Source of the DNA: Dysidea avara
Lineage: Eukaryota; Porifera; Demospongiae; Dictyoceratida; Dysideidae
Direction: 5' to 3'
Assembly (NCBI RefSeq): GCF_963678975.1
Contig: NC_089275.1
Location: forward strand, 36,804,819-36,868,818
Length of the DNA: 64,000 bases
Positions 1 to 64,000 of the stretch are shown in pieces (position 1 is the stretch's first letter; each line of letters begins with the position of its first letter). Below the pieces are notes generated by a model. The model saw nothing but the letters and a program-made list of their open reading frames with translations. It was not told the DNA's origin and made no database searches. Position numbers and translations under genes: made by a program.

Positions 1-357
1 CCTGTCGTGTCCGGGGATTTGATATTCGGAAAAGTCAAATCCCCACCCCTCCCCCACTATTTCCCGGGAAGGAGGAGGTGGAGGATAATATTGAAAAGTG
101 CATAAACATTAACTGCTATGTTAATTATGAACACCTTATAATATTATGTGTTCAAAATCACAATTTTATACATTTGAACTATGCATGAAATTCAAAACTT
201 GCATGTGTGTGAGATTGCACCTCAAACCATGTTGTTCATGCCAGAGGTATGACAGTTGAGTCTAACTAAAACTACATACGAATTTTTTTTAATAATGGAT
301 TTTAAAAAAGTAAACAAAATAGATAAATTAAAAGATGGCATTTTAATAAGGTAAATT

Positions 358-612
358 GGGATCGCTGAAAAAAGTAACAAAACAAGAAGGGATCGCTGAA
401 AAAAGTAACAAAACATTAAGGGATCACTGGGGTTACAAAGTAAGCCACAAATCCATAGTTTGACTTGGCAGAACAGAAAAATATTAAACAAAATGTTTTA
501 CTTATTGTGTTATGAGTTAATAGCCATATAGCTACCAAGGTAGAGTAAAGTCAAAAGAGGATCACTTTTTTCAGTGATCCCTTCTTGTTTTGTTGCTTTT
601 TCAAGCAATCCC
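358..612. repeat. Short repeat with 31-bp direct copies and an inverted copy
   Basis: A 31-bp unit beginning GGGATCGCTGAAAAAAGTAA is seen at 358 and 389, and a third start (GGGATCACTG) at 420. A reverse-complement copy lies at about 561-612. The layout (direct copies on one side, inverted copy on the other) fits a MITE whose end has been tandemly duplicated. Apparent small ORFs here are not supported as genes. Confidence 0.6.
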
Positions 613-2010
613 TATCAGTGGCATAGCCAGGAAAAATTTTTACCGATGCAAAGTTTATACGTTGACCAAATTGAGGGTCTGCTTCTGACTCAACTGATTC
701 ACAAATACTTTTCAAGTATGGGTGGTACAGCATTTGCAGGTTGACTATCTGGTTGGATGGAGGAAACTGTTTCAGAAGACTCTGAACGTTTTCTACATGT
801 CATAAGTAATGCTCCAGCATAGTTAATGCTATAGTATACCATGCTTCAATCATAAGAGTAGTTTAATTACATGCAACACAACTTACTCCGGAGATATTTT
901 GAACAGTCAGGCCATCCATGAACTGTAATGGAGGTCATAGTCATGCACACTACTTTTTATTGATCTGATGTGATGTTTAAGTCAGAGATAATTCTTGTGA
1001 TGTTCAACTGCATGTGCTAGGGAGTCTGGGGGAATGCTCCCCCTCAAGGAAATTTTACTTTGAAATGGAATGTGGAGCAAGCTTTTTTTAATTTTATTGT
1101 GACAGCTAATGCATAATCAATTAGCTCAATGTAATGCCGTGCAGTTAAAAAGTAATGTAAAGACAATTGATATAAATGTAAATAATCAAGCAGTGTAATG
1201 GGAATAGTGGCTATAATCTGTATTGAATGCTCTATTAGAGTATATTACTATGACTGCTCTATTAGAGTATCACGATCTTTTACTAATTCAAACCACACAA
1301 AATAGAATCTATGGCTGTAGAACTTATCAGGGCTGGAGCCTATGGTACCTTGATGGTGCTGGACCACTTTTCAGCTACTGGGGTACAGCAATGCTGTCTA
1401 GTAACGTTTGAGTAGAAAATCCGGAGTGCCAAAACTCAGGCCTGCTCAGCCTGCTGTTAAGCATTTTTACCAAGGCAGCTACTTTGGTTGCCTCAATGGT
1501 AGCTACGCCACTGCCTATTTACCTTTTTAAAATACCATTTTTTAATTTATCTAGTATAATGTGTATGTCAACTCCCTCTTTGTACATGCACAAGCACACA
1601 CAAATATTCACGCATACAGCTTCTACACACACACACACTGTATACACCCAACACAAAGTGTTACAGCTAGCAGCATCGTTTGCTCATCTTCAGGAAGGAT
1701 TGTCCTTGACCTGTTGAGAATACATTGCCATTAACTAAGGGATTAAGAGAAATTGTAAGTCTTTTGAAGACACTTTAAGGAACACGTTCGTGCTGCAATA
1801 TCCTATGCATGCTTATGCACACGACCATTACACATGCATGCAAACATGTGTCCTTGAAAGTAAGTAATGTTCAGCCGTGCACATATTAACTATGCAATGG
1901 AAACACTTTCTTACATAAATCATATACACTAGCCTTTAGCTGAATGTCATGAACCATGATAGTGGGTTCATAATAGGTATCGTGGAAATTTTCAAAGATA
2001 CTTAGATACT
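613..2010. other. Non-coding stretch, no gene seen
   Basis: No long or recognisable ORF is present. The only structured features are two adjacent copies of the dispersed TGACTG/CTCTATTAGAG motif at 1224-1245 and 1251-1276, and short CA-rich runs near 1625-1640. Confidence 0.5.
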
Positions 2011-3153
2011 TATATGTGACTGAATTTGAGAAAACCATCGATCTAAGCACAAGAATAGATTGTGAGATACACGGTTTTAAAGATTTTAATCGAGTATAGC
2101 TCGGGAAGGCCAAAAGTTACGAGTTTGAATTTTTCACAGTGAATGCAGCCACCTATCACTACTGGACAATGATCCATGCTATTACCATAAAATTCCCATG
2201 ATCCTATGAACTACGCATGAAAGCTGCAGTTGGTTTTTTTTTCATGGGTAATGAAATACCGATGAAATGCTGGAGTAAAATAATGTACCCACGAACAACC
2301 CATGAACGAGTGAGTTTTCATGGGTTTGTATACTATGAAAATCTGTGAATCACAGCCATGAAAAACCTGTTGAGAACTATGAATAATATTCATTGGCTTT
2401 CCACAGGTTTTTCATAGGTGAGATTTCACAGGCTTTTCATGGGTTGTGCATGCATACAAACCCATGAAAACCCACTTGTTCATGGGTTGTTTGTGGGTAC
2501 ATTATTTTGCTCCGTGCATTTCATAAGTATTTCATTACCCGTGAAAAATACCAAGTACAACTTCCATGGTTATTTCATGAGGATCATGGGATTTCCATGG
2601 TAACAGCATGGATTTATTGTCCAGTAGTGTATGCTATTTAACACACTTTAGTCAGCAGTAGGCTAGTTATTGACATAACCATGATTTTGAGCAACTTTTT
2701 TCACCATGGTATCTATATCACACGTTCATTACCTAGGGTGGTGGTGGCAGCGGTGGGAGGGCAATTGATATATGAAGAGAAAATGGCAAAGCGGGTTATA
2801 TGGAGTGTCCAGCCTTATTATAGGGCCACCATTTCCACCAGCACCGCTCATTGCCACCAGCACCACTCAAAGTGAAGGAAATATACTTAGAAAATGTCTG
2901 GACAGCTTCTCAAGACAGTCCACGTCTGTAGCTTCGTGCTCCAGCTGCCCAGTGCCATTCCAAGGTGCCAGTGTGCTCCCAGTAGCTCACACACGCCCAT
3001 ACAAATCCACTCGAGAAAAGCAGCCTTGGCAAAGTATTGGCTTGGCTGTGGTGCAAAAGTGTAGTGTATTGATGTGGCTATCCATTTATGGTGAAAAGTC
3101 AACTTCAAGGTTGTGTGCGTAGATCGAGGTTTTTGTAAAATTTGGTCACATAT
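2011..3153. mobile_element. Large MITE of the TGTGAC-ended family, interrupted by a nested element
   Basis: The left end (2011: TATATGTGACTGAATTTGAG) and the right end (about 3130-3153, reading TTTGGTCACATATA) are imperfect inverted repeats. The match continues inward into AAAACC/GGTTTT. The flanks share TACTTA directly on both sides, possibly a short target duplication. Related elements with the same ends occur at 11325, 25312, 30703, 47455 and 62229. The interior around 2770-3120 has open frames but no recognisable protein. A second MITE (2157-2629) lies inside, so this copy is older. Confidence 0.6.
2157..2629. mobile_element. Palindromic MITE with CACTACTGGACAAT ends
   Basis: The ends are inverted repeats: CACTACTGGACAAT at the left and ATTGTCCAGTAGTG at the right. 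TAT flanks both sides, which fits a 2-3 bp target duplication. Most of the body is one long imperfect palindrome rich in CATGAAA/TTTCATG motifs (for example cccatgaa near 2300 and its complement near 2470). It is inserted inside the 2011-3153 element. A related ATGAAA-rich palindrome lies at 8165-8345. Confidence 0.75.
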
Positions 3154-3213
3154 ACTTATAAAGATACTTAGATGCTGAGATACTTAACTTTTATGTTGGA
3201 GTGTTTTGGACTA

Positions 3214-3345
3214 CAGTGGAACCTATCTTAACAACCACCTCTATGGTAAGACCACCTCTCTAAAATGGTCAACTTTAGATTTACCTACTGAAGAAGGTAT
3301 AAACTAATTCACCCATCTAAAGCATGATAATAGCCTAAGCGACCA
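3214..3345. mobile_element. Fragment of pogo/Tigger-like MITE
   Basis: The sequence starts CTACAGTGGAACCTATCTTA. The CAGTGGAACC terminus is characteristic of pogo/Tigger-type (Tc1/mariner superfamily) elements. It matches the ends of the complete elements at 31876 and 48867. No matching right end was found, so this is a half element. Confidence 0.5.
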
Positions 3346-3529
3346 GGACAATGATGAAGGTGTTGGTTGTGTGACAATGTCATAGATAGTTTGACTTTGT
3401 TTCGATTTTAATTTACAACTCAATATTTTTTTAGTAGTTTCCATGAAGCTTTAGCTTTAAAATTCTTCGTATGTATGTATGTACTTGTAGTACTTGTATG
3501 TATGTTTGTTTTTGTTTTTTTTAATTTAT

Positions 3530-3975
3530 AGGGTTTACTTGGTGAAGTTGGAGAGAGTGGCATAGACCCTGGCCCTAATGTATGTCTCCAGTAATTTCAC
3601 TATGTCATTAATCCTGTTTTAGTCATACTCAGGGTAAGGATGACAACATTGGACCAACTGGTGCTACTGGAGCACAAGTGAGTCATCTTTTATTGTTTGT
3701 ATAGTGTGTGTCATGTTGCCTTTGTCTCTGATTCTTTCATTAAGAGCAAACTTATTTGTAATTTCACACCATTAGGGAAGCCCATGATCATTTGGTCAGA
3801 AATGCTGTAAGAATTGTTTATGAAAAAATTCATGGCAGGGAACTGAGGGCTCCCAGGCCCAGCTGGCTTGCCTGGAGGGAAGGGAGCATCAGGACTCACT
3901 GGAACTGCCAGCTACCCCTCTGGAACCTGGTGATGATAGAGATGACGTTGAAGATGGAGAGCAAGGAGAACTTGT
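3530..3975 (+). pseudogene. Relic of a collagen gene with short exons
   Basis: Three exon-like blocks flanked by AG/GT signals carry broken Gly-X-Y repeats. Block 1 (about 3530-3580) reads GLLGEVGESGIDPGPN. Block 2 (about 3632-3676) is exactly 45 nt and reads GKDDNIGPTGATGAQ. Block 3 (about 3839-3973) carries collagen-like triplets only by switching frames (GTEGS, then PGPAGLPGGKGASGLTG, then an acidic GDDRDDVEDGEQGEL). A 45-nt exon starting with a complete Gly codon is typical of fibrillar collagen genes. Missing glycines and frameshifts indicate a pseudogene or a fragment left by a rearrangement. It differs from the two intact collagens downstream, which have long collagen exons and phase-1 junctions. 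Confidence 0.5.
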
Positions 3976-4050
3976 GAGTGTCTGGTTTTTTATTGGTGTA
4001 TGTTACATCGTGGAGACTTAGCTTACATACATTGCTTTATTATTGTGTGC

Positions 4051-4115
4051 GTGTTGTGTGTGTATGTGTGTGTGTTTGTGTGTGTGTGTGTGTTTGTATG
4101 TTTGTGTGTGTGTGT
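4051..4115. repeat. Imperfect (TG)n microsatellite
   Basis: A TGTG-rich tract interrupted by TT and AT steps. The VCVCVC-type reading frames across it are artefacts of the repeat. Confidence 0.9.
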
Positions 4116-4951
4116 TTTGAAGCGTTCACTCAGTCATTTGTGTGTACCATTCGTATCTGTGTATATGCACACCTACATATGTAAATACACACTTAATAAT
4201 AAATAAATAAACCCCACTCTTAATAAACACCTCTGTGGTGGTTAACACGCCAGTTACAGTTGTGAATGTTGAATGTGCTGTACATGTATATAGTGGTTTT
4301 ACAAAATTTAGTTATTTCTGTGTAACCAGACCCTAGTCTGAGTTTTGGTAGCATACAATAGAATTAAATCTGCACTCTTTTCCCCGTGCTGCAAGAGGTA
4401 TGATACAGTTCCAATAGACAAGTTGTGATATCACCCTGTAGGAATGTGAGGTGTTGATAAGGTGGTAAAAATTTTGATCAGTTTTCATTCTTCTGCACTT
4501 TTCCAGTCAATACCTCAGTCCCATTGTGTTATACGTCCCACCATGCTTGCTTCACACACTATGACAATACATCTCTATGTCTAATGGCCATGCAATTTTA
4601 CAAGCAATTAGTATTCATAGGCTATGATCTACATGTCAATTGAAAAAGTGCCCCAACGTCTATTAAGTTTTCCCCCCCTCCTCCTGCCTTGAAAGACCTG
4701 TTTTGCCTCACCTGAAATTATTTTCTAGAAACATTCCTGCCAATAGTTGTTTTGATAATTGATTGAAAATTGAACAATCATTCATTCAATCATGTTTTGA
4801 CAAGATTTTAAAAATTCTGGCAAAAAAAGGCAGATTGGTCCAAACCGTAAGAATCCCCCCTGGTCATGCCATTGATCATGTGATCATTTTTAAAGAAGGT
4901 CTTATTTATATCTGTAGTTGTTACTTGATGCTTTATACACAGGGTAGATGA

Positions 4952-6669
4952 TCAACTATCACGCACCATTGTTGGTTGACGGCAAACAAGATCTTTGGCA
5001 TAATCTGGACAAATTTCGCCGATCTTCTGAAATAGGTAGTATTGACGATCTGTACTTAATCCATCTGGTACAACCCGAGATGGCAGACAATGGGGCGAGG
5101 GATGCCACAACGAATCCTTCACCAACACAATTTGGCACTCATTGCCAGAATTGGAGCTCTTCACAAATACTGTGCCAGGTGAGGTAGCTTTAATATGAAA
5201 ATGCTGCATTTGGGTAATCCCTTTTAAAGCAGTTTTCTTTGTGTGCTCCTCAAAGAACTCACTCCATTTGTAGGCTGGAACAAAGTAATCCCCTTCAAGA
5301 GTGCCTACTAGTTGTGGAACATTGACAAATGAAGAGGTGCTGATCACATTGGCAATGTCATTCAGACTGCCAACCTTTGTGCGGCGAAAGGTCTGCTTTG
5401 CAAGTTAAGTCCAAAGCACCAATCAGATGCAAACTTTGTATGACCCACTGGTAAGAATGATATTTTTATCTCCCGATGTAAGCCAGTCAGTACACGCCAC
5501 ATTAGGTATCCCATCGTGTATCTGTATTTTGTCCACAGCAATTATTTGCGTGCAAGTGGACCGATTTCTGAATTATTGAATTAGTGATGATTGAATTAGC
5601 ACCTTTTCCTACGTTGAAGGGATTGACAACAGTGACGTCACTACGGACAATCCTTGTCACGGGTTAGACTTGTCGTTAAGGGTTGACCAGTTTACAAAAT
5701 ATGACCTTCATACAAATCTTCAACCATTGTGGAGTTAGTTAATACCAAAAAAAAAATTGTACCTTGTCTTTGTCCTGAGTAATAGCACCACATAATTATT
5801 GGTGCCATGCCTGGGCAACCAAGGCGATGAAGTTCAGAGACAAACTGCTAGTGCATTGCTGTGATTTGATTGCACTCTCCCAATGAAACATTGAAAAAAA
5901 AGTAAATTCACAGAGAAACCAAGTCAAGTTAGTAAGATATGACCACTCAAAGTCTGAACCTGTAATGAGTATTGTGCGTACATAAAACTATTAGTTCGTA
6001 TGGAATGACATCACTGTTGTGAATCCTGCCCATACTATATCTGTGTTAGAATGCTGTGGCTAACTTTTTGTATTAACAGCTGCTTGGTGTGGGTTAATTA
6101 GGTTCATGAGGAAGGAGACAAACTTAACTTATGGCTAGCATCACTAGTAGCATTACCTGTTTATAAAGGCCATTACATGTAATGGCCTTTATAAACAGGT
6201 AGCCGCTATGACAAGTTTCACTGTATAGTGTTAAATAAAATTCTCTAATGGAGAATTTGCACATAAACTGCCTGTTTAAAATATTGGTCTGAAGGCGACT
6301 ACTTATATGAGTATGTTATGCTTACCTTATTGCTTTTAGATGATGGTAGCAGCAACTTTATGTCATCCCTCTTGTACCCGGGAATTCGGCACGCAACAGA
6401 ATGGCATTCTTTTCTGAATAGTTCTGTATGAACTTTACCAGGTTGGTGATGTGCTTAAAAGAAAGTACATTGTGTGGGGTAACTGTGCTGTTTCCATTAG
6501 TCAGGGGACATAGGCCATTATTGAGGTAACTCTTCTTAATGGCTGGAACCCTGTGTTTCCCCACACTATGCAGAAAGTTGTATGTTTTTCTGCACAACTG
6601 TTGTCCTCTGTGCATGTAGGCAATACATGTTTTCTGTCTTTTTGCAGGTTTGTGGCGGCCTTCTACCAC
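4952..6669 (-). pseudogene. Broken gene, probably from a DDE-type transposable element
   Basis: Two minus-strand coding blocks appear to belong to one protein. The upstream block (6669-6358) contains CRKTYNFLHSVGKHRVPAIK and PHNVLSF, followed by VKFIQNYSEKNAILL. Immediately after that a one-base shift restores GYKRDDIKLLLPSSKSNK, with a plausible GT donor behind it. The downstream block (about 5400-4952) reads TFRRTKVGSLNDIANVI, then YKWSEFF, FHIKATSPGTVFV and LSTDRQYYLFQKI, and ends DLVCRQPTMVRDS. From memory, these blocks resemble the N- and C-terminal portions of a multicopy cnidarian/sponge protein family thought to be transposon-derived. That match was not verified. The central catalytic region is not recognisable in the 900 bp between the blocks. 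The frameshift and the missing middle indicate a dead copy. Confidence 0.45.
6154..6201. repeat. Perfect 48-bp palindrome
   Basis: The 24-bp arm starting TACCTGTTTATAAAGGCCAT is followed immediately by its exact reverse complement with no spacer. No coding sequence or MITE body surrounds it. It could extrude as a cruciform. Confidence 0.95.
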
Positions 6670-8160
6670 TGGTGGTATTGGCCTAAAGTCCTCAGAATCT
6701 ATGGTGGTGGATGTGCAGCTTAGTGGAAGGCTTTATCATGGATTGAACAAGCGCCTATTTTTAAGTGTACAGAATTAATTTTGCTGTAAATTATTATAAA
6801 AATACTTTGATTGTGCCTATGATCAATATTATGTACTAGAAAAAATAGTTAAGATTTTGTTAAGGTAACATTGTTGGTAGCTCGGATGGGAGCCAGTGAA
6901 ATTTAGTAAGCTTAAAGGTATATGAAACTTTAACATCTTTCCAGATCATCTTCGATCTTTTCAGATCGTGAATCATGCGGGGGGCAAAAAGCAACCCTTC
7001 CCACATGCATGGAACTTGCTCTGCCAAGTCAGTGATATCAAGGGCTTTGACAGGATTTTTTAATACGCTGACTGCTCTATTAGGGTATATCGATCTTGCA
7101 TGTCAAATTTCTGAAACCTACCTAGAATCACCATTAAAGTCTTCATTCAGCATTGTATCAAGTAAACTAGATAACATACAGTTCATTATAATTTATTGCA
7201 AGCTTTGAATGTCTTATCAGTTTACTAAAATTTTATGAGGCAGCCTAGCTGCCTCACAAGCCGTCCCGGAGACATGCATGGCTACAAGTGAAGCCTCGTG
7301 CACTGACATAACCTAGACCTAGTCAAAATAAAGGCTGTCCAGCCCCATGTATGAAAGTGAGTAGAGGGGGAGAGGCATTCACGATGTGTTACTTGGGATT
7401 AGCTAAAGGTAGTATCGCAATGCTGTATAGAAACCTTATAGCTAGCCACTCAGAGTAGTGTAATGATGTATGCGTATATATAATGGCTTCAATTAATGGA
7501 GCAATTAACGCTGGGTGGCCACAAAAGCCAAGCAAACCAGACATGGTTAAGCTTAAAAGCTCAAATTTGGAAATTGGATTTGGCGAAATCCAATTTTCAA
7601 AACTTCAAAAGAATAAGACTTTAGCTCGTTGCGCGCTGTGTGACCAAAGCACTAAAGTTTAATGCTTTTATGTAGTAATAATTGGATGATGGAAAGATCC
7701 CCTTATCATCCAATGCTTGTATTGCCCCTTCAAAACACACTGCATAATAATTGTGCAACATTGTGTAACATATCAGAATTATTTTAATATAATTTCAGTA
7801 AACTCCAACACATGGTTTCTCCATGAAAGACTTGTTGATAGGCATTGATATACCAAAGCAAAGACCTGCAAGCACTTCAAGGCCCTAATAGCTCTTGAAG
7901 CAAGTTAACACCTTTGGTGATGATAACTATTGCTAACATTACTATGCAGTGTGTTTTGAAGGGGCAATACAGTGTTGGATACTCTCCTAAATAATATATA
8001 ATTATGAACTCTTGCTATCACCTGTTACATTGTCTGATAAACTGTGGCATTTGATACTATTGTTTACACAGGAACTGATGCATCTGTTCATTGCATGTTA
8101 TCAACTGTGTCATTTGCAATGTTGTTTACACAGGAACTGATACATTTACTACCAGAGAAG
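6670..8160. other. Non-coding stretch with scattered repeat pieces
   Basis: No gene is seen. A copy of the dispersed TGACTG motif lies at 7069-7094. The region 7680-8160 has two copies of AACTGTGxCATTTG followed by TGTTTACACAGGAACTGAT (near 8040-8140), and a further copy near 8420-8450. Confidence 0.45.
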
Positions 8161-8164
8161 TATG

Positions 8165-8345
8165 TCATGTAAAGTGAACCATGGAGCGTACCATGAAAGT
8201 CATTTCATAGTATACCATGAGTTTTTCATTGGCCATGAAATGCTGATGACATCAGAATTTCATGGCAATTTTATGGTACTGCAGAGATGCAGTACCTATG
8301 AATTCTTGAGAAGCAGTAGCTACCCATGAAAGTAGTATGGGAAAA
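8165..8345. repeat. ATGAAA-rich palindromic repeat
   Basis: Alternating CCATGAAA and TTTCATGG words make an imperfect palindrome similar in composition to the MITE at 2157-2629. Clear terminal repeats were not found. Confidence 0.4.
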
Positions 8346-8699
8346 AGTTTACTGTATTAAGCACAAAACTGTTCCTGGGTGACCATCACTTGTAACATTA
8401 TGATCTGACCCTGATTTGTATCAACTGTGGCATTTGCAGTGTTGTTTACACAGGAACTCATGTATTTTATGGTTTATTACACAAGAACATGCAGATATGT
8501 ATCTGTTCCTGGAACAGAATGATATATCTGTTCCTGTACATGTCATGCGGTATCATGATGATCAATGATTCATTTATCTGTAGTTTCTTGCTAATAGTTA
8601 CTGTGCAGATGCTGGTACACAAAGCATAAAATGATTAAAATTTATTGTGTAACAATATTTTGTTAGGCTATACATATGGTACTGGAGGTAAACATATTA

Positions 8700-9140
8700 T
8701 AACAGATATGAAAGTGTATCAGATTAAATCACTATGACAGTGTACAGTATATTCCCCAGAATATGATCAGAATGTCATTTTTGAATACATTCTAAGATTA
8801 AATGATATTCTGATCGTATTCTGGGGGGTATGTATGTTGTAATAGTAAATTAATCTGATTTGTGTAACAAAATCAGTATAGAGCTGCTTGTTGGGTGTGT
8901 TTTAGTCTGACTAAAGTTTATGCATGTACAACAACTTTACTAAGCTGGCCAACACTGGAAGAACAAACATTACAGTGGAACTTGTTAATCAGGACACTTG
9001 AAAATGAGTATACACCTGTATAATCTGGACACTTAGTAATGGTCCTAAAGTATCCCTTAGCATGTAAACCAACCTGGAAATCAGGACACCTATATAACCC
9101 AGATACTTTATTTGATCAAAATGTGTCCTTAATGTGTATG
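8700..9140. repeat. Dispersed repeat, second copy at 60145-60525
   Basis: Long stretches match 60145-60525: ATGAAAGTGTATCAGATTAA, GAGCTGC followed by TGTTGGGTGTGTT, GGCCAACACTG, and ACTTGTTAATCAGGACA. The piece ACAGTGGAACTTGTTAATCA resembles pogo/Tigger ends, so this may be a larger decayed element of that group. Confidence 0.6.
8754..8826. repeat. Inverted repeat inside the dispersed repeat
   Basis: CCCCAGAATATGATCAGAAT at the left pairs with ATTCTGATCGTATTCTGGGG at the right, with one mismatch and a loop of about 33 nt. The copy at 60145-60525 lacks the complete hairpin, so this is probably a small insertion. Confidence 0.7.
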
Positions 9141-9190
9141 CTCCATAGCATTCATTTCTAATGCACAATAAAGCTCTTCAGATTCCAACC

Positions 9191-9210
9191 TTTTTTTTTT
9201 TTTTTTTTTT
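9191..9210. repeat. Poly-T run (20 T)
   Basis: Twenty consecutive T. It could be the A-tail of a minus-strand retroposed sequence. Confidence 0.7.
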
Positions 9211-9365
9211 AAACGTTTGAGAAACCTCGTTATTAATTCAAGCACACAGTGACAATATACAATTACATCATAATAGTTCTCTGAATATCTTTCAAAACTG
9301 TCCTCCATCCCACACAATCGCCCTGCAATAAAAGATCAGCCGGAACTAAGTCCCACAAAGGCACA

Positions 9366-9449
9366 ACTGCGGCCTGCCAACTGCGGCCTGCCAACATATG
9401 TAATTTTCGAACTCCGGAAACGATCCAGAGTTCGAAAATTACATATGTT
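9366..9449. repeat. Tandem 14-mer followed by a 22-bp perfect hairpin
   Basis: CTGCGGCCTGCCAA occurs twice in tandem (9366-9379 and 9380-9393). It is followed by a perfect inverted repeat with arms AACATATGTAATTTTCGAAC plus TC at 9393-9414 and 9428-9449. The spacer is 13 nt. Confidence 0.85.
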
Positions 9450-9615
9450 CATGAAACGGAGATGGCTAGCTGGGTCAAAAGAATGTAATCTGTTAGATAG
9501 TCGGGTTGGTGATTTCTTAAATGTTGGACAAAAACTTTGTAAATTGCCTCGTCCCTCACCATCTAAAAGGCGACAGGTAAAGCCCAAGATGGAGGCAAAA
9601 CATCATGACTTATGA
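9445..9615 (+). CDS. Small ORF of unknown product
   Basis: A 56-codon open frame starts with ATG inside the hairpin arm and ends TGA. It reads MFMKRRWLAGSKECNLLDSR, continues as GDFLNVGQKLCKL and then a basic SPSKRRQVKPK segment. The composition is more protein-like than other small ORFs nearby. No family is recognised, and there is no sign of promoter or splicing. It could be the last exon of a decayed transposon gene. Low confidence. Confidence 0.15.
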   Translation: MFMKRRWLAGSKECNLLDSRVGDFLNVGQKLCKLPRPSPSKRRQVKPKMEAKHHDL

Positions 9616-9984
9616 CTGATCCATCAGAAATTGTCATTCAGTATGATTCATTTAACTGCATCATCTTCCTATCATCTCATCAACACATAGTTACTTCCCC
9701 AGCGCACGCGCAATTAGATTATGGAATAATTTACCAAGTGTGTTACATTACAATTACTGCTTTTACTGTACCACCACAATCAGTTTTCCTCTAATTTATG
9801 CATCTTTAATTAATAAGCCTTTAAATTTTTTTTGCTTTTATGTATAATACACACATTATAATATTGTACTGGGAAGCCAGCTCAACTGATGAAGCATACA
9901 TAGATACAGTAGCTGCCGGTGACATAAAGTGTAGCTAGCTAAAAACATGGAAACATACATATGTGTGTGAAATGTGAATAGATC

Positions 9985-10390
9985 ATTTTAACACAAGTGA
10001 ACTAGAATTGTTCTCTTCTTTCTGAGAGCAGAGTAACATGAAAACTAGTACTTCTGCTGTGATACATACGTATAGGTACGTAATACTGTATGAGAAGGTG
10101 CCACAATAGGCTATACTAAAGAAATGCTCTAAAGGTGCATTCCCAAAAAATACACAACAAAATCTGACCATCATACACTAAAAGTAAGTTGCATACTATT
10201 GCAATACAATAATGTGTACTGTATATGTACATAACTTTAGTGCAGCTACGAAACATAATGTTTGAACGGATTGTGAGTTTTCACTCTTACACTTGAGCTG
10301 CAATATTATATTGTTATGAAGGATGGATTCCCCTAAAACATGCTGTGTCCAAGTGTGTGTATATTGCATAACATGTGTAAGTTTTAATGA
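9985..10390. repeat. Dispersed repeat, second copy at 63405-63635
   Basis: Shared blocks include TTGTTCTCTTCTTTCTGAGA, GCAGAGTAACAT, CTTCTGCTGTGATACATA, GAGTTTTCACTCTTACACTT, GGATGGATTCCCC and TGTGTGTATATTGC. These blocks are in the same order in both copies, with indels. Nothing coding is supported. Confidence 0.7.
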
Positions 10391-10792
10391 ATCCCATGAA
10401 ACTCAAAGTACGTATCCGAAGATTTACCTGATTTCCTTTCTATATGACTTGGTGTTGATGTAATGTAAAATTCTGCGAATCATGCAATCATAATTCTTTA
10501 CAACAGCTATAATGGTACTCATACCTTCAAAAGTAAATCGCTGGTTACCCACTACAAATTCACTGAGCAAACAATTCACATCTTGTTATAGTATCTCTCT
10601 ATGTTAACCAATCATAAAGCGGAAAGTCTGCTAATTTGTTCTAATAAGGAATATGTTATAGTGTGGTTGTGTATCCCTCAAAGTTAGCCAAATTGTGTAC
10701 TTTTCATTTAACCATGAAACTTTCCACATTCATACATAGTACTCCTAATGACATGTACTTTTTTTATATATACTTGTAGTATTATCACAGAT

Positions 10793-11052
10793 TTGGCATT
10801 TATGGCCACATTTGCACAGAACATTGATCAATTCCCCCTGAGGTATTGATTAACTTGTTAAAACATGGTAATGGTGTCCTTGGGGTGTAAATTACCCATG
10901 AGGAGGTAAATTATTTCTAAATTCATGGGTAAAAATGAAGTCAGTTCATTCAACAAACTTTGTGGTACTATGTTTTAACAAGTTAATTAATGCCACAGGG
11001 AAATAAAGGCACAAATGATCAAATTTCTGTGCAAAAATGGCCATAAATGTTA
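10793..11052. repeat. Inverted-repeat element; half copy at 60570-60690
   Basis: The left arm (TTATGGCCACATTTGCACAG ... AACTTGTTAAAACATG) is the imperfect reverse complement of the right arm (CATGTTTTAACAAGTTAATT ... TGTGCAAAAATGGCCATAAA). The arms are about 80 bp with a loop of about 100 bp. Only the right arm recurs at 60570-60690. Confidence 0.7.
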
Positions 11053-11324
11053 CCAAAGGTCAAATTTGTGATGGCATTATATGTCATGAGGAGTACTACT
11101 TATGTGAAAAGTTCCATGGCTTAATGAAAAAGTGCATGATTTTTGTGTTGTGCAGCTGTATACCAACATACAAACTTGTCTTTAAGACAATAAATGCACT
11201 ATGGTATATACAAGGTAATATTTCCACTAAACCTTTTCATTATCTGAGACTCAAGTAACATGAATATTTATAACACCATAAATATTATATTGTACATGCC
11301 CAATATGTAGGATGCAAAGTATTA

Positions 11325-11553
11325 TATAGATTTGCAAAAAGGGGTCTTCCACACACATCCAATTCTATAAGTCCATAACTTAGTGTTTAATAAACCTATT
11401 AACTTGACAATTTCCCCATCTATGCAGCTATGTTAGTGCTCTCTACAGACCAAATTTCAAGTCAATAGCCTTTTCCAATCTGAAGGCATAAGTCGTCAAA
11501 GGTGATATATTGGATGTGTGTGGAAGACCCCTTTTCGCAAATCCAGTCACATA
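11325..11553. mobile_element. MITE of the TGTGAC family
   Basis: Left GATTTGCAAAAAGGGGTCTT pairs with right AAGACCCCTTTTCGCAAATC, and both arms extend inward through CCACACACATCCA. The right end keeps the outer CAGTCACATA. The left end has lost the matching outer TGTGACTG. Confidence 0.75.
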
Positions 11554-12967
11554 TAACAGCTATATTTAAAATCACAACAAATGCAATGGAGTTACTTTAG
11601 TTTCTAAATAGTAACTAGCTACCTGTTGTATGTAGAAACGTATTAAAGTTTGTTAAGTATCATGAATACGCTGCAGTATTAAAAATATAAACATTCTAAG
11701 TACAAGAAAATGTTAATGTTATAGAATTAATAAGTGTAGGTCACATGGTCTTAATGGGTAATGGGTGTGGCTAATCTACATGATGCTGCATTTCTCAATA
11801 TGATATGTCCTATTCATGACAATTGTAAATCAACATGACAACTGTGGAACACACGTACCAAACCTTCATGATCCTTTTTTACAGCACTATCACACTGTAT
11901 GCATGATAGTTTAACACTGGGAAGTTGAAACCCTCCTGCAGTTGTCACTGTATATGTAAAAAGCCTGTATAGCTTAGAACTAATCATTGTTCCTACCCTT
12001 CTACCCAAACTAATGCATTGGTTCTCAAGCTACTCATAGACCGAGGTGGGATCAATGGTTCTTTCTATATTACTGTACCAGAGTGTGCAATAATAAGAGC
12101 TGTGAAAAATAGCTGTTTGAGAATGGAACTGGCCATACACCATTGATATGCTTCACCCTCTTCATACAATTCTAAATAGCTTGCAACCACTTCATGGTCT
12201 CAGCCATTTATAAACTAAACAGACAGCAGCATGTATATACAGCTGTCAGCTAAACGAATAAGTACCATCATCGCGTTAAGACATGTGCAGCCTATGTGGT
12301 GCTAATAGTACCTGTCCTATCATGCTAGAACTGAAACATGGTCAACAAAGAGAAATGAATCAGTACAACTGCCATATAGTGCTATATACAGCAGTCCATA
12401 TGCTGTGAAGCAATATCAGCATGCTGACTTACTATGAGCAAACGTAGATGCAATGGCACCTACCTATGTGCAGAACCATTTCAGATTACACAGAGCTTGT
12501 TATGGTCAGACATCTGCCATTTTCCAACCATTTTTGGCTAATGTCTAAACAATTTTTGTACAGTACCATTAAGTATGTCTGACCACATAACAGGATTGGT
12601 TAGATCATTTCCAAAACATAATTTCAGGTCCTGAATCAATGTATTGGAAATGAAGCATTACAGATCATTATACTAAAGTGTAGCATGTATGGTCATAGTT
12701 TTATTGCTTTAAATTTTTTTATTCTATCAGTCTAATAGTAAAATGATGGACAACTAAACAGCAGAATGAATCATGCGTAATCTAAAGCAAAAATTATGAT
12801 CAATGATCAACACATGTCCAAACTATGTGGCTGTTGTAGTACATACAAAACTGTAGAATGGTCAATTGCTATATTACAAGCAAAGATTGACTTAACATAC
12901 TTCCTGACACCCAGGTTAAGTAATTTTAAACCTGTGCACCTGGTTTACTGAAATTCTTTTCATAAAA
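11554..12967. other. Non-coding stretch, nothing recognised
   Basis: AT-rich unique-looking sequence with no supported gene. A piece near 12365-12420 (gctatatacagcagtccata) is loosely similar to 13925-13975. Confidence 0.4.
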
Positions 12968-13135
<168 letters not shown>

Positions 13136-16100
13136 CTACCTACCTACCTATCTATGTTAGTCCATATTCACCCACATGAGCAAAATCGTTAAATGGTAAA
13201 AAGCAACCATGCAGGATGTAAGAATTAAAAGCTAAATTAAGTTTCTATTAACCTTCCACACACATAAACTTTGTTCCGCAGTGGTTTCAACTCGGAGGTC
13301 TGAAATACAGGAATGGTGACTCTTCGTGAACAGTCTTCCCTTTTGATTTTATAGACATTTAATAACTTCAACATTGAAGGCCTCTTAGGCTACCAGAGAT
13401 AGTGTTTCCTTGGAGTTGAAAGGAGGGAGTTAAGTACCCTTACTTACACAAATGAAAATGAAAGGTAGCCTCAAGGCTTTCTCTAAATAATTAGCATGAG
13501 AAAGCATAAGACACACTATAAAACAGTTGAAAAGATACTTCTGTGCATGAGTTGTGGTTTAACATGGTTATGCTTCGTTAGTAATGTATAGCAATGTAAT
13601 GTAATTACAGAATTACAAAATAATTTACAACTTACAAATGTACTGAATTACAGTATTTACAAATCCAATTATCTAGCTGAATTAATAATAGCAATAGCAT
13701 GAATAAAATCTACATGATTGATTCCTTGCCTATTTAGCTAGAATGGGAAAGTATTAATTGCATGGCCACCTGGATTTTACAAGTAGCATAACATCACCTT
13801 GTTATAATTTAGGCAAGCAGTTCATGTCATCAAGTTACAAAAGAGATGGTACTTACTCTAATAGAACACAAGGACAAACATACACACAGACATATCAACA
13901 TGCACCCAATTCTCCAGCCCAATACCAATACTTTTCCAACAGTCTATATGCTATGAAACAATACCACAATGCTATGAACGTAGTATTACGAACAAAAAAA
14001 AAAAAAAACTAGAAGAAGCATGCACCAAACAGGTAAAGCTATGCCTGTGATATAAACCTGCAGCCTATACGCTGCCAGTAACCACAACAACTTCAGGGAA
14101 GTGCTATATCAGCCCATCCAGCTGAGCTGGTTGTCCTGTGGTTTGCATGGAATGCAGCTGAATTTTCCATTACATCATGGCCTTCAACATGCAAAAGTGG
14201 ACTAAGGATAGCATGTAAAAGCTTGCATTAAACTTTTTGACATAGTGTAATGATGAGCATTTTATTTCATGTTGATATGTGTTCATATTAACGAGTAAGC
14301 ATCGTCAACAGCTGACATAATTACAAGTGAAGGTAAACAAAATGGGAGGGCAATTAATAGAAAAAGATGACTTAAAGCCAGTTGTAAAATATAATGTTAT
14401 CAGTGTAAATAATGTTCACATCGCACAACATCAAATTTTCAACATATTGATTGATAAAGCATGGCCAATAGTTAGCATCTGTAAAACTTAATTGTTAGTT
14501 CACAAATACTGCACAGGAGCAACATGCAAGTGACCACATAATCTTTCTACTACCAACACATACAAACTGATGCTGATCCACAAGTTCATAATCAATTGAG
14601 AAATGATTGTGGACTCTATAGGTTTCATCACTTTAGTAATTCCCATACGTATTTATACATTTTTAACCTTGCTATTGACAGATATGTGAAAAAACTGAAA
14701 ATGTTGGTGGGCTAGATATATATATGCGCCAACGTTAATAATAGTGGGACCAGCTAGTGAGAAATATAATATGTTAAATAAATTATAATGTACAGTATAT
14801 GGGGAAGGTAGATAAAAAGTGAAAGTCTAATGTGCAGTTGGTGTAGCTCAGAACAGTAATGTATCCTTGGCCCTTTGGGGCTGTTTAGTTCTTTGTCTGA
14901 TGCATACATATAATGGCGCAATATAATTGATAAAGCACATAAGATGTGTAATATCAAATGAACAAAAATTAAATCACATGGACCACTCTATCCCACTAGT
15001 AACAAGGATTGATAATATATTTTACCATTTTGGTGGAGGTTTCAGCTGTTACAAAGAGTAACAATACTTGTGCAACTAGTTAACACATCGGTATCCATGG
15101 TAATGAAACTTTGAAAGGACAAAGCAGTAGTTGAACGTGAATAAAGCTTCAAAGCCTAGAACCACAGTTACAGGTCATACTTCTGTTTAAAAAGAACAGA
15201 TAACAGCAAAGGTGGATATACCATTGTTACAGGTCATGCTGATGGGACCTTCTTTTTAAAAAGAACAGACAAACAGTAAAGGTGGACTAGTATGCATCAG
15301 TGCACACCTGCCTTTTGTAAAACAACAAAAGTCCATGTACAGCTAGATTTGATTTAGTTTTACATCATACAGTATCTACTTGAAACACAGTAATAACTTG
15401 TGTATAGAAGCCTACCAGAGATAGTTAGTAGTCTTTTTCTGCTCTTGTGCTGGTTAAAGGGACTGTAAACAAACAGTAGTGTCTCAGTTTATTTCTTGGA
15501 TAGGTTTAGTAGCCCAGTACAGCAAATAGAGGTAGAGAAAAATGAGGAAAAACAAATGCGATGGTGCAACTGGTATGCACAAGATATTACCTCTGTTAGG
15601 TGGAGAAGTGACTCAGGGAAAATGTTACAGTAACAGCTATACCATTGTTTGTTTCATGGTACTGCTAAACCAGCTTTTGTAAACAAACTTAGCTAGTCTT
15701 ACTTCAGAGAAGCTTTGATAGCGGAAAGCATGCACTACAGGCTGAGCTACAGACAGCAATTCAACTATTGTACTATTGTCTTCCAGCAGAAATTTCCAGC
15801 AATCTTGGAACACTACGACATTGAAAGGAGAATAGCTTGGTATTTATGAGCATGATGGTTACTAAACTGTTTAGTTTCCATTGTTCTTGGCATCTAAACA
15901 CACTACAATATTTTCAAAGTACACTGAGATCAACAGCCATGACAAGATTATGGCAAAAGAGTATTAAAGAGTTTCTTAGTTTCTGGTGTTGAAGTTCATA
16001 CTGTACCGACAAAAAATAAGTATTTAGCAGCTGGGCAACCAGTATAATACTATAGGTTATCAGAAGTTTGCTAAATGCCTATCTCATTTTAAACATTTAA

Positions 16101-17118
16101 CAATTCAAGTGATTATACCTATTTTGCAGACTGCAGTAAGTGTACCAGCAGTGGTACGGTAAGACCAATGAAATTGTTCATGCACAAAATGCTGGAGTGT
16201 TGAATATAAGACATAGATAGGCATGAAGTATTGTAGTGGCTCTTTTTGTACTGTAATTTTTACTCACACATCCACTGAGGGAACACAGGTCATGTGTAAA
16301 TGAATAAGTGACTTATGCAGTCAACCCCTAAACGACCTGTACTATAATCTAAACTTTATTTGCTAGCAAATCTAAATACTATACATAAATATTATTTAAA
16401 TTATCAACATACCTGCATACAGACACTTACATCCATTGTCGACAACTTTCCAATGTTGGGTCAAGGAGAAGTTCTACATAATTACATATGTATATGCATA
16501 GTAGTGAAACATACACTTACATACATGCACAGAAAGTATAGCATATTAATTGTGTATATAAAAGTAGCCCTTTGAACATGATATCAGATTATTGGATACA
16601 ACAATCTGTACTACTTAGGTCCTTCAAGTCCATTGTAAACTAATCCTTTTCGGCAAGCACATGTTTGGAACTTTCTTACCACCTATTTGTAGTTGCATTA
16701 CACACTACACGCTGGATTTTGAAAACTAAAAGCAAAGCAAAAACATTGTACTGATACCCTTCCATTCAAAACTTAAACTGAAACCTGACTTAGTTGCCAT
16801 TTGTTCTCACTTTAAAGGTCAACTTAAAAGAATATGCTTAGTACAGATGCCAATCCACCTGTCTAAAACAGCAAAGGCAAAAATTAGCTTGTTTACATAC
16901 AAACAGGTTCCATTGCTAGGCTTGGGGTGAAGTACATTGGTACTTGTCTTGAGTGCACTTATAAGCACACCTTTAGAGTACAATGAAGCCCTTTCATATA
17001 TGTGCATATACATGTGAAATGCAGAAGCTGACATTGGAATTAATGGTCAAAGTGCAATAAGGTCTGACCTTAGTCCCTTTACTTCTGAGGCAAGTACACA
17101 AAAAGTTAGGAATTTTCA
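13136..17118. other. Long non-coding stretch
   Basis: No gene is recognised on either strand. Small features are an A-run at 13994-14009, a tandem duplication at 15168-15293 and scattered AT-rich microsatellites. The short ORFs show no domain, no codon bias and no splice context. Confidence 0.4.
15168..15293. repeat. Tandem duplication, two copies of about 60 bp
   Basis: ACAGGTCAT ... TTTAAAAAGAACAGA ... CAG(C/T)AAAGGTGGA occurs twice, at about 15168-15222 and 15229-15293, with small indels. Confidence 0.7.
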
Positions 17119-17242
17119 ACTAGAGTAGGGACCATAGCACATCGATAAAAAATAGCACAGTAGGGCTATAGGCTATAATATCGTGCACTACTCCAGCTTG
17201 TTTCAGTACAATTTATTGATGTGCGATGGTCCCTACTCTAGT
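17119..17242. mobile_element. MITE with ACTAGAGTAGGGACCATAG ends
   Basis: Left ACTAGAGTAGGGACCATAGC pairs with right ATGGTCCCTACTCTAGT. The arms continue through CACATCGATAAA/TTTATTGATGTG. A half copy (left arm only, with related left flank) lies at 28188-28260. Confidence 0.8.
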
Positions 17243-17254
17243 ACTAAGCAATGT

Positions 17255-17400
17255 CGAACAGTGAAAAAATCCAGCCCGTAGCTTTAGGGATTATCAAGTT
17301 ACGTTTGTCTGAAGGCATCAATCAGTCAGTTACTCAGTGAAAATTCTGTTAATAATTTTAAAATTCCGTAGCAACTTGTTGAAAGTGTTTTGGGTTGATC
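17255..17400 (+). repeat. Dispersed repeat related to 27430-27660
   Basis: The words CCCGTAGCTTTAGGGATTAT, CAAGTTACGTTTGTCTGAAG and GCATCAATCAGTCAGT, followed by AGCAACTTGTTGAAAGTGTT, recur as the reverse complement at about 27480-27630. Part also recurs at 37445-37500. Confidence 0.65.
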
Positions 17401-18353
17401 TGAAGAATTGTTTGGGCCTAACCAATACTACTTCATCGTCATTATCAGTTGCTACATGCTTATGGTGATTATTGGTGAACATAATATTCCTGGTTATGCA
17501 GTCAGGGAAACCTCAGTATGCTATGTCAATGCAAATATTTTATCATACCAGCACAACCACTCTCAATCTACTAACTTCTTTGTACATCACGAGCCAAAGG
17601 TACACAAAAGTACAATGAATAGTTGCATTCTTTACAAGGATCAAAGCATGCTAAGAATGTCAAGGATATTCCATTGAATAGACAATAAAATTGGCTTCCT
17701 GCATGTACAGTGTTTGCTGATTAAGCTACCTGTATTTAACACTCTCTTTTTATCTCATATCAACACCTTCCCCAGACTGAACTCCTGCTACTATCCAAGG
17801 AATTTCAACAACGGGGATGTATTCTGTGGCCTCCTGAACTGATCTCCTGTGCTTCCTTCCCTTGTCCAGGATGTCAGGAGCTTGATTGATATTTATGCAC
17901 ATGTCAAATAATACATATAACATAAGGACTTATCTTAATTTCCTGCATGTTAGTTAGCTACAGACACATGTTGGAACGGGCACTTATAATTGTATGGGAG
18001 AGTCAAAGTGACGAAGTGTACTGTATCTTCCTGTGGAAGTGAGGATGCTGTGGGGGAAAGCCCACTTTATGAAATGTACTGTATACAGTTGATCATATAC
18101 ATGATATTTTTAAATTGCTTAATAAGATCTTTGCTCTACATTATAATGTGGCATATTTCAGTGCACAGAGAGAACTTGCTTACTGGTTTGCAATTGAGGA
18201 ACACACTACCCATTCAACTGGTAGAGTGTCATGGAATAAACAAGTGCTAGTTTGCTATACTTGTTTGCAACTGCAGTCATGCTGGCAAGCAGGGAGGCAG
18301 ACAGAGATCAAGTTTTAGTGATTTAAAAAGGTATTACTGGCATGTGTATTATT
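17401..18353. other. Non-coding stretch, nothing recognised
   Basis: No supported gene. The ORFs at 17408-17677 and 17990-18318 have no recognisable domain or splice context. Confidence 0.35.
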
Positions 18354-18948
18354 CTCGTGTGGCCATGCAGACCGCTTTTTCTTGGCACAGTGTTTATCAA
18401 TTAGAATTATATTTTATATTAAGTGCCTGCTTGAAAAGGGGTCTGGTCCAGAATCAATATGCCAACTTGTTTTCACACCTCAAGCTAGAGCTTGGGGTGT
18501 TTAATCAACTTTCATCATAAAACGTATACTTCCTTTTAAATTTCAAGCCACGTACGCAGCGGAAATCCCATGAACAATTGCCGGTAGTGGTGATGAGAGA
18601 CACTGAGGCTGTTTTTGTAGGATTGAAAAGGACACGGATCGATTCCTTGTGGAAATGAAAAGGCTAAAGATGAACTGAGCAAGGAATTCTTTTCAGCCTT
18701 AGAAAACTAACCTCAGTGTCTCTCATCACCGTTACCGGCAATCGTTCATGGTATTTCCAGTGCATACGTGGCTTGAAATTTGAAAGGAAGTATAGAATTT
18801 ATGATGAAAGTTGATTAAACAGGAGCTGTAGCTTGGGGTATGAAAATGAGTTGGCGTATTGATTCTGGACCAGACCGTTTTTGATCAGGCACTTTTAATT
18901 CTAATTGATAAGCATTGTGCTGAGAAAAAGTGGTCTGGCCACATGAGA
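18354..18948. mobile_element. 595-bp foldback element with arms of about 255 bp
   Basis: The left arm (18354-18618, from CTCGTGTGGCCATGCAGACC) and the right arm (about 18698-18948, ending TGGTCTGGCCACATGAGAC) are imperfect inverted repeats over nearly the whole element. Paired blocks include TCAGTGTCTCTCATCACC, TTGCCGGTA/TACCGGCAA, and TTGATTCTGGACCAGACC with its complement. The loop is about 80 nt. No internal gene is seen. It is a non-autonomous foldback or MITE. Confidence 0.85.
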
Positions 18949-19044
18949 CTACATGTGTGTATGGTCTTTTGTTTAGCTATAATCATTTGATCTTGACGTA
19001 TAGACACCAAGGCAATTCCAATGAGGTACTTTATTATTATTAAC

Positions 19045-19180
19045 ACTTTACAGTAACCGGCACTGAAGGTCTACAGCAACATGTGCTGCAGCCTTAGGAT
19101 TACCTAACCTAATTTCAAGGACTTAGACTTAATGACTTATACTTATAACTGGAAAGGTGTAACAGAAAAGGGGCCAAATT
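19045..19180 (-). mobile_element. SINE fragment (same family as 26551-27240)
   Basis: Matches the SINE body: CACTTTACAGTAACCGGCAC, TGAAGGTCTACAGCAACATG, TGCTGCAGCCTTAGGATTAC and AAAAGGGGCCAAA. TTATTATTA precedes it and represents the A-rich tail of a minus-strand insertion. The tRNA-like head is missing. Confidence 0.75.
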
Positions 19181-19504
19181 ATAAGCAACGTAAGATATTT
19201 CTAGGGTGGTTTTTGGAGGAGATACTTTTGGCAGGTGCCATTAATTGTTGGGGTGGTCCCTACTAAATAATACTACTGTACTGTTTGATACTGTCTCTGG
19301 TTAAATGGTATTTTATATATATTTATTTTTGTCAGTAAATTGCTAGTTGCGTGTGTAGTCAAACACATGTATATACATGAGGTTTACATAATTCATGTGC
19401 AATAACTATTATTTAATTAGTTGATCATTGTCCCCCAATATGTTTTAAAACCTTTTTCAGCATTAAATATTTTATCAATAGCTAGTTTCATGAGGTCTGC
19501 ACTA

Positions 19505-19867
19505 GAGGTGTGCGATGACAAAGTTAGACATATCTCGATATTTATTTTAAACTTATCTCGATTATCTAACATATCTCGATAATTGAAAAACATTATTTGT
19601 TATAGTTTACTGTCAATACTTAACCAGTAAAGTGAGCAACTTGCAATTTAAAGAGTACAAAATAGTGAAAAACGTTAGTTTTAACAATGTTTCCAAGTGG
19701 TAGGAGAGTTGAAGCCCCCAGGAGGTATCTACACCATCAGATATTCTTTGGTATACAAGTAATTTACGGACATTTACTATTATCTAGATAAATAAACTTA
19801 TCATCCTTATCTCGATAAGTCTTACGATATCTCGATAATCGGATATATCTAGATAATCGCACACCTC
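19505..19867. mobile_element. MITE with GAGGTGTGCGAT ends and TA flanks
   Basis: GAGGTGTGCGAT at the left and ATCGCACACCTC at the right are perfect inverted repeats. TA on both sides (19503-19504 and 19868-19869) fits a TA target duplication. The subterminal regions carry multiple ATCTCGATA words in both orientations (19540-19585 and 19805-19855), which could be transposase-binding repeats. Confidence 0.8.
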
Positions 19868-20194
19868 TAATCCCTTTACCCCTATAAGGATGAATAAATA
19901 TATACAGCCTTTGATACCTCAGTACACTGATACAATAACTGTGCACATCTACTGTATGTGCAAATACCCAGCCCACAGTACCCAGTATCAAATATAACTC
20001 TTAGCTTTCAATCTTCGAAGTGTAATAATAATATTATGTCAGATCGAGTGTCAAGTGATCAAGTGTCTTAGTATAGTATTTATCAGAACAATATAATAAT
20101 TGTTAGTGGGAGCTACGCACACTAACACTGCTAGTGCAAGTGCACTGTAACTCTTCTAAACATTTGGTATGCATTATAGTACTAAATAACAATA

Positions 20195-20545
20195 CAATAA
20201 ATTATGCTACATGATAAGTATGATATAGACCATTCTGATTTTTTTACTTTTTCACCCATTACCCATATCAGAGGTCATACATTTAAGCTATTTAAATATT
20301 TTTCAAGAACAGATGCCAGGAAATATTTTTTTACAAGAAGAGTTGTTGAATCATGGAATAATTTACCCCAAGAAGTAGCATGTGCAGCATCAGTTGATGA
20401 TTTTAAGAAATTGATTGACCAATATTCATCTAACACTATGTATAAATGTATGTAATTAGTCTACTTGTACTTTTTTTACCTGTTGATCAGGTGTAACAGG
20501 CTGTTTAGCCTTATAAATTACCTGTAATAAATAATAATAATAATA
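20195..20545 (+). mobile_element. 3' end of a 5'-truncated non-LTR retrotransposon (LINE)
   Basis: The open frame 20204-20455 ends in RGHTFKLFKYFSRTDARKYF, then FTRRVVESWNNLPQEV and a final VDDFKKLIDQY. This matches the typical C-terminal tail of a CR1/L2/Jockey-type reverse transcriptase ORF (basic RGH, RKYFF, VV.WN.LP..V). A short 3' UTR follows, ending in (TAA)n at about 20523-20546, the usual tail of such LINEs. Everything upstream of about 20195 is absent, as expected for 5' truncation. The tail reads without a stop, so the insertion is probably fairly young. Confidence 0.8.
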
Positions 20546-21245
20546 ATATTGTTATGCACGTACATTATCTTTGATATGGCATTGAATATATAGCGTGCAA
20601 ACTACAAACGGTAAGTAGAGCTGCTATCCCAAAATGTATGAAACAAGTAGTGCAGTTGGTCCTCTAACAAAAAGTCCTCTAACAAAAAAGAGGCTTAACT
20701 GCTTAATCACTAGCATATATAGGACATTAAAGAGAATTTCCAAGGTGTTTCCATTAAAATATGAAGGTATTTCATCACTTGCTTACTTTATTGCAGACCT
20801 CAGTGCCGACATGTTAATTCACTGATATCAAACAGCTGATCCCCTGCAGGGACCCAGAGGAATGACAAGGCCTTTATATACTCAATCAAGGATTATTCTC
20901 TTCTCAACAACTTTTCATGCAAACATTTGTAATTTAATAAAAAAAAATGTGACAGCTAGCAGTGACTTGATTGGTTTTTCGTTATAGCTGTAGATGTTGG
21001 ATGATCTGGTTACTGGACACCAATATTGCTGACAGGAAAACCAAAAATATGAATGACATTATTAATAGTATCGATATTGTAGAGCATAGCATTGGACATG
21101 GAGGATTTCAATATAAACTAGGGAAGGACAGGACTCTATAGGTCATTAACAAATCTGGTTTTTTAAGCATCACGCAGATAACAAATTCACAGGCTATAAG
21201 CCTTCTCACAGGTCCCTATAGTGGGATAGCATTCACAGAATTAAA
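20546..21245. other. Non-coding stretch, nothing recognised
   Basis: No supported gene or clear repeat. The small ORF at 20634-20825 has no recognisable features. Confidence 0.35.
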
Positions 21246-21250
21246 TGTAG

Positions 21251-21539
21251 CAGTGGCAGATTTAGTGGGGTTTCAAGGTTTCCATGGAAAAACCCTTTGA
21301 AAAATGATTATGCAACAGTTGAGTATTTTAATTAAATATTGCGACGTACACCTATAATAAGCGATGTGCATGCTCAATGCTGTGCATTTATTTTACAGAC
21401 TAAAATTGTTACCAAATACAATCTCAGAGCATCTAAATTTCAAAAATTTCCTGGAGGTGGCATGCCCACAGACCACCCTAGCATGCTTCACACATTCACC
21501 CATGTCAGTGTATATGTCCACTTCCTAGATCTGCCACTG
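21251..21539. mobile_element. hAT-like MITE (CAGTGGCAGAT ends)
   Basis: The left end CAGTGGCAGATTTA pairs with the right end TAGATCTGCCACTG. TGTAG flanks both sides directly (21246-21250 and 21540-21544). The interior shares words with the element at 33125-34461 (AAATTGTTACCAAATACAAT, CTCAGAGCAT and a G-rich GGTGGCATGCCCACAGACC core). The ORF across it is a by-product. Confidence 0.65.
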
Positions 21540-21689
21540 TGTAGATACTATAATTGTCAATTACGTACATGTCTGATAGTGACATGCCGGGACTGAGTAA
21601 CTACAAAGGCAATCTAATAATGAAGGAGAATTGATTCCGATATAGAAGAGTTAGCCAATATGTTTGTAGCTATATTGTTCAATGTACAA

Positions 21690-21915
21690 AACTCAATCAG
21701 TGATCATGAGTATAAAATTATAAAAACAAAAAAGTGAAGGTCACTGTTAAATTTTGTGAAAATCACTACTAATGTCTGCCACAATACTCACTATTAATTG
21801 TAGTGACGTCCACTACTATGTAGTGAGGGTCACTACAAGGTCACTACACAAAAATAGTGAGTAGCTATTTAGTAGTGAAATTCACTACTAATTTCACTTC
21901 TAATTTTTTACGGTG
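21690..21915. repeat. CACTAC/GTAGTG-rich inverted-repeat element
   Basis: More than ten copies of CACTAC or GTAGTG in alternating orientation make a complex self-complementary segment. Ends are not clear. Confidence 0.45.
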
Positions 21916-22365
21916 TAACAACATACATACAGCCTGTACGTAGATACATGTACTGTACCCATTTAGCTAATTAAGTGATTGATAAGTACATCAATCGATT
22001 GCAATAGATGAAGCTTGGACAGTGTGTTTGTTAAGCTGGTTCCATAATTTCATTGTAAACAGAAAAAAAAGAATTTTTGTATGCATAGCTAGCTAATAAG
22101 CAGTCTGGTTGAAAGAGTGCACATTGACACCATAAGCTACTGTAGCTGCACACGTAGATAATTCGTTACAGAAGCCATACCACTTGTCGTCAGCATAAGG
22201 TCATTTATTGATACTGAAGGTGATATCAACAGGTTACATCACGCGTATGGTTTCATAATTACACCCTGAGGCAACGTCTGCTTGAACGTGTTGTCTTACT
22301 TACGTACAAAGGTTCCACTCGCCTGGCGTCAAGTTAGCAGTTCTATAGCTACGTACGTAGCTAAA

Positions 22366-22536
22366 ATGAGTTCTCCTAGTAGAGACGTCACTTTGGGAAT
22401 TAGCTTGGTGCTATCAACAGTTAGTCTAGTGTTACTATTGGTGGCGACCTGCTACTTCCAGACATCACTGAGGGCACTAGAAAAACAAGTGGAGCTTGAT
22501 GAAGAGTTGCTGTTACAGCTGCAAGAACAACTCAAA
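22366..22536 (+). CDS. Transmembrane collagen A, exon 1 (cytoplasmic tail, membrane span, stalk)
   Basis: First coding exon of a three-exon gene: join 22366-22536, 29008-30208, 30375-30556, about 517 residues. This exon encodes MSSPSRDVTLGISLVLSTVS, then a Leu/Val-rich membrane span ending CYFQTSL, then a charged heptad-like stalk (LEKQVELDEELLLQLQEQLK). It lacks a cleavable-looking signal peptide and should be a type II membrane protein. The donor is AAA|GTGAGT, phase 0. An in-frame ATG lies upstream at 22282. The 22366 ATG was chosen because alignment with paralogue B (39444) starts there. The exon is about 80% identical in protein to exon 1 of gene B, showing a tandem duplication. Confidence 0.75.
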
Positions 22537-23417
22537 GTGAGTAACCAGGACCCTGTAGTGGTGCTTAAAGCTTAGCTTGTGTGTCTGTGGCTCCGAGTGT
22601 GGCTCTCTGGGGGATATCGCATGCATTGGTAAAACTCCCCCTCTGGTAAAACTGGGAGGGGAGAGGGAGATTACTTGGCATAACGGGAACCCAGAACTGG
22701 GAGATTAGTCATATCCGGGTGGTAGGTCTATGACACCTCTACAAATCACGTACACCCTTCAGCTACCAAATCACAATCACCTTAATCTCTCGAGCGATTT
22801 TGTCCACGCAAATAATTACGAAATATTGTCCTTCAGGACCCTCACAAATCGTACTACGACAATCACATGTGATTCAGAAGTTTCAAATCACTATTTAATT
22901 AAAACACAAAATCGTGACAAACAAATAGAGTAATTTATATCACAGAGGACAGTTTGGCTTCAGCCTGGATTAAGTCAATTGACATTGATGTTAAAGATTG
23001 CCCAAAACATCCCTTAGAAAATCTAGATCTCATAAACATCTAATGGATGAATGCAAAAGGGAAAAGGATAAACAGCATCTCACCCATCCCATAACGACAG
23101 CATAAGGTGTGTCCCGTTTGTTGGAAAGAAGGAAGGCAAGACACTTATAGAACACAGTAGCTACGTCAGCCATTCCTCCAGTAGCTGAGAAAATTAATGG
23201 AGTGAATGAACCATGCTCTATTTCACATATTCAGGTCTCATATGAGTACTTCTTAGACATTTCATATCAAGCTTCAAATCACAAATCGGGCTTCAAATTG
23301 CAAAATGATTTCAAATCACATACAGATTGTGAAGGTCGGTCATATCACATGCACAATACCACAAGGAGGCATTTTTTGCACTAAGATGGTTTCTGGATCC
23401 AGAAGAGAACCGAGTCA

Positions 23418-23430
23418 CCCCCCCCCCCCC

Positions 23431-23461
<31 letters not shown>
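23418..23461. repeat. Poly-C plus (CA)n microsatellite
   Basis: A run of C followed by (AC)n. Confidence 0.9.
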
Positions 23462-23466
<5 letters not shown>

Positions 23467-24708
23467 CTACAGACAAGCTGCACGCTTGGTTCCAAAAAAT
23501 TGAGATACTCTAATAGAGCAGTCAGCCACTCTAAGGATGTAGGAAGGTGCATAGGGGCTGAAGTACCCTTCCTACTAAATTTACTGAGTGCTAGCTAGAA
23601 AGATAGTAGAAGCTACAGCACAGGTGTGATTGCTTCAGATGTAATCGCAACTGTGCTTCCTTTAGACTAAAGCATACATGCATGGACAATAAAAAGATGA
23701 GAAGAAAAGAGCTAATCTCTTACAGGAATCTCCTGCTCTCACTCCTGCTCCCCTCCTGGTTTTACCATTACCGCTCTCTGTGGTCTGTGCTTAAGGTGGT
23801 ACCTATACGTAGCTTTATGCTAGATTAATAATTGTTAGTTGAACTGCTAAGCTATACACTCATAGATTGTTTATTCAGCTAGATATAGTATACACATTCA
23901 TTTGTTCTGTATTTTTCAAATTACGTAGCTTATCCACAAAGCCAGAGTATTTAACTTATGTATCATTGAAGCTGAGTGTAGCTATTTAGGTGTGGTGATT
24001 GTAACGTCCTTTCAGAATGGATGGAAATTAGGTGAATACATGATTCTACAATTTGATGGCTTGTGGAAAAAAGGAGATTCACAATGTATTGGCTTCTTGG
24101 TGTACTTAACTGTTGAAGCTTCTATATAGCTACATAGCTAATGGTACATTACTATAATTATATATATATGGCCAAGAATTCAAAATGATGCCTGTAAGGC
24201 GTAATGTACATAGCAAATGTATACTCTATTAACATGTTTCTCCTTTATTCACTAATTATTATACGAACTGTATGATTACAATTTTAGTATAGCCAGTTTT
24301 ACAAAAGTGTGGTGACTAAATTACACTATCATTTAATGCAATGACGATAGTCCAATATGTACGTAGCTACGAAATACTAACTACTATAACAATTTATGTT
24401 TATAATAAGGTTTAGTCTATGGAATGCAACTTTACTAACCCAAAAGAATGTTAAATATATTTGTTTCTCAGTTAAATAAAATTGATTATATATATAAAAC
24501 TGTTAACTGTAAAGTTTTAGGATATTATGCCAAAGGGGGTAAAGTTAAACATTCAACTGGAACAACTCTTTTCTCAAGTTTTCCCTACACACGCTGAGTA
24601 AAGGGACGAGTCTATTTTGCTTCTTTTCCACCTATTTTTTCTTTCCAGCAATTCTTTTATTTTTCATCTACTATGCTCTAAGTGCAAAGATACAATTTCA
24701 TCTTATAG

Positions 24709-24909
24709 TGACTGTTCAATTGGAGTATCTCGATCTGTACTTGCTCTTACCACGTAATACTGTAGCAAGAAGTTACCTAAGGTTGTTTAACATAATTTAT
24801 GTGACTGCTCTATTGGGGTATCTCGATTGCCACTTACTCTTCCTGTAACAATTAGCCGTGTATTGTTGATATTTTATCACATGTGACTGTTCTATTAGAG
24901 TATCCTGAT
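24709..24909 (+). repeat. Cluster of three TGACTG-type motifs
   Basis: Direct copies at 24709, 24802 and 24883 read TGACTGTTCAATTGGAGTAT, TGACTGCTCTATTGGGGTAT and TGACTGTTCTATTAGAGTAT. The first two continue CTCGAT and the third CCTGAT. The spacing is about 93 and 81 bp, and the sequence between copies is not repeated. Confidence 0.85.
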
Positions 24910-25311
24910 CTTTTGTGCAGTTTTTATGTTCACTTCACAAAAATCGCACCTATTTTGCCAGCATTTTGCTCATTGTTTTTACCCATCCATTATTCCAAAC
25001 CTATTGCCAGCAAAATCAATGTGTCCCTAACTGAGTACCATGGTGATCCCTGGAGAAGTAGTAGTACGTACTTATATTCATTTTGACCATATTTTGGAAG
25101 ATCAGTCTTAATGTCATGCTTGGAGTAAGAAGTCCACATTTATGTGTCACCACTAAATCACTTATGCAGGTACCTGATAAAATATGCTATAACACAAGGT
25201 ACTGACTAGTGATTCTAATCACTGTAGAGCTGATTGGAAGTTTGGAATGCCTTATTTTAATTAAGTTTTAAAATGTACCATAAAGGTTACGTTTCCAAAA
25301 GCCATTCACAT

Positions 25312-25554
25312 ATGTGACCCAGTCTGCGAAAAGGGGTCTTATAGCCTTTCCAAATTGTCAAGTTTGACTAATCATAACTCCTCATGGTTTTATCCTATCA
25401 CCTTCATAAATATTACACCAAGCCATAGTGCTATGTTAGGGGTATAGGAGCACCACATTTCAGGGTGATACCACATTCACAAGTTAAGTTACAGGTTGCC
25501 AAGTACATGCAATTGAAAAGGCTATAAGACCCCTTTTCGCAGACCGGGTCACAT
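25312..25554. mobile_element. MITE of the TGTGAC family, near-intact
   Basis: The 35-bp terminal inverted repeats differ at one position. The left starts ATGTGACCCAGTCTGCGAAA and the right ends TTTCGCAGACCGGGTCACAT. The total length is 243 bp and there is no coding content. It is probably one of the younger copies in the window. Confidence 0.85.
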
Positions 25555-26550
25555 GTTATTAGTTTGTTATATAGATACATTACTGGTTGGTTGCATTGTG
25601 AAAAGCCTACACAACAATTTAAATACCAGACATTTTTCTGCTCACACAGCAGACTATTTTTATGTGGGAGATTTCTATGATTTTCATTTCAGATCATCCT
25701 CATGTACTTAGCTAGCAATGATGTAACTACAAATATAAGTATAGGCACACAGGTCACTTGCAATACAACTGAACCAATTAACCTTTAGCTACATAAGTCT
25801 TCACAAGAATGGTGAAATTATCCAGTCATTCAATGTATGTATGCTTGTCTATTATTTATTAGTAAGACTAACTTCTTCCTCCATTATAAGTAGCTATAAG
25901 AATACAACTATTGTTTTAATTTTTGGTCTGTGAACCCTGTATCATTATAGTGTCTTCCTTTGCTGAAGTTTGATAATGAAGTGTGGGTGGGTGGTTGTAT
26001 ACTTAGAGGCTATTGTTAGTACAATAGTTCCTTTGCCACGAGTAAAACACTACTGCAAATTTGGGTTTGTTAACCAATAACAGATGGATAAAATCATACC
26101 AAAACTTCTGCTGCTAAAGTACAGCATCAACTGTATACACTCAGACATGCCATTGATTGAGATTAGTCTTGTGGACACAGCCTTTCAATTACAAAACAAG
26201 TTCATTTTTCAATAAATTCTATAGCTCAGTGGAGGAGAAGTGTGTTTAAGGTTAAATAATTTGAATGCAATACAAGTAGGTTCCTGCTGTTGTTGTGACT
26301 GCTATAGTTTTGAGGATGCCTAGATTGCACTGTACTGGAGAATCAAGTCACTACTGTGTTAGGATTTTTGTACTCAAATATTCAACTCCCTAGCATGCAT
26401 AGGCCAGGGTTTAGCTTTCTTACAGGTGATGAAAGAGCAGTTCCATGCTGGAGTCACCATTAAGTTCAGTCTCAAGATGATGTGGGCTTAAGCTGCATTT
26501 CCAGCAATAACTTGGAAGTACAAGATATGGATTTTGTATTATTGTATTGT

Positions 26551-27240
26551 ATTGTATTAATGCTTTACAGTGACCAGCACTGAAGGTCTGCAGCAACATG
26601 TGCTGCAGCCTTAGGATTACCTAACCTAACTTCAAAGACTTAGACTTAGTGACTTATAGCTGAAAAGGTGTAACAGAAAAGGGGCCAAAGTAAGGAAAAA
26701 AATCCCTCCAACCCCAGGAATTGAACTGCAGGTCACCCAATGTCTAGTCGGGGCCACACTCAGTCTCCTCCAGGAGGGATGGATTTTCTTCCTTAATCCT
26801 AAAGTATTTATTGTATTAATGCTTTACAGTGACCAGCACTGAAGGTCTGCAGCAACATGTGCTGCAGCCTTAGGATTACCTAATCTAATTTCAAGTACTT
26901 AGACTTAGTGACTTATAGCTGAAAAGGTGTAACAGAAAAGGGGCCAAAGTAAGGAAAAAAATCCCTCCAACCCCAGGAATCGAACTGCAGGTCACCCAAT
27001 GTCTAGTCGGGGCCACACTCAGTCTCCTTCAGGAGGGATGGATTTTCTTCCTTAATCCTAAAGTATTTATTGTATTAATGCTTTACAGTGACCAGCACTG
27101 AAGGTCTGCAGCAACATGAGCTGCAGCCTTAGGATTACCTAACCTAATTTCAAGGACTTAGACTTAGTGACTTATAGCTGAAAAGGTGTAACAGAAAAGG
27201 GGCCAAAGTAAGGAAAAAAATCCCTCCAACCCCAGGAATT
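26551..27240 (-). mobile_element. Tandem trimer of a tRNA-derived SINE
   Basis: Three head-to-tail units start at 26551, 26810 and 27069 with a period of 259 bp. On the minus strand each full unit begins with a tRNA-like head (box-B-like GCAGTTCAATTCC, preceded by GTGTGGCCCCGACTAG). A body and then a 3' end reading CACTGTAAAGCATTAATACA follow, with a simple repeat tail. The third unit stops at the AGGAATT position and lacks the head. Units differ by only a few bases, so the tandem expansion is recent. Lone fragments of the family lie at 19045 and 42150. Confidence 0.8.
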
Positions 27241-27429
27241 TGAAGGTGGTCATTTAAAGTTGATTGCCACACAGAAGTTGAAAGATAAAGGTCATTTACA
27301 TGCTCTCACACTATATGTGTATAGGATTAAATGAGTGGTGGCATGAGCAATGCTGGAGTAATTTGCTATAGTAGGAACCACAAAGGAGTAGGCATGGTCC
27401 ACAAAATAACATCACCCAAGAACCAGCTT

Positions 27430-28120
27430 CAATTTCCCTGACAATGATGAGGCAGTATTGGTTAAGTAAAACTAAGCCCAAACAAGCTTTCAGATTGATC
27501 CAAAATGCTTTCAAGAAGTTGCTATAGAATTTAAAAAATACATTATTTAACAACTGACTGACTGATTGATGCCTCCAGACAAGCATAACTCGATAATGGC
27601 AAAGGCTATGGGCTTGATTTTTTCACTGATCAATGTCACTTCGGCCCGAGAGGTGCCTTTTGGCATACCGCACTACGTCCACTGTAATCTTCATGGACTT
27701 ACCAGTGTCCTCCTTTGTGTCCCATTCATCTGTATTGACAGTGAAAAGTGTCGATTTGGTGATAACACATGATTGCTTTCCTTTGTAATGGAAATCTTCC
27801 GTATTTGTCATAGTGGCTATTTTGATAGCAGAGGTGCTTTTCAAACAGTTCTTGATTCGTGCTGCTGTGTAACAGGTTGAAAATACATGCCTGTAGCCGA
27901 TAATGAAGCGTAATGGATACTTCACTTTAATTGATATAACTAGGGTGCACAGCACCATTTCTTTCTTTTGGTATGCATGAATTGCAGAGGTGCGTTTTGA
28001 ACAGTTCTTGATCTGAAATGCTGCGTAGCAGGTTGAACATAGCTGACAATGAAGCGTAATGGATACTTCACTTTTCAGATGATAATTGGGGTACGCAGTG
28101 CCATTTCAGATGCAGTATGT
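27430..28120 (-). repeat. Dispersed repeat region with an internal tandem duplication
   Basis: The words at 27480-27630 are the reverse complement of 17255-17400. From about 27826 to 27960 and again from 27985 to 28110, a block of about 130 bp is duplicated (ACAGTTCTTGAT ... AATGAAGCGTAATGGATACT). The 111-codon minus-strand ORF across the first block (27623-27958) has no recognisable family and is probably incidental. Confidence 0.55.
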
Positions 28121-28187
28121 GTGGATTCACCAGTCATAATAATTTATTTACAAAAAAAGTTAATTAACAAAAATTTGGAATTTTTAA

Positions 28188-28260
28188 CTAGAGTGGGGAC
28201 CATAACACATCAGTAAAAAGTACTGAAACAAGCTGGAGTAGTGGACGATATTAAATCACA
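28188..28260. mobile_element. Half copy of the ACTAGAG MITE
   Basis: Starts AACTAGAGTGGGGACCATAA and matches the left arm of 17119-17242, including the left flank. No right arm is present. Confidence 0.6.
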
Positions 28261-28343
28261 GTAAAACAATAAGAAGTGTCATATCCCTACCATGTAGAGT
28301 ACTTGTTATATAAGTGATCAATAAACATCAATCAATTGTCTTA

Positions 28344-28552
28344 CTGTATAGCCAGAAATTTTTGAGGAACGAAACTTTAGTGAGTAGTGACAATTTCATG
28401 AAAATACAATCGTGAAACGTTGAGATTGCATACAACTATATATTACCAATGTGCAAAGGTTTTCTAGACTTTCGTAGAATTAAAAAATGCAAAAATCGGA
28501 TTTTACTTAGTTTCGCGAAAGTTTCGTCCCTCGAAAATTTCTAGCTATACGG
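28344..28552. mobile_element. MITE with CTGTATAGCCAGAAA ends and TA flanks
   Basis: Left CTGTATAGCCAGAAATTTTT and right AAATTTCTAGCTATACGG are inverted repeats. The arms continue through GAGGAACGAAACTTT and its complement. TA flanks both sides, as expected for a Tc1/mariner-type TA duplication. Confidence 0.8.
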
Positions 28553-28619
28553 TATATTCCTTAAAAACAATTATTGTATACGTAGCTATGTACATATATT
28601 ATGTATAATATTTATTTAT

Positions 28620-28690
28620 TTATTAAGGCTTCACAGCACAAGTGCTAAAGGTCTGTAGCACACCTAGTCCTACAGCCTGTTTAAAAAATG
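28620..28690 (-). mobile_element. SINE 3'-end fragment (second subfamily)
   Basis: (TTTA)n followed by TTAAGGCTTCACAGCACAAG, GTGCTAAAGGTCTGTAG and a CCTACAGCCTGTT block. The same fragment occurs at 34155-34222. It resembles the CTTTACAGTGACCAGCACTG end of the 26551 family but is distinct. Confidence 0.6.
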
Positions 28691-29007
28691 TTATATTAAG
28701 TGTGGAGAAAAAATTCATGACTGGACCTGGGCAGCCCCAATCCTGCAGTTATCCACTTTACACTCAAACATTTACAGGAGTCTGCCAGGTGGTCAGGATG
28801 TTTTTCCTTGTCAATTTCATGTATTTGTATCCTAGAGAGTGACATATATATATAAGGGTAAAGCTTGCAAATCTGTACCTATGTCATCTTAGTATAGTAT
28901 AATTCTCAGGCCTCAGTTAGGATCGTCATGAGTGTCTACTGAATAAGACATTGCTAGATATGTATGTACAGCATAGTGAAAACATAAACTTTTATCGTAC
29001 TTTGTAG

Positions 29008-30208
<1,201 letters not shown>

Positions 30209-30374
30209 GTCTGAAGACAAGCAAATTAATCACAATAATTATACAGAGCTGATTTTCTTAGCCACATAGACAAAGTAACCACGAAGTTGCATGTATTTAC
30301 CCTTTATTGTAATTGTGTTTTCCTACTGTAATTGTAATCTCAGAGTTGCTAAAATTTCATGGTTGTATCCACAG

Positions 30375-30556
30375 GTTTACAAGGAATACAAGGACCACCT
30401 GGTCCTAAAGGAAATACAGGATCAACTGGACCACCTGGTGCTAGAGGACCTCCTGGTTTACCTGGTAGTAAAGGAGATACAGGACCACCTGGCTCCATAT
30501 TAATGCCTGCTCCTACTGATTCTCCCGCAGATTGTCCAGAATGTGATGAACCTTAA
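30375..30556 (+). CDS. Transmembrane collagen A, exon 3 (C-terminal end)
   Basis: The acceptor CCACAG is at 30369-30374. The phase-1 join gives [13 protein letters not shown] with the Gly-X-Y register intact. More triplets ([19 protein letters not shown]) follow, then a short non-collagenous tail [20 protein letters not shown] and TAA. The CPEC pair could form disulfides between chains. Gene B has a shorter PPPSDTS tail without cysteines, so the two chains differ in how they can be cross-linked at this end. Confidence 0.85.
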
Positions 30557-30702
30557 TCTGACATGTACAGTATAATGTACCATTATGCACTAAACACTGA
30601 ATTGTAGCTAATACTACGTATAGTCTTACAATATATGTTACTATACTACTGTACTGTATATAGTGACTAATATTTACTGTCACATCAAGAGTTCATAATA
30701 AT

Positions 30703-30959
30703 TATGTTACCAGATTTGCAAAAAGGTACTTTTCCACACATTTGACATACCAGCAAACAAAATGATGTAACACTTGAATCCTTACACTGATTAACTTTCT
30801 CGTAGTATCAAAATGTAGTCAGATATAGTAGCTATATGCATTGAAAATTTCAAACAATTATATGCCATGATCAAAAAGTTATGAAGCTTAAATTTAAAGT
30901 TCAAAATATGGGTCAAATTTTGTGTGTGAAAAGGTACCTTTTTACAAATCCGGTCATAC
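30703..30959. mobile_element. MITE of the TGTGAC family (diverged)
   Basis: Left TATGTTACCAGATTTGCAAA pairs with right TTTACAAATCCGGTCATACA. The arms extend through AAGGTAC/GTACCTT. Confidence 0.7.
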
Positions 30960-31875
30960 ATTATATGGGGGAGGACTATAATACAATGAACTCTTGGTCA
31001 TAATAGTATATTGTATACAGAATACAATTATACCTATTCAGACGAGTTGATGCTAATGTCTGATGCACAGATGAGTCACTAATACTTTGCATGAATTGCA
31101 AATCACTGTATACAGCAGTTGGCCATTTGAAATAAGCAACCACAGTATCCAAAGGACACCAAGAATTTTAAAAAGATGTTGCCTTTTTCTTTTAGAAATA
31201 TAAACTAGTCACCTGGCTACATGGGCAATATAATTATATTCTAGTGTATATTCACTGTGGATACTTTCTTTACATCCAATACAAACAGTACAAAATAATG
31301 TAGACAGTGAGTGTGTTTTTGTCTGATTAAAACGCAGTATACTACGTATGTGATTGTATGGTTTTGAATTTTGCAATGTATCAAAGTGCAATAGTACTGT
31401 ATTACTATTATAATAGATCATACAATATGGAGGTTTGTACTTTCTACAATGTATATATATATATATTGGCCAGAAACCAGCCTCACAACACCTTTATGAT
31501 GCTTTGGCAGTTAGGTAAGCCGAAAAATGTGTTCAGTGTGACCAGAAATGCTTCCAATAGGTAGCTAATGCTAGTTAGTAAATTTTTTACTGACTGGTAC
31601 CTTCAGACAAATGTAGCTAACTGAATAACAATTAAGGGTTAATATAGCTATATCTAAATTATATTTTCACTGTTAGAGTTGGAACCCTCCTAGACACTGT
31701 ATCTGAAATACTCAGAACACAACATTACTGTTGGAGAGCAGCCTTACAATGGGAGTGGTATTTAATTAAGCATCAAATAATGGCCTGTGGTGACCACAAA
31801 CATACTTCAAATAAACTTAGAGGTTAATCAACAGCTAGCCTAAGTGTACACAATGGGTCGATGCTATTTGCTGTA

Positions 31876-31992
31876 CAGTAGGACCTCGATTATATAAATG
31901 TATGGGCTTCAGTTATCCGAACAAATTTACTTATCTGAACATTTTTGTGATTCAGCTGACACAAAGGTGTTCGGATAATGGAGGTCCTACTG
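31876..31992. mobile_element. Pogo/Tigger-type MITE, 117 bp, TA flanks
   Basis: Ends CAGTAGGACCTCGATTAT and its imperfect complement (GAGGTCCTACTG), with TA on both sides. The termini are of the pogo/Tigger group of the Tc1/mariner superfamily. Confidence 0.85.
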
Positions 31993-32107
31993 TACTTCTA
32001 ACTTGTGGGATGCATGAAACTTCAATTTAATACTGTAAAACACCTGATTTCTTGCTGTAGTGTACTTGACAAGAAATAGTGCTCACATTATGTTACTGCA
32101 ACATAGG

Positions 32108-32398
32108 CAGTGGCAATTTTAGACCTGACCTACAGGGGGGGGGGAAGTAGGGAACAGCATAACTATTGTTGTTTGGCTATAGTATAAAGTAGAATTTTCA
32201 GGGGGGTCTGGGGGTGCAACCCCCAGAAGCTGCAGGATTTTTGCAATTTAAAGGCTTGAAAACAGCCTAAAATTTGTTCTAAAAACATGAAAAATGCTAA
32301 AAATAACAATGCCAATCTATACAGCAACTTTTCCCCAAGATTTTTTAAAAGTTATTTTTTAACAGGGGGGCCATGGCCCCCCCTTTGAATCGCCTATG
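32108..32398. mobile_element. hAT-type MITE with 8-bp target duplication AACATAGG
   Basis: AACATAGG occurs immediately on both sides (32100-32107 and 32399-32406). The element starts CAGTGGCAATTTTAGA and ends TTTGAATCGCCTATG, imperfect inverted repeats of the hAT CAGNGG type. G-run and C-run segments flank an AT-rich middle. The 8-bp duplication is diagnostic for hAT-like transposition. Confidence 0.85.
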
Positions 32399-32862
32399 AA
32401 CATAGGCACTTATTCCATGTATAATATTTCCCTGGTGTATGGATCAAACTAGATAGCTAGAAATAATTGTGGTGGTAAGTGTAGTAAATCATCTGAGTAC
32501 ACAGTAACGTGCTAACATTGTATGTCATTGCCCTGCATTGTATGCAATAAATTTTTAAAGATGTGGTTTACAAAATTGATAGGGTCATAAGTATTCGTTG
32601 ATTCTGTGCCAGCTAGTTATGGGTTACATCAGCAAGTCCTCTGGTAATGAGGTTATTGAATCTACTATTCACAAGGTACCTGATAGTTCCATAGGTCAGT
32701 TTATTATTAAAGTTCTCACTAACTATTTCAAATCTCTACAGATAACGTTACTTTTTGAGATCAAATTCCTACTGACTGTTCTATTAGAGTATTTCGATCA
32801 TTACTTTCTAGGTTGGCTGATCCGGCACTCACGTGAATAAAAAAAAACGTAGGGCCCTCTCA

Positions 32863-32960
32863 AACGAAAACCACACACACAAAATCCTCCATCAGGAATT
32901 GAACCCAGGGCCTCCCAGCCCAGAGTCGTAGCCTGTGCTACGTGGCTCCCAGCTACTTAC
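32863..32960 (-). mobile_element. tRNA-derived SINE head
   Basis: On the minus strand there is a box-A-like GGGAGCCACGTAGCACAGG and a box B GGGTTCAATTCC at 32906-32895, about 30 bp apart. A T-rich body follows. It lacks proper acceptor and anticodon stems, so it is a SINE rather than a tRNA gene. Three bases of flank on the left include a CACACACA run. Confidence 0.65.
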
Positions 32961-33124
32961 CTCTCTTATTTAGCCGGGGTCCGCAACGTGAAATTTCGAC
33001 CTCTGAGAATCAGCTATCAAACCACCTACAAATGCTAGGCTAGGTACCACTTATAAATTATATAGAAAATGCCAGATTGGCGCAATTTTTAAACGTCTTG
33101 TCGCTCAAATATTATGTTTACTGA

Positions 33125-34461
33125 CAGAGGCGGATCAAGGGGGGGGGGGGGGGGGGGAGGGGGCAGTGCCCCCCCCTTTAGAATTTCTTTATAGTGTTGC
33201 TCATTGAACATAGCTAGGTACTTTAAACATAATTCAAACATTTTTTATGCAGTTTATGACTATGTGTAATATAATAAATCTGTCTTTAGCAAATTATTAC
33301 CCATATTGACATAGCACAAGGAGAACTAGGTGGGATAGAGCACCCTCTACGTTTAGAAATCGAGATACTCTAATAGAACAGTCATTTAACGAAGTCTATA
33401 TTATCGTGGCACATTAAATAACATTAAAAAAAAATTTACTCTAATAAAACAGTCAAGAGTAACATAATAATAAAACACTGTTTATCATTTTGAACAACTA
33501 AAGACTTGTTCTAAATTGAGTTAATGACTCTATCCACATACTAGTGACTATATTTAGAAATTCTCTGGAGATGCAGCTGCACACAAAATGCCAGGATTAT
33601 CTAGTTTTTGTGATGCTTGTGCAGGGGACCTTGTGCTGATTCTAAAAATTTCAACTTAATTTCAGTCAAAATTAGCATTCTCAAAAAGTCAAATTTTCAA
33701 AATTTCTTTATAGACTTTATAGCTACTGACAGTTTCAGTAACTTCCAGCATTGAATTTTCATAAGCATTACAAATTTTAGTCAAAATTGCCACTATAAAT
33801 TCAATCTCACAATGTTAAGTTTTCAAAATTTCATTAGGGACCAGTTTGAACTAATTCTCTGTTTTTTTTTAACTCAGTATATCTTCCAGTGTTTGAACTA
33901 CATGTATATTCAATCAAAATTGTTACCAAATTCAATCTCAGAATGTTATTTTTCAAAATTTCTTAGGGAGCAGCCTGGGCCTTTACACTAAATCTGGTTT
34001 TTAACTCAGTAGCTTCCAGTGTTTAAACTGTCAACAAACTTCAGTTAAAATTGCCACTAAATTCTATCTCAGAGCATTAAACTTTCAAAATTTCATTAGG
34101 GAGCAGCTGCAGCCTACAGTATGTCTTTACAGTGACACTAATTCTATTCTTTTTAAATTTATTAAGGCTTTACAGCACAAGTGCTAAAGGTCTGTAGGAC
34201 ACCTGGTCCTACAGCCTGTTAAAGTTGTTACAGAAACTCAGTATCTTCCAGTGTTTGAACTATCAACAAATTTCAGTCAAAATTGTCACCAAATTCAATC
34301 TCAGAACGTTAAATTTTCAAATTTTCCTGGGGGGGGGGATGTCCCCAGACCCCCCAAGAAAGCTCATGCTTTGCATTTTGCGGAGTGTGCTTTACACACT
34401 GCGGAGTGACTTCTACCTGTGTGCCCCCCCACACCTTAGCAAAATTCTGGATCCACCCCTG
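33125..34461. mobile_element. Large hAT-like non-autonomous element with an internal tandem array
   Basis: The left end CAGAGGCGGATCAAGG is followed by a G-run. The right end is TGGATCCACCCCTG. The interior (about 33640-34330) holds about five diverged units of about 130 bp, with shared words CAAAATTG, AATCTCAGA, TTTTCAAAATTTC, TTAGGGA and CTTCCAGTGTTTGAAC. The related element at 21251 has one unit. A SINE fragment (34155-34222) and two TGACTG motifs (33361 and 33438) lie inside. No clean 8-bp duplication was found. Confidence 0.5.
34155..34222 (-). mobile_element. SINE 3'-end fragment
   Basis: Same sequence as 28620-28690: TTAAGGCTTTACAGCACAAG, GGTCTGTAGGACACC and CCTACAGCCTGTT. Confidence 0.6.
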
Positions 34462-34529
34462 TTACAACTGAATGATCACAACTCTGGCAATTTAACATCT
34501 CCAAATGTAAGTATCTCCATTTTTGCCCA

Positions 34530-34900
34530 GCTCACCATCATGGCTTCTATCATCTTAATAGAATTTCAATTGACACAGTTACATCCCACAATGACCTCGG
34601 AATTCTCTTTGATGACAAGCTTAAGTTTCATGATCATGCCACTACAGTTCAAAGCTAATCGAATACTTGGTAGCTATGGTCAAGAAATCTTTTGAATATC
34701 TACGTAAGTTGTTTACCACACTAGTTTGACCCATCTTGAAATACAGTAATGCCATTTGGGGACCACTATTTACCCTCGATCAGAGAAATGTTGAAAAGGT
34801 ATACAACGTAGAGCTACCCGTCTCCTCCCATCATTACATGACAAATCCTATACTGAGAGGCTGTCCCTACTATCCTTCATATATGCTCCGCTGTGGTTGG
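34530..34900 (+). pseudogene. Fragment of a LINE reverse transcriptase
   Basis: In alternating frames it reads TVTSHNDLGILFDDKLKFHD, KANRILGSYG, then LEIQYNAIWGPLFTLDQRNV and EKVYNVE. This is the conserved region after the polymerase core of CR1/Jockey/L2-like reverse transcriptases (DLG....D.L.F..H, then IWGP, then EKVQ). Frameshifts separate the parts, so the copy is dead. The reading frame ends before the tail seen at 20204. Confidence 0.7.
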
Positions 34901-35020
34901 TGAATGGTGGACCTGGTGGACCTATTTTCATCCACTTTTGGAAGGTTTTTACTCCTGTACAATTTCATCCCAAAAATGGATGGAGATGACACATTTTTCC
35001 TATATAGTGAGCGAAATGAG

Positions 35021-35330
35021 TAATAATCATCCAGATTTGGATTGTTCTAGTCATCCAATTTTGAATGATAATTTTGTCAGTAAATAATCACGAATATTTG
35101 GATTGTTCTAATCTTCCACTTTTCAATGATAATTGAACTATAAAATAATCATCCAGATTTGGATTGCCCTAGTCATCATCCAAATTTGGATTGTACTAGT
35201 CTTCCACTTGTTATCAAAACATCATCCAAATTCGGATTGTTCTAGTCTTCCACTTGTATATCATCCAAATTCGAATTGTTCTAGTATTCCACTTTTGGAT
35301 GATATTTTTATCATATAATCACATAGTGAT
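35021..35330. repeat. Minisatellite, about six diverged units
   Basis: The unit AATCATCCAAATTTGGATTG followed by TTCTAGTCTTCCACTT recurs with periods of 45-60 bp and variable lengths. The ORFs across it are repeat artefacts. Confidence 0.8.
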
Positions 35331-36575
35331 TTGATAGTACATGCATATTCTAAGGTGCGTAGGTCTCATGAGACATTTTTACAGTGAGCTTTTTGTATTA
35401 GTTTGGACAAGTATTGAAGTTTTGTCGAATAAAGTCAAGTGCTGAGTTTTCCTTTCTGGATAAACTTTGAATATGCATGTTAGCTTGTTAGCAGCTCTAA
35501 CACCAATATGTTTAATACATATGTGACAACCACTGCATGGTTAGTAAGAATAGTATGGATGCTGAGATTTCACTTGTAGTACTGTACATGACCATTAATC
35601 TTGTACTCTGTGACCTGGTGAACATCTTATTAATGCAACACACTTCTGGTCATTGAATTAGCTGCATCTGCCAAAGTTTAACCCATTCAACCTTAATAGC
35701 AATAATGAAACAGATAATTATCGCACTACAAAGATATGTAGTTCTACATGTGTCTAGCTACCCTAGTAACACATGTCAGCATTTGATTTTATACTATAAT
35801 ATGGACAGGTGCTTCTATACAGACCAGGGGAATTAGGACTAATGCCTAAATGATACAATCAATTAAGTGCACAAAGCATAAACACTTAACTTCTTAGTTC
35901 CCTTATATGGACATCAAGCAGGATATAGCAAACGACTTGATAGCTATTATTTCAGTGTCCCCTGTACTTTGATGAGATGATCCAGGCACACAACATGATG
36001 TGTACCATGATATGGTACATCATAATTTAGTTTGCTGTCCTTTTATATCATAAGAATCATTCATTTTGAAGTCATTTTGAACCGGCATGCATGGAGACAA
36101 AATGTTGCTATATATAAGCAAGATAAATGAACTACATGAATCTACATGAATGTTGACGTACATGAATTTTCCTGACACACACACGCATACAATATTATCA
36201 CACATACAATATTATTGTTGTCACATAACTATGCTGACTCACTATATGCTTCACAGGCTTTCTGTGGTCTCCTTGTAGATCCCTAGAAGGATAGTTACTA
36301 TTAAAGCACTAATGCATGGATTAGGAGTACAGATATTGTACACACAGTTCTAAATTAATTGCATTCCTTTTCAACTGAAATAATATCATTACTCACTTCA
36401 GGTAGCTGATACATTTTAAAGAAGTGACAACATTTTAGCTGTCACATTTCCCAAGCTCCACAATAGTATTATCTATAGGATGATGACCAGCAATCGCAAT
36501 TAAAATATAAAAATTAACACACTATAACTAGTAAAAAATTATTGTGTGGGATTCACCAGCAAGACTCATGATCAA
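35331..36575. other. Non-coding stretch, nothing recognised
   Basis: No gene or clear repeat identified on either strand. Confidence 0.35.
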
Positions 36576-36579
36576 GACT

Positions 36580-36665
36580 CATGGTAGTGAGTCGCGAGGC
36601 CAAGAAGCACAAAGTACGCGCCCACAAAATTAATAAACACGCGACCACTACTGTGAGTCATTTAC
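36580..36665. mobile_element. Short dispersed element (sister copy at 59511-59590)
   Basis: GGTAGTGAGTCGCGAGGCCA at the left and GCGACCACTACTGTGAGTCA at the right are imperfect inverted repeats. The interior is unusually GC-rich (AAAGTACGCGCCCAC). The second copy at 59511-59590 shares the ends and the GCCAAGAA and CGCCCA words. It is about 80 bp with no coding content. Confidence 0.65.
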
Positions 36666-36720
36666 ATGAGGGATCTATTATGCAATCTTTTAAAATCCGC
36701 ATGGTAAAATCTTGCTGCCA

Positions 36721-37113
36721 TTATCACATCCAACTAGCTGTACATGTGTGCTTGCAATATAAACAATACTACTGAGATGATAAAAGATGATTACACTGCA
36801 TTGTTACCAAAATTAATTTAACTAAAAATTTACAATTGGTTTCTACTTGGCCATCTTTTTATTTTAATATACAGTGCAAAAATTTGCTGATTTATTATCT
36901 GTGCTTGTATATACTCTTTGTAAGAGGTTTTGCACAGTAAACAATAATAATAATAACAATAATAATAATAACAAAAGATGGCCAAGTAGAAACCAATTGT
37001 AAAGTTTTAGTTAAATTAATTTTGGTAACAATGCAGTGTAATCATCTTTTATCATCTCAGTAGTATTGTTTATATTGCAAGCACACACGTACAGCTAGCT
37101 GGATGTGATAATG
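36721..37113. mobile_element. Foldback element with arms of about 141 bp
   Basis: The left arm (36721-36862, TTATCACATCCAACTAGCTG ... TACTTGGCCATCTTTTT) is the near-perfect reverse complement of the right arm (36973-37113). The loop of about 110 bp contains an (AAT)n tract. No coding content. High arm identity suggests recent origin. Confidence 0.9.
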
Positions 37114-39390
37114 TGAAGCATACAGAAAATGAATGCATAAAAGTGCCTATACTGTAAATGCTTTCTTGGCCAGATTTTGATATCATGTCTTTTGGTTATG
37201 AACATGTACTTGTGCATTCTTGGCCTTGCCTTTTTTACAGCTGGGCTGTTTTTGGCACAGGTTTAAAATATGTATATAGCTAGTACATATTAAATATTGT
37301 CCACTTATCATACATTACGGTAGTACTGTATAGTAGGGATTATGAAGGTTTGGGCTTTTCTTGCCAAAAATATCATCCTAAAACCAGCCTCACAATACCA
37401 TCCTGGTCCCTTGGCAGTATTGGTTAGGTATAACCAATGTGCCTTCTGTACAATCTGAAACGCTTACAAGAAGTTGCTACGAATTTGTAAAAAAATTCTA
37501 GCTAGCTACCAAAATTTTCTGCTGCCTGATTCTAGCTACTGTTTTGATTGGACTTACTGGACCAGGGCTATAGGGTATCCAAGTAGCACTATAGCACCTG
37601 GGTAAACACAGCCTTAATAAGCTCAATAATCACTGGTCCACATTTTGTTAGTTCAAAATACAGTTAGCACTGAGTGGTGATTAGTTGCTAAAATTGTTAG
37701 TATTCATGAAAATAAGGCTGACTACATCCCAATTACACATGTACTATTATGCATATCAACTATTGAGGTCACTTTAGCTAGCTATATACATTGCACTCAA
37801 TACTGAACATGACATCATACTCATACTTTTAGTCATTTGTACATATATGGTCATGTACATGTTTATGAATATCATCAAGAGTTCATAATATATATATTTA
37901 ATTATGAACTCTTGATATCATATGTAGCTGATATGGATTTCCATAAAAGGTTATGCAAGGCTAGTGATTGTGTCCATTGTGTATCACTTATACACATTAT
38001 TACCTCATGATGAGGTTAAAGGCCTTAAATTGTTTTACAATGTGTACCCAAACTATATTACAGCTTGGTTTAGTAATAATATTTAACACCACAACAATGT
38101 GACACTGATACCAATTCAGCATGTTGAAAGTGCAATACTAACACACAATTCAGATCAGGGTTCAGAATGAGTGTAAAACCAGTGCTGTCATCATTGGCCA
38201 AAAACTGTTTTTTACAAGTACGTAGCCCATGACATGTTAAACCTTGCTTTTTGCATGTGTTTGATGTATGTATTTTGCGCTCTATATATTGTCATGATTG
38301 TTGCATGGCAAAGTGTGAGTGAGTGAAGGAAATAATTGAAGAGATACTGTAACTCAGAGGGGGGGGTGGTTTAGAAACATACTTACCCAGGAAATTTTTG
38401 AAACATACATATCTGCACCAAGATTGGATCTGGAAGCAATTTCAGAGAAATAACTGAGATCTGGAACTAGGAAATAGTAAACAAACTTAAATACATGGTT
38501 TATAATACAGTGACGTACAACCAATTCAGATCAAACTATTGTTTTATTAGATTTTAAGGTAATTATTTTATATCGATACTGGGCTGTAATAACTATGAAT
38601 TGTTAGGCAAATTTAGTAGATCTCAAATAGAAAATTTTTGCTATCTCAAGATTGGATCTTGAGGTATACTTTCAGTCATACCCCTGTAGTAGGCTGTAAA
38701 AGAGAGTTAACATGCACAGTACATATAATTTAGACTTTATTCGTTTATGTGGTGCAGCTTGCTACTTTAAGCTGACTTTTACAACTAGCCAAATCACCAT
38801 TTACCACTAGCCAAAGTCATTTACAACTATAGCTTTTTGGCCACAACTAGCCCCCTTTGTTAGCCCCTAGCTGTCATAAACTGAGAGCTTAGGGGTTTAA
38901 ATGGGTTTATTATAATATAAGCATGCATATTAAGTACACAGAAAATTTTAGTAGAAGTTATTTTTAACTAGTGGATAGCCTATAATGCAACTACAGACTA
39001 ATTTAGCTTTGCTATTGGTTAGTCTTGCAACACTGCATGGAGCTAAACAATCATTGTGTATGCCCATATCATATGTATGTCTGTGTGTAGCTACTGAATA
39101 GACTACAACTAGCAAATTCACTCTAAAAGAAATGGAACAACTTTCTGGCTAGCTTTTTGTACATACGGAATCATATTATTTCCCTGGAATTAATTTACTA
39201 ACTTAATCTTGTTATTGTAAAACTGTTGTAGCTATAGTATCTAATATGAAGAAGAGGATATAACTTTATAAGGCAAAGCATCTACATGCCGATTATCTGT
39301 ATGTATGTAGAAACTAATTACTTATCTCAACTGCGGGTAAACTTGAGGTAATTTTAAAATCATGATTAGCTAATTTGAAATACCAACTTT
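37114..39390. other. Intergenic stretch before collagen B
   Basis: A repeat fragment at 37375-37500 is shared with 27440-27545. A hairpin at 37873-37921 has ATCAAGAGTTCATAAT arms. No gene recognised. Confidence 0.4.
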
Positions 39391-39394
39391 TGCC

Positions 39395-39402
39395 TATAAA
39401 AG
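39395..39402 (+). promoter_or_regulatory. Probable TATA box of collagen B
   Basis: TATAAAAG lies 42 bp before the ATG at 39444. A start site about 30 bp downstream would leave a 5' UTR of only about 20 nt. Gene A shows no equivalent TATA box at this distance. Inference from position and sequence only. Confidence 0.5.
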
Positions 39403-39443
39403 GTCTCTAGCTGTCAAGGATACAGTGCACAATAAAGTTATAG

Positions 39444-39632
39444 ATGAAGAAAATGACTCCCAGCAGAGATGTAACTTTAGGAGTCAGTGTTGTGCTATCA
39501 ACTGTTAGCCTAGTGTTACTATTGGTGGTGACCTGCTACTTTCAGACTTCATTGAGGACACTAGAACGACAAGTGGAGCTTGATAAGGAATTGTTATTAC
39601 AACTGCAAGAACAATTACAAGAACAAGTCAAA
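39444..39632 (+). CDS. Transmembrane collagen B, exon 1 (cytoplasmic tail, membrane span, stalk)
   Basis: First exon of a three-exon gene: join 39444-39632, 39881-40220, 40763-40992, 252 residues. It encodes MKKMTPSRDVTLGVSVVLST, a Leu/Val membrane span ending VVTCYF, and a stalk LERQVELDKELLLQLQEQLQ. The donor is AAA|GTAAGT, phase 0. The product is a type II membrane collagen about half the length of its paralogue A, which lies about 9 kb upstream in the same orientation. The first ATG after the TATA box is used; a second in-frame ATG three codons later aligns with the start of A. Confidence 0.85.
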
Positions 39633-39880
39633 GTAAGTACTACAGATATATAACTACATTGAAAGCAGTTTTATGGTATTTTGTAAAAGCCAAATTAGGT
39701 GATGTCCAGTAACAGTGTTGTATTCAATACAAGTGTATTTCCTGCATACATCACTAACATGAATACCTGTACATGTACAAGATATAAAGATGCTCAACTG
39801 TAAAATACCAGTTGCAATATGTACAGTAGCATGTACAAGACTGAGAGTTCAACTGGCTAATGTTACATATGTATTAACAG

Positions 39881-40220
39881 TCATACACAGGTGGAAGTGG
39901 TAAAAGTGTTGGTATACACAATGTTGCCAGAAGACAAGTGGATTGTCAATGCCCAGTCGGTCCTCCTGGTCCACCTGGAGATCAAGGAAGAAGAGGACGC
40001 AGAGGACATACAGGAGAACCAGGAGAGTTAGGAGCTCCTGGACCACAGGGACCTGAAGGAGCAAAGGGAGATATTGGACTACCAGGAGAGAAAGGAGACG
40101 GAGGCCTAAGAGGTTTTCCTGGTAATTCTGGGCCTCAAGGACCAAGAGGATTTAAAGGAGACACTGGACCTATTGGTCCAAAGGGATTCTCTGGACAGAA
40201 GGGATTCACAGGAGATCCTG
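39881..40220 (+). CDS. Transmembrane collagen B, exon 2 (processing site and collagen domain)
   Basis: Acceptor TTAACAG, phase 0 in, phase 1 out (CCTG|GTTAGT). It starts [20 protein letters not shown]. The RR pair is a furin-type candidate at the same place as KR in gene [14 protein letters not shown] follows, then uninterrupted Gly-X-Y triplets through [13 protein letters not shown]. The CQC pair immediately before the triple helix is conserved between A and B and probably links chains by disulfides. Confidence 0.9.
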
Positions 40221-40262
40221 GTTAGTAGTTCATAATTTTGCAACACATATAATGGGCCATAT

Positions 40263-40664
40263 CAGGGGTAGATCCAGAATTTAAAAGGGGAGGTTCCACT
40301 CTGAAAGATGGTAATTGCAACTTCAGTGTAGCTACCTAGCAGTAATATTATTCTTAAGCTTCTTACCATTTAGGCCTTTAGAAATGTAACTGAAGTCTTT
40401 AGAAGTATACTACATAAAACAATAATTATAATAATTATTTTAGAGGTGTCTATGATGCTGAGGTAGCAGTTCAAGTTATTTTGCACTAAAGGGAGGTAAA
40501 ATGAGTGTTTTGTCAGTAGTAGTGTTTGCAATGAGTACTACTGATAAAATGATTTAGTGTACAGAATTAGAGAAAAACTTGGCAGCATCTCATCAAGTAA
40601 TATTAAACTCTTCCAAAAAGAGGGGTTCAATGGAACCCTTTGAACCGCCCTGGATCTGCCCCTG
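40263..40664. mobile_element. hAT-like MITE in intron 2 of collagen B
   Basis: Ends CAGGGGTAGATCCAGAATT and CCTGGATCTGCCCCTG are inverted repeats of the same CAGNGGNGGATCCAG type seen at 21251, 33125 and 62458. There is no coding content and no clean 8-bp duplication. It makes up most of the intron. Confidence 0.75.
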
Positions 40665-40762
40665 TATATTTTGCAGTGGCTTAAATGATAAAGTAATATC
40701 CAGCTATGTGCTTATGTATAATTGCAATTTCTAACTTGGTTTCCCATATTTTCACATTTCAG

Positions 40763-40992
40763 GTGAGAATGGAATGCAAGGCTCTCCTGGTAGTAAAGGT
40801 GACAGAGGAGCCATTGGATTCACTGGATCACCTGGGTCTCCTGGATCAACTGGTCCTCCTGGTCCTGTGGGAGCACAAGGTCCTCCCGGTCCTGTGGGAG
40901 AACAAGGTCCCCCTGGTCCTGTAGGAGAACAAGGTCCTCCTGGACCACCTGGTTCTGCAGCCACTCCTCCTCCTCCAAGTGACACATCCTAA
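40763..40992 (+). CDS. Transmembrane collagen B, exon 3 (C-terminal end)
   Basis: Acceptor CATTTCAG. The phase-1 join restores [13 protein letters not shown], keeping the Gly-X-Y register. It contains a near-exact tandem repeat of GPPGPVGEQ (three times), then GPPGPPG and a short tail [12 protein letters not shown], then TAA. There is no C-terminal cysteine, unlike gene A. AATATAAA near 41136 may serve as a weak poly(A) signal. Confidence 0.9.
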
Positions 40993-42459
40993 ACTGTAAC
41001 TGACCACACACCGTTGTCCTGGACAACTGATAACTTGACTTCATGGTGTACACTAGGTGATAGCAATGTATGCATACACTATACACTGTTACAGTGCTTG
41101 TATTCATATGCATTATTTATAAACAGTACACCAATATAAAGACAAAAAGTTAATGAATATTTATTTAAGTAAAATGATATTTAATTCTTGGCTGTTCTTG
41201 GTTGTTAAAGACGTTTTTTGTCAAATCATGTTTTCTGATCTATTCTTATAAAACCAAAAAATCGTGACTCCAGATCAATGTTCAAATCGAAAGGCTAACT
41301 ACTAATATGAAATCTATTTGCTAATTTACTGGACGGTCACAGACACACAGTGGTGTACCCAGGAATGAAAAAATGAGAAAGAATAAGAATTACAACAAAC
41401 TTAATTTGAAATTCTTCAACTTTTCACTGTTCACCAGCTTCTTAAAGTATTAATCAGTTCAAAACCATTCTTTCAAAGTTTCCGCACACTAACAGAATTG
41501 TAAATGGCATGAATGCATCATAGTCAGTAGTATTTAGGAGGAATGTTGGTAAGTTGTTCCATTCATTGATCAATCTTAAAAAATTATTGCAGCTAGCTAG
41601 CTATAGGTTTGACGTGGTTGTGACTGGTGGAAGTATAGTATGAAATGGGAAAGGTGATAGCTAGTGTCGTATTAATTAAGTTCTCTTACAAATGAGAAAA
41701 CAAATATTAGTTAATTATTATTGAGTTTCGCATTATTTTAGCTAGCTATTCCTTAGCATTTTCAACTGCTTATTCTGATTGGCCATTATTCTTGTGTTTA
41801 CACTATTAACATGGACCCGCTTCAGGTCATTCTACAAAGTTTAGTAGATTGAACAATTCAACATTGTCGATAAGTGATCAATTAAGTTACTAGACTGTAG
41901 CTATATGTAGTAGCTGTATACTTCAAAGTGGGCTCAGTGAATCTCTTTTTAAAAAGTCTGGTGCCATTGTAACAGCATTACCATTATAGTGCTAAACCAG
42001 CAGATATACATGCACTATTAATCTACTGTTAACTGATGTGCACATAAAGTCAACCTCAGAAAAGCCTGACTTGTGTTTTTGAAATTGCCAGCATAATTTT
42101 CAACCCTCATATCAATCACAGATGGTTGTAATTTTTTCTTATTTATTATTTATTTATTATGAGCACTTTACAGTGACCAGCACTGAAGGTATGACAGCAA
42201 CATGTGCTGCAGCCTTCTTGGAAGACATGTCAGCTATCCACCTGGATTGTAATTATGTAGTGCTTCATAATTTTGTACAAATATGGCCACTATGATTGCA
42301 ACACCCTCTGACACATACTTGACAACAGTCAACTTATTTTCACACAGTCTAAGTCAATATTTCAACTATATAACTTGGAAAGAATAAATACTGTATGCAT
42401 GGTCAGCTGCATCAATGATGAATTTATCTGTGGTTTCTTGCTAATACAGTAGTTACTGT
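40993..42459. other. Intergenic stretch after collagen B
   Basis: No gene recognised. A SINE fragment is present at 42150-42220 (CACTTTACAGTGACCAGCAC and ATGTGCTGCAGCC), in minus orientation with a TTATTTA tail. The last 70 bp resemble 8555-8610. Confidence 0.45.
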
Positions 42460-42827
42460 CAGGGCCGCCCACAGGGGGGCGAAACTGGGGCATTTTGCCC
42501 CGGGCCCCAGCCTGAAAGGGGCTCCAGGAGGCCCCATGAAGGGCCATATGAATACCTGTTTAGATCGATATACTCTAATAGAGCAGTCAGATCTAGATAC
42601 TCTAATAGAGCAGTCAGAGTATTCTTCAGAGGAGCAGTGTAGCAAGCTTATAAATAAGGAGATATGGTTGATGAGGGCTAGCTATTGTCATTGTCAGCAT
42701 GTAATGACCTGTTTTTTTTTTTGGTCTTCAACTTACATCTTGGGTGAAGTTGTGATTCAGAATGGAAACCTCCTTACCCCTGGGGCCCTCTTTGCCCTGG
42801 GCCCCTTAATTTCTCTGGGCGGCCCTG
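42460..42827. mobile_element. hAT-type MITE with perfect 8-bp target duplication GTTACTGT
   Basis: GTTACTGT flanks both sides (42452-42459 and 42828-42835). The ends CAGGGCCGCCCACAG and CTCTGGGCGGCCCTG are inverted repeats with one mismatch. Subterminal GGGGCATTTTGCCCCGGGCC and GGGGCCCTCTTTGCCCTGGG repeat the hAT-like GC-rich pattern. Two inverted TGACTG motifs (42564 and 42594) lie inside. Confidence 0.92.
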
Positions 42828-42919
42828 GTTACTGTATTATGCATGCAGATTATATGAATTGTCAACTTTACACAATGCAACGTCTATTATTGTACTGGAT
42901 GTAAAAATAATATTATATT

Positions 42920-43235
42920 TAATCCAAAACAGCCAAGCTGCAATAAAAGAGTGCGGCCCTCAAAAAGGCTGTGGTGAAAAAGATGTGAAATCTAAGGTGG
43001 CGGCCAAGAAATGGCTGTAAATTAATGGCAAAAAATTTAATAACGACAATTCAGGTGAATTTTGGTGCCGCTTGGTCTTGGCCCAAAATTCACCTGAATT
43101 GTCGTTATTAAAATTTTTACCATTAACCTACCATTACAGCCATTTCTTGGCCGCCACCTTGGATTTCACATCTTTTTTCACCATAGCCTTTCTGAGGGCC
43201 GCACTCTTTTTTTACAGCTTGGCTGTTTTGGATTA
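42920..43235. mobile_element. Palindromic MITE, 316 bp
   Basis: TAATCCAAAACAGCCAAGCT at the left and AGCTTGGCTGTTTTGGATTA at the right are exact inverted repeats. The complementarity continues through GAGTGCGGCCCTCA, AAATGGCTGTAA and GACAATTCAGGTGAATTTTG to the centre near 43075. Confidence 0.9.
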
Positions 43236-43262
43236 GATTTCACTTCTTTTTGTATTTGTAAA

Positions 43263-43293
43263 CCCCAAAGCCGGCCATAGGCCGGCTTTGGGG
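43263..43293. repeat. Perfect 14-bp hairpin
   Basis: CCCCAAAGCCGGCC and its exact complement are separated by ATA. It directly follows the palindromic MITE. A T-run behind it gives a terminator-like look, but in this animal context that is not taken as a terminator. Confidence 0.85.
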
Positions 43294-43429
43294 CTTTTTT
43301 AACTTATCTTTTTTTTCTTTACCACAGGAAGAAGAAAAGATGAAGCAGATGTAAATACTTTAAATATTTCTGATTTTATTAGTAAATTAAATGTACAAAT
43401 TATATATAATACATATATTTATTACAGAA

Positions 43430-45010
43430 CTCTCTACATGATTGTTTCTTTATAACTGAACACTCTCTACAAGGTGGCTTCTTCTAGCTGATCTCTCTAC
43501 AGGGTGAATTGTTTGTAGCTGAAATATCTACAAGGTAACTTCTTCTAGCTGATCTCTCTACTGGGTGATTTGTTTGTAGCTGAATTCTTTACAGGGTGAT
43601 TTGTTTGCAGCTGAACTATCTACATGGTGGTTTCTTTGTAGCTGAACTCTCTACAGGGTGACTTCTTCTAGCTGAACTCTCTACAGGACGATCTTTTCGT
43701 AGCTGAACTCTCTACAGGTGATTTGTTTGCAGCTGAACTCTCTACATGGTGGTTACTTTGTAACTGAACTCTCTACAAGGTGACTTCTTCTAGCTGATCT
43801 CTCTATAGGGTGATTTGTTTGTAGCTGAATTCTTTACAGGGTGATTTGTTTGCAGCTGAACTATCTACATGGTGGTTTCTTTGTGGCTGAACTCTCTACA
43901 GGGTGACTTCTTCTAGCTGAACTCTCTACAGGACGATCTTTTCGTAGCTGAACTCTCTACAGGTGATTTGTTTGCAGCTGAACTCTCTACATGGTGGTTA
44001 CTTTGTAACTGAACTCTCTACAAGGTGACTTCTTCTAGCTGATCTCTCTATAGGGTGATTTGTTTGGAGCTGATCTCTCCACAAGGTAATTTCTTCTAGT
44101 TGATCACTGTACAGGTGAATTGTTTGTAGCTGAACTCTCTACAAGGTAACTTCTTCTAGCTGATCTCTCTACAGGGTGATTTGTTTGTAGCTGAACTCTC
44201 TACAGGTGATTTGTTTGCAGCTGAACTCTCTACAAGGTGACTTCTTCTAGCTGATGTCTCTACAGGGTCACTTGTTTGTAGTTGAACTCTCTGCATAATG
44301 GTTTCTTTGTAGCTGAACTCTCTACAAGGTAACTTCTTCTAGCTGATGTCTCTATAGGGTCACTAGTTTGTAGCTGAACTCTCTACATGGTGGTTTCTTT
44401 GTAACTGAACTCTCTACAAGGTGACTTCTTCTAGCTAATCTTTCTACAGGGTGATTTGTTTGTAGCTGAACTCTCTACAGGTGACTTTTTTTCAGCTGAA
44501 CTCTCTACATGATGGTTTCTTTGTAGCTGAACTCTCTACAAGGTAACTTCTTCTAGCTGATGTCTCTACAGAGTCACTACTTTGTAGCTGAACTCTCTAC
44601 ATGGTGGTTTCTTTGTAACTGAACTCTGACTCTACAAAGTGACTTCTTCTAGCTAATCTTCCTACAGAGTGATTTGTTTGTAGCTGAACTCTCCACAGGT
44701 GATTTTTTGCAGCTGAACTCTCTACATGATGGTTTCTTTGTAGCTGAACTCTCTACAAGGTAACTTCTTCTAGCTGATCCCTCTACAGGGCGACTTGCTT
44801 GTAGCTGAACTCTCTACATGGTGGTTTCTTTGTAGCTGAACTCTCTACAAGGTGACTTTATCACATTAGCTGAACTACGTAGTTGAACTCCCTACATGCA
44901 AGGTAACTTCTTCTAGCTGATCTTTCTACAGGGTGAATTGTTTGTAGCTGAACTCTCTACAGGGCGATTTGTTTGTAGCTGATCTCTATACGGGTTACTT
45001 GTTTCTACCT
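43430..45010. repeat. 1.6-kb minisatellite with higher-order structure
   Basis: About 40 units of 36-43 bp are built on AGCTGAACTCTCTACA followed by GGTGNNTT and TTTGTAGCTG or TTCTTCTAGCTG. Unit types alternate. A block starting AGGACGATCTTTTCGTAGCT at about 43685 recurs almost unchanged at about 43931, giving a higher-order period of about 246 bp. Stops occur in all frames. It ends near a TGACTG motif (45033) about 600 bp before the Ulp1-MULE gene. Confidence 0.95.
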
Positions 45011-45299
45011 GATCTCTTAAATTCTTTTCATGGTGACTGCTCTATTAGAGTATCTTGATTTCGCACTTTCTACACCATGTTGGATTTCGTGTTATAACTC
45101 CGTGGCTTTAAGTCTGATTCTTCTACACCATTGAAGAGACTTTCTAAGATGATTACTCCATCTGTACAGCGAATTTCAAAGCATTACTCCAAGCGGTTTT
45201 TCTGGTAGGCGTAGCAAGTAGCAGTGGCGTAACTAAACCTTTTGTGCCCTTGCCACCGCTGCTCTAGAGCGCCAATTTCTACCAATTTTAACAAACTCT

Positions 45300-45465
45300 A
45301 GCTATCTATTGTAATTATAAGTAACTAACAGCTGTAATTATTAGTTATTGCTCTGTATTGTATGTATGTTTCTTTAGCAGTGGGCATCTATTATTCACTG
45401 ACCTTTAATGCAGTCCTGAACTGCATTAAAAAGTATTAAAATAAATAAATAAATAAATAAACCCG
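45300..45465 (+). mobile_element. LINE 3' tail
   Basis: A non-coding 3'-UTR-like stretch ends GCATTAAAAAGTATTAAAAT, then (AAATA)n. The form is that of a non-LTR element tail (compare 20460-20545 and 58490-58598). No coding part is left. Confidence 0.5.
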
Positions 45466-45549
45466 GGCCTACCCCTGGTGTCAGCAAATTATTAGATTGA
45501 AAACAGACATTTTGTTTACCGCGACGCCTGAGGTAGGCTTGGCCAACCG

Positions 45550-45640
45550 CCACGGGCGAATTTTTTTGGGCCAACTTTGTCTTAGTAACTTTTTAATTCC
45601 AACTTCACGCATACGTTTACCAGCACGCTAACAATACATA
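45550..45640. repeat. Inverted-repeat partner L (candidate TIR left of the Ulp1-MULE gene)
   Basis: GGGCGAATTTTTTTGGGCCA, ACTTT, CTTAG and CACGCATACG appear in this order. The same words appear in reverse complement at 55640-55730. The gene's first ATG (45644) follows immediately. Confidence 0.5.
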
Positions 45641-45643
45641 TTA

Positions 45644-48600
45644 ATGTTGAGGCGCTCGTGTGCGCCACGTTACTTTGGCGGGCTTTTTGAGATGGAAGGC
45701 GCATTGTCGAACTTACGCCGAGGCTACTGGGTCACTGACAATGTAAGGTTAACCATAATGATACGGTTTCATATTTTTTTATGTAAGCTGAAGTTTGGCG
45801 CTCAGCTATGTACTGACAAATGTTTGCACACGTGTAGGTCATTGGCAGTTACTTAAAGCTGGCAGCTTCCAGAGCAAAAGAGGTGAGCTCTGTCACATGC
45901 ACCACTATATGTGGTTAATGATTAAAAATTAGTCCTTACTCTAAATGTATACTAATTGCGGTTAATTCATACTTATTGCTAGCTAGTACATGGTGCATGG
46001 CTGATTATATGTTCATGATGTAGTGTTATGGAACCATTACTGAGATCTTCTCTAGTCAGTATTATGATGTTGTTAAAGCCAGGGGTCACATGGAGGCCAC
46101 AAAGTATTAGAAGAATAGAAAGGTTAATCATTCGTAGACTTTTGTGGTTAAATTGATATCCTTTCTCCAGGATGTAGTAAAAGCAGACCTTGTGTTGTGG
46201 TATTTGAATTCAGGACAGCATTGGACACTGATGGTAAGAGAAGGCATACTCCATTGTCCGCGTCATAATGTATTACTTCCAGGTGATATATCCTAAGTTG
46301 AAAACCATGAAGTACTTTGATTCTTTGATACCACAAACTTGTGCATACTTTGATGACACAGTGATCAGGTTTGTGTATTTTCCTTGTGTGTGTGTATTTA
46401 TGTACATAATTATTATCTTGTGTTATTTGGCAATTGTGTAATCACTGTGTACTACACAATGTTTCATGTTTCAGATAAATAATTGTTATTACTTTAGGTG
46501 TGCTAAGCAGGTTTGTAAGGAAATAGGTACAGTATCATCACATATCCCTAGATTTTCCCATTGTGTGTACATACATATCCAAGATAAAAATCATATATAA
46601 TAATATTTGACCACAAACTATCGTCTAATTCACATATATAGTAAGATTTCACCATAAACTTCCGACATCTATCATTCAGTGTTTAATTACATTCTTTAGG
46701 GATTTCTGTGATGCAGAGGCTGTTCTGTTGGGCTATGCTCCTTTTAACTGGACAGAATGGTCCTTTACAATAGAGCAGGTAAAGTTATATTATAGCTAAT
46801 GTCCTTCTATATGGACATTTTGGAACCCATCCATAGTCTAGATAACTTGTTCTATTTTCTTGTTACATACGTAGTTTAATAGATGAATTTATATTGACTA
46901 AACTCTACAGTACATAATGCATATATGTTGTGCACTGTAAGATAACTCTTTGCAGTGGTGGCAGAAGGCTGTAAAAATTGGGGGGGGGGGGGGGGGGGCG
47001 AGTATAGCCATTGAGGGTACCTGCAGTACAGTGCGTAAAGCACACATGCTTTGCATGCTCTCCCTCTAGGGTGTCTGGGGGCATGCTCCCCCAGAGAAAT
47101 GTTTGAAAAATGAGTGCTACGAGATTAAATCTGGAGGCATTGTTAGCCACTCAGTGGCAAAGTGTGTATACCACGTTGATCATGTGATATGATGTCACAA
47201 AACACATTTGTTGGGGAGGGCTCACCCCTCCTTTGTGAAAGTTGGGGGAGCTTCAGCCACCCCACCGCCGCCACTGATTTGGTCCATTGAACTTTCAAGT
47301 GATTTTTGTCCCACCAAGACATGTTCAAAACTTGTTGCACAATATAAACTGGTTTGTTGACAGATTGTGGTCGTCCACTGGTGCAAGTTTTTGACAATCT
47401 ACAGTATATCAATGCTAGCATGTGTCTTCAGCAAAATTGGGGTGTTGGTCTGAATATGTGACTAGAGTTTCGAAAACCGATCCAAATCGCACATTAGAAG
47501 TTTCGAGATAAAGATTTTAAACCATTGCACTTGCCAAGGATAGTGAGCACTCATATGAAATTTACACACGAGATGCATCAATTTATTACCTTTCAGACCA
47601 CTTCCAGTACTTGCAGCTACTTGTATAGGTTCCCGCCAAATAAGATAGAAAATCTGAGCAGTTGGACAAGTGAAGTAGTATCACCAGAGCTCACAAAGGG
47701 GTGGGAGGCGGGGGCTGGAGGTGGGTTAGGGGTTAGACTTTAAAATGGAGTTCTAGCGTGATTTGAAGCTCAGACACAAGATTACAGGGATGTACTGGCT
47801 ACTTAGTGGTTGATATGCAGCACAAACCACACAGAAAGCATTTGGCCAACTGTTAGAAGCCATCCACTCATTCACCATTGGTTCTCTTGAAGCCAGGTTC
47901 TTCAGAAGGCCAGAAACCGCCACTCGAGGTCATCACACCACCCAGAACAGACATCTATTAAAACCAGCCTCAAGTGGGTTGAGCAATGCTGAGGGTGAAA
48001 ACCAATAGTATAGTAGTGTAGCTATCCACTGGTGGTGTTAGTTTAAGTTTACCTGATGTGCGAGTTGGATCGGTTTTCCAAGATCTGGTCACATATGTGT
48101 ACCTAGCATGTTTTGAACATTCCTTATAGTCCTTTAATATTTACATACAGGATATTCCTATGCAATTGAATGGAAGTGACTGTGGTGTTTTCCTTATGAT
48201 GGTAAGATGATCAATGTTATTCATGGGATAAAATAATTTTATTCTTTGTATATGGTTATAGTATGCTCGCTGTATCCTTATGAAGGAACCCATGACTTTT
48301 GAACAGGTAACTTTTATTGCATATACATGTATACCATATACGTGGTTTAATTGGTGAGGATTTTAATTAGACAAATTTTAGCTTTACTCACTAAATAAAT
48401 AAGACCCCACTAACAAACTTTGCTATTGGTATCACATGACCTGGATCCGACCATTCATCAAATTAACAGTCTGCCAATATGTTTTATTTACCAATTCACC
48501 AAATACAATGCCCACCAATCATACCATACCGTAAATGACAAAAGGTTCATGGCATAAAACATTTGCGATTATCACTTTGCATCAAATGTGGAAAACCTGT

Positions 48601-49669
48601 GCAATTTGCTAAAGCAAGAAGTATGAGGTCTTGGACCAACAGTATACTATCTAAGCCTTTTGTAGGGATAACTGTCATGGTGTTTACCACATCTGCGAAA
48701 ATCGCAAAAGTTTTGTTGCCACAGATTTTTTGTCACTTACGGTATACTCAGTGTATAACCATGCAGATCAATTATATAAATATTTCACACTGTCACAAAT
48801 GATTCCCACTGGTATTACATTGTCACACTGCTGCAAAAGTCTGTATTCTGTGTCTATGTTCCTGTACAGTGGAACCTCAGTTATCCGGATCCCACTTATC
48901 CAGATTCTTGGCTAACCGAACTATGGAAATAACTGCTCAGATAGAGTAGTGACTGTTCTATTAGGGTAGTTGAATAATACTGATAATATTGTTGTTTAAG
49001 CTATTTTAAGGTTATTTATACAGTTTCAGAGATATCCATTTTTAGGCTTATGAACCACCCCTGGTCCCAAGGGGTTTGGATAACTGAGGTTCCATTGTAT
49101 ATAGAAATACAGGTGAAGACTGCTCTGGAATATCTAGAATGGACTGACCAGATAGTAGCAGTTGACTCGATGCTTTCTGGAGCCACTCTCCTCTCAATTG
49201 CCAGGACCTGACACTTTTATTCATCTCTTTCCTACATGCACTATACTGAATTATAAAACTGTTAAAGTTTGAGTAGTACAGTTGTACGCTAAAGCAATGT
49301 GAAGGTGTGAAAATGTTCTAATGGCAAGCTGTATATGATTGACTGGATACTTTAAACCATTATGTATTTTACATTGTAGAACTTTCCTTTCTTGACTTGA
49401 TACAGTAATTTAAGACATTTTTTAAGTTTGCTTTTACAAATCAAAATTTATCATGCTTCTTGTTGGTAGCTTGTAGCTATGAAGGGATATGTAAACAAAA
49501 TCAGTGCTATTATTATGTAAAAATTAAAAACAGCGATATAATTATATGTGTTACCTCTACAGTACATTTTAATATTACACAGGATGGTATGGGTACGACA
49601 AGAGAAGTAATTGCAACAGAAATAGAAAGGCAGGCTTTACAGAATTATTCTAATCCGCCATTGCAGAAG
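45644..49669 (+). CDS. Ulp1/SENP-type (C48) cysteine protease domain, 5' exons of a Ulp1-MULE gene
   Basis: Exons by GT-AG and phase: 45644-45742, 45838-45882, 46171-46233, 46283-46368, 46700-46778, 48151-48201, 48262-48306 and 49583-49669. The protein reads GYWVTDNVIGSYLKLAASRA, VLWYLNSGQHWTLMVIYP (catalytic His), MKYFDSL (catalytic Asp), IPMQLNGSDCGVFLMMYARC (catalytic Cys after Gln), then EPMTFEQDGMGTTREVIATE. This is the order of Ulp1/SENP deubiquitinase-like proteases, which cleave SUMO or related modifiers. The stretch between the second and third exons is shorter than in the family. A candidate extra exon near 46024 (ITEIFSSQYYDVVKA) has no donor in a fitting phase. The last exon joins in phase 0 to the transposase exon at 49722. 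The start could also be the in-frame ATG at 45692. Confidence 0.7.
46953..47275. mobile_element. hAT-like MITE inside an intron of the Ulp1-MULE gene
   Basis: Ends CAGTGGTGGCAGAAG and CACCGCCGCCACTG are imperfect inverted repeats, with a G-run next to the left end. No target duplication found. Confidence 0.5.
47455..48095. mobile_element. TGTGAC-family element inside an intron of the Ulp1-MULE gene
   Basis: Left TATGTGACTAGAGTTTCGAA pairs with right AAGATCTGGTCACATA. The arms continue through AAAACCGATCCAA and its complement. The body of about 640 bp has words in common with 62229-63348, and no gene. Confidence 0.7.
48529..48742. mobile_element. MITE with CCGTAAATGACAAAAG ends, TA flanks
   Basis: Left CCGTAAATGACAAAAG and right TTTTTTGTCACTTACGG are inverted repeats, flanked by TA on both sides. 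It lies within an intron of the Ulp1-MULE gene. Confidence 0.8.
48867..49097. mobile_element. Pogo/Tigger-type MITE, 231 bp, TA flanks
   Basis: Left CAGTGGAACCTCAGTTATCC and right GGATAACTGAGGTTCCATTG are inverted repeats with TA on both sides. A TGACTG motif (48949) lies inside. Same terminus group as 31876 and 3214. Confidence 0.85.
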
Positions 49670-49721
49670 GTACATGAGCCAATAAATCTTACATCAATAA
49701 ACTATATTTATTAATTCACAG

Positions 49722-52586
49722 TTGCAGTTGGATTCTTACCTTTCTGACACTTACCACCAGCCACTGCAGGACATGACATTGTCAGACAACACCAACAAAA
49801 TGACCCCAGTGTTGCCATCAACAACATTGTTGAATAGTAGTAGATGTGAAGATGCCACAGACAAACAAGTCAAAGCGGTCACATCTTCTGACAAAGAAAA
49901 TGAACCATATCAAACAGATAGTTCCATCAAAGCAATGTGCTGGGATATGCTTGATTCATCTTTACAAACTGTTTTACCAAACGAAGAGGGTGTAACATAT
50001 GTAGTAACAGAATTTAATGATTTGTCGACATCAAACTTCCCTGGGGCACCTGATCATGCCTTTGAAGCAACTGTTAGAATAAATGTAAAGACCAAGGATG
50101 CTGCTGAAGAATGGCTGCAAAAAATGATGGAACATAGTAAGTGCACATATAGACATACTCGAGGAAGAGCTCCTGGCCTAAAACGAGTACTGTACAAGGT
50201 AGATATGCACTGTCAGCATCACAAGAAGCAGCTGACACCGAAACAACAGGACAAAGCAACCATGGCACACGCCAAACCAGTAAGGAAAACATTTTTACAT
50301 GAAACGCGAAACAAGAAGCGCAACTGCCCTTCTAGTTTAAAACTGACTGTTATGGTCCCCCCTAAACATTCAAACCCCAAGAAAAAGCATCTGGAACCGT
50401 TTCTGTGTACACATCCTACTGTATTAAAAATTTCTTTCAATCACAACCACCTAATAAAATCTGCTCATGTTTTGTCTTTTCGCCCTGTTTCTGACGAAAC
50501 AAAGCAAAAGATCTTTGAATATTTCCAGAAAGGTCACACTGCTTCGTCAGCATATCACTGGCATGAAACTAAACTATTTTTAGACAGTAATGAAGACCAA
50601 ATGTCAATAGTGGATAGGGCAGCAAACCCCAACAAATCAGATTTTAGCCGTCTTTATGAGGAATGGAGAACATCTGAACTTGGGAGTGACAATGGGAAAC
50701 CAATGTTTGACCAACTTCAGGCAGAGATTGATGCCTACAATGCTGCAATGGGTAGTAAAGGTGGGAATGTCATCTTGCAGAGATTTGTGGGAACGGTTGA
50801 TGTAGACCATACATCAGATTCTGACAGTGAAGAATGTCCTAAAAAGAAGCGACTTAAATCTAATGAAAGGGAAGTACCAATGGTAGTGGCTATATGCACA
50901 CCACTAATGAGCAGAGTGCATCAGTTTGTACAACAATCTGGAGAGATGGTGTTCTGTGACAGCACATCAACTCTAGATCGTTTTAACACATCCCTGTTTG
51001 TCTTGTCAATGTCGAACGCATGTGGTGGCCTACCACTGGGAGTAATCATTACTTCTGATGAACAAGAGGAGACAGTAACCCAAGGCTTGAAGCTACTACA
51101 GCAGGTGATACCTGAAGAGGCTTTCTACAAGCGTGGAGGAAGAGAGGGCCCCACCATTTTTATGACAGATGACAGCAGCGCAGAACGTAATGCTCTACAT
51201 GAAGTCTGGCCACATGCACGGTTGCTATTATGTGCATTCCACTTCCTTCAATGTAAGTGGACTTGGCTTCACAAGGGTGCCAATCAAATAGCTAATCAAG
51301 ATCGTCAGATTTTGATGAGCAAAACTAAACAGCTGGTGTATGCTACGTCTGAGCTTATGCTTGAGCAATTGTACAAACAATTCAAAATTTGTGAAATAGT
51401 TAAAAAATATCCGAACTATCTGAAGTTTATTGAGTCTCAGTGGAGTCGTAGAAAAGAATGGGCTATTTGCTACCATACACACCTCATGACTAGAGGAAAT
51501 CAAACCAATAATTATGCTGAAGCCGGAATACAGATTGTCAAAGAGCTAGTATTTCATCGCATAAAAGCGTACAACATTGTCCAGATATTTAGTTTTATAA
51601 CAGAATGTCTTGAATTGTATTACACAAGAAAGCTGTTAAGCTTTGCCCACAATAGAGTTGATCGGTATATTTCATTGAAATACCAAGGTATGAAGAGTGC
51701 AGGGATAGGTACTGATGACATACAAAAACTGGATAAAGCAAATACCTTTTTAGTTAACAGTCAAACGGAGCGAGGTGTAAAATACTTAGTAGATATGAAT
51801 TTGGGTGTATGCAGTTGCAGAGGTGGGCAGGATGGTTCACCATGCTCACACCAGGCTGCAGTAGCAAAATTGTTTGGTATTTACAGTGTGAACTGTGTGT
51901 CTACCATTTCTTTGACTGCCAGACGGCAATTAGCTTTTATTGCTCTTGGTAGTAATGCTATGCAGGACAATGACTTTTACGCTTCGCTTCACCAACAGCA
52001 AGAAGACGAGACAATAACATGTAATGATGGAAAAGATGGAGAAGATTTGACGCTACTGAAAGCTTTAACAGCAGCAGACGATTATGTAACAGCAAGTGAA
52101 CAGGTTAATGAGGATAATGGTGCAAGCGGTAATGAGGATAATGATGATGTCCTCCAACAATTTCAAGAATTCTTTGAAGATATGAAAGAAAGAATTAAGG
52201 ACACTCCCATAGTCGCTGAAGGCACGAGAACTTTCTTGAGAAGGTACAAAGTACTAACAAAACCAGGCACATTTGTTAATGCCCGATTGTCAAGTGCCCT
52301 CTACCGTTTTGGGTGGGTGTTTGGTGGGACTATTTCAAGAAAAGACCACAGTGGTCGATTTCGTAGAGGTAGGAGAATACCTGTGAACCCCAAAGCTGCG
52401 GGACGTCGCCGAGGAACTACTTCAAAGGGGAAAGCAGTAGTATTGCAAGGAAGGCCTAAAGGCATGAAGTTAGCTACATTTCCTAAATCCAGCGCAAGCC
52501 TTACAATCAAGAAAAGACCAGCAAAACGACAACATTCCTTAAGCAAAAATGTACAAACAGGTGTACAAAATGCTGGAAGATGGTAA
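49722..52586 (+). CDS. Mutator-like (MULE) transposase with zinc cluster and SWIM finger, 3' exon of the Ulp1-MULE gene
   Basis: A single open exon of 954 codons entered after TTCACAG in phase 0. Residues about 100-260 form a DNA-binding zinc cluster with candidate ligands C164, C202 and H241/H243 (FNHNH), as in FLYWCH/FAR1/WRKY-GCM1-type domains. Residues about 385-620 are a MULE transposase. Likely catalytic residues are D413 (MVFCDSTSTLDRF), D483 or D484 (IFMTDDSSAERNAL, then CAFHFLQCKW) and E600 (NNYAEAG). A SWIM finger CSCRGGQDGSPCSH spans residues 697-710. The C-terminus is acidic, then strongly basic (GRFRRGRRIP and KKRPAKRQ), suggesting nuclear localisation. There are no internal stops and the key residues are present. 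It could be an active element or a domesticated gene. AATAAA near 52967 may end the transcript. Confidence 0.88.
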   Translation: MQLDSYLSDTYHQPLQDMTLSDNTNKMTPVLPSTTLLNSSRCEDATDKQVKAVTSSDKENEPYQTDSSIKAMCWDMLDSSLQTVLPNEEGVTYVVTEFNDLSTSNFPGAPDHAFEATVRINVKTKDAAEEWLQKMMEHSKCTYRHTRGRAPGLKRVLYKVDMHCQHHKKQLTPKQQDKATMAHAKPVRKTFLHETRNKKRNCPSSLKLTVMVPPKHSNPKKKHLEPFLCTHPTVLKISFNHNHLIKSAHVLSFRPVSDETKQKIFEYFQKGHTASSAYHWHETKLFLDSNEDQMSIVDRAANPNKSDFSRLYEEWRTSELGSDNGKPMFDQLQAEIDAYNAAMGSKGGNVILQRFVGTVDVDHTSDSDSEECPKKKRLKSNEREVPMVVAICTPLMSRVHQFVQQSGEMVFCDSTSTLDRFNTSLFVLSMSNACGGLPLGVIITSDEQEETVTQGLKLLQQVIPEEAFYKRGGREGPTIFMTDDSSAERNALHEVWPHARLLLCAFHFLQCKWTWLHKGANQIANQDRQILMSKTKQLVYATSELMLEQLYKQFKICEIVKKYPNYLKFIESQWSRRKEWAICYHTHLMTRGNQTNNYAEAGIQIVKELVFHRIKAYNIVQIFSFITECLELYYTRKLLSFAHNRVDRYISLKYQGMKSAGIGTDDIQKLDKANTFLVNSQTERGVKYLVDMNLGVCSCRGGQDGSPCSHQAAVAKLFGIYSVNCVSTISLTARRQLAFIALGSNAMQDNDFYASLHQQQEDETITCNDGKDGEDLTLLKALTAADDYVTASEQVNEDNGASGNEDNDDVLQQFQEFFEDMKERIKDTPIVAEGTRTFLRRYKVLTKPGTFVNARLSSALYRFGWVFGGTISRKDHSGRFRRGRRIPVNPKAAGRRRGTTSKGKAVVLQGRPKGMKLATFPKSSASLTIKKRPAKRQHSLSKNVQTGVQNAGRW

Positions 52587-55384
52587 TTAGCTGTCGGCTG
52601 CTATGAACTTGCATGTTGAGTTTGCTTGCAATTTTTACGTCATACAGTGTACACAACAGACATGCAATTTACATTTTTGTTCTGTATAATTATTACATTA
52701 CAACTGATAGTAATTCCATTGTATTTAAGTTCTCACAAACTTGCAGTATGTATCTTTACTATTTTGCCTTCCAGAGTTTGCTTATATATATATTATGTTC
52801 AGCCACATATCCTAACATACGTAATCAAGAGTAAATTACTTGCTTTAATGTTAAAAGTACAAGGGAAAACTATGAAAACCTATAGCTATTTCAGATTATT
52901 TCCAAAGTTCCAATCATAATTCCTAAAGTAATTGACTTATTAGCTTGAAAATTTAATAGCAGCTAATAAAACTAATAACAGCTAATAAAACTATCACCTG
53001 AACATGTCAGCCTGATACATACCATTCATTACAAACAATTAGGTACAGTGATATTCAGCAGATAGAAGCCATCAGTTCGTATTATCACAAATCAACACCT
53101 TTGCTGACAATGAAAGAATTAAGGTGGACAAAGGTAACTCCATGATGCATACTGCAGTATGCCATAAGGCATAGGGCTGAAGCAACATCTAGCATACTAA
53201 AATTGCCATATAAAAACAGTATCATTAGGGTCTGGTAGCCTTAGTTGTTATTGAGTTACACTTTCCTGAAGTCATCCAGCAGGCAGTTTGTCAGCCATTA
53301 TAAATAATATGCACTAACAGTAAGTTTCAAATTTATTGAAAGCATTTCAGGTTGTACTGAAAGGCGCCTTTAGGCTTGATTATACCAATGCTGTCAAGGT
53401 GCTATGAAGGAACAGCTAGATAGGGATGTATCGTGAGGCTGGGTTTCTGGTCAGTGACAAAGTGCAAACCTTCATGAACCTTTGTACAGTATGGTAATAT
53501 AACCAATGTACAGTAACATGACAACCAATTGCAATAATTATTAATGGTGGTACAGTGTGTGTTTCAAAGGTACGAGTGCATGTATGCACAATCAATACTT
53601 ATGACTAGTCATAAACCCAGCTTGTTCAGGGTTTCATAGTTGAATTGGGATTTAGTCTCACGTTCATGCATGCACAGAGGTGTATCCAGGATTTTTATAA
53701 TGGGGTTTCTTAACTTACAATCAGTTATAACAATATTCTAATAAAAGCACAATTGAATTATTTTTGATAGTGAGACTTACAGTAAAAGTCTTAAGGATTA
53801 TATTGTATTTGTACTCTCTAGCTAGATAGTATTAATAATTTTATTAATTGCACACTTACTAAGGCAAGTTATTTTATAAATTGATCTATTGTCAAAGAGA
53901 ACCCCCCCTCATGCATCCTTGACGGATACCATTTGGTGAGGTGTAGTAAGCAATATCCTATCCAACAAATGGATAGAACATCTAATACCAAAAAATGATA
54001 CAGTTTTTCATAGCGGATCTATAGTTTTATATTTTAGAAATGAATGTTATAGTTACCAGTTTTATACAAGGTGCTTCAGATAGATTATTGTTGTACTGCA
54101 CAGTAAGGAGATTTCACTTACACACGTTAGATTCTAATATTCAAGTCATAAAATAATTGTTCAGTAGAGCCCACTAAGCTAACAATTTCATTAGTAACTG
54201 ATTGGTGCAACACAATTTTAGTGGCATTAATGGCTGACAATACTGTGCATTACTGCAGCAACAGCAAGGTAGTCACAATGTAAGAAACGTTTAATAATAT
54301 TTGCAAGTTTTATTTAATTGTGGTATTGATCTGATACCAATACATATACAGCATAAATTACAGCCAACTCATATCAAAACTATTGTACGCGTTTTGTCAA
54401 ATTTGTTCTTTATAAATTTATTTTGTTATATTTTCCTAGGCCAGATTGACTAGCTTTGCTTACCACCCTCAGCACCAAAGAGGAGAGGTGCTGAACAACT
54501 GCAAAAAAGGACTTCAAACTGTCCCTAGGACCAGCAAAGTGGCCCATTTTCGGAATGCATGGGCGCATGCGAAAATATGTTTATGAAGTACTATTGAAAT
54601 TTATCTGCCTATGTAATATAAAATGCATTACAATCAAATGTCTGACCAGTGCCGGAGACCTCAGCTGAATGGCAGCAGTACCAAAAAGTAGCACTTTGGA
54701 AAGTCTGAATTTCATGTCCCCATTAAAATATACAGAGATATTAATACAAATGCTTGACTCACAAAGCATGGCAAATTTTAGCGCTATGGAGGTAAATCTC
54801 ACACCAAACAGCTGGTAGAGTACTCCAAATAATGCTATCCGTGATTATGGGGGTTTCCCCAAGTGTGATTCAAAATTGTCACAATTTTAGAGTAGTGCGC
54901 AACCGTCAATAAAATGTATGGCAGTAATTTCCGATCATTTGGACTTTGACGTACTAAGCAAGTTCTATCCGGTGTAATTGTGACTAAAGTGTATTGAACA
55001 AAAGAAAGCTAAAGGTTAGGTGATGATATTTTCGTCCGTGATAGATGGAAACTAATTTGGAAGGAGTTTTGAGAAGTTGTGTGTTTAAAATCTGTGTTTT
55101 GTGTACAAAATGTGCTAATACGCGTATTTTAATTTTTGGGGGGAAATTTGTAAATTATACAAGTTTTAATATACTATCAAGAGTTAATCCTCTCCCTATT
55201 ATTAACTCTTGGGACTATCATCAACTATATAAGGTCTTCAGCCTTAGTGTTTACACAAAGGAGATTGGTCACACCGACACAGTACAAACAACACCCCCAG
55301 ATCCCAAAGCGGAAAATTTTTACCCTATGCAACACCGCACTGATAGCTACCATGTATTCTAATGCACTAATCTTACATCCATAC
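52587..55384. other. Stretch after the transposase, no recognised gene
   Basis: Probable 3' UTR (AATAAA at about 52967 and 52985). A hAT-like remnant lies at 53674-53930 (CAGAGGTGTATCCAGG left end). The frames at 54581-54802 (minus) and 55045-55362 (plus) are open but unrecognised. Confidence 0.4.
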
Positions 55385-55561
55385 CAGAGTCTCACATTCA
55401 ATTAACAACATGGCTTCTGCAGGTTCAACACATCTAACGGCAGCTTTGCCCGCCTTTCTGAAAGGCCAGCCTCGATTTGGATGGAAAACACGCACACTTC
55501 GCAGGACCAGTACATGGCCTTGTCCATCAAAACACACGGCACTTACAGTATTGTTAATCAA
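55385..55561 (-). CDS. Exon resembling the N-terminal region of TSEN54
   Basis: The minus-strand frame reads VSAVCFDGQGHVLVLRSVRV, then NRGWPFRKAGKAAVRC and VEPAEAMLLIECETL, ending at a possible donor CTG|GTATGG. The last part resembles the PEEALYLLECG motif of the tRNA-splicing endonuclease subunit Sen54/TSEN54. The preceding hydrophobic and aromatic residues also fit that domain. No other TSEN54 exon was found downstream on this strand, so it may be a stray or captured exon rather than a working gene. Recognition is from memory of the family motif only. Confidence 0.4.
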
Positions 55562-55639
55562 TCAATGTTGGCATCGACACATCGACTACTGCTTATGTTG
55601 TCTCGGCGTATTGCACATTCCGTATTCTTTGAGTGAGGG

Positions 55640-55730
55640 TCTCGTGGTTGTATACGCATGCGTTGTTGCAGGATAAAAAATGGCTAAGTAAAAGTTGGCC
55701 CCCAAAAAAAATTCGCCGGGAACGGACCGT
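55640..55730. repeat. Inverted-repeat partner R (candidate TIR)
   Basis: Reverse complement of 45550-45640 over about 80 bp, with words CGCATGCG, GCTAAG, AAAGTTGGCCC, and an A-run before TTCGCC. Identity is imperfect. No matching target duplication was seen outside the two copies. Confidence 0.5.
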
Positions 55731-55795
55731 CGGACCGGAAGTTCCTGTTTAGCAAGCCAAGTGTTTAATACGTTCAAGTTTATTTTATGGACCAG
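55727..55795. repeat. Inverted repeat partner of 58806-58873
   Basis: GACCGGAAGTTCCTGTTTAG, CAAGCC, GTGTTTA and TTTTATGGACCAGAC recur as the reverse complement at 58806-58873, about 3 kb away. This may be the ends of a decayed 3.1-kb element. Confidence 0.5.
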
Positions 55796-55885
55796 ACTAA
55801 AAATAGTCTGTGTGCCAACCCACGAGCATTTTGCCAGCTCTGTCGTGCCCGGATGATTGTAGCTTCGCATTGGTCTGGTCACTCC

Positions 55886-57040
55886 CCAGCGTACTGGGCG
55901 TACGCGTATATCTAGCTAGCTATAGACCTGCAAAGCCATTTTAACTACAGTAACTGTAGTTTACAGTAAATAGCAACCTCAATAACAACTATTCACGGAT
56001 GAAGCTTGCTCGTTTATATCAGAGACGACGATTATCTTAGCAATCTTGCTAGCTAATGCTTTTAGCTACCTGGCAGCACAGCAAACGTTTAGCTATATAG
56101 TGTCGAGCATGCTGTTCAAGTGATAGAACAAATCAAATGATTGCAAATAGTGGTCACTCAACAATATATCAGTCTGTACATGTAGCTAGCAGCTTGAAAG
56201 CTTGTCATACAACCAAATAATCAAGCATGTGTATAGATAATGATTTGAAGCACAGCCTGAATTTGTAAGCAATACTGCATGACCAAGGAAAATATCTGTT
56301 CGAAGCATCTTTGTTGCCAAAGTAGCTACCACCGAAGCCTGAGGGTACCACTTTTCATTAGATCACTGATATCTGGTTGTCTTGGAATGTAGAATCACAC
56401 TGTTTTGCTGTCAGACTTTAAATGCCCTCTTCTTATAGAAGTTTCCTTTACTATAGGAAACATTGAAAATTATAGTGCTGTATGATCTTGAAGACATTTC
56501 AATAAATTCCCACAGCTGGTCATAAAGTAAAGATCCAAGTTGTCAACCGGCCAAGGCACAAAGCAATGGATAAGACTAAAGTAGATGTATTTTTATATGA
56601 CTGCCGGTTTGATTTTATTTAGAGGTATTTGAGATTGGTTTTCATAAGACTTTGTCTTCCTTGTACCAATTAACAAATAATAATAATATGCTAATAATTT
56701 ATATGCCACAGTCATCAAGATTCTCGTGTATGCATGCACGTCTACAAAATTTAGAATATGCATGGACTCTCTGTCTGCCGCAAACAAGCCATTTGAGCTC
56801 AAACATGATAGTTAGCTACATGCTATATAACATAAACGTATGTAATTCCTGGCCAGTGATGTCTAGATCTGTCACCATCATGTAGCTTGAATATAATTAT
56901 CACTGACTGCTGAGTATGTATAGAGTCCATTAAAAGCATTTTGGCAGATTGCACAGGGTAAACTGGCTGACATTGATAATACTGCAATTTGTCCATGCTC
57001 CTGTGGTGATCACTGCATGCTTTATCAGAAACCCTGAGTA
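55886..57040. other. Non-coding stretch, nothing recognised
   Basis: No supported gene; no clear repeat pair seen apart from TAGCTA-rich simple sequence. Confidence 0.35.
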
Positions 57041-57042
57041 TA

Positions 57043-57430
57043 GTGACTTGTATAATAATGCACATACATTATTATTATTATTAATTGTAATTACACCCAA
57101 TCATGAGTGCCCCATTGTCATTTAAAGTTTGCTTGTTAGATGGGGACATGATATGGAGGAAACATCAAAACCATTTAAGACAACATCAAGAAGCCACTGT
57201 CACTGAGCCATTTGGATCATCTGGGGAAGACCCAATAACAGAGACTGTTCCCTCCCTTCTGCCACGTCGTAACCCAAGACGTAATTGTACCAAACCTATA
57301 AAGGTTTCAGAATTATTTACTATTTAATTATAATTGCTCCATCAATTAAAGGAGGAGGAGGAGATGTAGCTAATGACTTGTAATAATGCATGCACATTGT
57401 TAGTTGTAATTACACCAAATCACATGCACG
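57043..57430 (+). mobile_element. Remnant of a Ty3/gypsy-type LTR retrotransposon
   Basis: The frame 57103-57327 reads LSFKVCLLDGDMIWRKHQNH, continues LRQHQ, and ends RRNPRRNCTKPIKVSELFTI. This is the usual C-terminal end of gypsy-type pol (chromatin-proximal integrase tail: DG..WRRH..HLR, then PRR...). After the stop comes a purine tract AAAGGAGGAGGAGGAG, then TGTAGCTAATGACTTG, a plausible LTR start. A similar sequence (GTGACTTGTATAATAATGCA ... TAATTGTAATTACACCCAAT) lies upstream at 57043-57103. The remnant may therefore be a collapsed element retaining bits of both LTRs. Confidence 0.55.
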
Positions 57431-58330
57431 TTGATGTAATACAACTTAGTTTCAGTTTCATAAAAATTGCTTTAGTTTCATGCTGTTGTGTCTCGTTCGA
57501 AGTGGGGATGTACCTGTGTGTTTTTTGTAACCATTGTGTGATTTGAATTTTTTTGAGTGATCATAACACCCTGATCTATAAGTTTCATGTGGAAACTAAA
57601 CTGCTACATGTACACTGTGGTACTGCGCATGAATCAGACTTGGGTAATATTTAACAAGTCAAGCATTTAAAAGACTTGCACACATGTCCTTTCTATCTGG
57701 TGTCACACATGCACATTGTGAACCTTCTTGAGCTCTGCCAGAAAGTTCTTTTGTTCCATTTTGATAGCAGTATGCAATGCCACATGATCAGATTTCCAGT
57801 CCTCTGTGTATAGTTATACAAACCAATATCACATGAAAATGTTACAGTATAGCTTACTGTGTAATATTACAGCAGTTTTTATAGTCTAGCATGCTATAGC
57901 TACATACGTAAAACACTATTGCAAGTATTATAAAAAAGGCCATAGCTATTATTTTTGACTGGCCAATTTTCCTTGATCTGTATCAGAAGAATAAGTGTTA
58001 ATTAATTTGATCAATGCTGAATCAGTCTGCTGTTGGTTACACACTGAAACAATGTTTTGGCTCAGCAATAGCTAACTAATACAGTATCCTATCCTGAAAA
58101 ATTTCTTGCTCAGACTGCTCAGCAGCTCAGTGATATACCTATAGCTATAGCTAGGCAACAACTAGCAACCGACTAGCAACAAATAGCTACAGTGGTAGTT
58201 TACTTCCATGGACTACACTCTTATAGGCTAAAAAATATGCCTACCCCGAGAACTGTGAAGTCACACATGGCCTTGCACATAGCTAATCTGCAATCTCTGT
58301 CTCTGAATCACCTGCACTGAAGCTTTAAAT
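57431..58330. other. Non-coding stretch, nothing recognised
   Basis: Possibly includes the rest of the LTR from 57365; its 3' border could not be placed. Confidence 0.35.
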
Positions 58331-58598
58331 TAACCATCTTACAACTTCGTGTACGGCTAAATCTTCACTCTTGTCCACAAACACCACAGCATATCGAAAT
58401 AGCTACTTCCCAAGAACTTCTCATTGATTGGAACTCATTATCGACCTCATCAATTGAAATGGCTGATAAGAAATTATTTCTAATTTGTAGCTAGCTAATT
58501 GCACATATGTTCTCCCCTTGTAAATCTCTCTCCCCCTTGCCCTGGGCATAATCAGTAAACACTGCCTGCCCAGTAATAATAATAAATAAATAAACTTC
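58330..58598 (+). pseudogene. LINE 3' end, frameshifted
   Basis: One frame reads TAYRNSYFPRTS and the next DWNSLSTSSIEMADKKLFL. Together they match the RNSFFPRT...WN.L tail of non-LTR reverse transcriptases. A one-base shift separates them. The 3' UTR ends (TAA)n(TAAA)n at 58575-58597. Confidence 0.65.
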
Positions 58599-58799
58599 GA
58601 AACAATGGCATACTACATTATGCTTAGATATAGCTACTGAGCACCACAGTCACCACTAACTCTGATGGGGCCCTAAAATCCGCGAAATCATCAGTTCTCA
58701 CAAGCTTTCAGCCTTTAGAGCCTTGCACACGGAATTCAAAAAGCACGCACGACCATGAAAGCATCGATCCATGTGCATGCATGCCTTAATTATACCTTT

Positions 58800-59340
58800 T
58801 CCGGTCTGGTCCGTAAAATAGACCTGCTAAACACCTAGCTTGCTAAGCAGGAACTTCCGGTCCGTAAAATAGACACCCCCTCTTTGCCTGTTTATTATAT
58901 TCCAGCCAAACTTGGTACCGCAATGCGCCTTTATACCCCCTTCTGTGTGCCAAATTTCAAGGCAATCGGATTAGGCGTTCGCGCTTTATAGCAGTTTTTG
59001 TAAGTGTGCGAAAATAGGAAGGAAAAAAACGAAGAAACTAAGCCAATTTTTGAAGTCGCATATCTCGGGAACGCTTGACGCGATTTCCCTCAAATTTGAA
59101 ATGTGGAGTACTGAAGTTGGAGGGCGTGTCCACAGCAAAATTCGTCTTATTTCATCAAGGCAATACGGAGCTACGGAGGTGCGAAAATTGTGTTTTCGTT
59201 CTTCCTGTCAATGTACTCACGGGTGTTGCGCGCCGGCTTCTTGGGCCGCACGACCTCGCGCACGACACAATACCGTGTGTCTTGATATATATACCACACC
59301 TGTGGATGAGATCAAAAACGCCGCGAAGTCAGTGATATAC
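58800..59340. repeat. GC-richer repeat-like block
   Basis: Starts with the inverted-repeat partner (58806-58873). It has two direct copies of GGTCCGTAAAATAGAC and then a relatively GC-rich 450-bp block. The two overlapping frames at 59050-59343 have no recognisable domain. Base composition is unlike the neighbours, suggesting a transposed sequence. Confidence 0.4.
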
Positions 59341-59510
59341 TGAATAATAATAGAAGCAACAAATTAAACATACAAAGAAAGGAGAGAAAAAAAAAATTCA
59401 ATAAGTTACTGCTTAATTAATGGGAGTCTTGACTCTACTACGGTATATGGCAGTTGGAAACCGAAAGTGGAAATAGAAAACGAAAATGGTTAAATCGTCA
59501 TATCAACTTG

Positions 59511-59590
59511 AGACGGTAGTGAGTCGTGCGGCCAAGAAACTACAAAGCGCACGCCCATATAAAAGACGCGCGGCCACTACTGTGATCTAG
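59511..59590. mobile_element. Short dispersed element (sister of 36580-36665)
   Basis: GGTAGTGAGTCGTGCGGCCA left and GCGCGGCCACTACTGTGATC right. The interior words CTACAAAGCGCACGCCCA are shared in pattern with the first copy. Confidence 0.65.
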
Positions 59591-59944
59591 CGCATCGTTG
59601 ATCCATTGACGTCTTTAGTAGGACTCCACCACCATTTTAGGCCAATGAATCTTGTAAGAGTGGAGTCTCACTTAACTTAATAATGCTTGGGCCTTGTCTG
59701 CTTGTTAGGCCGTTTATTCAGTTGACCAGCACAATGAGCACATGCTATCAGTGCTGGGGGTGGTTGGCAAGGGCAGTCCATCAAGCCCAGGAAAAAAATT
59801 TGCACCAAGCATTCAATTTTAGGGGATGCGAAAAGTAGTATTAGGGTTAGGGTTGGGTTCAGCTTTGGTTTCTTCTTCACCTTTAGGCTTCTTACTATAT
59901 ACTGAGACTACTACTTGAGTGACATTAATAAGATAGAAATGTAG

Positions 59945-60120
59945 GGGTAGTGGGTAGCTAGCAGTGGTTAGCACACTTGCCTAAAGCTCTAGTAGTCCAG
60001 GGTTTGAACCCCGGCCGGGATGAGTTTTGTGGTTTTTTTTTTTTTTCTCCGTTTAGTGACCCTTTTTTGTCTTCGGTTCAATAGCCGGTACGGCTTATTG
60101 AACTGCATGACTTTTGGTTC
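59945..60120 (+). mobile_element. tRNA-derived SINE
   Basis: Box-A-like GGTAGCTAGCAGTGG near 59953 and box B GGTTTGAACCC at 60001-60011, with spacing about 40 bp. A T-run body follows (about 60032-60046). The acceptor stem does not pair, so this is not a functional tRNA gene. Confidence 0.65.
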
Positions 60121-60144
60121 AATATCCACTGCCAAAATATAGCT

Positions 60145-60690
60145 ATATAACAGACATGAAAGTGTATCAGATTAAATTACTGTGGCCCAAACTATGATCA
60201 GAACATCATTTAGGATGCATGCTGAGGCTATTATTGTGGAAAAAATTCAGTGTGGAGCTGCCTGTTGGGTGTGTTCTAACAAACCTTTTCCGAAAAAAAA
60301 ATGTTACAGCAGCTACTTTACTAAACCAGATATCCTGGCCAACACTGCAAGGAAGAACAAAGACAATGTACAAACTTGCATTACAGCGAAACTTGTTAAT
60401 CAGGACATTTGAAAATGAGGACACCTGCATAGTCTGGACACTTGGTAATAATCCTAGATTATTTCTTAACATGAAAAGATACTTTTATAGTCAGGACATA
60501 CTTTGTTTGATCTAAATGTGTCCTTATTTTGTAGTTTCATTGTGTTTCCATGCACAAATAATTAATGCTTCAGGGAAATAAAGACGGAAATGATCAATTT
60601 TCTGTGCAAATGTGGCCATAAAGGTCACCAATGGTCAAATCTGTGATGGCATTACATCTAAAATGCACGTTATGATCATGAGGAGTATTA
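60145..60690. repeat. Copies of the 8700-9140 and 10793-11052 repeats
   Basis: The 60145-60525 part matches 8700-9140 in order. The 60570-60690 part matches the right arm of 10793-11052 (CAGGGAAATAAAGACGGAAA, GTGATGGCATTACAT). The two repeats are adjacent here but 1.7 kb apart at the first site. Confidence 0.6.
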
Positions 60691-61807
60691 TCATGAACCA
60701 CGGTAGTGGTTCATAATAGAGATAGCCTATGTTTTTTTACAACACTCAACTAAACACCACTTTAGAAATCTTTTCTAACCTCAAAAGAAGCCTAAAGTTA
60801 ATTTGGAAGAAGTTTAGGTCCACTAGCAAAGATGAAGTCAAAAGGACCTGTTTATAAAAAAACCGAAATCTGCCATTTGAGCCATTTTGTTCATTTTATT
60901 TTTTCTCACAGGGTTAGAGCAAAATGTGAGTACTTTTAGTGGATAAAAACTACAGACACTTTACAAAAACTTGCAATTCAAATCCGTAAAGCGTATTCCG
61001 TAAAGCGTAATCCGTGAAAACCGTCTCACTAGCTGGATTATCCACGGGTTCATTTAATAACACAATGCTACAAATACTTTGTTAAATTGTATCCTCGCCT
61101 TTTGTAGTTGTCCTGTACAGCAATTACGACCTTAGCGCTCAGCAGGCTCTATAGCTAATAATTATTTAATGGTCACGTGAACACGTTTTTTGCTTTGGAA
61201 AATTGCAAGGAGTAGGAAAGTGTCTGTATGTAACTTTCCTTCCTATGTCTTTCTTCATGTCCATGGCCTACTTTTAATGCATATTATAATGTTAACATCT
61301 ACTTTTGAGCAAATTTACTTCTTTTAGGTTCACTTTGCCAATGATCTTCTGACTTAGTTTCTGCAAAGGTAACCGAATGTTAATTATTATGTGTTAATAA
61401 GTTTCCAATCTATTCGCATTAACATGTTCATTTGGAACCTTATCATTACCTACATTCTATTAACCACGGTATATTAAGCTCATACCCGAGCAGCAATGTT
61501 GTTGTGTACCACTGTGTACTTGACTTATTGTGATCACCTAACTGAAGCCACACTACTGCTAACCACAGCATGCTATACATTTCCTATAGTTGGATATATC
61601 AAAGCTGTGTAGTACAAAGTATACATTCAATAGTAGGAATTATATTGGTGTTTGATAACACTGATAGTATTATCTAACTACTTAATATCTAATGTACATG
61701 ATGACTGACTTGATACTGAGTAATGTCAAGCACTACCAGCACCTCTTACTATCATGTTAGCTATCCATTATAAAAAGTAAACAAACCAGTGCAAAAATAA
61801 TTTAAAA
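60691..61807. other. Non-coding stretch
   Basis: Short tandem words (TCCGTAAAGCGTA, three imperfect copies at 60980-61020). Nothing else recognised. Confidence 0.4.
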
Positions 61808-62053
61808 ATTAAAACATGGGAATAGAGATCAAAACAAGTCAGCATGTTAAGCACACAGAGATCTCTATTTGGACTCAAATAAACATTTACACAGAAGTGT
61901 TCTCAGTATTTATCTGCCCAGAAACTACCGTTTTTTCCTTAGTTTCTACCATAACCATTGAGTCTAAAAAAGATCTCTGTGTGTTTAACATGCTGGCTTG
62001 TTTGACTCTTGTTTCTTTATGTTTTTCAGCAATCTATATTCCCATGTTTTAAT
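61808..62053. mobile_element. Palindromic MITE with ATTAAAACATGGGAAT ends
   Basis: Left ATTAAAACATGGGAATAGAG pairs with right ATTCCCATGTTTTAAT. Arms continue through AAGTCAGCATGTTAAGCACA and CAGAGATCT with their complements. The 78-codon frame across it is a by-product. Confidence 0.85.
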
Positions 62054-62228
62054 TTATAATTATGTGGAAAGTTTCATGGTTAAAAAAGTATACAGTTTGG
62101 CGAATTTGGGCCGCTAAACTGTGTAGTTATGCCTTATTGGAACAAATTAACAGACTTTCCACTTTATGATTAATATTATTGGTTATCATCTTTCACATAG
62201 AAAGATACTACTATAGCAAGAGGTAAAA

Positions 62229-63348
62229 TGTGACTGAATTTAACAAAACCCGGCTTCGACGCACAAAGCTTCGTTAGGAGATATGGCGATTTTAAGTAAT
62301 CATTGTGTAATAACTTACCACTGCTTACAGCTGTGCAAACACAATTTGCACCAAGTATGCATCTATTTACTAGCTATCACTGAGTGGGTGTATGCATTTC
62401 TGATACCCCCTGTTTTGGGCAGCTTTTCTCGAGCGGGTAATAATATCACAGGTAGAGCAATGGCGGATCCGGGATGGGGCATTTGGGGCAAATGCCCCCC
62501 CCCCCCCCCCCCCTCCACCTTGTGGAGGAGCGAGCCATGCTTCTGATTAAAACAGCTAGTAAATTTTATGTCAGGCCAACCAAGATCAGTTTAAAACTTA
62601 CGAAAATATGCACATTTTACTAGCATTTATTACAAATTCACCTGAGACCAAAGCGAACCAAAGTCAAACTAACTGTAAAATAGTCACCCAGCACCTTCGT
62701 GCGTACTAAGCGCCTCTAAAAATAATTATCGTATTGCTGTTATTTAAGACATTCAGAGCCTTTTAAACAGTTTTAAGACTTCACAACCATCTGAAAAGGC
62801 CAAAATGGCAAACATCAACAGTGAGACACCACTAAGAGGTGATTATTTGCTGCTTTAAAAAAGCAGCACTGAACTATAGAGAATATGGTTCTCCCCATGC
62901 ATGCAACCACCTACAACTTACCCTGTTTGTGCCCCTCCCCTAGCCAGCTCCTGGATCCGCCCCTGTAGAAGTAACAGGGTGAGAGGGTGGGCTTAATATA
63001 GGGGTATAAAATGAAGCAAGAAGACGAATGGAATCCAGAGGCCAAGTTTGGGCTCTCCATGGCCCTCAAATCACTCCAAATTGACTGAGAACACTATTGG
63101 CGAGCTCTCTGTGAAGTCCCAGCTCACTACACACCATTATCACAAAGCCATGGCCATTCAATGGCACCAATCTCCCACTCGTGGCTTTGACAGGGTCGGA
63201 AGAAAGCTGCCACAGAAACCAGACTTGCCAGTCCTGAAGGAAGTACAGTGTGGAATATGATAGTGTATTAGGCCAGCAATCCATTTCTGGTAAAAACGTA
63301 AGTTTGATTTTGTGTGTGTGGAAGCCTTGTTATGTGAAATCCGGTCAC
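62229..63348. mobile_element. TGTGAC-family element interrupted by a hAT-like MITE
   Basis: Left TGTGACTGAATTTAACAAAA, then CCCGGCTTC, pairs with right GGAAGCCTTGTTATGTGAAA, then TCCGGTCACA. The interior frame (about 63000-63260) has no recognised domain. The nested element is at 62458-62965. The layout mirrors 2011-3153. Confidence 0.6.
62458..62965. mobile_element. hAT-like MITE (GGCGGATCC ends)
   Basis: Left CAATGGCGGATCCGGGA and right TCCTGGATCCGCCCCTG are imperfect inverted repeats. A run of about 18 C lies near the left end. The 8-bp flanks do not match cleanly. Confidence 0.7.
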
Positions 63349-63404
63349 AAATATTGTTTGCTCAGTTTGTAGTGGGTAACCAGCAATTTACTTGTGAAGA
63401 CAAA

Positions 63405-63640
63405 GTAGAATCAGATTGTTCTCTTCTTTCTGAGAGCAGAGTAACATTTTGAAAACTTCTGCTGTGATACATATAGGTATGCTACAAAGCATAACTGTTT
63501 TAACGGATTATGAGTTTTCACTCTTACACTTGAGCTGTAATGTTATGAATGGTTACCTAAGGATGGATTCCCCCAAAACATGTTGTTGTCAAATGTGTGT
63601 ATATTGCCTTATATCTACATATGCAATGAATCGCATGAAA
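63405..63640. repeat. Second copy of the 9985-10390 repeat
   Basis: Same ordered blocks as at 9985-10390, with several short deletions relative to it. Confidence 0.7.
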
Positions 63641-63657
63641 ACTGAGAGTACCCCTCC

Positions 63658-63911
63658 CTATAGACCCTTTACAGGTAAGCTGCTGCCATAGCAACATCCG
63701 CCATCTTGGAGAACAACCTGTCTGATAGCGTAGGAAGGAGCAAAGGTTTAACCTGGTCAACCTATTCCGTAGAATGCAGAAGAAGCAGCTCTATTTCCTG
63801 GAACTGTTTTACTCTTATAGAAACCGATGCTATCAGGGTTGCAAAAACGGATTGTACTCCAAAGATGGTGGATGTTGCTATGGCAGCAGCTCATTTGCAA
63901 AGGGTCTATAG
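63658..63911. mobile_element. MITE with inverted repeats of about 54 bp
   Basis: Left CTATAGACCCTTTACAGGTA and right TTTGCAAAGGGTCTATAG. The arms share GAGCTGCTGCCATAGCAACA and TCC(G/A)CCATCTT. The frames inside are by-products. Confidence 0.85.
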
Positions 63912-64000
63912 ACCTTTATTTACATAATCCATAGGTCTCCAGGATTTTTGATGACTTCCAGGATGACCTACAGTAGATACTAGTGTTATATCATTATAGG

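Follow-up and report, generated by a model that had tools for sequence, protein, structure and literature searches.

Introduction

Mutator-like elements (MULEs) are DNA transposons akin to IS256. In the sections of PMC2836005 available to us, Ulp1 domains are reported in the Mutator transposons of hydra, lancelet, Arabidopsis, maize, rice, and melon, and the Ulp1 domains of Ginger1 and Mutator transposases are aligned. As described in the excerpted text of PMC2528002, the Kaonashi (KI) MULEs carry a ULP domain in reverse orientation and are without terminal inverted repeats (TIRs), and the ULP-carrying MULEs of melon and rice have the domain in both orientations, with melon also possessing TIR-MULEs. 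The available portion of the MULE survey PMC6446971 gives TIR lengths of 14 to 500 bp and duplications of 8 to 11 bp and includes a cnidarian MULE with an ovarian-tumour gene; the word Ulp1 is absent from that portion. For arthropod MULEs, the part of PMC13359780 at hand describes TIRs that are mostly 20 to 95 bp long, with G/C in the first three bases, and no Ulp1. Among the matches listed in a search of open PMC papers, no title or abstract opening was on the Ulp1-MULE family described here.

We analyzed a stretch of 64,000 nt from the genome of the sponge Dysidea avara (here called the window), which lies at C4:36804819-36868818 in an assembly of 550.8 Mb and 108 contigs. The segment at positions 45554-55717 of the window is very probably an old copy, about 10.2 kb long, of a Mutator-like DNA transposon that has multiple subfamilies and in which an Ulp1/SENP domain is N-terminal to a MULE transposase with a SWIM motif. 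The analysis established which domains are present, that they are fused in related copies, that the element has inverted repeats and multiple copies with a young burst, and that the window copy carries a nonsense codon. Fusions of this kind are already known; Ulp1-encoding Mutator elements have been published for hydra, lancelet, and plants.

Results

The transposase exon and its relatives in the genome

The transposase exon (49722-52586, forward strand) consists of 954 codons and a stop, and its frame is intact in the window copy, with an ATG of its own at 49773. The two domains assigned to it by a first-pass annotation of the same sequence both scored above their Pfam cut-offs: MULE (PF10551, about 50952-51251) matched with an E of 8.7e-9 and 36.2 bits, versus a cut-off of 27.6, and SWIM (PF04434, about 51783-51866) matched with an E of 1.9e-4. 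Pfam gave no FLYWCH match in this exon, the ZSWIM1-3 profile PF21056 remained below threshold (20.2 versus 27.2 bits), and an IS256 match from NCBIfam was weak (E 3.5e-5; 23 bits versus a cut-off of 150). Three motifs contain the acidic residues that we take to be the DDE catalytic residues: CDST, with the proposed first residue at 50958-50960 on the forward strand (position computed from the motif); TDDSSAE, from 51165; and TNNYAEAG, with its Glu at 51519-51521. When collections of prokaryotes and viruses (phages, viral contigs, and genome contigs) were queried with the transposase exon, no relative was found. A structure model of 50880-51920 built from the single sequence had a mean pLDDT of 37.9 and was unusable.

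The transposase protein matched at least 53 pieces of the 550.8-Mb assembly, several of these rows being fragments of one broken copy, and nine of the 53 (the window copy and eight others) were nearly full-length without a stop. Four loci, L010 on C5, L012 and L019 on C7, and L013 on C4, were 99.7 to 99.8% identical to one another over about 4.68 kb, which points to a recent burst. Of the 30 loci L005 to L034, 18 had a C48 match at an E of 0.01 or better upstream of the transposase and in the same orientation, with the window copy and a relic on C14 included in this count. The remaining 12 had no C48 match at an E of 0.01. Most of these are partial, starting within the transposase; L016 and L030, however, include its N-terminal part and yet gave no match, and L027 gave only a weak one (E 0.27). 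In L012 and L007, the C48 match was limited to the part with the catalytic Cys (19.6 and 18.7 bits, respectively, versus a Pfam cut-off of 20.7).

Only two copies are close to that of the window: the C14 relic, which is 74% identical at the nucleotide level and was the one other copy found by a DNA query with the window copy, and a cousin on C12, which is 65.6% identical. The same DNA query found no recent copy of the window's own subfamily in the assembly. The C14 relic is dead, with frame breaks and stops in its transposase. Its C48 exons 7 and 8 were located upstream of the transposase, exons 1 to 6 were not found within 10 kb upstream, and nothing beyond about residue 620 was found within 7.8 kb downstream. 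The window copy is best read as an Ulp1-MULE DNA transposon that is old and almost solitary.

The protease exons and an in-frame stop

The first-pass annotation had counted eight short protease exons ahead of the transposase exon. Rebuilding the model gave nine short exons (45644-49669), which together with the exon at 49722-52586 form one frame of 1,144 residues without a stop, with GT-AG junctions and compatible phases; the junctions held and the count did not. Taken together, the nine short exons matched Peptidase_C48 in Pfam with an E of 2.3e-16, and the three catalytic motifs that had been claimed were located in exons 3, 4, and 7, in agreement with a C48 protease; among solved structures, this part is most similar to SENP1 and SENP2. 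All nine exons are on the forward strand. Exon 1 (45644-45742), with the start codon and the first helix, which has the WVTDN motif, was aligned to SENP1/2. Exon 2 (45838-45882), exon 3 (46171-46233; catalytic His, QHWTL), exon 4 (46283-46368; catalytic Asp, YFDSL), and exon 6 (46717-46778) follow from the rebuilt model and from comparison with the C12 cousin, as does exon 8 (48262-48306), for which the C14 relic could also be compared. Exon 7 (48151-48201; catalytic Cys, QLNGSDCG) is part of the model and is conserved in both the relic and the cousin, and exon 9 (49583-49669), in which the C48 domain ends, is contiguous with the transposase frame in the relatives. Exon 5 (46498-46526) is 29 nt long and is the least certain; neither it nor exon 1 was recovered in the C12 cousin, and both draw their support from the window.

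A further Ulp1 exon, located at 46024-46122 on the forward strand, had been overlooked between exons 2 and 3. It is in phase 0 with both of its neighbors and closes a gap in the C48 alignment at this place. Its inclusion raised the alignment scores from 56.1 to 76.9 bits for SENP2, from 57.6 to 73.5 bits for SENP1, from 32.4 to 48.8 bits for SENP3, and from 26.3 to 38.4 bits for yeast Ulp1. In a shuffle control, the SENP2 score was reached by 3 of 2,000 shuffles and the SENP1 score by 35 of 2,000, and the SENP2 score was reached by none of 991 other AG..GT candidates (84 to 114 nt) taken from five stretches of the window. The gain against the Pfam profile was small, with 64.5 bits compared to 60.9 to 65.0 bits for four shuffles, one of which scored higher. 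The C12 cousin has an equivalent of this exon at the same place, open and with 17 of 32 residues identical, and this homology is the support that carries most weight. A shorter version of the exon (46060-46122) had weak support and was replaced: its Pfam score was 63.0 bits versus 60.7 to 61.8 bits for six shuffles, its SENP1 and SENP2 scores were above those of two shuffles and its SENP5 score was below both, and its score was reached by 279 of 5,000 shuffles and by 45 of 843 background candidates.

The overlooked exon contains an in-frame TAG at 46108-46110. A complete protease is therefore not encoded by the window copy, in which a complete open C48 domain is absent. Thus, the exons, domains, and fusion that had first been observed stand, but one exon was missed, and with it the break in the protease frame; the nonsense codon makes a working protease in the window copy doubtful. 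The exon would be either skipped, leaving a C48 domain that is short of 33 residues, or included, giving a truncated protein. Skipping, together with splicing of a 52-nt intron ahead of the transposase exon, would still allow the window copy to yield the protein of 1,144 residues. In favor of this outcome, the other exons have retained their frame and splice sites, the skipped exon has a length that is a multiple of three, and its donor, GTTAAT, looks weak in our judgement. We nevertheless consider this outcome unlikely, as skipping loses 33 residues of the C48 fold that are aligned by SENP1, SENP2, SENP3, SENP5, and yeast Ulp1, and the C12 cousin retains these same residues.

The junction between protease and transposase

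In the window, the last protease exon and the transposase exon are separated by a GT..AG stretch of 52 nt (49670-49721, forward strand), which serves as an intron in the fused model and has no counterpart in two relatives. In the C14 relic, the last C48 exon is continuous with the transposase frame, without an intron and over 232 open codons. The C12 cousin, in which the transposase frame is open, also has its last C48 exon joined to the transposase in one intron-free frame. These continuous frames indicate that the family encodes one polypeptide. The fused polypeptide that had been proposed from the window thus survives as the architecture of the family, although the window copy requires a splice at 49670-49721 that its relatives do not; the 52-nt stretch is either a gained intron or a lesion.

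The window on its own could be read differently, as an Ulp1-like gene ending at 49714 followed by a separate transposase gene starting at 49773. Reading through the 52-nt stretch from the unspliced last Ulp1 exon leads to a stop (TAA at 49712), two AATAAA motifs lie within the stretch, and an ATG is available at 49773. Two genes are nonetheless quite improbable, both because the C14 relic and the C12 cousin join the two parts in a continuous frame and because the gap from stop to ATG is only 58 nt, so that a promoter would have to sit within the Ulp1 gene.

Element ends and surroundings

The 5' TIR (45554-45627, forward strand) is matched in inverted orientation by the 3' TIR (55643-55717, reverse strand), the outer end of which is uncertain by one base. 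The pair is 75% alike over 77 gapped columns (E 4e-7) and 84% alike over 70 ungapped columns, and its gapped score of 57 was reached by none of 300 shuffles. In an ungapped search, the pair was indistinct from shuffles (14 versus 11 to 16 in 20 shuffles), and a search with the TIR 14-mer, two mismatches allowed, gave two matches, as many as were given by 11 of 100 shuffles. The match to the termini of other copies decides for the window TIRs: the outer 14 nt of the 5' repeat, GGGCGAATTTTTTT, equal the terminus of the young copies on C5 and C7, and over the terminal 14-nt stretch the 3' end departs from the young copies at a single position, the first base. A segment of the 5' repeat has a match in the C12 cousin as well (75% over 56 nt; E 3e-4), and a DNA search of the assembly with the window 5' TIR found itself and no other copy. 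The inverted repeats at the ends of the C5 element are 39 nt long and 92% alike, and a C7 copy is flanked by a 10-bp duplication, GGTCCGGTCC, inside GGTCC-rich repetitive sequence. The window copy retains no target-site duplication (best 6 of 9), and the C5 copy has none. It had been proposed that many copies with TIRs would mark an element, and many copies, a young burst, TIRs, and the 10-bp duplication on C7 were found.

Several features were observed around the element. A GC-rich CCGGTCCGACGGTCCG-type motif lies directly outside the right TIR (55731-55797) and also flanks the C7 copy, which is possibly a target preference; a stretch neighboring this motif recurs in inverted orientation at 58804-58864. 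On C5, from 19451906 onward, the young copy L010 adjoins a second TIR-like sequence in direct orientation, which gives the appearance of two adjacent elements. The ends of the window element lie in CpG-rich islands (45051-45950 and 55351-56150), with observed/expected ratios of up to 1.32 and 1.13, respectively, compared to a window median of 0.28; the window has 13 islands of this kind in all. A large tandem array of units of about 31/61 nt (43427-44855) precedes the element by a short distance. The two long Ulp1 introns contain short inverted-repeat elements (47454-48096 and 48865-49099, with arms of 44 and 29 nt that are 86% complementary), which seem to be other transposons inserted there. 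Further away are a collagen-repeat coding sequence (29008-30252; Pfam Collagen, E 7e-58) and a tandem 27-nt unit that is collagen-like by eye (40852-40943). At gathering scores, nothing in the window was matched by Rfam, and no Pfam family was hit when reading frames were scanned from 52587 to 56502 (E up to 1) and from 55801 to 64000 (E up to 0.1), although genes with short exons could escape such scans.

Selection and the possibility of domestication

Between the window copy and the C14 relic, dN was 0.144 and dS was about 2.0, near saturation, for a dN/dS of 0.07 over 523 of 607 aligned codons, the 84 codons in poorly aligned stretches having been dropped. For the protease exons, comparison of the window copy with the C12 cousin gave a pN of 0.28 and a pS of 0.87, which is saturated, over six exon stretches with 119 codons and with the stop left out. 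These values indicate that both halves have been under purifying selection in the lineage. Such selection fits a transposon that needs function to spread and, taken by itself, is no proof of domestication.

Domestication had been put forward in the first-pass annotation and was not supported, as many relatives, a young burst, and TIRs are present; the same relatives and termini give no support to a single-copy domesticated gene without element ends. In a narrower form, the window copy would have become a host gene that keeps its transposase and SWIM parts, as with FHY3 or ZSWIM proteins, and the protease would have decayed. The 954 codons of the window copy are intact even though the nearest relatives found are a dead copy 74% alike and another 65.6% alike, and its solitary state with an intact transposase is also compatible with this reading, as are the transposon-like inverted repeats in its introns and its CpG-rich start region. 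For animals, the text available from PMC10027918 reports FHY3-type MULE genes, with three in Amphimedon. Moreover, on the assumption that the two arms started out identical, 5 to 10% substitution per site would be expected to produce about 7 to 12 stops in the exon, and 0 are seen. This last argument for host selection is weakened, however, by the young C5 copy, the arms of which are already only 92% alike, so that arm divergence overstates age. The window element also retains its termini, related subfamilies moved recently, and purifying selection is equally expected in a transposon lineage that is still moving. We therefore regard domestication of the window copy as very unlikely and retain the reading of an old transposon copy. 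That a host SENP gene captured a transposase exon, to which the closeness of the C48 part to SENP1/2 among solved structures might point, has next to no probability and is disfavored by the copy data, with C48 and transposase occurring together at many loci and, in the C5 and C7 copies, inside the element termini.

Discussion

What had initially been interpreted from the window holds for the fused polypeptide as the architecture of a family; it is not supported for domestication and is doubtful for a working protease in this copy. From what is seen in related families, the transposase would bind the inverted repeats, with its zinc motifs on the ends, and would move the element by DDE cut-and-paste. 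The protease, where intact, may strip the transposase, or chromatin or repair proteins in its vicinity, of SUMO or a modifier like it. A role of the Ulp1-type proteases of transposons in repair around transposition has been proposed (PMC2836005, in the section available). Our tentative suggestion, which we hold at somewhat less than even probability, is that the fused Ulp1 is functional and under selection within the transposition machinery, as a SUMO protease in cis, and that it has been kept by purifying selection across subfamilies saturated at synonymous sites, and that copies like that of the window are stranded once a protease exon breaks.

The window copy, an old one whose protease is broken, is of little importance alone. 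The family adds an animal type in which Ulp1 is fused N-terminally to a MULE transposase and in which the pair has been retained over long divergence. Its near-identical related copies with open transposase frames provide a natural system for the question of why SUMO-pathway proteases recur in transposons.

Among host genes, those of the FHY3/FAR1 and ZSWIM1/3 type have in common with this family a MULE core and SWIM; to our knowledge, they are without TIRs and without C48, whereas the family has TIRs and many copies. Ginger1 resembles it in having a transposase that carries an Ulp1 (or OTU) domain but differs, according to the section of PMC2836005 that describes it, in its Gypsy-integrase-type transposase, its C-terminal Ulp1, and its target duplications of the CCGG or CCGT type. 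Closer are the MuDR-type elements of hydra and lancelet in Repbase, which, like the family of the window, are animal MULEs encoding Ulp1; this likeness is one of description in the available text of PMC2836005, as distinct from one of sequence or domain order. With the Kaonashi elements and the ULP-MULEs of melon and rice, as outlined in the excerpted text of PMC2528002, the family shares a MULE together with a C48 domain. Compared to Kaonashi as characterized there, however, its C48 domain is N-terminal, on the same strand as the transposase, and in one frame with it in relatives, and TIRs are present; on the strand and the TIRs, membership of the window copy in Kaonashi was rejected.
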